Source: Liolophura sinensis (taxonomy: Eukaryota; Mollusca; Polyplacophora; Chitonida; Chitonidae). Taken from it: a stretch of DNA of 64,000 nucleotides. The notes under the pieces were generated by a model, which made no database searches, was not told where the DNA came from, and saw nothing but the letters and a program-made list of their open reading frames with translations. Position 1 is the stretch's first letter. The number at the start of each line of letters is the position of its first letter. The stretch lies in the NCBI RefSeq assembly GCF_032854445.1, contig NC_088295.1, forward strand, positions 78,644,028 to 78,708,027, in the 5' to 3' direction. The translations under genes were made by a program, and so were the position numbers. Positions 1 to 64,000 of the stretch are shown one piece after another.

Positions 1-750
1 CTTTCAGAGTTAACAAAAATACTTACTTACTCTTAAATACTCTTACTTTTTGCCAATTATAAATTTATGTACTATATGTCTACTATCTGTTCAGTTAATT
101 GTTTATCAAAATGCAATTTAATCAAACTGATAACGGGTTTATCTCATTCTGTCAAACCTACAGTCCGAGTACATTGACTATACTTGGTTGAGACATATTT
201 GGAAACACTGCATATAATCACGGCTGTTCAATGGCAAAGCAGGGTTCTGACAGGGTTCAATTTCACACATTATTTTTTTTTCTGTATATAAAACACAATG
301 ATGAACCTCAGTATCTACATTATCTGTTGAGCGGATAAGAATTTGTTTATTTACTTATTTACATTTGTTTAAAATTCACATTAAGTATGAAAATTTATCA
401 CACTAAAATAACTTAAAAGGTAATGAAAATTTGGAGCCACCGATAATGGCATACATGCAAATACTCTTCCATGCCTCACCCCTTAGCTCCTGCAGGTGAG
501 ACTCCAGTCAGTGCCCGTCTCAACAAATACAATTCTTTTGCTGATACTCATTTCAGTGAAGAGAATAAAGCTGATAAACTACAAGACTTATGTTAATCCT
601 TCTTCACTTACCGGAAGCCCAATCGTGTTGAGATATATAACACCTTAGCACGAAAGAAATGTCTAACATCCACAGCAAACAGCACTGTTTACGTTGTCGT
701 CAAGTGGCCATCTTCCTTCAGTTCTCAATATGCGCACGCGTGGATGTTAA
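1..750. other. Left flank upstream of NACA, no gene seen
   Basis: AT-rich DNA with no convincing exon. Positions 161-240 are a diverged relative of a block at about 3112-3195 inside NACA intron 1; both share GAGTAC, GGTTGAGA and ATATTTGGA in the same order. An ETS-like CCGGAAG lies near 611. Nothing else could be supported. Confidence 0.5.
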
Positions 751-819
751 CGGAAGTGACGTCTGGAAATTCCTTTTCCCATCTCATTGGGGTTTCTGAC
801 TCAAGCGGACAGCTTACAG
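748..819 (+). promoter_or_regulatory. NACA: NACA core promoter and non-coding first exon
   Basis: Positions 751-763 read CGGAAGTGACGTC, an ETS site fused to a CRE-like TGACGTC half, a composite common in housekeeping promoters. It is followed at 771-780 by a pyrimidine tract (TCCTTTTCCC) that looks like the 5' terminal oligopyrimidine start of translation-machinery mRNAs. A consensus splice donor, CAG|GTGAGA, ends the inferred leader exon at 819. The matching acceptor, TTTGCTTCAG, sits at 2701, one base before the NACA start codon. The motifs are seen directly; the transcription start is inferred. Confidence 0.65.
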
Positions 820-2702
820 GTGAGAAAAAAGTGTGTGAATATCACATAATTTTGAAGCCATCTACCGCCAAAGAATCGTGTTTCTTGTAGAAAAGGATTT
901 TTTAAAAACAGGTTGTTATCTGAACCAACAATATAAGTCGACTGGCAGAGAAAACACGGGAGCAACATCCGGTACTTCAAATAACCACGTTGTGATCCAA
1001 ACAAGATGTCTGTTTCTCGAGAGGGTTGTGTTTTCTCTTGTATTGAAAACGAGTGTTCGTACTTACTCAAGATAAAACACTGTGTTTACCAAACGAGTTT
1101 ATCAGACCCCTCGATGTAGAAGTAATGGCATCGTAAATCCCACGTGTTGTGTGTCACGGAGGCGGGAAGTTCATCAGGCATGTTTCCACTACTCTAGTTA
1201 TCAGCAGTTTTCTGAGGGTGTTGTAAAGCAGAGGCTGCTTTGATGTTTCCATTGACAGTGGTTAAACTCTTTGTCAGAAGCTCATTGCGAAAAGGTATTT
1301 TGTGAACTGACATACTACTAGTCTTATACAAATGATATGGTTCTGTGTTGTATAGTTTTGATTGTACACAGTTTTACCTCCAGCTTATTGTAGCTGAGGG
1401 AAAACTGCCGTTGCAACCATTATAAGTCGAAGACATCGATCCCCGTCAAACTTTTCTTCTGTTATGCACAGCTCTTTGAAGCTTATGAAATCCTTTGTTT
1501 TGAAAAAGCCAAGTCGGACAGCATGGAAAGCTTGTGATAAATACTGTGCATGGAACTCAGTTTCCTGTGAACTAACCCCAGCATGATAAGTCCTTCAGCA
1601 CATACCTAAACTGTAGCCGTCATTAATAGCAAAAATTTGAGATTGTTCAAAATATTGGCAGTTATAAAGACCAGGGTAATATTTATGTGCAGCGTTCTAC
1701 ATCATTACTCAGGTTGATTCATTCATGTTTCCCTGACGAGACACTTTTCAGATGTTGTCCAGGTGACAAAAGCATGTGACTCACACACATTCACATTCAA
1801 TCCTCACAATGTTCGCCTGGCTTAAAAGATGTCTGAAAACGACATCCCTGGCACATAATACTGCTCAGAAATCTCACATATGACAAACTTGCCAGAAACT
1901 AGATTAAGATCTTATATACTCTGTTTTTCTCTGTGTGCAAATTGAACATCTCCCCTTTCAATTTTCAATTGGGGGGAATGACATCCGAATGCATTTGGAA
2001 ATCAACACGTAAATAATACCCTAGAGTTCACAACTCTTAAAATATATGAACTGCACTGGTTAACACATTCACCTCCAAAAGTTAATCAGAAAATTTAGCA
2101 TACAAGTGTGTATCGTCAAACCGAACCAGGGTACTTCGCTGGCTGGAAGAAAGAAGTGAAAATGGTACTTGTTGCTCGGCGCTTGGCTCTCATCGCTGAG
2201 AGGTTAGAGCGTGGAAAAGGGGACTGCTTGGCCACGTGTCCATATAATGTGACTTGGTGGAATGTCATGCTTGGTGTGTTGGCATGATACTTCAGTGGTG
2301 GCAACATTTAAAAGGCATGAACGTACTCTGCCGCAAGAAAAAACCATGCGTGTACACACACCTAATGACACCTCATTGTCCTAGCACTACCATGTTAAAC
2401 GCCAAGCATACACTCATTCATGCATATATTAAAGAGTAGGGAATAGCATTTAGGTGCATATGTGAGTAAGGTAGGTGTTGCACTAATGGCATACTGCCAT
2501 GGCATGCTAACAAGGACATTTATTGTTCAGCGATTATCAGCATGTGAAAATGACAACTGTAAAATTGAGCAGTTTTTTACTTAGTATGGATGTGTTCTTT
2601 GGTGTGATGACAGTTCCAAATAAAATGATCGCAGCCCACAATTCTTGGCAATTCTAGCATGTATTTATACAGAGCACCTTTTTCATTTCTGTTTGCTTCA
2701 GA

Positions 2703-6238
<3,536 letters not shown>

Positions 6239-6327
6239 CCCTGGCGATGTGTGTGATGTCCTGACTCTATCCTATCAAGTTTTATGTATAACTGTGCTAT
6301 TTGTCATTAACTGTCCTCAATTTTCAC

Positions 6328-6333
6328 ATTAAA
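6328..6333 (+). terminator. NACA: NACA poly(A) signal
   Basis: ATTAAA, 90 nt after the NACA stop codon, is the first polyadenylation hexamer downstream. Called by position and motif only. Confidence 0.6.
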
Positions 6334-6419
6334 TATATTTCAAAACCCTTAAGTGCTCTGTACAGTTTAATAGTGTGATTAGTGTTCAAATTCCCGACAT
6401 CAGTAGTCTTGCTGCAAAC

Positions 6420-6540
6420 TGAGGATAGCCGTGGGTTTCCCCCATGTTCTGCCAAATTTTCTCCCACCATAATGCTCGCCTCCGTGGTATAAGTGAAATA
6501 TTCTTGAGTACAGCGTAAAACACCAATCAAGTAAGTACAT
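6420..6540 (+). mobile_element. SINE 3' fragment (lophotrochozoan tRNA-SINE family)
   Basis: Contains the family's GTGGGTTTCCCCC, CTCCCACCATAATGCT, GTATAAGTGAAATATTCTTGAGTA and CGTAAAACACCAATCAA blocks in order, with the tRNA-like head missing (5' truncated). Confidence 0.8.
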
Positions 6541-6599
6541 CGATGGTCTATTGCTTCGATCTTGAACGACATATTGACAGTCATGCAAACAGTGACTGG

Positions 6600-6790
6600 G
6601 TAGGGTGTGAAGTGAATGGTGGGTTTAGGATTCTCACCTTTCGATTACACAATGGGTGCGGGTTCAAACCTCTCCCTGAGCATGGAGTTTGTGGTTTCCT
6701 ACGCTCCCATTGATCGCACGAGCATTGGTGACAAGCATTGGACGACGCTCGTGCAGTGAATGACTTAAGTCTCCCTCCAAAGTTCGGCAA
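6600..6790 (+). mobile_element. Possible second tRNA-derived SINE
   Basis: GGGTTCAAACCTC near 6659 fits a polymerase III B box (GGTTCAANNCC), and GATTCTCACC upstream could be tRNA-like. The remainder resembles no other copy in the window, so this is tentative. Confidence 0.35.
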
Positions 6791-6799
6791 AGCTTAATG

Positions 6800-8740
6800 G
6801 TGCTTAAGAGCCTGAAAAAAAGCACTTTTCTGAATCACCAACTCGACAAGTCGCGTAGTTTTTCTTCACAATCTGCCGATGATCGGCCAGGATACTAGTA
6901 TACTCTCTTATAAGAACGTTCTAATCGTGTAACTTGGCTGACAAGCTGTTCAAAATACGTTTAGGACCTATGCGTCTCCTGTTGGCCTAAATTTGTGAAA
7001 ACTCCTGAACGCTGTAGAACTTGTGGCATTCGTAGAGCGTATTCAGTTTTACTGTGGGCATTTAGTTAGGTCAGTGATTTAAACCCGGCCTTGGGTAGGG
7101 GATGCGTGTGGCAATGATGTCGAATACCATTGTGGCAAGTGTATTAGTGCGTGTGCAAGTGCGCCAGTGAATTGCCAAAGTTAGACTATATGGTATAATC
7201 GGGGGAAATCGGGTACCGTCCCGACACCATTTTGGAGATTGTAAAGAGGTTAAGGCGCTTAGGGCCGTTCGCAGAGTCCTGCGTTCGTTTAAGACCACTT
7301 ACGTGGTCTTTTACCAGTCTGTGCCACTTTTGCTATGTCCACTCGTTTATTACCACAGAGGTTAAACAGGCACGGTGGAGATAAGCAATAGTTAAACATG
7401 TTGAGTGGAGAAAGGTTGTCAGTAACTTACCAAAAACGGATTTACTACGGCCAGCCCGGATTCTACCACCTAAAAGATGACAATTTCATCAGCATACAGA
7501 TAATGGCGAACAAGTCAAGAGGCGCAGTATAGGCCTATTTTCTTAAGGGCATACTACACGGGTGTGCCAGTTGATAAGCGTTATATCGTACACATTTCGT
7601 ATATTTTTTGAAGAAAACTTGTCCCAAACATACAAATATATATATATATATATATAAACTTCTATCAATGGATGATGTGGGTCTACAAATGTCAGAGCAT
7701 GGCATGGCTACACGTGTTAACTGAAAAAAATTCCCAGTCGAAGAAATGCGCATTTCCTTCCAAGGATCTGAAAAAGTATACGGGAAAACTATGTTTTTAC
7801 ATACGCATACCGGATGCAGCATTATCGACACAAACCACTGTGCACATGCTTTAAGAAGGTGGTTTTAGAGATCCGCGAATGAGAAAAGAAGTGCTTGGGA
7901 TGTGCATCTAGTGACTTTCCCAGCCTGGTATGCAGTATAAGCGAGACTGTCAACTCGGAGTATATATATACGATTGCACAGAATGAAACCTAAACACTAA
8001 CGAATGACGTCTAACATCTATATCGACTTACGAAGATGGCAGGGCGCGCATGCGCTTTGTACACTTGATTATATCATCTTGATAGTCAAGCTCTCTACGC
8101 TCGCTCATCTTCCATTTAATCAGGCTAGCGATGTCCGTCATCATTCGTGATTACGACGCCTGTGGCACAGTATCAACCTTGCTGACAGGAAGATACGCTC
8201 GCTTTACATCACTGCCACTTAAGCCTAACCTTTGAAGCGTTTGGGCGCACGCGGGCTTGTTTAGACTTAACCTTATGCATTTTGAAGTAGTTCATCCGCT
8301 TTCATCAATAGTTGTTTCAGGTTTTGGTTAGAATCATGTTGTACACACTTATGGTAATGTTTGCTGGTGGTGACAGTGATGTCTTGCGAATGTAGAGAGC
8401 AGTAAGGAGTGTATGCTTGAAAATCTTGTATATGCATTCATATGCTTTGTGTTTTACGTCGTATTCATAGGACGGCGAGGAGTCATAGGTGCGTGTACAT
8501 ACACTCTTCTTGTGGCAAGGCGAATGTATGCATGCCGTCAAAGTGCTCCAGACGAAGACATTCCACCCGATCACATTACATGGATACCGAGCCGACCAGT
8601 CCTGTTTCCTGGCCCTAACCTCTCAGTGTTGAGCGCCAATAAAGCGAGGCATCAACAAGTACTATTTTTAAAGTCTTCGGTTTAACCCAACCCGAGTTTG
8701 ATCCCAGGTCGTTCTACTTTGTCAACTGCCAAAATTTATT
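6800..8740. other. Intergenic stretch, no gene seen
   Basis: No exon with support on either strand. It holds a short TA microsatellite (7637-7657) and an 8-bp perfect hairpin (AAGACCAC/GTGGTCTT near 7290). Short open frames here have no domain resemblance. Confidence 0.5.
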
Positions 8741-8746
8741 TGGTTC

Positions 8747-8875
8747 ATTTATTTTATTTATTTGATTGGTGTTTTACTGGAGGAAGGAAACCGGGCAGTG
8801 CCCAGGGGAAACCCACGACCATCCGCTCGTTGCTGAAGGAGCTTTCGACGTACGGCCGGAGCGGTGGTCATACAC
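8747..8875 (-). mobile_element. SINE fragment
   Basis: TTTATTTGATTGGTGTTTTAC, then GGAAACCGGGCAG...GGGGAAACCCACGACCATCCGC and ACGTACGGCCGGAG: the tail-to-body part of the main SINE family in reverse orientation, with an internal deletion after the GTTTTAC block. Confidence 0.8.
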
Positions 8876-9349
8876 GAAATAACAATTTCGTCCAGAATTT
8901 AAGTGTAATGAACATATGTCTTTTGAATAGATCAATCCTTCCGAGTTCACCATAGATAAAGTCATTTTGTGTAGGCGCTTTACCTCGAGAACAGAGTTAC
9001 AGAATTGAAAGTGAACAGTTTCTAGTCTTTCACCTTTAGAGAAACCCTAAACTTCAGCCCCGTGATTCCAAACCGGAAGCACAAGTTTATCATATAGCTG
9101 TAGTTTAGATTACAACTGTTACGTTGTCAAATTTAAACAGCATTTTATTCAAACTGAATATAGCCGTCAAGGCTTGACCAGATAAAACATTAGTTGCCTC
9201 ACTGAAAGAGCCTCATGTTATAAATGTGATACCTAGTTAAATTTATTCACAATTTCTAATCCTGTTTGATCATAATAAAAATCATTGGCTGCATGTATCT
9301 GTCCTTTTCCGAATATCATAACTTTAGATTTATTCACATTTACTATCAT

Positions 9350-10790
9350 TTGCAACCTGTCGCAATAATTTTGTAATATATGTAAAGCCGTCTGCAACCC
9401 AACGGCCGTGTCCGCAAAAAGAAAAATGTCATCAGCATGTTAAAGTAAAAACAGCTTCATCATATTAACACCTATACCGGCAGCTCCTTAAGAAACAATT
9501 TATCTTCAAGATCATTCAGATACATCGCCAAAAAAAAAAAAAACCGAGACAAACACTTTCCTTGTCGCACTCCTCGAGCACAGAAAAAAGGCTAGCTAAT
9601 ATTATTGTTTATTTTAACGCATGATTTTAAAAGATGCATACATCGATTTCAAAATATTTAATATTTTATCTCGAATGCCAAATTTCAGTAACTTCAACAA
9701 TAGTAGATCTCTAACAATATCATCAAAAGCTTTTGTAAGATCTACAAAAGCCGAATATAATGTTTCCTTATTATTCTATATTCGATTGATCAAACAATTC
9801 AAAATAAAAACAGTATTAATTGTACCCATTCCGGTCCTATATGCTATCTGTGCCTCCGCATATACACTATATTTATCTGCCCATGCGTCAAGACGGTTGT
9901 TTATTAAGCGTGTAAAAAGTTTACCAAGATTACTTAAAAGGGGTATGCCGGGAAAATTCTCTATATCGGTTACAATACTTCTCTTATGCAGAGGAAGAAT
10001 GAAACCTTCAGACCATGAATGAGGAAAATAACCACCGGACAGAACCGCATTGAATAACGCTAATACTACAAGTTGAAGAAAATCTATGCCATAAATAAAA
10101 TATTCATTAAGTAACCGATCAGCACCTCTAGACTTATTTGTTTTATTATTTGTATTACTCCCTGCATAAAATTACTCACATGTTCAACATCCTCGTCTGG
10201 TATAAAAAAAATTACTATCAGAGTTATTAATGGCATTGAAATATCTCACGCAATTAGACATTGGGATAGCTGCTAAGCGCGTAGGGACCATACTTTTTAG
10301 AAGCTTCCAATATCCTTTCCCATTTGAAAATCTTAAACTTTCTTGATAGTTTCGGTACTCTTGAAACGGCGTCTAACTTTCCGAATAACTCTCTTATACT
10401 CAGAGCGAGCAGCCACTTGAGCAGTTCTGTTATATTAACTGTTTTCTTCCCTAAAACACTTTAATCTCTTATAAAAAAATTTCTGGCTTAATATCACATT
10501 CATCAGTGAACCATTGTGACGAGGGCTTGACCAGCCAAGTTCTAGTAAGGGTTGGATTTTTAATTCTGCTGAAGGCCCTACAACAGTACCCCAAGACATT
10601 GTCAATGGCCAAGAGAGCGTCTTCTATGGAGTGGGGTATGTATCCGTTAATAGGCTATCTTGTGCCAGCATTAGTCTCGATCTAGAGTTGTCACTTGATA
10701 GCAATTGCCTAAAGTCATCACATTCAGAACTATCCCAACATAACTTAACTCTATAAAATTCACATCATATGTCAGATTTTCTAAATTTTG
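9350..10790 (-). mobile_element. Decayed non-LTR retrotransposon (reverse transcriptase remnant)
   Basis: Read on - this is an eroded LINE. Near 10490-10540 a PWFTDEC-like stretch marks the linker after the endonuclease. Near 9728-9760 AFVDLTKAFDD is a reverse-transcriptase motif. Near 9540-9580 GVRQGSV is the next RT motif, and near 9390-9440 HADDIFLFADTA is the YADD active-site block with Y changed to H. Frames are broken many times. The motifs differ from the two CR1-like copies at 17.8 and 44 kb, so this is another family. It has no live coding capacity. Confidence 0.75.
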
Positions 10791-11216
10791 TAAGCAGACA
10801 TTAAAACGTAGTCTACAAGGCTAATGTCTGAATACTAATGTATGTGCACTACCCTATACTTTTATCCTCCCCACATCGGCTGTTTGCAATTCTAAGCGAT
10901 GATTTTTTTTCACAAATCCAACAGAAGTTAGCAATGACATTCACAAATTTTGTGTCGATCTTTCAATCGGCACACCAGGAATGTAATTATGAGGTGATGG
11001 TGCCACTGAGTGAGCTCCTCGCTAACATAGTCAGGAAGATTATTTGTCTTGGCATTCACGTCCCGCAAAAATTATTAAAAGTACAACATGTGCCACGCTG
11101 AATAACCGCCATCATACGACTAATTCTGTCAAATACTGTCTGTAGGAACAACGGATGCCTGGCTGTTGATCCCGATAAGACATAATACACGCACACCGTA
11201 CATGGAAGGTTTGTCA

Positions 11217-11350
11217 AAGTGCGGATGGTCGTTGGTTTCCGCCGGGCTCTGCACGGCTTCCTCCCACCATAATGCTGGCCGCCGTCGTATAAGTGAATAT
11301 TCTTGAGTAGGGCGAAACACCAATCAAATAAATAAATAAATAAATAAATA
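11217..11350 (+). mobile_element. SINE 3' fragment
   Basis: GCGGATGGTCGTTGGTTTCC...CTCCCACCATAATGCTGG...GTATAAGTGAATATTCTTGAGTA...AACACCAATC followed by an (AAAT)n tail. The tRNA-like head is absent. Confidence 0.85.
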
Positions 11351-11699
11351 ATCTGGTATATCAAGGGGCACATATACATTTGACCAGTTTATGTAAATAG
11401 CACAATATCATTATGACTGAACACATCCTGTTATTCTGTGGGTAGGGTTTTATCAGTAGATTTTGTTACTAATCTCTGAGTATTCAACAGAACAAATAGA
11501 ATCCGGCCTCACGTCCCAGCCAGTATCTACCTCCATCTTGAACAATCCCGTTATCTTGTAACACGTGCTTACCATTAGCAGAGGGTGTTGGCTATCCACT
11601 CGTCCTCAGCGGTGGAGGACTGGAATAGGCCTGTTTGAGACTTGAGGTGGAGCATAGGCATAGACAGAACATAGCTAGTATGGTGAGTTGTTGACAACT

Positions 11700-12035
11700 G
11701 TTTTGGTGGAAAGGTGCAGAGGAAATATATACAGAGTATTATCTAACAGTTGATGAGGTTATTTTGGACGGAAGGACGCAGTATATACAGAGTATTATCT
11801 AACAGTTGATGAAGGTTATTTTGACGGAAGGGCGCAGTGGAGTATATATACAGAGCATTATCTCACAGTTGCTGAAGGTTATTTTGGAGAAGGTCGCACA
11901 GAAAAATATATAAAGAGTATTATCTGAAAGTTGTTGAAGGTTTATTTTAGATGGAAGGTCACACAGGGAAATATATAAGGACTATTACCTGACAGCTGTT
12001 GAAGGTTATTTTGGAAAGGGAGGGCGCAGCTATAA
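11700..12035 (+). repeat. Tandem repeat, about 66-bp unit, five copies
   Basis: Units start GGTTATTTTGGA, pass through GGAAGG-CGCAG and TATATACAGAGTATTATCT, and end ACAGTTGATGAA. Copies diverge by roughly 10-20 percent. It lies in intergenic DNA before the receptor gene. Confidence 0.8.
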
Positions 12036-12514
12036 GCTGTAAACATCCATTCGTTCTTAAAGCTACTGCTTATTAGCCGTGTGTATTTCGTTCACTAGCT
12101 TTTGGACAGGTCCTGAACATTCTTTTATAAACATAAATTTTTGTTTTCTACACTCGAGTTTAAATTTCACTGTAGGCCTATAACTGTACTGTTAAAAGTT
12201 TAACAGTTTATATGAATAAAGTAAATTTGCATGGCGAATTTTTAGCTATTATTATTAGTTTATTTGCCTTCGGATATAATGATATATAGCTGACTGAACA
12301 GTAACGACCTCGCTATTTTAATGCAAATGGTCGCAAGTGGTAGAGAAGCAGTTTTTAGTTGAATGACGTGTCACACGTGGCTGAGCATGACGTCCCGCGG
12401 GGTGAGACGGCTGATTCGGCCATGTTAGATATGGTTATGTTTGTGAAGTGACTGTATTGAACATCTGAGTCACTGTTCATGGAACACGCTATACACGAGG
12501 TGAAAAAAAAACGA

Positions 12515-12765
12515 TGTTTATTTATTCATTTCATTGGTGTTTTAACCATATTCAAGAGTATTCACAAACATAACGGCGGTCACCTTTATGGTAGGAGGAA
12601 ACCGGGGGAAACCCACGACCTTAAGCAGGTTGCTGGCAGACCTTCCACGTACGGCCCGCAGAGGAAGACTGCATGAGCTGGATTCACAGCGACCCGCATT
12701 GGTGAGAGGCTCCTGGGTCATTACGCTGTGCTAGCGCGCTAACCAACTGATCCACGGAGGCCCCC
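12515..12765 (-). mobile_element. SINE, nearly full length
   Basis: Reverse-oriented copy from TTTATTCATTTCATTGGTG to the tRNA-like head ending CACGGAGGCC. The A-box region (AACCAACTGATCCACGG on +) and the B-box region (GATTCACAGCG) are recognisable but mutated. Confidence 0.85.
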
Positions 12766-13634
12766 TGTTGTAACAATATGTGTGCGTGGTTAGAAATAAG
12801 CAGTCTAATGAAGCACGCTCTTTAAGTGTTAATTCGGATCGCACATTGATCTGTATCCACAGAACACTACAGCCAACTACCACTGTATATCTGCATCTGT
12901 ACAATTAAATCCGGGAGATTTAAAAAAAGTAGTACATAATCTGTTATAAAAGATGAACGTTGTTTCTTCTAAATGATTCTTGGAGATGAAACTTGACGAA
13001 GGATGATTTTTGCGAAGAAAGACACTGACGAAAGAGGACGAAGGATGACTTTGATGGAGAAAAAGAAAGACTTTAATGAGAGGTGTAACTAGATGAAACC
13101 TACTTACAGAAAAATAAGAGTTGAGTGGCAAAGTGATGGATGTTGACGGAAATAAATTTCGGCACGGAAATAAATTTACACAAGAGTGTATACAAAACTA
13201 CGTTATGTGAAATAGCTGTTCTGATTTTGCAGATTTGAGTGTACCTCCGAGTCGTGTGTGGTTTAGCACTTGTCGCTCTGTTTGTCTCAACACGGATATA
13301 TTGTCAAGATTTAACACAAAACAGCTGTGTCATTTTGTCTAACAGCCTCAGGCGGTTGGCTTGAGTTTTTAAAACCTACTAGAAGCTTATCGAAGCGGAA
13401 CCAGTTCGATGGGATTTTGGTGCCGCAGTGTACGTACAATTACTGACACCCTGTCTACTTCATCATCCATCTGAAGAGGAAATGGGACGAAACATACACC
13501 TGAGTAACTCGCTGACGAAAGTCCATTCGAGGTTTTACTTATAGACCGAAGTAGGGAGATACAATGCCAGAAGAAGCCCGACGCGACGAAGAGACCAGTG
13601 AGGATAGAAGCTGCGTCGTAGCCTAGACAACACC

Positions 13635-13692
13635 ATGGAACCTACCTTTCCTTACCTACTAGTACTTGTGTCCTGTATACTGGTCAAACCAG
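13635..13692 (+). CDS. Receptor exon 1: signal peptide
   Basis: MEPTFPYLLVLVSCILVKP, a hydrophobic core of about 13 residues, then donor CAG|GTAAGT in phase 1. Cleavage is probably near the Ala-Ala-Ser at the start of exon 2. About 60 nt of possible leader precede it with no upstream ATG in strong context. Confidence 0.85.
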
Positions 13693-16600
13693 GTAAGTCT
13701 GTTGTACATGATGCCATGATTCACTTCAAATATGTATAAATATGCAAAAGAATGTTTCGCAAAGTACAATGCACACAATAAAAAGAATGAAGTATATTTG
13801 ACACTGTTTGTACGTGTGCTTCACTCAAAGAATCAGTCTGTTAATTTTAACAGATGTGTGTTATATTTACCAGAGCAATCTGCTGCAATAACAGAATAGA
13901 TTCTAGCATCACTCAGACAACAGACCTTCTGTTAAATTTCTGTTTAATTTTTTGTTACTTTAACACACAGTTGTAAGCCAATATATATTGCGTAGGCTTG
14001 TATGATGAGCACGCGTTTTACTACGGTTGAAACAATACATTACTTGCAAGAAACCTACATTCCTGAATGTGTATATATGGCAAAAAAATTTTCTTCTTGA
14101 GGGTTGATTAATGTGAAAACTCGCATAAACACCGGCGTTAAAAATTATATTCTGGCCGGCTATACAGCGATATTTAACAAGATTTAATTAAAGTAGAATT
14201 CAGGTTCTGTCTAGATGTCTCTGTATATAAAAAAAATGCATTCCACTTGTTCTGCATCAGTTCATACATGTACACGAGTATTGTTTTGTCTGGTCCTCTT
14301 TGTAGAAAGTCTAACATATGATGCTGACAACAAATACGCTGAACCGGATCTTACGATCTTTAAATTCAAATCAAAGATTTTATTTTTATTATACAAAATC
14401 AATATGTACACATGAACACGGGCATGGCAAGATAAAGACTCTCTACTACATACCTTGTATTAACTAATACCCTGTATATAACTATGTAACATCTCTTTAT
14501 AAGACTGTGTGTGGTGGATGGGGGTGGGAGTGGTGATTCTGGTGGTCTTTATTTTCCAGTAAAGCAATTTACTAAAATACTAAACGCTCAATCTTATTGT
14601 TGTCATCCCGAACCGTGAATTTAAGGAATTTATAATTCTGTAAGGCGACATTCATAACATTCAAGTGAAATTTAAGTATATGCATACTCCTTATCTGAAA
14701 ATATTTTGAAAATGTGTCCGTAAATTCTTTTTCCTTTAGTCGGAAAAACGTAAGTCATCACACAATACTAAGGTGGAGCACAGCGGCCATATTACAAGCT
14801 CGATAGCTAGATTTATTTTTACCAAGTATATATATATATAAAAAAACCTACTGTAGTTTTACGTTGCAAAATATACATCAATGTATGAACATATATAATA
14901 TAATATAAAGCCATAAGAGAGTTGATCTAACGTCATAATAAAATTCACGTTGTAAGTCACATATTTCTTTGCTTTTATATCAAATCCGGCAAAAAAAGAT
15001 TTCAAGAATTTGTATGCGTCCGTCTGTCCGTCGGCCGTGTGCGTAAACAGGCTTTTGCACACTCAATTCCTAAAGTACTGTGCCGATTTCCGTGAAAATT
15101 TGCACACCTCTTGATACAAATCCTCATGATGGATACGTGTGTATACGTGTATCTTCCTATAAACTAATCTTGTGCTTTCTGAATTCTCATGATAATCAGT
15201 TCAGTGTTTACAAAGTTATTCTAGCTCACCTATAGCATCATGCATGCAATTAATATTTCATAGATATACATATGTAGCCAAAAAGGCATAACCTGCATGA
15301 TGTTGTACCTATAGCCATAAGATGCATGACGTTGTACCTATAGCCATAACCTGCATGATGTTGTACCTCTGGCCATAAAATGCATGACGTTGTACCTATA
15401 GCCATAACCTGCATGATGTTGTAACTATAGCCATAAAATGCATGACGTTGTACCTATAGCCATAACCTGCATGATGTTGTAACCATAGCCAAAACCTGGC
15501 AGTATACATGTATTTAAGTGCCTGTTATTCACCTATGGAACATGTTAATAACGCCAATAATTTAATCCTATAGTTATTTCAGGGAATAAGAGGGGAAAAG
15601 CCTGAATGACCACGGACATTTCCATCTGACCTGCTTGGTAACCCTATAAATCAACTTTTAATCTTGAATTGAGGGGGACATGAGGTACGCCATGAGGTCA
15701 GAGAAACCAGAGATAGCATGTCGCGTCACTCGTACCCCGTGCTCATAAGGTTAAAAGACTTATCAGTGGAAACAACTGCATTCTTGGATTGTGTAAATAA
15801 CTCGCGCAAGATTGATTAAAATTTATAACATGGCGAAATCTTTAAGTTCTCGAGGTGGGTGTTGCCACTGCACGGGGAAAAATGCCCTACTGAATCTGTG
15901 GTTGTAGTTGTTTCAGTTGTATTATCTATCAATTTTCCCAGCCGCATCTGAATGTAAACTAAAGGAGCGGACATTGAAGGAGGGAGAACAGTTTGAGAAC
16001 TGTACACAGAAGTGTGGGTGTGCGTACGGTAGTCTGAGCTGTCAACCAAAAGAGCCGCCTAAGTGTCCTTCAGCACAGTTGTTGCCTACTAGCCGATGCC
16101 TACAATACAACACACGTGTATCTGAGGGTCAGTGTTGTCCTGTCCCCTTCTGCGAAAGTAAGTCGGTCTCCGTATTTAGATGCGTTTGTAAGGGCAAGTT
16201 ACTGTACTTTCGATTTTAATGTGTATGTGAGTTTGAGTTAGTGGTCTCCATATTTTAATGTCATTGTGAGGTTAAGTTACTTGTCTACGTATTTTATGTG
16301 TCTGAGAGGTTAAGTTACTTGTCTACATATTTTAATGTCTCCTTGAAGTTAAGTTACTTGTCTACATATATTAACGTGTCTGTGAGGTTAAGTTACTGGT
16401 CTCAAAATTTAATGTGTCTGTGAGGTTAAGCTACTGGTCTCAAAATTTAATGTATCTTTGAGGTTAAGTTACCAGTCTCCATATTTTAACGTGTCTGTGA
16501 GGTTAAGTTACTGGTCTCCGTATTTAATACGTTACTGCAACCTTCAATGACAGGGAAATGTTCAGAGTACAATATATAGGCATCTATGTATAGACATCTA

Positions 16601-19600
16601 TGATTCTTTCACAGTGGTCTATTGACCCTTTAGACAAGCAACTACAGCCTTACTTTATACTGATCTATTAATTGTTACTTATTCATTTGATTGGTGTTTT
16701 ACGCCGTACTCAAGAATATCTCATTTATACGATGGCGCCCAACATTATGGTGGGAGGAAACCGGGCAGAGCCCGGGGGAAACCATTGCTCCTCCGCAGGT
16801 TGTTGCCAGACCTACGGCCGGAGAGGAAGCCGGCATGAGCTGGATTTGAACTCACAGCGACCGCATTGGTGAGAGGTTCTTGGGTCATTACACTGCGCTA
16901 GAGCGCTAACCAACTGAGCCATGGAGGCTCCTTTAATTGATGCTAACTCTGTAATTGCTACTTTATATATGCAAACAATACATCCATTACATGGTGCTGA
17001 TCTTTGATCGTGGTTAACATTGCTTTGTTTCCAAATTCATCTCGATGCCATAATTATATTTCTTTTCCCACAGTGGAGGTACACTTCATACTTGCCTTTT
17101 GACTTTCAAAAGCTATATCTGATTTCCTTTCATTTGGCTGTTGAAGGCTGCAAGTTTAATGTGACTTCATGAATAGACGTTATGATATATTTCTCCTCGA
17201 TTGTGGTGCACTTTATTATATGAAATATATTTTTTAAGAGCTAGCTTGTTCTTGTTAGCCTAAAATTTGATTGTTGTCTGAATTGTACGCCCTGTATTTC
17301 CTGACGATAGCACAAGTGTATATCGAAATATAGACCTAGAACAATGAAAGCGTTGACTTTCTTTGGAGTTACCATTATTCCCTATGACCTCAGACTAATT
17401 TCGTCATTCAATCATTGAGGCTTTTGACATATAAAACACTAAGGTGGTACTTGTAACAGCACAAGGATGGCTGGGCCAGGTGTCAATATGTTATAATTCT
17501 ATGATGTGTCGTGTTTGGTATATTTAGCATACTGTTTCAGTGAGTCAGCTCCACAATATATGATGGCGCTTGGGCAGGCTAGTGTTAAAGGTATATCATC
17601 GTGATAGAAATAAATATTGAATGCCCAAAGCAAAGAGACAGTTTCATTGTAATGGTCGTCAATAGCATTCCCCTAAGACCACGACGGTGTCTTGTAAAAG
17701 GCCCGTGACACATTTATAGAGAAATCCCTACTACATGTAACTCTCTGCAACGCCATGCCAAAGATGGGTAACTTAAGCTAGTATAGGGTGGCTATTGGGG
17801 CCTGGTTCAATTTTTTATGTTTTAAGCAGTATCAACATCTATTTAAGTATTTTAAATTACTTGCTGATATGAAATCTATCTTCTTTGTATTAACTTCTTA
17901 CTCTGGTATTCTGGCACTATGTGTTTTAAGTGCCCTGTCTAATTGTAACTACTCGCTGACTCTATATATGATCCTTTTGCTGAAATGTGGTGATGTAGAC
18001 AGTAACCCAGGGCTTTCCCATCGAAATAACTTGTCGTGTTGTCACATTAATGCAAGGAGTTACTTGCTCTGTTAGTGAAACCTGGATAAGTTGTGAAATT
18101 TCAGATGACTTAATAAATAGTGATGGATATTTTGTAGAAATAAAAGGTAGGAATAGGCATGGAGGAGGAGTAGCTATTTACTGTAAAACATGTCTTAATG
18201 TCACTCGACGAAAAGATTTGGAAAATGAAAACGAAATGGTGTGGATCAATGCGGATTGTACTGAAAAACATGTTTTAATTGCTGTCTGTTATCACCCGCC
18301 CAATCAGTCTGCTAATGAACGGGAGCTCTTCATTAATAACCTACATGATTCTATTACATCTGTTTTAACAGAAAATCCAGACTATACTATCAATTTTGGG
18401 AGACTTCAATGACAAATGGGCTGACTTCCAAGTTAAGAGTGAACTAAAAATTAGTTTGTATGACTTGATCACATGAAACAACCTCTTCAACTTATCGATG
18501 AACCCACTAGGTATACCGACGAAAGTGGTTATATATTAGACCTAGTTATTACTGACAGTATTGGATATATAGATGACTATGGTGTGGCGGCACCACTTGC
18601 CAATCTTGACCACTGTACTATCTACTATACATTACAAATGACCCGATATGACTGACCTAAGACTTGCAAAAGGCATATCTGGGACTACAAATGTACCGAC
18701 TTTGTTGGTTTATGTCATCTCCTATCTGTTACGCCATGGGATATAATTGATGACATCTTTGCTGACATTATTGACAAAGTTTATGTTTGGAATAAATTAT
18801 GCCTATCATATTGTAACGAATGTATACCAAACAAAACTGCCACAATTCGCCCTCGTGACAAACCGTGGATGACGACTGATGCTCGTTTTAAACTACGGAT
18901 CAGAAACAGATGCTTTAAAAAGCAAAGCAAAGCTCCCATGTCCTCCTCTGAATCTTAATGGTAAAAACGTGTCGAACAACAACGACAAAGCCTATGAATT
19001 CTGCGGTTTCTTTACCTCCCATTCAATTCTACCGAAAACAGTGCCAGATTTACCCCGTCTTACATACCTTACCAACTCACGAATTCTTTGCACACAAACC
19101 TGTGAGAAGGAGGTGACTTATTTACTTAAAAGCCATATTCAAGAAAAGCGTCTGGTTGTGATGGTATAAGTAGGCCTAGCTTCATGCTCAAACATAGTGC
19201 TGAAAGTATTGCTCCATCTCTAACTAAACTACTCTCGTGTTAGTCCAGTATTTAAGAAAGGGGATAGACATGGCATTTCAAACGATCGACCAGTATCTCC
19301 ACAACCTTCGCTTTCTAGAGTATTGGAAAAAGTTGTATATAAACACCTGTACGAATACTGTATCAGTAACGATCTTCTAACAACTCTGGATTCAAACAAG
19401 GGGACTCTACCATATATCAGTTACTGAAGATAGTACATAAAATATATCAAAGCCTTGACAACGGAAATGGCATGTGTATTGGCTTTCTTGATGTGAGTAA
19501 AGCATTTGATAAAGCTTGGCGTAAAGGTCTTCTGTTTAATTTAAAGCAATTTGGTATTGGAGATCCATTACTTTCTTGGCTGAATGACCATCTGACTGAT

Positions 19601-22600
19601 AGAAAAATCAAGGTCTGTATTAATGGTACTGAACCAGATGCCAAACCTATTTCCTGTGGGCTACCTCAGGTCTCTGTACTAGGTCCATTACTTTACTGAA
19701 TATTTGTAAATGATATTATTACAAACATTGAAAGTGATATTAACAATTTTGCTGACGACGCGTCACTATTGGAAGAGATCAATAATTTGAGTGACTCAGA
19801 GTATGTTAAACGGTGATAATGTAAAAAGCGTTCGGTCCTACAACGAACACATTCGAGCTGTAGTAAAGAAATCAAACAGGGCATTAAGCACTTTCTAAAG
19901 AGCAAAGAAAGCCCTCACTAGAAAATGTCTTGTCACTCACGTCCAAAGCCTAGTAAGGTCGTTAACAGAATATGGCAATGTTCTGTACGACAACTGTACC
20001 CTTAAATTGGCAATTCTCCTGAAGCTATCCAAAGACGCGTGGCATTATTCTGCACTGGAGGATTACGTCAGAAGTCGTGTAATATTTTATTAAATGAATT
20101 CAAATGGGAATCTTTACATAATCGACGTCGATGCCATAGATTTCTACTCTTCCATAAAATTGCAAATGGCCTTATCTACAATGTTCGACTTTTTAAAACT
20201 CACATTCAATTATTTTCCCCCACTTTCTTTCCCAAAACTATCAAAAATTGGAACATTTCACCGTCTCATGTCCGTAATGCCTCAGTTGGAATAATAAAAC
20301 AATCTTTGTTTTTGAAGAAAAATAAAGAACTAACTCAACTGGACAGTATGTTCGATTCCTACCACTCTGCCGAATGAGAATGGGACTTAGCGCTCTGAAT
20401 GCCGATCTTTTTAAGTACAACTTAAGCAATGTTTGCGCGTGCCCGAATTGTACTCATTTATGTGAAAATGTACTTCATTATTTCCTTGAATGCCCCAAAT
20501 ATGGCACACAAAGACGTAAACTACACAATATTTATTCATTCGTGTTCAAAATATATTTGTAATGTCGTATTATTTGGATCCTATGAACTAAAACCTAATG
20601 AAAAAAAAATTGTTACTGTACATTAATTCATTGCAGAATAAAAGAGATTTTAAACTGATGGGTAGCATTGAAATTTCTTCTTATATTAAATGATAATGAT
20701 AAATATTATTTCAGTAAACAGTCATTATGTCCTTTCATTATAGCCTCATTTTATTACATATGGTATGATTCCTTCTTTTGTCGTGTAAATACTATTGTTG
20801 TTGCATATATTACATACATATGTGTATAGTCTTTTCGGTCTATTATCTATCTGTATCATTTCTTTTATTAATGTTTGTAACCAATTCCTTGTTTTGTCCT
20901 CTACATATGTTGTATGTTATCGAGGAGACCCCCGAGTGGCAATTGAGTTGTGGGGAATCCTCGTTAAACAAATAAAGCATTACATTACATTACATTACAC
21001 AATGTTGGCAAGTAACAGTATATTATCACTCGACCGACTCGTACTTGGTCGGCCGGTATATTCCGAATGCTAAACAACGGAGGACGAACAGCGTCAGTAT
21101 TATAACCATAATTTGAGTCCACGTTAATATGACACTTTTACTCTGTCGACAGAGTGCGCAGATCGGTGGTATGGGGACAACTGCTCTAAGAAATGTGGCC
21201 GATGTGCTAGTGACAGATGTGATATCAGCAGTGGAGTGTGTACCCCAAACAAGCCCCTCTGTCTGCCTGGATTTGTTGGAGATATGTGTACTGAGCGTAT
21301 GTTTATCAACTTGCATGACTTTCTTCAGAAAGAAATCTTCAGAGAGAAGCTTGTATTAAATGATACTAATAATTCTGTGTAAATGGAAAAGGTGATGAGC
21401 AGAGTCATATTTACTGAATCAATTTGTATAAAAGCGCAATGTTTCCGGCAGACTAAATATATTACATGTGGCATGTTAAAGCCACCATCGTACCATAACA
21501 CCATCGTAGTATTGCCCGATGATGACGCAAAGAGACCATATAAAGGTACCAACCAATGACACGATGCTGCAAATGGATGAATGATCGTGTGGTCATTTGG
21601 CGAATGGACGGGTGATCGTGTGGTCATTTGGTATCATTCTCAATGTCTTGAGACTGCAATGACGTCAGCTTCAAAAGGCCACATGAGCGTTACATATACA
21701 CGTAACTGCGATAGCGTCCAGAGACCATATAATATGGTAGTTACCTCCATAAAATACCGTTCTTCTTTCAGAAGTCTTTCATAATTTATACACTAGAGTT
21801 CGTTGGAAGCGTTCAATTTTCGAAAACTCCTCTTTGGACCCCAGAACCGAAACTTTTGCTCCATGATGCCATCTTTCAGAAATGTTTTACTTACATGGAC
21901 ATGTCCAGTGCTTGTAAGGATGATAATTTTTTGTACCTTTCCCCAAATTCAACTCAGCAGTGATAATTCTAAGATTCTGGGTGTGACTACCTGGAGCAGA
22001 GTGTTTTATGTATGGGACAAGTGTGAAATTAACGTTCTGCTCTATTCACAGCGCTGGCTAAGTGCATCCTGGAGAACAGTACGTTGCTGCATGGCGAAAC
22101 ATATAAAGATTGTGGGAAACACTGCACTTGTAATTTCGGAGCCATAAGCTGTGTTTCTGCCTGTCCTCCGTCTGTGTCACTTCCGTCCGAAGATTGTCCA
22201 AATCCACAATATCGTATTCCGGAAGGCCAGTGTTGCAGGGAGCGCTTCTGTGATCGTAAGTATGGTTGAACGGCTTGTGTATGTGCAGTACACCAGATTC
22301 GTTGGCGGCCGAAGGACACAATTTATTAAAAATGTTCCTGTCTCAAGAAAGCGTAATTACAAATTACCAAACAATAATCAAAAAAATGCCTATATCTAAC
22401 CTGGAAAACATGTTTAATTGATGTGTTTGTCCTGATGAAGTATCCAGTGAAGTCTGCAATCATTGGCCTGGACCTGACAGATATTTATTTATTTGGTTGG
22501 TGTTTTACGCCGTACTCAAGAATATTTCACTTTAACGACAGCGGCCAGCATAATAGTGGGAGGACACCGGGTAGAGCCTGGTGAAGACCTGACTGATAGG

Positions 22601-25600
22601 ATGGAACTCGAAGTTTTCCACTTGCCTAGCCGACTGCATTTTTTTCATAATTAAGGTTAAATTCCGATGGTTATGATTTTGCTATATTCACAGCATGTCC
22701 GGATGGACGTTATGGAGTGGGATGTTCCCAGGTCTGTGGTCAGTGTGCGGCCGGGACTTGTAACATCAGCACTGGAGTCTGTACACCACACAACCCTCCG
22801 TGTCTGCCTGGGTATTTCGGCGAAAAATGTAGCAATTGTAAGTAAATCAAGACCTACATGACTTTTAAAATCTGACAATGACGGTCGATGTATTAACTGT
22901 CTGACTTTTGTCTGTAACAGACAGATTAGATATGGATATAAATATGTACTGATAAATACTGATAGTCAGTCGATCACTCCCACGATTGCATGTTCCAAAC
23001 ATATAGTGCAGTATGTCTATCTTTCAGGTAAAACTGCTGAAATGCTTATTTCACCATGGCGTTTAACATGTCTAATTTATATATGCACATTTATATCTTT
23101 TAAAGTCTGATTGGTCTGTCTTATGATTAATGTTTCTCAAACACTTCAGTTATATTAATCACTAGACAGACTTAAAAAGTATTTACATTCCTCACATGTC
23201 TGTTAAGTACGAATATAACAGTCACCCTACATTGCTATTTCATGAGTGAATAATAAAATCGTATTCAGAGGGACAGTCTTTTCATTGAATTTGGTAACTT
23301 ACCCCATTCACGAACTTACACATTCAGGCAGACCTCATACAGCCAATGAATAATGTGAGATATCAAAATTACGAAAAAAATTATGCATCATCAAGATGAA
23401 ATAGCAAGTGCCTAAGGCTAAACTTGAGGCTAACGATGTCCTGTTATCAATATGTTCGCTGGGGTGGTGGGGGACCTAAACTGGCCCAAGAAAGGTCTGT
23501 GTAAGTTGAGCCGATGCCTATTGCATGATATTGTCTACAGCACGGGCATTGGTTTCCAGGACAAGATTCCTTAAAGTTATTGCCATCGCATGTGGCACTA
23601 GAAACTTTCTTAAAACTCGTGGCTGCAAAGAACATTTCACTGCTGAGGTAGCCATATATTAAACCTTTCAGCTAGAAAAATTGCAACCTTTTAGCTAGAA
23701 AAATTGCAACCTTTTCTGAAGCACTGTTGCACGTCATATTCTTTCCACCAAAAAGCTCCTCTCTTTACCCCCAGGCGAATAGCGTGCAGGCTTGTTAGGG
23801 ATCAGCAAGGGAAGTGCTTTAGTCAAAATTTCTCTGTATATTTCTCTGTATTTAGTATTTATTTCACCCACTTCATTTATAACGGACTTTCAACATTGAC
23901 AACGCTTTGTTACAAACTTAGGTTACATGTTTCAGCGATAGATAGTCAACAAACTGACACTGCAGTTTTCTGCTTATTTTGTTTGGAGACGTGCAATTTG
24001 TGTTGATGCCAACAATCCAGATATCATTCATGGCTTCGAAAACTAGACGGTAGTGCCTCTACACCCATCCCCTCCCCTCCCCCGAGACGGTTCTCTGGAT
24101 CAATCTAGTTGGCGATATCTAACCCCAACCTGAAGGTTGTTGTCATTATTGCATGACTAGTCCCATTGTACACGTGTCTCAAGGAAATGAAACTACACCA
24201 TTCAATATCAGAAAATATCCACCCACATTTATTTCATCAATTAATTTTGACCCATGTAAATGTGGCCAATCGTGTCTTTTTATCCAGAGTTGTTTCTTAT
24301 GCTCCCATCTGGGGGAACCACCCTGATAGCACAAAATAATGTAAGGGGTTATCTCCCTTCAATGAGAATTGATATTCCACATTGAGTATGTAGTAATGTA
24401 TAAAATGGAGGTTTCCAGAAGTGAATTCACCCTGTTTAAAAACTATATATAATGTAATGTTCTTCTTTGTGCAATTGTTTTGAAATAACACTGATCAAAT
24501 AGATAGACAAATAAATAAACTTTGTGCTAATGAGGTTACAGTTACAGTTCGGTTTCATTTAAATTCCAGCTTGTCCTGAAGGTAAATATGGCCGTTCATG
24601 TTTCGGAGAGTGTGGAAAATGTGCGGGTGGAAACGCTCAGTGCAACGTGATCACAGGATTCTGCTTGATGGATTCTCCAAAATGCCTTCCTGGATGGAAG
24701 GGAAATACCTGCTGGCAAAGTAAGTTCATTCAACATATTTTCCAGACATGGATTTACGAAGGAGGTCAAAGAGGCCATTAATGTAGCCTGTTATAGTGAT
24801 GTCTTTTATTTTAGAAATTGCTATACATCCCTAGAAGTACATAAATGATATCAATTATGTCATGATATTTTGCGATGCTCTGCATGTAATACAGAACATA
24901 GGTTTTTACACCCATAAGTGTTTAAATTGGGAAATGTTCTATTAAGTTAAATGTATTCCAATATAATCTTCTTTGACCGAAAACCATGCATCGTGCTAAA
25001 GTGTTAAATTTGGTCACTTTAACATCGCCTAGTATGCTATCACGCCGCCCATCCCCCACCTAGGTGTTCCTGTGTCATCGTCACCTCCACCCATATCCAC
25101 CCCAACCCCTGGCGATGTTGTGATGGCTGCGATGAAGGTGTTACTCAGCTCCCATGGATTTACACTAATAAACTTCATAAGATCAAGGAAATTTCGCCAG
25201 AAGCAGAATTAAGCAAGAAACAATAATATAATATAATATAATATAATATAATATAATATAATATAATATAATATAATATAATATAATATAATATAATATA
25301 ATATAATATAATATAATATAATATAATATAATATAATATAATATAATATAATATAATATAATATAATATAATATAATATAATATAATATAATATAATATA
25401 ATATAATATAATATAATATAATATAATATAATATAATATAATATAATATAATATAATATAATATAATATAATATAATATAATATAATATAATATAATATA
25501 ATATAATATAATATAATATAATATAATATAATATAATATAATATAATATAATATAATATAATATAATATAATATAATATAATATAATATAATATAATATA

Positions 25601-28600
25601 ATATAATATAATATAATATAATATAATATAATATAATATAATATAATATAATATAATATAATATAATATAATATAATATAATATAATATAATATAATATA
25701 ATATAATATAATATAATATAATATAATATAATATAATATAATATAATATAATATAATATAATATAATATAATATAATAAAACAGTAGTATATAATGCATC
25801 CTTTTCAAGGTGATGCCAACATGGAAAGGGGACGATGTGAGCACTGGTAGCGGGGGTTGGGGGGTGGGGGTGGGGGCTCTCATGTTATCATGCTGCAAAT
25901 AGAAAGTGCAATATGAAATCGTGTCATCGCGGTGAAGCTTTGTAAACTCCCACTCCTCACCGGCCCCGATAGCACAGTTGGTAGAGCATCCCTTTCGGGA
26001 GGCGGTTAATCGCTGATAATAAGGTACTGCCTAAAGGATTTACATTATTAAAAATTAAATTTGTAATAATTTTAAATGTAAAAATGTTGAATGTTTACAG
26101 AATGTAGTGACGGTTTCTTCGGACCCGACTGTCTCGAGCGCTGTGGCGCATGCGCGACTGGTCAATGCAGCCCACAAACCGGTATTTGCAAACCGGACGA
26201 ACCTCTGTGTAAATCTGGTTACAGTGGAGATCAGTGTAAAGAAGGTAAGATAATATATGACATCATTCTTTATTTAATTCGTTTAGAAGTGTGTGTGTGT
26301 GTGTGGGGGGGGGGGGGCTCTTTTAGTAGTAGTTAGCGTCCCAGCGCGGCTCAGTGACACAGGAGCCTCTCACCAAAACAGGATGACTGAAGTTCAATAT
26401 ACTGAAAAGACTAATGACTTTAGATATTGAAAGTCTTGTGTAAGAACGGACAAAGCAGCCCTCAAATCATTTTAACAAGTGAACAAACAGAGCAGGGGTA
26501 GAAAAATAGCCATACCATCTTGGTCAATTTTGGGGCATGGGTGGCTCCCATGGATACCATACCCAGGGCCCTCTCGCGTTGTTCTGGAGTCAATCGAGGC
26601 ATTACGTTGGTGGTTTTTAGTCAGTGTGCAAGTCCAGCACACCGTGTAACGGTTTTATACACTTATTACATGTACAGTTGCGGCCATCCATGGGTCACCT
26701 GATTTTTCAACTTTCTTCTTTGTCTCAAAACAAATTCGTATGTGCGTGTATGACGCATGTCGCACATGGGAATATGCATCGTACAATGTTTTCCTACAAT
26801 AAGTTCGTATTAATTTGCTGAAAAGCCTGGTTAAATTGAACTCACGGAGTCGTAAAGATTCTTTTGGCCGTCAGTTTAAATTTAACTCTTTTGCTCTGTT
26901 TAGTAATAACTGCTCAGTAATTTGTACAAGCATTCCTTATTTCCGATTCCTGATGGACACTGACTGTATATGTATTCTCTGATACCTTTTGCCCAACTGT
27001 TTTACATGCACCCTGAGGACAGACGTATAGCGTTTATTTTAAACGAAAGTGTAGGAATGTTAGTGACATTTAAAGGGAAGCTACTAATATCAGGGCAACG
27101 ATCATGTAACACCCGGGGACCTCCGTGGCTTAGTTGGTTAACGCGCCAGCGGATAGTAATGACACAGGAGCCTCTCACCAATGCGGTCGCTGTGAGTTCA
27201 AGTCCAGCTCATGCTGAGTACCTCTCCGGCCGTAAGTGGGAAGGTCTTGCAGCAACCTGCGGATGGTCGTGGGTTTACCCCCGGCTCTTCCCGGTTTCCT
27301 CAGACCATAATGCTGGCCGCCATCTTTTTTCTTGATTTTTTCTTGAAATTTTCTTGAGAACGGCGTAAAACACTAATCAAATAAATAAATAAATAAATAA
27401 ATGTAACACGCCTTTTTTGGCGAAACCGGTGCAATACGTAGGTGATTTCTTTACACAGGAGAGGAACATCGTCTGTTTAGATGGACTTCCCTCGACCACA
27501 GAGCACCTTTGCATGCCGATTTTTCCAAAAAAAAAGAAAAAAAAAAGAAGAACTTTATAGTGGACTTTGAATTTTAAAGACTTTTGTTGCCAGTGGACTG
27601 ACAAGTAAACCCAAATGTTTAACACAAGATGGTTGATAACTCCTTTAGGCAGGCGTAAAATCCATCCAGAGTTTAGCAATTGGCATATGATTGTCAGAAA
27701 TGTCTCCTACGTTACGCAAACTATCAAGCGATTGGGTCACTAGAATTCCAACACGGTACAAACCTCTATGAAAGTTTCTTTAAACGCCCAGGGGCCTCGC
27801 TGCATGGCTCAGATCAAAGGTTAGAACAATGGCTTGCATCGGTCCCTTGAGCAATGAGTCACGTGGTTGAATCCAGCTCTTGATTAACCCCAGCTTCGAC
27901 TTTACCAGGCGAGGGTCGGTGGTTTCGATTTTTTCTCCCACGATTCTTAGCGCCATCAAAGTTTTTTAGAAGGACGTAAATCAGTTTGCTAATGAATCAA
28001 TTAATCTCCAGGCATCCAGGTGTACCAGCAGCTGTCTAAATCCACACGTACATCTGTCATCTGGGTGGAATATGAAGATATTAGCTTGTAGATTACAAAA
28101 TGGAATGTTAAGAACCATTTAATGTGCTGTGATTAAAAAAGAAGTTCACTCGAGTAGTATCGGAAAAACCTCATCATCACCGTACTCAAGAACATTTCAC
28201 TTATACGACGGCCAGCATTATGGTGGAAGGAAACCGGGCAGAGCCCGGCGGAAACCCACGACCACCCGCAGGTTGCTGACAGACCTTCCCACGTACGGTC
28301 GGAGAGGAAGCCAGCATGAGCTGGACTTGAACTCACAGCGACCGCATTGGTGAGAGGCTTCTGGGTCATTACGCTGCGCTAGCGCGCTAACCATCTGAGC
28401 CACGGAGGCCACATTTATAAATGTATAAAATGTCATAAATAACGATTTGAGTACATCTTTGTCTGATCGCTCCTATCTGCAGTTGTCCATCTCAGTTTTC
28501 AATCTCTACATTGTGGAATGTAAAAATTTGCTTGCTGTATCGTGCTTGTCTTGACACACTGTATGCTTTTCTCACAGTTTGCCCCCTGGGAAGATTTGGC

Positions 28601-28956
28601 CCAGGGTGCGCCTGGGAATGCGGGGGATGTGCGACCGGGCGGACCTCTTGTAAACCCCAGACCGGAGAGTGCCCGGAGGCCGAGCCCAGGTGTACGCCCG
28701 GACATACGGGCGCGTTGTGCAAGGGTAAATATTACCATTATTTTTTCCAGCAACAAAATCAGTGCTGCACGGCAGTTTGCTTTTGGGATGAAGACTTTAG
28801 CAAGTTTTATCTAATATTTTGGTTTCTTCCGGGCTCTGCGCGGTTTTCTCCCACCATATTGCTGGGCGCCGCCGTATAAGTGATATATTCTTGAAGACGG
28901 AGTAAAGTAAATAAATCACACACAGACACAGACACAGACACACACACACACACACA

Positions 28957-29009
<53 letters not shown>

Positions 29010-32000
29010 GTATCTGGATCTGAACTGATGGTCAGATTATCTTGCACATTACAGCCTGTGGTGCGGGCACATGGGGGCAGGAGTGTCAACTGAACTGCAG
29101 TAATAACTGTGCCCGGGGGGATCAGGAGTGTGATCGGAGGGACGGGACCTGCATCGGTGGCTGCCTGCCCGGATTTTATGGGAGCCTCTGTGAGCCTGCC
29201 CAGTCCACAATGCGTAAGTGTGCTAATCGATTGACATCTACATTTATGAACCAAGCTTTCATCATCTTAATATACTTGTTTTTTCGATTGGTGTTGAACT
29301 CTATAGTTAAGAATATTTTATTTGTATTAGTAAACAACCGACCTTCAACCTCCTGGATTAAAGCCACGGACTTACACTGCACTAAAAATAAAAGATGTTA
29401 AAACTTAACGTACAGCTGTATTGATGTCTATTAACACAAATTAAGAAAATATTCTGTTTTTCGTTTCACTCAACACAATGACAATGTTTGTCGTTTGGGT
29501 CACATACAATTAGTCTTGAAATAAAAGAATAACGCTGAATCAGTATCCTATGTACACAATGTAATGTTTTAAAATCCACTTCATAAAAGCAGTTATTGCC
29601 TATATACATATCTTTCACAGTCATACTTCATTAACGAGCTAAAAAAATTTTAAGAAAATATTACTCTGCTCAAACTGAAAAACTGGATCAGTATACTTCT
29701 TTGCTCAGTCACTCATGGCAATCGAGAGTAAGTACGCATTAAACGACTGAGCAATTGAGGTCCCTCTTAAGGGTGGAGAACAAAAAATAAAAATGACATA
29801 AAATTCAGATAAAAGGGTGCGAAAAGTTCTTCCTAAATGTGGTCTTCAATATTTTTTCTGATTTTTCCTTAAGGAGAAAAAGACACTTGCATTTTTTTTT
29901 TGTATTGTGGATATTGGTATTTATAGCCTTTGTTTAAAATGTCATAGATGAGGATGTACCACAGGTTTAATAAATATTTTTGCACTAGAATTTGTTCTTT
30001 TCAGCTAACAAATGTATTTAACCTCAATTTGGATCATATTTATATTTATATTATGTTCATAACTGTTATCATAATTTAGGTTAAATGCATATGTTTCGAT
30101 ATAATCAACAAATTTACATTCAAATAAATTTATTAGATAAGCATCACATCCTTATTTAGAACATTATGATGCAACAACGATAAATACCAAAAGTTGGTCC
30201 CAAAGACCCACCATACAAAAATACTTTCAAATACCCTTTTCTCTTGAAAAAAAATCCAAAAAAGATATTAAAGATCATATTTGCAAATAAGTATTGACGC
30301 TCTTTCATCTCATTTTGGCATCATTTTTATGTTTCCTTCTCCTTCAATGTTATGCCTGAACTCCCAACACATTATAACCTCCTCAGAAGAAAAACTGAAA
30401 CGAAGTAATGCTTGTGAAGAGAAAATCGCAGTCAAAAGCTTAGAATAATTCAGTTAATACGAATGGTTTGTAATATTCCATAGGGTTATTGTCTTTCGGT
30501 ATTCTGTGTATCTTTTAAATTTTTATATATGATTCGATTATTTTTTGCGTGTTCAAGAGCTGTCAACGGTTGTTGGGATTGGAGTTGGCATGGGGCTGTT
30601 TATCCTGGCCATTATAGTGATCTGTACAATGATCTATCTCTACTGTAACCAGCGAAAAGCCCGAAAGAATGCACTGTCAAGGAGAGACAGCTACCTCAGT
30701 CCTGTAGCCTTGAATGTAAGTCTAAAATATTATCTATCCTACCTCTTCTACACCTGTCTTCTACCACGTACAACTGTCCTATACCACCTATACCTATCCT
30801 GTACCTCCTGCATACCTCCTACACGGGTTCTTTACCTCATGTCCTACAGCTGTACTATGCCTCTTACTTCTGTCCACCCCTGTCCTATACCTGTACCTCC
30901 TACACCTCCTGCACTTGTCCTCCACCACCTAGACCTGTCCTATACCACCCGCACCTGTCCTACATCTCCTGTACTACACCTGTACTTCCTATACCTGTCC
31001 AATACTGCCACACCTGTCCTATACCCCCTACACCTGTCCTAGACTCCAAGCACCTGTCCTATACATGTCCTATACCTCCTACACGGTCCTATACATTCCT
31101 ATACCTCTTACACCTGCCCTGTATTCCCTACACATGTCCTGTACATTCTTCACTTGTCCTATAACTCCTACACGCCCTATACTGCCTAACCTAGCCTATT
31201 AAGGCTCTATACCTCCTACACCTGTCCTATACATGTCATATACTTCCTGTACCTATCCTGTTTATGCCCTATACCTCCTACACCTGTCCTACACCTGTAC
31301 TATACCCCTACTTATGTCCTGTACCTTCTTTACCTGTCCTTCACCTGAAGTTCACCTGTTCTGTCTTGAAAATATTAGAATCACCACCTACAGGTGTTGG
31401 TAGGTATCTCCTACCCATGCCCTATACCTCCACCTGTCTTTCACCTCCTACACATGTCCTGTACCTCCACCTGCCCTTCATCTCTTACACCTGCCCTGTA
31501 CCTCCACCTGACCTTCACCTGTCCTATTACCCTAAGCGTGACCTATACTATGCACCTGTCCTACACCTCCGCCTGTCCTACACATGTTCTGTACTCCTGC
31601 TCATGTCCTCTACGTCCTACACCTGTCTATACCTCCACCAGTTCTTCACCTTTCCTATACCCCCCACAGCTGTGCTGTACTATACACCTGCCCTATACCT
31701 CCTACAACTGTCCTATACTATACACCTGTCCTGTACCTCCACCTGTCTTACATATGTTCTGTACCCTTACTCATGCCCTGTACCCTACTCATACCTCCTG
31801 CACCTGTTCTACACTCCCTACATCTATCCTGCACCTTTCCTATACCCCCACCTGTCCTACATTTGTTGTGTACCTCCACTTGTTGTGTACCTCCATTTGT
31901 TGTGTACCTCCTACTCCTGACCTATACTCTACTATACTACACACCTGTTCTATACTATTCAGCTGCCTATACAATACACCTGTCCTGCACTATACACCTG

Positions 32001-35000
32001 TCCTATACTATACACCTGTCATCTACCATACACCTGTCCTATACTATATAACTGTCCTATACTATATAACTGTCCTATACTGTCTTACTGCATCTTACGT
32101 AAAGAATTTGAGCTAACATAGACAACTAGCTAGTCCACCAGAGCTGCTGTGGACCACACAATGATTTGTTGATAATTTTTGGCTTAAAACACCAATCAAA
32201 AAAGTAATTTACATGTCACAATTTATTTCTTCGTGTGTTACATTGCATATATGGGAATTTCTACAGACATTTGTCATTAAAACTGTGGTTGTCTCCATTT
32301 AACAGAATGGCAAGGCGCCCAGTCGTGGGTTGTCGGATGTATATAGAACTGGTGATTACGAAATTCCGGTGAGCAGTTGTTTGTACCGCATGTTTACGGT
32401 AAATTAAAGTAAATTAGGCAATTGAAGAGTTACATCAGAGGTCAGATAAAGTTTTGGCCATTCTCTCTGACAATGTACATTAAATATTTTTTTAAATAAT
32501 CAAAAAGTTTCAAACATAAGACTTTTATATTTTACCATCATTATTTAATAGATATTAGTCACCTTTTCATGAACACTTCAGCAGCACATTGTCTGATATT
32601 GTAAATGTACATTTCAGGCATGCAGCTTTAAATTTATTGCTCTTTTAATAAAATTTTATCTATCATTTGTTGCTCTTTTAATAGTATTTTATCTATCATG
32701 CTAAAATTGTCATGAAAGTTGTCCCTATATTGAAATATGTGTGTGAAATGTAACAGTGTTACGTTTCACAAATTTTGAATGAGTGTAAATTAAAAACAGC
32801 TATGATTTTTTCCTGGCCCTCACCATATATGTCACGGTTGAATGCGATTCTTAAATGCCTCTCATATGTTCTTTTTCCAATGATGAAACAGGCATTTTGG
32901 TACCTGTTTAACGCTTAGTTTGATGTTGATGTGATGATAGTTTACTATTACTGTGTTGTGTTCTTATGGTTAATGAAGTTTGACAAGACGTGTATATTTT
33001 ATTGCCTTCCTAGTTGAGCGTCCGTAATGAATCCATCCCTGTGTACTGTTCTCCAGACCCGTCGGCATTTGGCTCTATGGATTTACACGTACGTTGTCTG
33101 GTCTCTTTTATTTGTCTTTGAGGTATTGATTTGTCTCGGTTGATTCCCAGTTCATACAGTGGTGTTTTGTCTGTGTTGAACCCCCATTCACAGTGTACGC
33201 TTCCCCTAAATTTATAGAAATCGCGCGAATTGTCAATTAGTCAATAGCTGCAAATCCTGTGAATGCGTAGAAGGTCGACACTTTTGAAATCTTTAATCCT
33301 TAACTCTTTGTTTTGATTTGACATAATCCAGTTATAACCGATCTTACTGGACTCTTCGTGAACTGACGAATATTGTACGACTATATCCTCCAACATAAAT
33401 GAAATAATAGCGAATAGGTTCATGGCATTTCTTCCCACATGTTTTAATGGTCATTCGGCTAAATCATTTCAGTTTATGTAAGTAAAGCTACACTTGAGAA
33501 TATGAAGTAAGAAATAAACTATGCAGGCAGGTATTTTATTTCCTGAATGGATTTGATGGTCGAGTTTTTAAAGTAGTACACGTATATGTAAATGCATATG
33601 ATTTTGATGACTTTGAATTTAGGGCGAAGAAGACGAGCTAATTTACGAGATGATGTTACCAAGGACGAACTGGAATGTGAGTCTGGCAGACATGGACGTG
33701 AGCAATACAGTGATGACTCAGGGTAACTTTGGTGAGTCTCGGCTAGCTCTGTGGAATCACAATGTGGACAAAAGTCTCTGCACTCACGTGGGTCTCAAAC
33801 GTTTTCCAGGTAAGCTGTGATCTCCGTAGTCATTTTCAATAACAATGTCGTTAACTTAATCTATCATCAAGACCATCATGCATTTTCAAATAATTTTGTA
33901 CACACGTTGTATTTGGTTTATCCATGCAAAGGCCCACGGATTTGTTTACACTGCCGGCTTCATGAATCTGTTTAATTGATAAGAATATGTGATATAAAGG
34001 GAGCTGCTACCATGCACCAGTGATTAATTTCGTTAGAAAAAAAAATGAATTCGTAGAACGTTTAGAATCACCGGATTTGTTTTATACAACGGGGAGGTGG
34101 AAGCCACTTATTACTATTTATTGCGGTCAAAGATGGATTATATTATATGTAGGCTATCAGTAAATTTAACACTGAGTTGTCCTCAGGAAATCAAAAGTGC
34201 TAGGCTATTCCATTTATCTTATATTGAACGGCACATACTTAACTGGAGACACATGTACGTGACAATGTACCGTCTTGGCTGTGTATTAAAGACTACAAGC
34301 TCACGAAAAGGTTAAATTTGATTTTGACCTTTGATTTTGTCCAGGAAACGGCTCGGACCAACGGAAGAACTTGATAAACGGCGAGCTGGAGAAACTCAGG
34401 TCCCTGGATCGTTGTATTAGTGTCTTGGCCGTATTAGGGACTTCGACTGATCCGAACACTGGTGAGATGCCATGTCTATTCAGGTCTCGCGTCTTCTGTG
34501 AGAATGTACAAATTACGCAGTAATTAACCAGTATTATCTGTCATCGCTTATGTCGGCCATATTGGAGATAAAGCCTGAGTACACGATGGAGGCAGGTTAT
34601 TTCTCTTAGCGCAAGAATTATTTATTTTGGCAGGGACTTAAAACGCTACAGATAATCATACATGTGTATGCATACAATCCATGTTCATTAGCGCCATGTA
34701 AAATATGAATTTCGCTCGCACTTAAACAAACAAATGTAAACGCGACAGATGCAAATAACCTTGACAATCCCAACTTTTGTATCAATTGTTTTAAATCACA
34801 GGGCTTTATTCTGTAAATATCTGAGCTGTGTTTTTGCTTAAATTCATTCACAACAATTTAATACTCGAGTCCCTAACACAGCCGACAGCTCACCGTAGTC
34901 TCAGTTTCAGATTACCATCCAGTTTGGGTCATGCCTTAATGTTTCAGACTACCATCCAGTTTTGGTAATGTCTTAATGTTTCAGACTACCATCCAGTTTG

Positions 35001-38000
35001 GGTCCTGTCTTAATGTTTCAGACTGCCATCCACTTTGAGTCATGCTTTAATGTTTCAGACTACCATCCAGTTTGGGTCGTGTCTTAATGTTTCAGATTAC
35101 CATCCAGTTTGGGTCATGCCTTAATGTTTCAGACAGCCATTCAATTTGAGCCATTTCTTGATGTTTCAGACTACAATCCGAGATGGGTCATATATGAATG
35201 TTTCAGATTACCATCCAGTGTGGATCATACTTTAATGTTTCAGACAGCCATCCAATTTGGGCCATTTCTTGATGTTTCAGACTACAATCCGAAATGGGTC
35301 ATGTATGAATGTTTCAGATTACCATCCAGTGTGGATCATACTTTAATGTTTCAGACTACCGTCCAGTTTGCATCATGCCTAAAACTTCAGAAGACATTTA
35401 AATAATAGATGTATACAAAGCATCGACTCTCAGAATAAGGTAGGCCTAATGTTGTGGCATGTTGTCAGCGAACTGTGTCAGGGTGCGGCGTCGTGACTGG
35501 TATCTATGGCGTTGTGCTCCAATGAGGCGACACGTTTATCTGCAATGGGTCTTGCCTGCTAAAAAGAGACACCGTCGTAATATAATATGTCCGAAATAAG
35601 GTGGAAAGCGCGGCTGAACCCGAGGCGTACAAATTTGCACTGATTTCCAGTACTGTAGTCAGGCCCACTAGGTCAACAGCTCAGCGTGTGCCGAGAATAT
35701 ATCATCAGATATCCACAACAGTTATCAACAGTTACAACAACGACATACTTTTTGCACACTTTTGCTGAGATGAGGACTCATTCTCTATTCATCTATGTGA
35801 ATTTAGGAGTTTATTCCCATCTCTTCTTGTATTTTTAAAGGCGACAGGTTCTTGATATTAGAATGTACTGAGAGAGGATCTCTGCTGACCTACCTCAAAC
35901 AGAATCGATCTGAGAGTTCTGAAAAGGAGGAACTGACAGAGAAAAGGCTGACCAAGCTGTGTCAGGACGTGGCAAACGGGATGGAGCACATCTCCTCATA
36001 CTCGGTAAGACCGGGATCAAAACCGGGTTGGGGATTTTAAAAACTGTATTTGCAGTTTGAGAATTATTTTTACCCGCCATACAATCTAGTTTTAAGGGGC
36101 CTAAGGGTAAGACAACGCGCTAAGCACTACAGCATTTTATTCGACTTTCTCTAGTAATGAAAAAAAAAGAAATTGATGCAGATGTATCGTCAAATGCGAT
36201 GATAATCTTTAAAGTAAACCTATAGCGTGGATATTTGAGGGACTGTTATTGACAATTCCAAAGTTCTGTTCCTTTCTTTTAATTTGGCGATCTATGACAG
36301 ATTACCAACGTGGACCTGGCTGCGGAGACGGTCCTTCTGGACAAGTACCTGAATGCAAAGATCACTGGGATAGTACATTTTCAGGAAGAAGATCAGACAA
36401 TAGATAAGGTAAAGTCATCTCAAGCTACAGTCACCTCTAGGAGAAGATGCCCATTAGCGTAGCATACTCTAGGCCCAGACGAAAATTGACATTAAATTTT
36501 ATTTTATGATTATTGACTTAAAAATGTCCATTTTGATTGACGGATGGTATGCGAAAGTCTGTTTCGACTCATAGTTTCATATCGCTGGTTGCGTTTCATA
36601 TGAATGAAACAAGTTAGATAATATGTGCTTTTGTGAAATATTTAGAGAGTCATATCCCTATGAGAGTTTACTGTAAATATACTTATGGTGAATAAATACA
36701 ATACAATACAATGCAATACAATATTTCTAGGCTTTTCGGTGCACGTAATTGGTTATATACCTATTCCAGATCAGAGAAAGACAACGTTGGGATGCCATGG
36801 AGACCCTTGCTGATGGCCAGCACACTGTCCACAGTGATGTGTAAGTGTTCTTTGCAGAGCTATTAATTAAATGTTTTATGTCTATATAGATGAAGCGTAG
36901 TTCTCATCAATTACTCCCTATCCTCCAACTCTGTACTTGACTCTCCATCTATTGACTTTGTTTCCTGACTCTCCATCCCCTGTGTCTCTATCCAGTGACT
37001 TGACTCTATGACTCTCCTTCCGTTGATGCTGAACCCACAGTTCCCTGTCACAGATGGAGGGGCAGAGTTCTTGTCCCCTGACTCCCCATCCACTGGCTCT
37101 CCATGCCTTCCGGTCTGTTTCAACTTCTTCAGCCGTCTAAAGTCTAAGGTCAAGCAGTCATTTAGCCGACTACTGTAAGCTGGCTTCGAAAAAGTGACTA
37201 AGTCGTTTCCCTAACGTTAAACTGTCCAAAGCTTAGTCAGCTTACCATGTGACCGCTTTGCAGCAATCTGATTGGTAGAGTTCAAGATGATTATTGTTAA
37301 ATTGGCTTCAGAATGTAAGTAAATTAAATTACTATCTACAAATAAATGGAAAAGATGATAATTTCTTCTTAATTTTTGTTTTTAATACAGTTTACCAACG
37401 AAGGGCGATAACTCTCACAACAGACACTGGAAGGAAAATAACAATAACGGATTAGTTTTAGTGGTTTGCGAGCTTTATAAAAACCTTCATTTGTTGACAG
37501 AAGCCGATTTATTCCTATTTTTCTCAAATCGAATAAATTAACTTTCAAGAAAGGGACTCATGTCACTTCAAACGCCAAATTTTTCCTCTTAGCCACCTTT
37601 AAACGTTACTAAAGATTTTGAGCTATCTTTCAAACTCTAAGACGAAAAGCTTTAGTCGCTAGCCAGATATTTTGTTTCTGAAACGGGTTAGACAAAATTG
37701 CTAGTCGGCTAACTGAATTAGCTGTCTAAGCTTAGCTTTTAGAGTTTTTGTGAAACAGACCCCAGACTCTGCATCCACTGACTTGGATCGTACTGAATCC
37801 CACAGTGTTCTGTTACAGGCGGAGGTATGGGGTTCTTGTCCCCTGACTTCTTTCACTGAATACCACAGTGTTCTGTTACAGGTGGAGGTACGGGGGTCTT
37901 GTCCCCTGACTTCTTTCACTGAATACCACAATGTTCTGTTACAGGTGGAGGTACGGGGTTCTTGTCCCCTAACTTCTTTCACTGAATACCACTGTGTTCT

Positions 38001-40655
38001 GTCACAGGTGGAGGTACGGGGTTCTTGTCCCATTGTTCAGTTCGTTTACTGAATCCCACGGTGTTCTGTTACAGGTGGAGGTAAGGTGTTCTTGTACCCT
38101 GACTCCGTTCGCTGAATACCCCTGTCTTCTGTTACAGGTGGAGGTACGGGGTTCTGATGTGGGAGGTGTTTAGTCTAGGAGAAACTCCATACTCTGACAT
38201 CAGTGTCCAGGATCTTCACCACAAGCTGGAGTCTGGCTGTAGGCTAGGTCATCCTGCGTGCACTAGTACCATGGCGTAAGTGACGTATCAAAGTGACGTA
38301 CCTTTACAGTCAAACTAGCGCCAAATTGTATTTGACAAATGAGCTTTATAGTCATTTCATCTTCTCGCTACCTGTAGACACGAAGTTGCTACAGTCTCTA
38401 ATATTTTATATTCTCAAACTGGAGTTGTCAAGAATTTTGAATAATGCAACCTGTGTGACTTGTTAAGTTTATAGGCATGAATCACATTAGTATGCATCAT
38501 CCAAACAATACCGAAAGGCAGCATATCTATTGGTTTAAACTATTTAGTTTAGTACAGAACCTATTTTTAAGGTTAGTGTGACAGATTGCTATCTGTATAC
38601 TGTATATACATGCTTTTCTTATAAACCTGCGAATTAATGTTATAAATTACCTTACGTCCTTATAAAAGGTACATGATGATTTAGGTATATATCCCTTTTC
38701 TATCTACACGAAGATACGACATGATGATACAGGTACATATACCTTGTTTGTCTATATATATACGCAGATACGACATGATGATATAGGTACATACACCTCG
38801 TCTGTCTATATATACCAAGATACGACATGATGATATAGGTACATACACCTCGTCTGTCTATATATACCAAGATACGACATGATGATATGGGTACATATAC
38901 CTTGTCTGTATATATATACGAAAATATATCATGATGAGTGCATGGCAAGGTCTTCCAGCAACCTGCGGATGGTCGTGGGTTTCCTCAGAGTTCTGCCCGG
39001 TTTCCTCCCACCATAATGCTGACCGCCGTCGTATGATTGAAATATTCGTATGAGTGCGGCGTAAAACACCAATCAAAATCCAATCAAATCAAACAACATG
39101 ATATAGGCACATATACCTTGTCTGTCTATATATACGAAGGTACGACATGATGATATAGGTACATATACCTTGTCTGTCTATATATACCAAGATACGATAT
39201 GATGATATAAGTACATATACCTTGTCTGTATATATATAAAAAGATACGACGTGGTGATATAGGTACATATACCTTGTCTGTCTATATATACCAAGATACG
39301 ACATGATGATATAAGTACATATACCTTGTCTGTCTATATATACAAATATACGACATGCTGATATAGGTACATATACCTTGTGTGTCTATATATACAACGA
39401 TTCGACATGCTGATATAGGTATATATACTTTGTCTGTCTATATATACCAAGATAAGACATGACGATATAGGTACATATACCTTGTCTGTCTATAGATACC
39501 AAGATACGACATGATGATACAGTGTGCACAGTGAACATACATGTACCTGTTCTCTGCGAAGATAAAGTTTGATCATATACACCTTATTAATGGTGTTCAT
39601 GGGGTCTTCGCTGGCTTAGACGGTTAAAAAGCTCTGCTTCGATTTGACTACCAGGACCTTGATCAATGAGGTCACGTGTTCAAACCCAGATCTCATTGTT
39701 TCGGCTGCGGCTTTGTCAGGAATATGTCGAAATGTAGCGGATTACTGAGCGCCATCATTTAAGTGAAAAATCTTTGAGTATATCTATTAAATGACAGTCA
39801 AAAATTGAAAAATGCATGATAATATACCTCTGTACTACATATACCTTGTCTCCCTACTCAGATATGTACTGATGACAGAGTGCTGGAACGCCGACCCAAC
39901 TTCGAGGCCGTCTTTCACGGCAGTGTTGTCACGCATTCGGGATATAAGAAAGGGCGTACCTTTGGTGTGTATTGACTACAAAATGACAAAGCTATGAAAG
40001 ATTTTAAACATTAAACCCGGAAAATGTCTACAATAACGCTACTTTTCAAAGGTCATTGTATATTTAACACATTTTAGTAATTATTAAATGCCTTTTGTGG
40101 GATTGCAATTATTTTGCTTTGTTTAAATTGTACCATTATATAAGCAATATCTAATAATATAAGTGGGATGTTTTGTCTAGTTCATATTTGCTCAGGTTAT
40201 TGTGAAAACTTTGAAATTGATAAGAAAGTTTGACGGGCTGATTATGCGAAGGATCATACATGATTGAATGGACCAGACTTTCCCGCTTACAGTAGTTATT
40301 CGTATCTAAGCTGTGTATCCTTGTCTCTAATATGATGATATTTTGTCGACAAACTGGCAAAGTGTTACTCAGGCAGTGTAGGCGGGCATTGGCCAATTCA
40401 GTTTGGACCCTTGTCACTACTGCGCGGGGAAAGACGCCCGATTATTTACCATCACCACAGGGTTTTTTTAATGGCTCTGCCAAAGCTTTTTTCCAGAGTT
40501 CGCCATTGAAATATAGGCATACATTGTATACATGCATTTATTGTTCGACTTGTTTTTAATGAATATACAGCTGTTTACACGATGTTCTTTTCATCTTGCA
40601 GTCACATGATTTGGTTTCTCACCGTGAAAGTGGCCTATACTGGACAGCTGAATAG
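13635..40655 (+). CDS. VWC/EGF receptor with tyrosine pseudokinase domain (complete, 20 exons)
   Basis: Single-pass membrane receptor. Exons: 13635-13692, 15942-16157, 21153-21296, 22052-22255, 22694-22837, 24570-24719, 26101-26244, 28578-28724, 29055-29213, 30558-30715, 32306-32368, 33014-33088, 33623-33809, 34345-34461, 35841-36004, 36301-36408, 36770-36840, 38138-38275, 39862-39964, 40602-40655. All junctions are GT-AG and the frame is kept for 867 residues. Order: signal peptide 1-22, VWC 23-91, EGF 92-139, VWC 140-207, five EGF 208-455, transmembrane 460-483, juxtamembrane to about 565, kinase fold about 570-850, short tail. The beta3 Lys (K613), alphaC Glu (E630) and catalytic Asp (D715) remain. 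The HRD motif reads NVD, the catalytic-loop Asn is T720, and DFG is GIV (733-735), so catalysis is unlikely. The start codon has an ideal CACCATGG context. I know no named family with this architecture. A tail-to-tail paralogue lies at 50578-63213. Confidence 0.9.
15285..15497 (+). repeat. 29-bp tandem repeat, alternating A/B units, intron 1
   Basis: Seven copies of a unit CCATAACCTGCATGATGTTG plus TACCTATA. Units alternate between CCTGCATGATG and GATGCATGACG forms, showing that a 58-bp dimer has been amplified. Confidence 0.85.
15942..16157 (+). CDS. Receptor exon 2: first VWC-like domain
   Basis: 72 codons in phase 1-1. The cysteine pattern C..C.CAYGSLSC....P.C, then GQCCPVPFC at the end, is that of von Willebrand factor type C modules, which bind growth factors or matrix in other proteins. 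Donor GAAA|GTAAGT sits at 16158 and is the exact left edge of a tandem array. Confidence 0.85.
16158..16530 (+). repeat. 40-bp tandem array beginning at the exon 2 splice donor
   Basis: About nine units of GTTAAGTTACTGGTCTCC plus ATATTTTAATGTGTCTGTGAG. The first unit is the donor itself: GTAAGTCGGTCTCCGTATTT. Later units therefore carry donor-like GTTAAGT sequences. Confidence 0.8.
16676..16930 (-). mobile_element. SINE, near full length, intron 2
   Basis: Reverse-oriented: TTATTCATTTGATTGGTG and ACGCCGTACTCAAGAATAT blocks, GGAAACCGGGCAGAGCCCG, then a tRNA-like head ending GCCATGGAGGCTCC. The B-box complement TTTGAACTCACAGCGACC is intact. Confidence 0.9.
17775..20998 (+). mobile_element. CR1-like LINE, degenerate copy, in receptor intron 2
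   Basis: Sense-oriented to the host gene. The pieces in order: CGDVDSNPGL and HINARS before the endonuclease; endonuclease fragments (SETW, GGGVAIYCK, LDLVITD, LANLDHC); reverse transcriptase (FLDVSKAFDKAW, FADDASLLEE); and a C-terminal Cys/His block (CPNCTHLCENVLHYFLECPKY). The 3' end AACAAATAAAG plus (CATTA)n is shared with the minus-strand copy at 44030-47995. Frames break repeatedly, for example just after the NFG of the endonuclease GDFN motif, and the 5' end is missing. It is inactive. Confidence 0.9.
21153..21296 (+). CDS. Receptor exon 3: EGF-like domain 1
   Basis: 48 codons in phase 1-1. The pattern WYGDNCSKKCGRC...CDISSGVCTP.KPLCLPGFVGDMC is the short eight-cysteine EGF/laminin-type repeat seen in scavenger-type receptors such as MEGF/Draper. 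It most resembles exon 5 of this gene. Confidence 0.85.
22052..22255 (+). CDS. Receptor exon 4: second VWC-like domain
   Basis: 68 codons in phase 1-1. Same cysteine layout as exon 2: CGKHCTCNFGAISC, then EGQCCRERFC. The order VWC-EGF-VWC-EGF (exons 2-5) implies duplication of a two-exon module. Confidence 0.85.
22485..22600 (-). mobile_element. SINE fragment, intron 4
   Basis: TTTATTTATTTGGTTGGTG and ACGCCGTACTCAAGAATATT blocks, then GTGGGAGGACACCGGGTAGAGCC; it stops before the tRNA-like head. Confidence 0.8.
22694..22837 (+). CDS. Receptor exon 5: EGF-like domain 2
   Basis: 48 codons in phase 1-1. DGRYGVGCSQVCGQC..GTCNISTGVCTP.NPPCLPGYFGEKC, close to exon 3 in both length and sequence. 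Confidence 0.85.
24570..24719 (+). CDS. Receptor exon 6: EGF-like domain 3
   Basis: 50 codons in phase 1-1. EGKYGRSCFGECGKC.GGNAQCNVITGFC.....KCLPGWKGNTC. Acceptor AAATTCCAG, donor AAA|GTAAGT. Confidence 0.85.
25222..25779 (+). repeat. (AATAT)n pentanucleotide satellite, about 111 uninterrupted copies
   Basis: About 555 bp of perfect 5-bp periodicity in receptor intron 6 with no substitution visible. The long open frame on the opposite strand (YYIIL repeats) is a by-product. Confidence 0.98.
25960..26030 (+). other. tRNA-like fragment with A box only
   Basis: GATAGCACAGTTGGTAGAGC fits a polymerase III A box (TRGCNNAGTNGG), but no B box follows and the arms do not fold into a tRNA. Probably the head of a broken SINE. 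Confidence 0.4.
26101..26244 (+). CDS. Receptor exon 7: EGF-like domain 4
   Basis: 48 codons in phase 1-1. DGFFGPDCLERCGACATGQCSP and TGICKPDEPLCKSGYSGDQC show the same eight-Cys pattern. The acceptor GTTTACAG sits just after an AT-rich stretch. Confidence 0.85.
27117..27402 (+). mobile_element. Full-length SINE, intron 7
   Basis: Best complete copy in the window. The tRNA-like head has A box TGGCTTAGTTGGTTAACGC and B box GTGAGTTCAAGTCC; then the CGGATGGTCGTGGG body, CATAATGCTGGCCGCC, CTTGAGAACGGCGTAAAACAC and an (AAAT)n tail. It defines the family's orientation. Confidence 0.92.
27790..27990 (+). mobile_element. SINE of a second subtype, intron 7
   Basis: GGGGCCTCGCTGCATGGCTC head, CACGTGGTTGAATCCAG as B box, TTTTCTCCCACGATTC and GGACGTAAATCA. 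Related copies lie at 39598 and 56795. Confidence 0.65.
28150..28412 (-). mobile_element. SINE, tail-truncated, intron 7
   Basis: Starts at CCGTACTCAAGAACATTTCA, lacks the AAAT tail and runs to an intact tRNA-like head ending GCCACGGAGGCC. Confidence 0.9.
28578..28724 (+). CDS. Receptor exon 8: EGF-like domain 5
   Basis: 49 codons in phase 1-1. GRFGPGCAWECGGCATGRTSC and GECPEAEPRCTPGHTGALC. GC-rich relative to its surroundings. The orthologous exon of the inverted copy is 63067-63213. Confidence 0.88.
28828..28915 (+). mobile_element. SINE 3' fragment, intron 8
   Basis: TTCCGGGCTCTGCGCGG, TCTCCCACCATATTGCTGG, GTATAAGTGATATATTCTTG, then a short AAATAAAT tail running into the CA repeat. Confidence 0.75.
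28917..29004 (+). repeat. (CA)n microsatellite beside exon 9 acceptor
   Basis: Impure CACAGA then a pure CA run, ending about 50 nt before the exon 9 acceptor at 29054. It presumably grew from the SINE tail next to it. CA runs can bind splicing regulators such as hnRNP L. Confidence 0.95.
29055..29213 (+). CDS. Receptor exon 9: EGF-like domain 6 and membrane-proximal linker
   Basis: 53 codons in phase 1-1. GTWGQECQLNCSNNC, then GGCLPGFYGSLCEPAQSTM. It ends the ectodomain; only a short linker precedes the membrane helix. The copy at 61572-61730 is nearly identical. Confidence 0.88.
30558..30715 (+). CDS. Receptor exon 10: transmembrane segment
   Basis: Phase 1 to 0. A hydrophobic helix with VGIGVG and FILAIIVICT is followed by a basic stop-transfer stretch (NQRKARKN) and RRDSYLSPVALN, a possible phosphorylation region. 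The - copy has lost two codons in the basic stretch. Confidence 0.9.
30716..32095 (+). repeat. Minisatellite (CCTACACCTGTCCTATA)n, intron 10
   Basis: About 1.4 kb of irregular 16-24-bp units starting within 40 nt of the exon 10 donor. The exon's last bases (CTACCTCAGTCCTGTA) resemble the unit (CTACACCTGTCCTATA). The inverted copy carries the same array at 59825-60790, so it predates the duplication. Overlapping Pro/Tyr/Leu-rich open frames are artefacts. Confidence 0.85.
32306..33088 (+). CDS. Receptor exons 11-12: juxtamembrane region
   Basis: Exons 32306-32368 and 33014-33088, both phase 0 and multiples of three. Tyrosines in GDYEIP and IPVYCSP could be SH2-docking sites if phosphorylated by another kinase. 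GDYEIP aligns with DDYEMP in the - copy and NESIPVY is identical, so these motifs are conserved. Confidence 0.8.
33623..36004 (+). CDS. Receptor exons 13-15: kinase N-lobe and alphaE region
   Basis: Exons 33623-33809, 34345-34461 and 35841-36004. The glycine loop is degenerate (TQGNFGES: first Gly replaced by Thr, following Val by Ser). VGLK provides the beta3 Lys (613), GELEKL the alphaC Glu (630). A hinge-like FLILECTERGSLLTYLKQNR and LTKLCQDVANGMEHIS (alphaE) match receptor tyrosine kinases. Confidence 0.88.
34905..35385 (+). repeat. 37-bp tandem repeat, intron 14
   Basis: About 12 units of TTTCAGACTACCATCCAG plus TTTGGGTCATGTCTTAATG. Each unit contains TTTCAG, an acceptor-like string, but I could not relate it to a neighbouring exon. 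Confidence 0.85.
36301..36840 (+). CDS. Receptor exons 16-17: degenerate catalytic and activation loops
   Basis: Exons 36301-36408 and 36770-36840. NVDLAAETVLLD replaces the canonical HRDLAARNVLLD, and KITGIVHF replaces KI.DFGL. The activation segment has no tyrosine. RWDAMETLA replaces RWMAPESL, and HSDV leads into the next exon. Confidence 0.9.
37030..38137 (+). repeat. Array of repeated 3' splice sites before exon 18
   Basis: Five clear 63-67-bp units at 37805-38137 and an older unit at about 37030-37085, each with TTCTGTTACAG|GTGGAGGTACGGGG, that is, the acceptor plus the start of exon 18. AG positions are 37818, 37881, 37944, 38007 and 38074; the real one is at 38137. A 650-bp transposon separates the older unit. 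Confidence 0.9.
37112..37761. mobile_element. MITE-like DNA transposon inside intron 17
   Basis: Perfect terminal repeats GGTCTGTTTCA / TGAAACAGACC, and longer imperfect inverted subterminal repeats (both ends include TTAGCCGACTA). About 650 bp with no transposase frame. It splits the 3'-splice-site array. Confidence 0.75.
38138..38275 (+). CDS. Receptor exon 18: kinase alphaF region
   Basis: 46 codons, phase 2 to 2. SDVWRYGVLMWEVFSLGETP is a textbook kinase subdomain IX, so the fold is conserved although catalysis is lost. Its first 18 nt (GTGGAGGTACGGGGTTCT) are repeated in the upstream array. Confidence 0.9.
38669..39525 (+). repeat. About 50-60-bp tandem array, intron 18
   Basis: Units ACATATACCTTGTCTGTCT plus ATATATACCAAGATACGACATGATGATATAGGT, about 13 copies, interrupted by a SINE at 38940-39096. 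The unit resembles the exon 19 acceptor region (ACATATACCTTGTCTCCCTA, then CAGATATGTACTGATGAC). Confidence 0.85.
38940..39096 (+). mobile_element. SINE fragment inserted in the intron 18 array
   Basis: GGATGGTCGTGGGTTTCC...CCTCCCACCATAATGCTG...GCGGCGTAAAACACCAATC. Repeat units flank it on both sides, so it arrived after the array formed. Confidence 0.85.
39598..39800 (+). mobile_element. Second-subtype SINE, intron 18
   Basis: GGGTCTTCGCTGGCTTAGAC head with A-box character, CACGTGTTCAAACCC B box, GCGCCATCATTTAAGTG body. Ends about 60 nt before exon 19. Confidence 0.65.
39862..39964 (+). CDS. Receptor exon 19: kinase C-lobe end
   Basis: MTECWNADPTSRPSF is kinase subdomain XI, followed by helix RIRDIRKGVPL. 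I end the exon at TTTG|GTGTGT. Reading on gives VCIDYKMTKL and a stop at 39997, but the inverted copy reads VCIVYATTALLS there, so that extension is not conserved. Confidence 0.75.
40602..40655 (+). CDS. Receptor exon 20: conserved C-terminal tail exon
   Basis: SHDLVSHRESGLYWTAE and stop, in phase 0 after acceptor TTTTCATCTTGCAG. The inverted copy has SHDVVTHQDSGLYWTAE with the stop at the same place, which supports coding. Tail Tyr in GLYWTAE. Confidence 0.78.
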   Translation, partial: SHDLVSHRESGLYWTAE

Positions 40656-40837
40656 TGCAGGAAAATATGTATATCGGGCGTTACCTGCTTTTCCTATACT
40701 AGAAAACTAGACGTCATATCTCCGACGAAAATCCCACACACAGATCATTTGGACATTTACCGCAATGGAAATGAGCAGTATGGATCCCGGGATACGGATA
40801 TACTGTGGCAACATTGGAACTTTGTGTGAACAATCCG

Positions 40838-40843
40838 AATAAA
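40838..40843 (+). terminator. Receptor (+ copy) poly(A) signal
   Basis: AATAAA, 183 nt beyond the exon 20 stop. Further AATAAA-type hexamers lie near 40987 and 41028. Confidence 0.6.
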
Positions 40844-41550
40844 CCATGACACATTTAGTGTCTCAGTGTACATATTCCTTGTTCTCAGATCATAAATGTC
40901 ATTTAGACTTACAAAAGTCATATCACACGGTGGCTTATCCTATGTGCTTAGATTGTGTTTTATATAGAAGTGCCATAGTGATGTGATAATAAAAATGAAT
41001 TCCGAAATGGTATTACTTGGAAGTTAACCAATAAAATATAACACATTCACAAATTTGTAAACTAATTACGTCAATTTGCTTTGAGCAAATAGGCTCCAAA
41101 TATTTGAGGATAAAATTGATTTATAAACATAAACATATGCTGATATTTCCAGATAAGTGTTGAGTACTTACATAAAATCGTTATTTTAATCACCTTATGA
41201 CGTTGGGTTTAACCATTTATTATCGTCAACTGTAAGGTAATATGCGCATGCAAATAAATGAACAGAAGGCTTCTATATGTATGCGTAACGCATTTCCTTG
41301 ATAAAAGAAAAGCTTGGAAGAGTGTTTAGATATATTTTATCTTCCAACGTCAACACCTGCCTGTTTATATATAGAGTTGTAAATATGTATTTGGTTTGTA
41401 TATGTCTCAGGTAAACCCTAAATATAACGTACACGTCCGTGATTCATATATAAATTTGTGCTACATAAATTTGCTGTAATAATTTGCATCTATGTGTTTT
41501 CTTCTTATATAAACAAGTAAGATGGTTGTTCTTTCAAAACGTATATGCAA

Positions 41551-41551
<1 letters not shown>

Positions 41552-41606
<55 letters not shown>
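41552..41606. repeat. (AT)n microsatellite
   Basis: About 27 AT dinucleotides beside the left edge of the 23-bp minisatellite. Confidence 0.95.
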
Positions 41607-41613
<7 letters not shown>

Positions 41614-41637
41614 CACGAGTATGGGTGAACATTCATA

Positions 41638-42672
41638 CTAAGATGAACAGTGAGAATGGGCCAAGATGAACAGTGAGAGCGGACCAAGGTCAACAGTGAG
41701 ATCGGACCAAGATGAACAATGAGAGCGGACCAAGATGAACAGTGAGAGCGGACCAAGATGAACAGTGAGAGCGGACCAAGATGAACAGTGAGAGCGGACC
41801 AAGGTCAACAGTGAGATCGGACCAAGATGAACAATGAGAGCGGGCCAAGATGAACAGTGAGAGCGGACCAAGATGAACAGTGAGAGCGGACCAAGATGAA
41901 CAGTGAGAGCGGACCAAGGTGAACAGTGAGATCGGACCAAGATGAACAATGAGAGCGGACCAAGGTCAACAGTGAGATCGGACCAAGATGAACAATGAGA
42001 GCGGGCCAAGATGAACAGTGAGAGCGGACCAAGATGAACAGTGAGAGCGGACCAAGATGAACAGTGAGAGCGGACCAAGATGAACAGTGAGAGCGGACCA
42101 AGATGAACAGTGAGAGCGGACCAAGATGAACAGTGAGAGCGGACCAAGATGAACAGTGAGAGCGGACCAAGATGAGCAGTGAGAGCGGACCAAGATGAAC
42201 AGTGAGAGAGGGCCAAGATGAACAGTGAGAGCGGACCAAGATGAACAGTGAGAGCGGACCAAGATGAACAGTGAGAGCGGACCAAGATGAACAGTGAGAG
42301 TGGACCAAGATGAACAGTGAGAGCGGACCAAGATGAACAGTGAGAGTGGACCAAGATGAACAGTGAGAGCGGACCAAGATGAACAGTGAGAGTGGACCAA
42401 GATGAACAGTGAAAGCGGACCAAGATGAACAGTGAGAGCGGACCAAGATGAACAGTGAGAGCGGACCAAAATGAACAGTGAGAGCGGACCAAGATGAACA
42501 GTGAGAGAGGGCCAAGATGAACAGTGAGAGCGGACCAAGATGAACAGTGAGAGCGGACCAAGATGAACAGTGAGAGCGGACCAAGATGAACAGTGAGAGC
42601 GGACCAAGATGAACAGTGAGAGTGGACCAAGATGAGCAGTGAGAGCGGACCAAGATGAACAGTGAGAGAGGG
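41638..42672. repeat. 23-bp minisatellite, about 45 copies
   Basis: Unit AAGATGAACAGTGAGAGCGG plus ACC, very homogeneous; variants (AAGGTCAACAGTGAGATCGG, AACAATGAGAGCGGG) recur as higher-order blocks at the left end. Long open frames on - are artefacts of a repeat that happens to lack stops. Confidence 0.97.
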
Positions 42673-42689
42673 CCCGGGCTAGGGTGAGA

Positions 42690-43265
42690 CTAACACCGCA
42701 CGACTTATATTTTTGCTTGGCAGCAGCAAAAATTATATAATATAGTTACACATCTTATACACTATAACTTACCGAATGCGTGTCTAGTCTCCAGTCTCGG
42801 ATCGTCCCATCGTGGTCTACATGAGATATATGAATATCGGACTCGACACTTAGATTCACATCGCAAGAGCTGGGTCAGAGGCCCAGATGCCTTTGATAGG
42901 GCATTTCCATGGAAGTACTGTCCTATTTGAGGCCAATTTGGCATGTTTTGGTCAGGTATATGCAGTTACATCATTCGAAGAACACATAATGACAAAAAAT
43001 TACAGCTAAGGGGCTTAGAGGTGTACATGTTATATAAAGTATGAACAGCGAGAACCGGAAATTTCACAAATTTCCTGTCAAGGATCAGATTTGAACCAGA
43101 GTCTCGTGTATCCCACCGATTGAAAGACAAGCATCTTAAACTCGTGATTACAGCCCACTCCGTGATGTAAAATTCCAAACTTCTCAAGTTTCTATAAAGC
43201 CAGCAGCATACGATGTTTCAGTTTTTGTCTAAGCAGGTACCAAAAGCAATGGCCCCACAGCTATA
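42690..43265. other. Intergenic stretch, no gene seen
   Basis: No recognisable exon or family repeat. It lies between the minisatellite and the foldback structure. Confidence 0.4.
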
Positions 43266-43990
43266 GTTTGTTTCTTTTACAGAGTCGCCTATATTCAACT
43301 GTCTGTAAAATCAGTCATAGTCGCTGTCAAAATTGCCTTCAGTCAGTGACGAGTAGCAACATAAGCTCTGCACACTGATATGTTTGAAGTTCAGTTTATT
43401 GCAAGAAAATCGAAGCCAGAACACTTTTTCTAATTCATAATGTTAAAGTCCATAAGTTCGGTTTCGACCGTAAGAACCCATTACCATGGGGGGACGTCAT
43501 AATTATTAAAAAACCAGAGGCGTGCTGGGTATTGGGCGGAGTTTAACATCTTTTGATGGAGGGCGATACCGGTTACTTAAAAACTGCTCTTGATTTTACT
43601 TTAAACCCTGTTTACTGCCATATTTGAAACCATACAGGTTTTAATATAATATAACTTTAATTAATGAATTTAATATTATCTGTTGTAGTATATGATCTCA
43701 AGGCAGTATGGTTTTAACGCTGGATCTTAGGCAATTTTCTTATAAAGAAAACAATGTACTCTATTCGCGAGTGTGTAGTGTACTCTATTCGCTATTATGC
43801 CTCACCCTAGGCAGTGGGTTCTTGGCATCGAAACTGAGCTTATGCAGTTTAACATTATAAATTAGAAAAAGTGTTCTAGTTTGATTTTTTTTGCAAGAAT
43901 ATGGACTTCTAGCATATCCATGCGTAGAGATTGTGTTGTCACTGAGTAAATGCAATTTTGGTAGCGTGTAGGCGACTCTCTTAAAGAAAT
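43266..43990. repeat. Foldback structure with arms of about 200 bp
   Basis: Left arm 43266-43490 is the inverse of right arm 43800-43990. GAACACTTTTTCTAATT, ATAATGTTAAA and AGAGTCGCCTA occur in the left arm and, reversed, in the right. The spacer is about 310 bp. It may be the centre of the inverted receptor duplication or an independent foldback element. Confidence 0.75.
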
Positions 43991-44029
43991 AGACTACACC
44001 ATAAATGTTTGATTTCGTCACAGATGCAG

Positions 44030-47000
44030 CTTTAATTTAATTCTTTATTTGTTTACTGAGGATATCCCACAACCCATGGGTCACTAGGGGGTCTCCTCAA
44101 ACTTATATACATCATACATTTATATAATCAAAACTTGATAGTGAAGAATAAAATATTTACAATATTTACAATACACATAGGCATCCAATACTGCACACAC
44201 TCATATACTTCATTAAGTACCGATTATATAACAGATTTAGGAATGGGTTTCAGTCTTAGCACTTTGTACCTTAAAAGGAGCTTGTTTGAACTACTTGGTG
44301 AGTACGATGGATAAATCTTCGAGTATCTTGAATGAATTTGTGCACAGAACAGAATATGGTTTTATTGTCTTCAAGAGAAAGGTCATTTGATCCAAAAAGT
44401 AAAATATTTGAGATATGTTTTGAGCAATGCGGAAGGAAAATAGATAAGTGAGCATTTGGAGAAATCGTTTTAGTAAACCTGTCGAACATGTGCTTCCTTT
44501 GAGCGGCATATGCGGGACATTCAATAAGAAAATGATGAGAATTTTCACATTTGTAATTACATTTATGACAAGACTGGTCATCTGAAAGGCCATTGGTAAA
44601 TAAGTCTGCGTGAAGAGCGCTCAGTCCCATCCGCATCCTACAATGCAGTATCGAGGAAAATGTTACAAAAGAATCGTACAGTACGGAAATAGTAATGCTG
44701 TCAACAAAACTAGGTTTAAGATAGGATTTAAGCTTTTCTAGAGAGTCGTGACGAAAGTGGAGAGGTATTGAATTCCAATCTTTAATTGTTTGGGGAATAA
44801 ATGACGACATGTACAACTGGATACGACCTTTGGGAAGATGGATGTTGTGCTTATTTCGTAGATTGTATGTACTGACGACAGCTTCATTTCCGCATGGTAG
44901 TAATTTTTTCAAATAAGGAGGCGATAGCCCATTTATAATTTTATGGTAAAGAAGAATTCTGTGGGATCTACGTCTCACATAAAGCGATTCCCATCTTAGT
45001 TCATTTAATAATTTACTATACGATGTCCGACGTAGGCCCCCAGAACAGAGAAGAGCAGTTTTTGAGACAACACTATACCGCAATTGTCAAACAGGATGTC
45101 ACCATTTTCGATGGTAGATCTTATTTGACTGAAGTATAGAGTTTTCAAACATTTTTGGGTAAGGCATTTCTTACATCGGTTGAGAATACTCAGTTTTTTG
45201 TTACATTTATTAACTAAGTTTCTAATGTGTTCGTCCCATTTCCCATTGTGTTGTAAAACGATCCCAAGGTGTTTGTGGGACTTAACGCTCTTCACCTCCA
45301 TGCCATTGAGATACAGTTTGGGATAGGAAGGATTTCCCTTTAATGATACAAGTAAATGAACTGTCTTAAGAGCATTGAATGTGACACACCATTGATTTGC
45401 CCACGATGCTAACTTGCTAAGGTCACGGTTCAGTCTAGTTTCTGAGACTGGTAAATCTTTAATTTCTTCTAACAAGGATGTGTCGTCAGCAAATATATTT
45501 ATGTCACATTCAATATTAGTATTTATATCATTTATGAAGATAAGAAACAACAAAGGACCAAGTACAGAGCCCTGAGGAACTCCTGAGTACATAGGATTCG
45601 AGCTAGATTCTTTACCGTTGAGGCAGAGATTGATCGATCAGATAAGTAATCATTTATCCACGCCAGTAACATTCCTCCAATACCCATCTGCCTCAGCTGT
45701 GTGCCAAACCTTGTCAAAGGCTTTGCTCACATCCAAGAATACCAAACGCATATCATTACCGTTGTCTAAACCTTTATAAATATTATGGACGATTTTAGTT
45801 AGTTGACAGATAGTTGAATCACCACTTTTGAATCCTGCATTGTGAGGAATAAGAATATTGTTTATCGTAAGATATTGATATAAATGTTTATAGACGACTT
45901 TTTCAAATACTTTGGATATCGATGGTTGAAGACATACTGGTCTGTAGTTAGAAATACAATGTCGATCACCTTTTTTAAATACTGGGCAAACGCGGCACCT
46001 TTTCCACGCGGACGGAAAGACGCCGTTTTGTAATGAAGAGTTAAATAGTTTAGTAAGCGAGGGTGCTATACTTCCTGCTGCACTCTGCAACATAAAATTA
46101 CTGATCCCATCCGGACCTGATGCCTTTTTTTGTATTTAACGAACTGAGACACTGACCGACTTCCTTTTCAGTTATTTGTATACTGTTTAAACGAGTTGTA
46201 GTAACGAAGGAGAAGTCCGGCAAGTCGGGGACAGGACATGGAAGGTCAGAATGTGATGCAAAGAATGCACAGAAAGCATTGGCCTTATCAATATCACTGG
46301 ACACATTTTTACCATTTACAAGTAGTGGTGGTATTGGAGGTTTTGCTTTAGAACCCAACATTGATTTCATTGAAGACCAGTAAGTCTTGGTATCTAGATT
46401 TGGGTCAGATAGTTTGGTTTTTAGACGTGTAGCATAGCGACGAATAGCCTCTCTTTTGGCTGTGTTGGCCTCCCTTCTGGCTATATAGAAGCGAAATTTA
46501 TCTTTTTCATTTTTAGATCTTTTATACTTTTTAAAGCATCTATTTCGAATTCGTAACTTATATCGCACATCATTGGTCATCCAGGGCTTGTCGCGAGGTC
46601 TCACGGTAATTTCTTTATTTGGGATAGCTTCCTTACAGCATGACAGAAAAAGATTTGACCATGCATACACTTTGTCATTTATATCAGTGAAAACGTCACA
46701 TATATCCCAGGGTGAGACAGACAGTAAGTTACGTAGACGGTCTATATCAGCACATTTAAGGTCCCATACATGTCTTTTAAAAGATTTAGGTTTATCATTG
46801 CACAGAACATCCAGTTTACAATAGATCGTGCAGTGGTCAAGATTAGCCATGGGACAAGCCACTCCGTAATCTATTACATATCTCATATTGTCAGTGATTA
46901 TTAGATCTAATAAATAGGCACTATCTTCCGTATATCTTGTCGGCTCATTCAGTATTTGAAATAAATTTTTTCCAGCCAAAAGGTCGAAAAGTTTCATTTT

Positions 47001-47995
47001 TAATTCACTCTTATCATGGTATTTATTCCAGTCAGTGCAGCGATCGTTAAAATCACCAAATATTAGTAAAGCATGTGGGTTTTCTGATATAACAGAAGTG
47101 AGAGTAGAATCAAAGTTATCAATAAAAAGATCCCGTGATTCCGTTGATTGGTTAGGAGGGAAGTAACATACAGCAACTAATACACTTCTATTGAACAATT
47201 CAATTGTAATCCATAGCATTTCATTTTCATTTTCAAGATCTAATCTGCGTGTGATATTCAATGATGACTTACAATAAATGGCAACACCCCCACCATGCCT
47301 ATCTCTGTCTTTCCTTATAATGTAGTACCCTTCTATATTAACTCTTTCATCTGGCATGGCAGAACTAAGCCAAGTTTCTGTTACACAAATAATATCGTAA
47401 TCATGTTCATTTACAAGTACGGTTGAGACTTCGTCTAACTTAGAATATGATGACATTTGATCATCAGACTGAGCCAGAAGGCTCCTAGCATTAAAATGAC
47501 AACATCTTAAATTATGCGAGCTTGGTGGTCCCGGATTTTTATGTATATCTCCGCATCGCAGCAGTAATGCAATAATGACAATTAAAACGTAATTCAAGTT
47601 GTTTAACATACAAAGAATACATATAATAACACAAAATAGTAAAGAGTCAGTAGCATTACAAATCACTGTTAATTCATTCAGCAAGTTTATAAGTTTGATT
47701 AGGTGTACCCTACTTTTACAGTACACAAAGTTATACCAAGTCCCGATTGCCACACGATATTGACTTAGGTAATCCATGACGTAACAACATTTAAGAAAGA
47801 AAGAAGCACATGTTCTAGCCTGGTTACCATCGTACTCACTTGATAACAGCTCGAATTTTTGTTTATTACGCATGTAGTTATCGGTAAGATCACGTGTAAC
47901 ATAGTCCAGTACATACAAGTAAGAATTTCAAAATAAATCACAAAAAATATGAGGTGTAAAGGTGCGTACATAGTACGTCCTCAGAAGCACCAAAA
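44030..47995 (-). mobile_element. CR1-like LINE, nearly full length but disabled
   Basis: Same family as the copy at 17775. A 606-codon frame at 46098-47918 (-) holds LLLRCGDIHKNPGP, the endonuclease (VTETWLS, GGGVAIYCK, IFGDFND, NLDHC) and the linker (RPRDKPWMTNDVR). The reverse transcriptase continues in other frames: FLDVSKAFDKVW, GVPQGSVLGPLLF, IFADDTSLL, and the C-terminal CHKCNYKCENSHHFLIECP block. The first break is an extra A in an A7 run near 46125; others fall near 45590-45720. The 3' end AACAAATAAAG is followed by AT-rich repeats. Confidence 0.92.
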
Positions 47996-47999
47996 GGAG

Positions 48000-48880
48000 A
48001 CAACTATTAATCAGAAATGAGGGCCAATCTTCCGTGTAGTTTTGAATGGTAATTATTTATCTACTTATCGGATAAACAACGATTTGGGCTTACTGGAAGG
48101 ATACTGAAAAATGGTCAAAGACAATACAAATAGATTGTACGTTTTGTTAACCGTGACTTTTCACTTTTGGTACCCTGCAGCTTGGTACACAAACATAATG
48201 ACGTCATTTTCCCGTCTACTTCATATGTTTATTGTTCCCTAATATTTGTAGTTTAATTTGGAATTTATCCGGTAATTGAACTGGAATATTTAATGTGTCA
48301 TGGCCAAATGCCAGTATGGAAGCCGGATAAAGTCATCATCGTACCACCGTACCGTGGTTACATCACCCGGTGATATCATGATGATACGAAGCGATGGCAC
48401 GATGGCACAAAGCGATGGTACGAGCCGGTGGTAAGATGATGGCCTTGTCCGGCTTCCATACCTCACCGATGAAAACAGTGTTCAACATAGTTACCCATTC
48501 ATTTAAAAACGCACGTAACAGTGTACACTCATTATGCATTGTGTCTTAATAAAATGGGCAAGCACTTGTATGGGAGAAGGAGTGAGGGAATACCCTGGCG
48601 TTGGGACGGTTTTACGGTGATTTGAACGCTGGGCGATAAATATTAACCCATCGATCGCCGGCGAAGTAAGGTTTTTCACTCAAGGTTTCAAATGGCCAAT
48701 CCGGGATAACCGAAAGTGTGTCACTTTGGAAGATCTAAGGGATGTTTGTTTTTTAATCAGACGCTGTTTTACTGTCACTAAGCCCTTTTTGAAGACCAAG
48801 CATGTTTTCTTTATATGCATATTCCTCGAAATTCCTTCCTTCATAGTTAAATCAACTGACTCAGACGTCATATAATTTAT
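48000..48880. other. Intergenic stretch with one inverted-repeat element
   Basis: No exon recognised. It contains a hairpin element at 48314-48461, listed separately. Confidence 0.4.
48314..48461. repeat. Small inverted-repeat (MITE-like) element
   Basis: Arms of about 35 bp: GTATGGAAGCCGGATAAAG and CCTTGTCCGGCTTCCATAC are inverse apart from a few changes. The interior is rich in CGATGG/CACGATGG. Similar GCGATAG/CGATGG words recur in the tandem array at 61023-61290. Confidence 0.65.
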
Positions 48881-48884
48881 TTAT

Positions 48885-49290
48885 GTATTTGATTGGTGTT
48901 TTACGTCGTACTCAAGAATATTTTACTGACACGACGACAGCCAGCTTTATGGCGGAGGAAACCGGACAGAACCCGGGGGAAAGCTACCACCATCCGCAGG
49001 TTGCTGGACGCCCTTCCCATTTACGGAAGGAGAGAAAACTCCTCATCCCCAGTCTGACGGCGGACAGCATTACGCTGGGAGGAAACCGGGCGAAGCCCGG
49101 GGGAAACCCACGACTATCCACATAAGCTCTCTCTGCTTCGACTGCAGCTTTAAGCCAGGAACCTAGCAAGAGGCGGTGGTTTGCTCCCAATCCTCTTGTT
49201 TTCCATCCCATAAACCTGATCGGCCGTTATATAAGTGAAAAAGCCTTGAGTACGGCGTTAAATATCAATAAATAAATAAAGAAATAAAGA
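48885..49290. mobile_element. Composite SINE fragments in opposite orientation
   Basis: 48885-49120 is a reverse-oriented copy (TTTGATTGGTG, ACGTCGTACTCAAGAATATT, two GGAAACCGG blocks). About 49195-49290 is a forward 3' end (TATAAGTGAAAAAGCCTTGAG, then AAATAAAT). Two insertions, or one rearranged. Confidence 0.7.
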
Positions 49291-49294
49291 AATA

Positions 49295-50270
49295 ACAGAT
49301 TTATGTAAAATATTCAGTACAAACAAGCATTTATTGGGCACGAATTTATTCACGAGTCTGTAATATTATGCACACGTATACACGAAGGTATATACTGAGT
49401 AAACAAACATTTTACATATGAGTTTATAAAAAGGCATGTGTTGATAAATAAGAAAAGCAAATCCATACACTGTTCCCAACATTATCTCACAAATGCGTTA
49501 CACATATATAGATGACTTCTGTGAATGTATTCACCTTCAAAACTCTGAGGCGCGATTGAAAGATTAAAATCATCCAGATTGTATGATTCTAGAGAAGCTG
49601 AATGTCAACGCTCTGATAACCATATACGTTCAGCTGCATCATTTAACTCAGATTACTTTATTAATATAATTTTGCAGCTTTCTCTGTTTAATTTATTATT
49701 GTAAATTATAATGTAGTTTAAATATTCACAATGTCGCAGTATAACAATCTTAATCATTATCAACATCTGTACATAACAGTACTCTGTTAACTTGTTTGTT
49801 AGGCACCTGTTCCTTAAATATATTATAATTTTATATATATACATATTCAAAATTTTCTGGAAACAACATGATGTCTTTATGACACAGACGTGGCACAGTT
49901 CTGTGTCCAAGCACATGCGGTTCTTGGTTCAATGGTATAATGATGGTATTGGCTTATACATTTGTGATCAGTAGATATACATGAGTACATTAATATCATA
50001 TATTTGTTGAGCAAATAACCTGAGCAGTAGAGAGTGGTTTTATACTGTATGGGGACTACCATTTCACGTCAAAATAAGTAGGTTCCAAGTGAAAATCGTT
50101 CTCGGCTGTTGCGCTAATACTTCTTGTTTATTTCTTTTTTTTACATACGAGCAAAACAATATACAAATTGTGTCGTATTACAAAAAGGAACAAGAGTTGA
50201 CCGCTTGAACCGATTTTTTCAGCACTCTATGTTCTCCACTGATTAGCTACCAAACACCTTTATATATCTT
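49295..50270. other. AT-rich 3' flank of the - receptor, no gene seen
   Basis: No coding signal. A TTTATT at about 50279 (AATAAA on -) is a candidate poly(A) site for the - receptor. Confidence 0.4.
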
Positions 50271-50577
50271 GATTTCATTTTTATTATGTCATTACCGTAT
50301 AACCATGAAGTAACCATTGAACACAACAATATTCAGTAATATGACAAACATAAGTGAACTAACACTAAATGAAATACAAATATATATACTGAGATGGAAA
50401 AAAAGGGTCGTAGTTTTTTACCACAGCTGAGCATATCCGTATCCGAGGACACATGTTGGTCATTGCCATATAGGTGTATGTCCGAATGATCTGTTCTCGG
50501 GGTTTTAACTTGAGCTGCATGCATATGGACATACTTTGCATCTGTCAGACAACACGATATAGATGGTTATTCCTATA

Positions 50578-51598
50578 TTATTCAGCTGTCCAGTATAGGC
50601 CACTATCCTGGTGAGTGACCACATCGTGTGACTGGAAGACGAAGAGAAAATCATGTAAACAGCAGTATTCTTATAAATATAGGAGTAATAAATTTATACA
50701 TAATATATGGGGTGTCCCAGAAGTCGTGCACCATCCAGGTTGAGGTTGAATGCTTGAGCTACAGAGCGATGTGTTGCTCCGGCTCTTCCAAACATAAAAA
50801 CCAATTCAAGTCTTTCTTGTGCTGTTAGTTTATTAGCCATAATTAAGTGTGAAAGAGAGAAAAAATTTAAAATCATTATTAAATCTGAAACAGAGCAAAA
50901 AAAAAAATGAAAATCAGGATGGTGCATGACTTCTGGGACACCCGGTATATCTGAATGGGGAACTCGGAGAAAGTCTTCCCGCCTTTAACCGGAAGAGCCG
51001 TCATTCACAAAGAACCGCCCCAGCAGTCACAAAGGCGCGTTCCAGCATTCACAAAGAGCCGTCCCAACATTCACAAAGAACCATCCCAACATTCACAAAA
51101 AATCTCCCAACATTCACAAACAATCGTCCCAAAAATCACAAAGAACCGTCCCAACAGTCACAAAGAACCGCCCAACAGTCACAAGAAATCCATCCAACAT
51201 TCACAAGGAATCGTTCCAACATTCACAAGGAAGCGTCCCAAACATTCACAAATTGAAATTGAACAGAGCGTCAATCGTTCTCTTTGATTTAACTGGGAAA
51301 ACTGCAAAGCAAAAAGACAAATTCAACCCTTCACGGTATATACTGAGATCTTGTTAGATAATTGGTCCAATTTAAACAAATCTATTACATAACATTAAGA
51401 GATCTTTGGAAAGTAGCGCCTACAATGATAGGCATTTCGATTTTCAAAAATATTTCCTAGCTTAATAATGCAGTCGTTGCATAAACAATACACACCAAAG
51501 GTATGCCTTTTTGGATATCCCGAAGGCGCGACAATATTGTTTCGAAAGATGGTCTTGAAGCTGGGTCGGTGTTCCAGCACTCTGTCATCAGTACGTAT
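50578..51598 (-). CDS. Receptor - copy: exons 19-20 (C-lobe end and tail)
   Basis: 51496-51598 encodes MTECWNTDPASRPSF and ends at TTTG|GTGTGT. 50578-50631 follows acceptor CGTCTTCCAG and encodes SHDVVTHQDSGLYWTAE and a stop. The intron between holds a DNA transposon at 50706-50947 and a 24-bp tandem array. Confidence 0.78.
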
Positions 51599-54500
51599 CT
51601 GAATGGGAAGACAAGGTTTTTGTTGTCAATGCTATCTTTAAATATTATTTATTTGAGTGGTGTTTCACGCCGTACTCAAGAATATTTCACTTATACCACT
51701 CTGGCCAGTACCATGGTGTGAGAGACGTATCCTTATAGGCGTTATGGTGTATACACGTATCGTCTTGCATTTATCTATTTATTTATATCTTAGTGTTGCC
51801 TAATCAAGAATTTCCTCGTATGTAAATGGCGATGGTCGGTAAACCGCCTGGTACCTGATATAGCTTCAACTAACGTAGCGAGAGCTGGAGTAGAACACTG
51901 TAGAAGAAAACTATAGGAATTTAAATAATCAAAACCGACCAACAGATATTTGATAAGAAAGGCCAGATAATGCTTTTCAACACACTGAATCTATCAGGTT
52001 CAAACTCGTCAATCATACCAATCACTGCCATTCAAAATGTTTAACCACTCGTATTATAGTTACTATAAAATATTAGAGAAGAAACTTTAGAGATGCATAT
52101 TAGAGATGCAAGCTGATTTAGCTTTCAATAGTCGTTCTATATTATACAGGAAACGAAAAGACGCCTGCGTGCAATGACAGTACAACGCGTTTGTCAAATG
52201 AAACTAGCGGATACTCGAAAATGCAAGTCACCTTGATTGATCAAAGACTTACGTCATGGTACGAGTGTCTGCAGGATGGCCCAGCCTACAGCCAGACTCC
52301 AATTTCTGAAGAAGATCCTTGACACTGATGTCAGAGTATGGAGTTTCTCCTAGACTAAACACCTCCCACATCAGAACCCCGTACCTCCACCTGTAACAGA
52401 ACACAGGGGTATTCAGTGGATGAACTCAGGGAACAAGAGACCTGTACTTCCACCTGTAATAGGAGAGACTGATTCAGTAGATAAAGTCAAGGAACCCTGT
52501 ACCTGTAACATGAAATCATGAAATACCTTGAGGGAGAGTTTGGAGACAAGAACCCTGTAACAGAAAACAAGTTGGACAAGTCAGGAGACAAGAAGCTTGT
52601 ACCTCCAGCTGTAACAGGAGATTGTGATAATACCTGGAGAGGACAAGAACCCTGTACCTCCAGCTGTAACAGGGAATAGTGAGAATACCTGGAGAGGACA
52701 AGAACACTGTACCTCCACCTATAACAGAAAACAGTTGGATAGGTGGATAGAGAGTCAGGGAGTAAGAAGCCTGTACCACCACCTGTAACAGAAAACAGTG
52801 GGATACGTTTATGGATAGTTAGGGAGCAGGAAGCCTGTACCAACTCCTGTAACAAGACACATTTGTATTGAGATATCTGTGCCTCCAGCTGTAACAGGAG
52901 ATAGTGAGAATGCCTGGAGAGGACAAGAACCCTGTACCTCCAGCTGCAACAGGGGATAGTGAGAATACCTGGAGAGGAAAAGAACACTGTACCTCCACCT
53001 GTAACAGAAAACAGTGGGATACGTGGATAGAGAGTCAGGGAACAAGAACCGTGTACCTCTACCTGTAACAAGACATACCTGTATTGAGAGTCAGGCGACA
53101 AGAACCCTGTACCTCCACTTGTAACAGAAGACGGTGGAAAGCTGGCTATTTTAACAGTTACGGCTATCAGGGCTATATCATTACAACCAATACATGTAAA
53201 CAGATGTATACAGCTTGCATATCCATGTATTTCTAGTGCTGCACATTATTTGTTTGATTGTTTCTTCCTTTGGTTTGTTTGTTTAGTTGTGGTTTTAACG
53301 TCCCTTTCAACGCCATTTTGGTCATTAAACGATTTTACTGTCTTCAATTATTCCCAGGTTAGCTTTTAGAATACACTTTTCATGTTGATGTGGTGGTTGG
53401 AATATGGATAACCGATCTCATGGTGTATCTGTATTGTATAGAATGCCACTCCTCATTGTGATATATCTATGGCGCCACCTCTCTTGATCCATAAGACACC
53501 AAGCACGACACCTCACCCAGTTACAGTATCTGAAAACTTGCCGATCAGCACGAATGTATCAAGATTGCTAATTTTGTAAGTTTAAGTATGACCAGACTCG
53601 GGAATGATCCTGATCATGTCACTTCAGTCACATACTATAGATTTATTTATTTATTTCATTGGTGTTTCATGTCGTACTCAAGAATATTTTACTTACACGA
53701 CTGCAATCAACATTATGGTGGGCGGGAAGCCGGCAGAACCCGGTGGAAACACACCACTATTTTCTGAGGTATGTCACCATCGGCGTACATTGGCCTACAT
53801 ACGGCCCTTTTTTTTTTCAAAGTTCCATAGCTTTTTCTTTGGTTTCCAAACACGCATGAAACAAGAGTCCAAAACATTGGGAAAAAATGTGTGTCAGGGC
53901 TTGTTTTAATAGACAGAATTCATGTTCTTACTCGTGTATTTTGGCCGATGTATTTAAAAGCCCTTTTGGAGCAGGTAAGCTATGTTTTCTCCCAAGTGAG
54001 AATAGCTTGAAACTCAAAATTCATTTGGAAACCAATGAAATATTTATGAAACTTAACAAAAAAAAGAAAGAACCAAAATGTCGTAAGTGGGCAACTGTAA
54101 AGACGACATAGAGATACGTGTGGATAGGTAAGGAAGGGCCACTTACACATCACTATGTACAGTGTGCTGACCAGAAGCCAGGGTCTCCATGGCATCCCAA
54201 CGTTGTCTTTCTCTGACCTGGAAAGGTATGTTTAGATACGCCTAAGTATATATAACAAAACGCTTCTACCAAAAAGCTTTGAAATGTATTAAGTTGATGG
54301 GATTTTCTACAGTCGATATTTTACAACACACAATTATGTATATCCAAGGATGATGTTGGCAAATAGTCACACATCACCGGTAAAATCCCACCTCTTGTCA
54401 ATTTACCTCATTTAGAGCTTTATTCTAGCTGTTAGCATAAATGCTTAAAAAATTCCAACCTTAACACCATGACCTAAGAAGAAAAAGGGGCAGTGAAGAT

Positions 54501-57500
54501 CTCGAAATGAAAGATATCAAAGATATAATTCCCATTTTACTGTTACAATGTATCTATGAATAGATAAAGAACACTATTCCTTTATAGAGATCTTCTCCCT
54601 ATTGTAATTTCACCTGATCTTGTGTCTGATCTTTTTCCTGAAAATGCACCATTCCAGTGATCTTTGCGTTCAGGAACTTGTCCATAAGGACCGTGTCTGC
54701 AGCCAGGTCCACGTTCGTAATCTGTAGAATTAAGCACGATTAAAGTTAATTAGATCGTTAAATAAAGGAACAGAGCTTTAAAATGTTAACATCAGATCAT
54801 CAAACAATCAACAGGTAAGACTTATTTGACTGCAATGATTGGCAATAGCTCCGACATCCCGCAAACAGTCAACCGTGTAGGGTTTTGTGTCGTCAGGTTT
54901 CGTGTAGTCTCCCACTCAGGCCGCTCGTTAAGTGAATGGTCTATTTCAAAGGATGAGATCTAAAAACTCGACCAAGCCAGCCGACGGAGCACACACCCAG
55001 TATGAGGAAATGTGCCCTGTCCTATCGAGTATGAAGAGATGTGCTCTGTATTACTGAGTATGAGGACATGTGGTCCATCTTACCGAGTATGAGGAGATGT
55101 ACTCTGTCCTTCCGGGTATGAGGGGATGTGCTCTGTCTTACCGAGTATGATGAGATGTGCTCCGTCTAAGCGAGTGTGGGGAATGTGTTCTGTCTTACCA
55201 AGTATGAGGGGATGTGCCCCATCTTACCGAGTATGAGGAGATGTACTCTGTATTACCGCGTATGAGGACATGTGCTCTGTCTTACCAAGTATGAGATGTT
55301 CCCCTGTCTAACCAAGTATGATGAGATGTGCTCTGTATTTACCAAGTATGAGGAGATGTGCTCCATCTTGCCAAGACAAAAGAGATGTGCGCTGTCTTAG
55401 CAAATATGAGGAGATGTACGCCGGCTTACCAAGTATGGGGAGATGTGCACTGTCTTATCGAGTAATAGGAGACGTTCTCAGTATTACCGAATATGAGGAG
55501 ATGTGCTCTATCTTACCGAGACTGGAGAGATGTGTTCCGTCTTACCAAGTATGGGGAGATGTGCTCCGTTTTACCGAGTATGACGATATATGCTCCGCCT
55601 TACCGAGTATGAGGAGATGTATTTCATCCCGTAAGCCACGTCCTGACACAGCTTGGTCAGCCTTTTCTCTGTCAGTTCTTCTTTTTTAGAACTTTCAAAT
55701 CGGTTTTGTTTGAGGTAGGTCAGCAGAGACCCTCTCTCACTACACTCCAAAATCAGCAAACTGTCCCCTTTACAAAATACAACAAGAGGTACTAATTAAC
55801 TCCCCAAAATCTCATAGAATCGGGAATGTGTCAACTTCTTAGCAATAGTAAGCATTACAGTGGGTCGTTGTTGTGATTATTAAGACGTCTAGCGCATTTC
55901 TGAAGATACTTGTGCTCTAGACCCGGGAACTGAGGATAAAAAAGGTAAAATTATCCCGTGGCCTCAGCACAGAACTGGTAACCTGTGCTAATTTGAAAGT
56001 AATTTACATCTACAATTTTGGACAACTCTGAAGTCTTGAACCAATCTGGATGGTGATCTGAATCAGAGACCATGTTCCACTGACGTCGATGGTATGAATT
56101 AATGCAGTTTTCTCGGTTTAAATCAGCAAATAGTGATTGCCGGAATTCATATCTGCAAAAACTGTTGGATTCTTGTGTTTTAACACTTGTTTGTTTAACT
56201 TTATGTATATATTTGCATAAACCTTTCAGTCATTTTAGAGTGGACTTAATTATCAAATGGCTTTGCCTATTCACGTGTGTAGGACGTACCCGCTTCGCTA
56301 TTTAACGCGAAATTCACCATTTATATGCCTCCAACATGGCCGATATAAATTTGTGTACGTACTTTCATTTCGTCTTACCAGTGTTCGGATCAGTAGAAAC
56401 CCCTAATACGGCCAAGACATTAATACAACGATCTAGGGACCTGAGTTTCTCCAACTGGCCGTTTATCAAGTTCTTCCGTTCGTCTGAGCCATTCCCTGGA
56501 AAATATCAAATTTCATCACCATTCTTGTAATTCCACTTCGTGACATTTACAGCCCATCCATGTGTTCTAAACCTTCAATGCACAATAAGACAGCAGATTA
56601 AGATATATCTCCAGTGAAATATGTTGTATGATCAAAGAGTATCTTAATAAATTTTCTGATCTGTTGAAGGCAAGTCACTTTTAAATGTCTTTTACTGATA
56701 ACCTATAAGGAATTCACTTTTGAGGGAATAAGTTTACGGCAAAAGACATTTTCAACAGGAGTAAGTATTTCCACACCAATGTGACAATCCCTGTGTATGG
56801 CTGTGTTGACTCCAACGGTTAAAGCGCTGACGCAATGCGATTATCAGGTCGCGTGTTCGAATCCAGCTGTAGCCGATTCTGCGACGGCTTCATATTTAGA
56901 GATTGGCAAAGCACCTGGCAAATGTCGTCGGTTTTCACCACTCATAAATATTACCTCCTTCACGTGAGTGAAATATTCTCAAGCACGGCGTTCATCACGA
57001 ATGAAAAAATAGATCTGCATTCGGTAAATCAAAACGTTTCCCTAATTGGCGAAATTAACTGCTAAAGCATTGTAACATGTCCTTTTACCACATACATTTC
57101 CCCATTATACAGATTCATGAAGCAGAAAATGTAAATAAATTATTCCGTCTTTGTAAAGATAAACACAATCTCTCCAAACCAAAGACAGGGTATATACAAA
57201 ATTCTTCGAAAATGACAGGCTTGGCGAAAATATTAATTTTCCGTTCAAACTGGAAGGTTACACCGAGTGCAATGGTACGCAAATGTCTACACAGTTCATA
57301 TGTCTCATATCTTACCTGGAAAACGCTTGAGACCCACGTGAGTGCAGAGACTTTTGTCCACATTGTGATTCCACAGAGCTAGCCGAGTCTCTCCAAAGTT
57401 ACCCTGAGTCATGAGTGTGTTGCTCACTTCCATGTCTGCCAGACTCACATTCCAGTTCGTCCTTGGCAACATCATCTCGTAAATCAGCTCGTCTTCTGTG

Positions 57501-60500
57501 TCCTAAATTTCAAGTCACGATGAAATTACATATAAATGAACCACTTCAACACCAGATCACCAAATCCACTAAAGCTTTGAATGCATGCAATTTCTCTCGC
57601 CTTTATTTCTCGCTTTATATTTCCACGTCTAACTTATTTATGTAAATTGAAAACGAAGAACCTTTATGCTGAATAGCCTTTGAGAGCATGTTTCAAAGTC
57701 ATAAAACTGTTCGCGATTATTTCAGTGGTCTTAGCCGAGGTAAGCTTACAATTTTCGTGAATTAATAAAAGTGTTCAGAAACATCATTCATAACTGGTTA
57801 TGCCAGATTAAAACACTGATTCAAGAACCTAATATAAGATCCAAAATTCTCTGCCATCAGACGACTTGCCAAATGCCAAAAAGAAAACTGACAATTCACA
57901 CGAATTTTGATGAACTGTGCAAAATCGCTCCAACAAATCGAACATTGTAAACGTGACTTAAAGAAGACAAATCAAACTATAAAACGCATTGTTAGGAAAG
58001 AGACGAGACAACATACCTGTATATCCATAGAACAATAGACCGGCGGATATGGAGAACTGTACACAGGGATGGATTCATTGCGCACGTTTATCTAGAAAGT
58101 CAATAAAATGTACATATCCATTAATCCGGAAAACAAAAGGTGATGGTTAACTGTCCACACAAATACTAATTGTGGACAGTGTTGCATGGACAATGCATAA
58201 ATTTATCAGCTAAGACGTCTCGTTTGATAGGAATTAGCTCAGGAGCTGTCTATTTTGGTAACTTCGACTTCCCGATAAGGTACACTAATACGACCATGAT
58301 CAGTTTGTCTAATGAGTGTAAGTCATTATATGAATCCATTGCATATATGAAGCCTGCGCCTTCATATATGCAATGGATATTTGTCAAAGCTACAGTTATA
58401 GCCAAAGTCACAAACAATGCATCCAATTTCAAAATCCTTTAGCATTAGTCTAAAGCATTAGTCTAAAGCTCACATAGTTATCCATCAGTTACCAGTATAC
58501 AGTGCAATGATCTGAATGTCGATTTGAACTATCAAATTACGGCCACGTGAATTAACTCCGGTCATGCAGTCTTTATGAGACTTTTGATGTAACATTTAAA
58601 GGTGAAGACCTCTAAATGAACCAATTAAAACTATAAAAAATATAATTTCATTTATTTTATTATTTTTTTTAACTTTTCTTGAGAAAAGAGTGGACTTCAA
58701 ACTATAAATAATGTATTGCATTTATGTTTTAACTTTTCTTGTGAAAAAAGTTAAAGGCGCTCAAACATTTGAATTCTAAGATGGGCTTTATGGACAATAC
58801 TATAAGAGGTTAGGAACTCTGACGTCACAAGAAGTTTTTCAACTGTTGTAACGACTTTGAATGTTAGAATAACTCTTTTTCCCACCAGTGAAAGATTATT
58901 GAAATAAAGTTGTCAAAACTCCTTCCTTCTGGTAAACATCAGGAAAAAAGGTGATGTGACGTCAGGCTCCCTTGATACCATCAGTACGTGTCACATAAAC
59001 CCCACCATAGTTTTCAAATATTTGAATGTCCTTCAACACTCTTAAAAAATATGGAGAAATATAACAATGTATTTTTACGCGTAGTTTTCAGTTGTCTGTA
59101 CGATGAATCTTGTTTCATATTTTAGCTTTCTTGTACTTTAAAATTGCTTGACCTCAGTATTACACCCCTGAACATTAATGTGCAAGTACAAAGTGACTCA
59201 CCGGCATTTCGTAATCGTCGGTTTGACCCAGGAAGTTACGACTAGGTACACTGGTATTCTGTTTAATGAAAAAAAACAGAATTTTAACGACTAATGTTTA
59301 TACTAAGGCAAACATGTCATGCAACAAGCAAATAATTCTAAGAAAAGCATTTTAATGTGTCAAGATGGTTTAACTAAGCCAGAAATCCACTAACTCTATA
59401 TGCAAATCTTGATCGACGATCCAGTATGCTAGCCCTAGCGTGCCCTGCAGCAGGTCTTTCCAGACACAACGCCGCGATGGAGTCAAAGTCAAATTGCTTC
59501 CAGCCATAGAAATGGAATTTAAGTGAAATATTCATGAGTCCAGCATGCAAAACCTGTCAAACATCTCCATGTAGGGTTTACATGAATATACCCAGTGTTT
59601 TCATTGGCTTAAAATTCATGTAAGGTGAAAAAACACTGTAGATTCCGTACATGTATGTACGTGTATTTGGTCGCTTGAGCCGGTAACCAAGAATTTTCTG
59701 ATGGGCGTTTGTGTTCTGGTTATTGCATAACAGGACTTACAGAATTGCCGCAGCAGTCGATGTCTGATCGATACCAACCAAAAAAATGGTATCATAGACA
59801 AGATTGTCACTCAGACGCTTTTAGCACCAGCGTGGGATAGATGTAGGACAGACGTAGCTGGCGTGGGACAGGTGTAGGATATGTGTAGGACTTTTTGTTT
59901 ATGCATTTTTTGAGTGGTGCTTCACGCCGTAGCAAAGAATATTTAACTTATACGACCACGGTCGACATTATGGTGGGAGGAAACCCCGCAGAGCCCGCGG
60001 AAAATCCACGGGCCTCACACATGTGTAGGACAGATGTAACATAAGTGTAGGTTAGGAGTAGGATAGGTGTAGGATAGGTGTAAAATAGGTGTAGGTTAGG
60101 TGTAGGACAGGTGCGGGACATGTTTAAGTTAGAAGTAGAGTAGATGCTGGATAGGTGTAAAATAGGTGTAGGTTAGGTGTAGAACAGGTGCGGGACATGT
60201 GTAAGTTAGGAGTAGGACAGGTGCGGATAGGTGTATGCTAGGTGTAGGCTAGAAGTAAAACAGGTGCGGGATAGATGTAGGGCAGGTGTAGGACAGATGT
60301 AAGATAGGTGTAGGTTAGGAGTATGGCAAGTGCGGGCAGGCGTAGGGCAGGTGTAAGACAGGTGTAGGATAGGAGTAGAACAGGTGTGGAATAGGAGTAG
60401 AACAGGTGTAGGATAGGAGTGAGACAGGTATAAGATAAATGTAGGTTCCGAGTAGGACAGGTGTAGGATAAATGGAGGACAAGTGTAAGGTAAGTGTAGG

Positions 60501-63213
60501 TTAGGAGTAGGACAGGTGCAGGATAGCTGTAGGATAGCTGTAGGTGTGAAGTACGACAGGCGTAAGAAAAGTGTAGGACGGGTGTGAGATAAGTGTGGGT
60601 TAAGAGTAGGACAGTTGTGGAATAGTTGTAGGACAGGTGTAAGATAAGTGGAGGTTAGGAGTAGGACAGCTGCAAGATAGGTGTAGTACAGGTGTAAGAT
60701 AAGTGTAGGTTAGGAGTAGGACTGGTATAAGATAAATGTAGGATAGGTGTGGTACAGGCGTAGGATCGATACAACAGATGATTTCCAACTTACATTCAAG
60801 GCTACAGGACTGAGGTAGCTGTCTCTCTTTGACAGTGCATCCTGTCGGGCTCTTCGCCGGTACAGACAGATCACTGTACAGATCACTATAATGACCAGGA
60901 TAAACAGCCCGATGCCAACTCCAATTCCAACAACCGTTGACAGCTCTTGAACACCCGCAAAAAATAAAATCAATTCATTCAGTCCCATATATGTTTATAA
61001 CTTTCTAAAACACCACGTTAAACGATAGAACGAATCGATGGAATGATAGTGCAAAGCGATAGAATGATACTGTGGAGTGATGACAGGATAGTACGAAGCG
61101 ATAGAATGATACTGTGGAGTGATGACAGGATAGTGCGAAGCGATAGAATGATACTGTGGAGTGATGACAGGATAGTGCAAAGCGATAGAATGATACTGTG
61201 GAGTGATGACAGAATAGTGCGAAGCGATAGAATGATACTGTGGAGTGATGACAGGATAGTACGAATCGATGGTCGATACTGCGAAGCTTTCATCGTTTCC
61301 ATAGTTCGATCGCTTTGCAATATCATTGCATCGCTGGGCGATCAAACGTTAGTCCCAGGGCCTAAACTGGCCTTCATAGGACTGGGCCTTTGGATATATT
61401 GAGGAGGCCCTCACTGGCTCGTTCATTTAGAGCGTACTAAGTCTCGCTAAGTGACCGATAATCTCTTCATTATCATGTGTCATTATCATGTGACTGAGTG
61501 GGACTAAGATTGTATTTGTGTGATGAAGGCTTGACTCATAAATGTAGATGTCAATCGATTAGCACACTTACGTATTGTGGACTGGGCAGGCTCACAGAGG
61601 CTCCCATAAAATCCGGGCAGGCAGCCACCGATGCAGGTCCCGTCCCTCTTATCACACTCCTGATTCCCCCGGACACAGTTATTACTGCAGTTCTGTTGAC
61701 ACTCGTGCCCCCATGTGCCCGCACCACAGGCTGTAATGTGCAAGATAATCTGACCATCAATTCCTACATTCGGCTACTTCTCGTTAGTAATAAAAAAAAC
61801 ATCATTTATCTAAATTTACCAAATTGTTTTCCCTGACCACTACCAACGTCAAATCACATTAAAACGTTGATCATTTGCAAATTTAATGGTTAAATGGAAG
61901 TAGCAATGTAAACTAATTTGTGTATGTCTGTGTGAATCTCCCCAATGTGAGTGCTATACATTTCAGACCCAAATTTACTGTCTTTTAAGTGTGGAAAGTG
62001 AGACCAAAATACTCAACTATCCTTGCCTACGTCTTCGGCATCATAGCAACGTATGCCGTGCAAATAATATTATTTCTGACAAAAACAAACTGAGCACTTA
62101 GTAGGGACATGCTTTTCACAAGGAATCATCTATAAATCCTACAGTGGATCAGGAATCGAGAGTGAGAAGTCTCTCCGCTTTGATTAAAATACACCACGTT
62201 CTCAGTATGATTATGTCATGGAGACTGAGAGATGAAAAGAAGTGAAGAGTGCCGACAGCAGCCATTTCAGTATTCAACAAACCCCATAACAACCATCTTC
62301 TCAACAATGGCAAAGAACTTTCCAAGTTTGAAAGCAACTGTTTGATTTGGTTTTATTTCAATATATAGTTTTTTCAAACAATAGATAAGTTACGGACAGA
62401 GTTAGAGCGGCCAACATCTCAACAATGGCAAGGCTTTATATCTAGATCGAAAAAGATGCCATCTGTTCGAGATATCGTGCTCGGAATTGCAGATGGGATG
62501 GGGCTAAAGGACAGGCAAAATGACTGAAAGACAAAAAGACATTAAAGACTTTTCCCAAACCTCCTTTGACTTTCGAGATTGGAGACAAAAAGAAGAGCAA
62601 TTCACAACAACTGCGATATTGCCCTATTGGATTTTATGTCGTTTTGCACTTATGTGAGTGCATGGGCCATGACAAAAGTGGAAGGACAATGTTAAATGAT
62701 AGTATGCTAAAAGTAAAATTAAAACGTAGCATAGATATAAAAATCAGAGCAGCGAAGACAGTGTGACAGCTGGCAAATTGTCACACGTAACCGGGGAAAT
62801 ACAGCCTGTTATCAATTTACTTAAGTTCGGGGTTTATTCTAACAGTTCATAAATGTTTAAACAATAGCAAATCACGCACCCCTAGCACCAAGCCTCAAGT
62901 AGAATGAGGTTAATTACAATATATTACACGTCACTGGTTTAGAATTACTCAAAATGCTGTGCTGTCATCACATTTAACGTACAATAGCATATGACCGACA
63001 GACAGGAAGACAGAACGACCTACTCATAGAGCTGCCTGATCTGCTGCAAGAAATGGTGATATTTACCCTTGCACCTAGTGCCCATATGCCCGGGTGTGCA
63101 CCTAGGCTCGGCCTCGGGGCACTCTCCGGTCAGAGGTTTACATGTGGCCCGTCCGGTGGCACATCCCCCACAATCCCAGTCACATTCTGTGCCAAATCTG
63201 CCCGGGCGGCAAG
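50578..63213 (-). CDS. Second VWC/EGF pseudokinase receptor, 3' part (13 exons; 5' beyond window)
   Basis: Inverted paralogue of the gene at 13635-40655. Exons in coding order: 63067-63213, 61572-61730, 60794-60945, 59202-59258, 58017-58091, 57316-57502, 56379-56495, 55604-55767, 54614-54721, 54147-54217, 52253-52390, 51496-51598, 50578-50631. The frame is intact for 509 residues plus the first partial codon. It includes two EGF-like domains, the transmembrane helix, juxtamembrane DDYEMP and IPVY motifs, and the pseudokinase. It shares NVD in place of HRD, Thr for the catalytic-loop Asn and GMV for DFG, so these losses precede the duplication. It also has Gln for the alphaC Glu (GQLEKL). Exon lengths match the + copy except exon 10 (-2 codons) and exon 11 (-2 codons). 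Introns carry different repeats. Upstream exons should lie beyond 64000. Confidence 0.9.
50706..50947 (-). mobile_element. Tc1/mariner-type MITE with transposase remnant
   Basis: Terminal inverted repeats of about 28 bp (GGGTGTCCCAGAAGTC...CACCATCC), flanked by TA. The - strand encodes MANKLTAQERLELVFMFGRA, the start of a helix-turn-helix region typical of mariner-like transposases, cut off after about 50 residues. It is absent from the corresponding intron of the + copy. Confidence 0.8.
51000..51265. repeat. 24-bp tandem repeat, - receptor intron 19
   Basis: About 11 units of CCCAACATTCACAAAGAACC plus GTCC, moderately diverged. Confidence 0.85.
51640..51722 (-). mobile_element. SINE fragment, - receptor intron 18
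   Basis: TTATTTATTTGAGTGGTGTT, ACGCCGTACTCAAGAATATT, CTTATAC; only the tail-proximal part remains. Confidence 0.75.
52253..52390 (-). CDS. Receptor - copy: exon 18 (kinase alphaF)
   Basis: 46 codons, same length and phases as 38138-38275. SDVWRYGVLMWEVFSLGETP is identical to the + copy; later positions differ (VKDLLQKLES). Confidence 0.9.
52391..53130 (-). repeat. Array of repeated 3' splice sites, - receptor intron 17
   Basis: About 13 units of roughly 50-65 bp, most with CTGTTACAG|GTGGAGGTAC then AGGGTTCTTGTC: the exon 18 acceptor plus first exon bases. The array is longer and more diverged than that of the + copy. Confidence 0.9.
53640..53800 (-). mobile_element. SINE fragment, - receptor intron 17
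   Basis: TTTATTTATTTATTTCATTG, GTCGTACTCAAGAATATTTT, ACATTATGGTGGGCGGGAAG; the tRNA-like head is missing. Confidence 0.8.
54147..54721 (-). CDS. Receptor - copy: exons 16-17 (degenerate catalytic and activation loops)
   Basis: 54614-54721 reads NVDLAADTVLMD and KITGMVHF. 54147-54217 reads RQRWDAMETLASG and ends HSDV. As in the + copy, DFG and the catalytic-loop Asn are absent and the activation segment lacks tyrosine. Confidence 0.9.
54991..55603 (-). repeat. Array of repeated 5' splice sites after exon 15, - receptor
   Basis: About 21 tandem 29-bp units, each holding ACATCTCCTCATACTCG|GTAAG: the last bases of exon 15 plus its splice donor. The unit's GGAGCACATCTCC matches exon 15 of the + copy better than the adjacent exon (GAAATACATCTCC). 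The + copy's intron 15 (296 bp) has no array. Confidence 0.93.
55604..57502 (-). CDS. Receptor - copy: exons 13-15 (kinase N-lobe)
   Basis: 57316-57502 (TQGNFGET, VGLK), 56379-56495 (GQLEKL, the alphaC Glu changed to Gln) and 55604-55767 (LLILECSERGSLLTYLKQNR). Confidence 0.9.
56795..57010 (+). mobile_element. Second-subtype SINE, - receptor intron 13
   Basis: TGTGTTGACTCCAACGGTTAAAGCGC head, CGCGTGTTCGAATCCAG B box, CACGTGAGTGAAATATTCTC and ACGGCGTTCATCAC. Confidence 0.65.
58017..59258 (-). CDS. Receptor - copy: exons 11-12 (juxtamembrane)
   Basis: 59202-59258 (DDYEMP) and 58017-58091 (NESIPVYSSP, then PPVYCSMDIQ), phase 0. Tyr motifs in DDYEMP and IPVY are shared with the + copy; the rest is freer to change. 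Confidence 0.85.
58332..58378. repeat. Perfect 19-bp inverted repeat, - receptor intron 11
   Basis: ATCCATTGCATATATGAAG and its exact reverse complement, separated by 7 nt. It could extrude as a cruciform or a hairpin RNA. Confidence 0.85.
59825..60790 (-). repeat. Minisatellite (CCTACACCTGTCCTATA)n, - receptor intron 10
   Basis: Inverted counterpart of the array at 30716-32095, ending a few bases from the exon 10 donor. Units of about 16-24 bp; a SINE fragment (59895-60020) interrupts it. Confidence 0.85.
59895..60020 (-). mobile_element. SINE fragment inside the minisatellite
   Basis: TTTTTTGAGTGGTGCTTCAC, GCCGTAGCAAAGAATATTTA, ACATTATGGTGGGAGGAAAC, GCAGAGCCCGCGGAAAATCC. Array units lie on both sides. 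Confidence 0.8.
60794..60945 (-). CDS. Receptor - copy: exon 10 (transmembrane)
   Basis: VVGIGVGIGLFILVIIVICT helix, then RRRARQD basic anchor and SKRDSYLSPVALN. Two codons shorter than the + copy; phase 1 to 0. Confidence 0.9.
61023..61290. repeat. 42-bp tandem repeat, - receptor intron 9
   Basis: Six homogeneous units: GCGATAGAATGATACTGTGG, then AGTGATGACAGGATAGTGCGAA. Flanking words (CGATGG, GATCGCTTTGC) suggest expansion within an inverted-repeat element. Confidence 0.9.
61572..61730 (-). CDS. Receptor - copy: exon 9 (EGF-like domain 6)
   Basis: GTWGHECQQNCSNNC, then GGCLPGFYGSLCEPAQST; about 90 percent identical to 29055-29213, phase 1-1. It lacks the adjacent CA repeat of the + copy. 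Confidence 0.9.
61860..63060. other. - receptor intron 8, no gene seen
   Basis: No exon or recognisable repeat on either strand. Short open frames here have no domain resemblance. Confidence 0.4.
63067..63213 (-). CDS. Receptor - copy: exon 8 (EGF-like domain 5)
   Basis: GRFGTECDWDCGGCATGRATC and GECPEAEPRCTPGHMGTRC, phase 1-1, 147 nt as in the + copy. The rightmost exon in the window. Confidence 0.9.
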
Positions 63214-63296
63214 CTGTAGGGAAATAGCAGGGTGTATTAGAGTAAGTCCAGAAGATTATTTGCTATTTTCTACATGGGAGGTATAATGGTGAATGT

Positions 63297-63778
63297 AGAC
63301 TCTGGTGGGAATGGACTCAATCTCTACAGAGGTACAGAAGTATCAAATTCACCTGCAAACAGGAAATACGTTGAAATCAGCCAAATCCCATACGTCGTTT
63401 TAATTGGCAGAGAGGAGACAGAAATGAAAATTTAATATCTTGTTAACACATTTAAATGTAGACTCTGATGGAAATGACTGAATGCCGACAGGGGTATGTC
63501 AGATGTAGCAAATTTAATAGGAGACAGAAAGCACTTTGAAATCACCAAAACTCATACGTTGTTTTAATTGGCAGAGAGGAGACAGAAATGAAAATTTAAT
63601 ATCTTGTTAACACATTTAAATGTAGACTGATGGGAATGACTGAATGTCGACAGAGGTACAAGTCAGATGTAGCAAATTCTCCAGCTGACAGAAAGTACGT
63701 TGAAATCAACCAAAACTCATACGTCGTTTTAAATGGCAGAGAGGAGACAGAAATGAAAATTTAATATCTTGTTAACTA
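63297..63778. repeat. 160-bp tandem triplication, - receptor intron 7
   Basis: Three units starting TGTAGACTCTGATGG, with CATACGTCGTTTTAATTGGC and GAGACAGAAATGAAAATTTA; about 10 percent divergence. The array ends about 80 bp from the exon 8 acceptor. Confidence 0.85.
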
Positions 63779-64000
63779 ACCTTTCTTTACACTAATAGTT
63801 TAACTTATATACGATAATACCAGGTTAATGGACCTATACGATAGAATTGGGATAATTCCTTAAATGTTTACAAGAGAACGGAATTCTGGGATCTTATTTT
63901 CATGAAATGTGTACTTTATTTACTCATATTTACGAAATTACAAACATGTTTGCCAGTGGTTTCTAAGACATTGTCCATAACAACGTTTATGATAAAATCT

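Follow-up and report, generated by a model that had tools for sequence, protein, structure and literature searches.

In the minus-strand member of an inverted gene pair in the chiton Liolophura sinensis, the end of one coding exon and its donor have been multiplied into a 29-bp minisatellite (array A) that runs from the exon into the following intron. We consider it likely that array A is a tolerated and apparently neutral boundary minisatellite of the 'mirage' kind described in amphioxus, which arose by tandem duplication in the lineage of the minus copy, and that it is not a buffer against donor loss. A mirror array of acceptors lies in both members of the same gene pair, and further arrays of the donor type were found at 4 of 64 exon loci sampled elsewhere in the genome, one of the four being weaker than the rest.

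The host genes and the unit of array A

The window, i.e. the whole stretch of 64,000 nucleotides that was analysed (C1:78644028-78708027), contains a pair of paralogues in inverted orientation, each a receptor-like gene with a domain resembling a tyrosine kinase; the joined exons of the minus copy match Pfam PF07714 with an E value of 7.5e-51. The EGF-like exons found upstream, for which the Pfam match was weak and below the cut-off, probably belong to the receptor gene. Over 292 codons the paralogues displayed dS and dN values of 0.309 and 0.064 respectively (ratio 0.21), and both receptor copies appear to be under constraint. HRD and DFG are the usual kinase motifs; the corresponding positions read NVD and ITG in both copies (33629-39955 and 57496-51505), so that both look like pseudokinases and together look like a conserved pseudokinase-like receptor pair.

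Array A is a head-to-tail repeat read on the minus strand from 55620 to 54995, to which TRF assigned a period of 29 and 21.7 copies. Wrap-around alignment on the same strand gave 22 rows, 20 of them full length, in which the unit consists of 22 nt of exon end followed by 7 nt of intron start (a 29/29 match to 22 exon plus 7 intron bases). Row 1 is the real exon end (55620-55604) with its donor, and the copies lie on the intron side, i.e. the array adjoins the real boundary and begins 17 bases inside the exon. The first-pass annotation had described about 21 tandem copies at 54991..55603; these are confirmed as 21 intronic copies together with the exon end, and the array extends slightly past that interval. 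The coordinates of this and the other features are collected in Table 1. The host intron is 882 bp in the minus copy versus 296 bp in the plus copy. Gain of the intron itself by tandem duplication does not fit these data, as the array-free plus copy also has it (36005-36300).

Table 1. Features of the gene pair and its surroundings in the window, and junction arrays at loci outside it
Feature	Position	Strand	Basis or remark
Array A, 29-bp minisatellite, 22 rows, the real exon end counted as the first	54995..55620	-	TRF, wrap-around alignment
Coding exon of the minus copy, kinase-like domain, ...GMKYISSYS/, start approximate	55604..55768	-	Translation, paralogue alignment, Pfam PF07714
882-bp intron holding array A; real donor TCG/GTAAGG at 55603	54722..55603	-	
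Next exon of the minus copy (ITNVDLAADT...)	54614..54721	-	
Founder 29-mer, last 22 exon bases plus GTAAGAC, single copy	35983..36011	+	29/29 match; sole 0-mismatch match in the genome
Homologous exon of the plus copy, ...GMEHISSYS/, start approximate	35840..36004	+	
Homologous 296-bp intron of the plus copy, without array	36005..36300	+	
Array B of the plus copy, 63-bp unit: 3' splice site TGTTCTGTTACAG and exon start GTGGAGGTACGGGGTTCT with intron sequence between, 6 rows	37774..38155	+	Last row enters the real exon start at 38138
Array B of the minus copy, 14 diverged rows, 3' splice site and exon start	52373..53137	-	Last row enters the real exon start at 52390
SINE-like copies	6406-6540, 11195-11349, 16663-16797, 22482-22589, 28180-28310, 38942-39077, 48876-49020, 53641-53760, 59894-60011		
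L029, kinase, exon ...YRVMLECWNK/			45-bp unit without 8 exon-end bases
L028, kinase, exon ...ILLWETVTM			67-bp unit
L058, myosin, exon ...EDQCVII			66-bp unit, 17 exon bases kept
L066, myosin			32-bp unit with a short stretch of exon, GT in 8/18 units; the weakest case

The relationship of the unit to the exon ends of the two gene copies was assessed by alignment, and the similarity lies far above chance. The majority consensus unit agrees with the plus-copy 29-mer at 28/29 positions, whereas shuffled consensus units (10 shuffles) reached at most 21/29 anywhere in the window, and chance similarity was rejected on this ground. The last 17 exon bases are identical in the plus copy, the minus copy and the majority unit, and in columns -22 to -18 of the 21 intronic units 79 of 105 bases agree with the GGAGC of the plus copy versus only 29 of 105 with the GAAAT of the neighbouring minus exon. 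The earlier proposals that the unit lies closer to the other copy's exon than to its own neighbour, and that it was captured from ancestral exon sequence, are thus both borne out, the second also by the 29/29 match in the plus copy. In addition, the plus-copy intron was searched for a remnant of the unit and none was found, the best match being 15/29 against a mean of 15.5 for 200 shuffles, in agreement with the proposed absence of the array from that copy. The plus-copy 29-mer is itself bracketed by the hexamer CGGGAT (35977-35982 and 36012-36017); these direct repeats were not relied on as a mechanism of birth, since slippage between them would give a period of 35 bp and not 29.

We also searched the assembly (609,464,459 bases in 632 contigs), which was published as Liolophura japonica with 632 scaffolds (PMC11068029), the name having since been corrected to L. 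sinensis (PMC12441733). A pattern search for the unit allowing up to 3 mismatches found, as a lower bound, seven places, namely the exon end of the plus copy (0 mismatches) and six array units, and the reversed control gave no match. In a further search of the DNA of array A, where counts are again lower bounds, it matched itself alone at the sensitivity of the search. The exon protein matched just the two gene copies at E values up to 0.001. A dispersed satellite, for which unrelated loci had been proposed as the place to look, was therefore rejected.

Decay of the units and consequences of distal donor use

The units of array A differ from one another by a mean pairwise divergence of 0.236, and from the plus-copy 29-mer by a raw mean of 0.145. 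Divergence does not rise with distance along the array and neighbours are no more alike than distant units, giving a star-like appearance which fits a single burst of amplification followed by independent decay. The age of the units, taken as their corrected divergence from the founder, is 0.161, compared with 0.154 for half the synonymous divergence of the paralogues over 292 codons; array and gene pair are thus similar in age, and either may have come first. Among the 20 scorable intronic units GT is kept at the donor column in 14 and the full GTAAG in eight. It had been claimed that each copy carries the exon end plus GTAAG; the origin from exon end and donor stands, and the universality of GTAAG does not. 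The donor columns retain 0.853 identity versus 0.851 for the exon-derived columns, a comparison of just 20-21 units and hence of low power, which gives no sign of selection on the donors in either direction. Since donor columns decay like the remaining columns, neutrality, the last of the options offered previously, is the one that fits best.

The real donor pairs with U1 at -8.7 kcal/mol and is the strongest of the 22, none of the 21 distal units being stronger. Eight distal units that keep GTAAG nevertheless come close, with energies of -8.0 to -8.2, a gap of at most 0.7 kcal/mol from the real donor, and on this ground leakage to distal donors is quite possible. The reading frame that each donor would produce was also examined. 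A premature stop follows from use of every one of the 15 distal unit donors that have GT, the last partial unit included: the GTAA of the second unit itself brings an in-frame TAA, and the sole donor that precedes it causes a frameshift that runs into a stop within the next exon. Beyond the real donor the array has 25 GT sites in all, 24 of which lead to a stop no later than the next exon's end; the exception, at 55584, does not belong to a unit donor and would change the frame. This indicates that the spare donors cannot restore the protein, and alternative exon ends drawn from array A, if made, would be unproductive.

The course of events that we favour begins in the lineage of the minus copy, where a 29-bp segment comprising the last 22 exon bases and the first 7 intron bases would have been tandemly duplicated and amplified into the intron, presumably by slippage or unequal crossing-over and at about the time when the two receptor genes arose. 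Such a duplication would leave the exon with its end and donor undamaged, and the first donor, being also the best match to U1, is probably the one used; array A would then be tolerated because normal mRNA can still be made. The distal donors would subsequently have decayed as ordinary intron sequence.

This account has to be weighed against two other origins and three possible functions. That array A predates the gene duplication and was lost from the plus copy is possible, if the less probable order of events, given the near-equality of unit divergence and half the synonymous divergence and the presence of array B in both copies; it would, however, need a clean loss, as the plus intron holds no remnant. 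The greater likeness of the units to the plus exon than to the exon beside them might also be expected if the unit had been copied from the plus gene into the minus gene by gene conversion, and not from the minus gene's own ancestral exon. We regard this as very improbable, as the array starts at, and in register with, the exon end of the minus copy itself, and the mismatch is accounted for by a few substitutions that the minus exon acquired later.

Among the functional readings, a meaningful use of the distal donors, producing stop-carrying transcripts that tune expression of the minus copy, is unlikely though the strongest of the three. The small energy gap between the eight GTAAG units and the real donor and the stop that follows every distal unit donor with GT are in its favour, as is the human 6-16/IFI6 gene, where two downstream repeat units are said, in the accessible part of the literature, to serve as donors; the donor columns, however, display no extra conservation, and splicing is reported to be normal in amphioxus despite such arrays (PMC3087553, PMC3902484; accessible text). 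We give less credence still to a role of array A as clustered U1 sites, or as further splicing or processing signals, which would enhance recognition of the true donor or suppress premature polyadenylation. All nine GTAAG motifs of the minus-copy intron, the real donor included, lie inside the array, and intronic minisatellites in C. elegans have been linked to splicing choices (PMC4039745, as far as its accessible text goes), but the U1-matching columns are not preserved and the plus copy, which has no array, keeps an open and constrained reading frame. Least credible of all, to the point of being negligible, is the suggestion in the first-pass annotation that the spare donors buffer loss of the main one. 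Many GT and GTAAG sites do lie close downstream, yet the unit length of 29 is not a multiple of three, GTAA itself puts TAA in frame, and no distal unit donor is both in frame and free of stops.

Junction arrays elsewhere in the gene pair and the genome

A second type of array, which the first-pass annotation did not contain, is found in both gene copies, immediately upstream of the exon for WRYGVLMWEVFSLGETPY. The gene pair thus holds a donor array in one copy and an acceptor array (array B) in both. In the plus copy three of the six rows are identical to the consensus at 60 to 62 of 63 positions. Use of the upstream acceptors listed for array B would again give a premature stop, in 5/5 cases in the plus copy and 12/12 in the minus copy. 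Array B mirrors array A at the 3' splice site.

Several other repeats were noted in the window. TRF detected a 37-bp array of 12.8 copies in the plus copy (34904-35377), the best match of which outside itself is 29/37 at 56029 in the minus copy (shuffles reaching at most 25), and which is possibly a copy-specific expansion of sequence common to both copies. At 25223-25778 the pentamer ATAAT is repeated without error in 111 copies (100% match by TRF). Two diverged LINE-like reverse-transcriptase remnants lie in opposite orientation beside the receptor genes, at 17782-20614 (+) and 47759-44355 (-), and a SINE-like interspersed element of approximately 120-150 bp with an AAAT-repeat end is present in many copies on both strands; papers were searched for pieces of the window's interspersed repeat and none was found.

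We sampled 64 exon loci outside the window, comprising 16 kinase-domain, 30 myosin-head and 18 ABC-transporter loci. The kinase loci were the remainder of 30 fetched, 14 in the window's own gene pair having been left out before counting; the myosin-head loci were 30 fetched from 81 matches; and 19 ABC-transporter loci were fetched, from which one (L089, with 11 in-frame stops) was dropped. All four exon-end arrays found in this sample are of donors, with acceptor arrays at 0/64, and inspection of the 18 ABC-transporter loci for junction arrays revealed none. The 46 kinase and myosin loci were also scanned automatically with 20-mers; when at least 3 copies were required, seven donors and no acceptors were flagged, with 0 in the reverse-complement control, although three of the seven donor flags proved to be purely intronic arrays. 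In a looser scan the reverse-complement control gave no match for array A or for three of the loci (L028, L058, L066); for L029 it gave one, versus six forward matches of the boundary 20-mer. As the looser scan mixed two half-units at L058, and the best flags of the automated scan at L029 and L058 fell off the true donor, the printed sequence was relied on for these loci. The automated scan was applied to the 18 ABC-transporter loci as well and flagged L083 and, at two copies, L085. The array near the ABC-transporter exon L083 was left uncounted, as it starts approximately 12 bp past the donor and has no clear exon sequence, and those near L050, L060, L064 and L085, likewise flagged, are intronic and not at the junction.

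Minisatellites make up approximately 11% of the sampled sequence (9-13% across the window and the samples of the 64 loci). Junction arrays were found at 4 of 128 sampled edges versus approximately 14 expected from coverage (naive binomial P = 0.001), an expectation in which coverage mixes thresholds of at least 2.5 copies (the 16 kinase loci) and at least 2 copies (the other loci) and in which edges are the ends of matches and not annotated exon ends. Targeting of splice junctions by minisatellite birth is thus unsupported, and in this small and approximate sample there appear to be fewer junction arrays than the density of minisatellites would predict, as might be expected if many are harmful and the survivors are those that leave the true site intact. 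We accordingly favour the view that such arrays would stem from the abundance of minisatellites, which are very dense in this genome, and not from any targeting of splice sites. The published repeat table for Liolophura gives, in its accessible part, 0.08% for simple repeats, microsatellites and RNA (PMC11068029), and the minisatellite class may have been missed there or filed as unclassified.

These observations suggest that mirages may arise more widely than in amphioxus, as a result of a high density of minisatellites in introns. A broader proposition, which we put forward tentatively and think rather less probable than not in its full form, is that the minisatellite-rich chiton genome repeatedly turns splice junctions, at several per cent of exons, into tandem arrays; mirages would then be a general route to spare donors and acceptors and not an amphioxus oddity. 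They would constitute a permanent stock from which unproductive splicing, altered exon ends and novel introns could arise, and would show the spliceosome reliably picking the outermost of many near-identical sites. The occurrence of junction arrays at several per cent of the sampled chiton exons is in this respect of greater interest than array A alone. Illumina RNA-seq of five tissues, namely digestive gland, foot, gill, gonad and heart, has been reported for Liolophura (PMC11068029, accessible text) and could show distal-site use directly. Natural cases of choice among near-identical splice sites are few, which makes such choice hard to study, and here one genome provides several: donor arrays in kinase and myosin loci, and an acceptor array in two paralogues. 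The paralogue pair in particular, in which one intron has a donor array and the other does not, offers a natural test of splice-site choice.

Comparison with known boundary repeats

The human 6-16/IFI6 (G1P3) minisatellite, which reportedly has a 12-nt unit, resembles array A in being a tandem repeat at an exon end with multiple donors. It differs in that donor use is reported there for two downstream repeat units (Turri et al., 1995; accessible part), whereas the donors of array A are known from sequence alone. In human segmental duplicates, minisatellite expansion in internal tandem repeats at exon-intron boundaries is reported to alter the borders in recent paralogues (PMC2812944); according to the accessible text these repeats make exons or introns longer and may give rise to introns that are new, whereas here the array-free copy has the same intron. 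The same difference applies to the Rogers model, as cited in the available part of PMC3087553, in which introns are gained via tandem duplication of AG/GT proto-splice sites: tandem duplication with splice signals is common to both, but no new intron has resulted here, as both copies have it.

A search of the open-licence literature for a boundary minisatellite in a mollusc found none in the text accessible there, which is no proof of absence. In another spiralian, the earthworm, a metallothionein gene carries intron repeats of minisatellite length with duplicated fourth-exon sequence that is missing from the final transcript (PMC12783039). These repeats are possibly related to the present ones, although the accessible text of that report contains no statement that the unit spans a splice junction.

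The closest counterparts are the amphioxus mirages, minisatellite-like duplications of exon/intron boundaries described at 5' and 3' boundaries in globin (BflGb6/BflGb9) and Adh3 genes, with splicing apparently undisturbed (PMC3087553), to which PGBD5 and TnC were later added (PMC3902484). As far as the accessible text of these reports shows, the chiton arrays share with them the tandem duplication of the boundary at both 5' and 3' sides, with many but not all copies keeping their splice signals. They differ in host, a mollusc and not a cephalochordate, which is no mechanistic requirement, and the units of array A are diverged and star-like, without sign of homogenization. Normal splicing and length instability are, in the available parts, features of the amphioxus reports, whereas the chiton arrays are known from the sequence of a single assembly.
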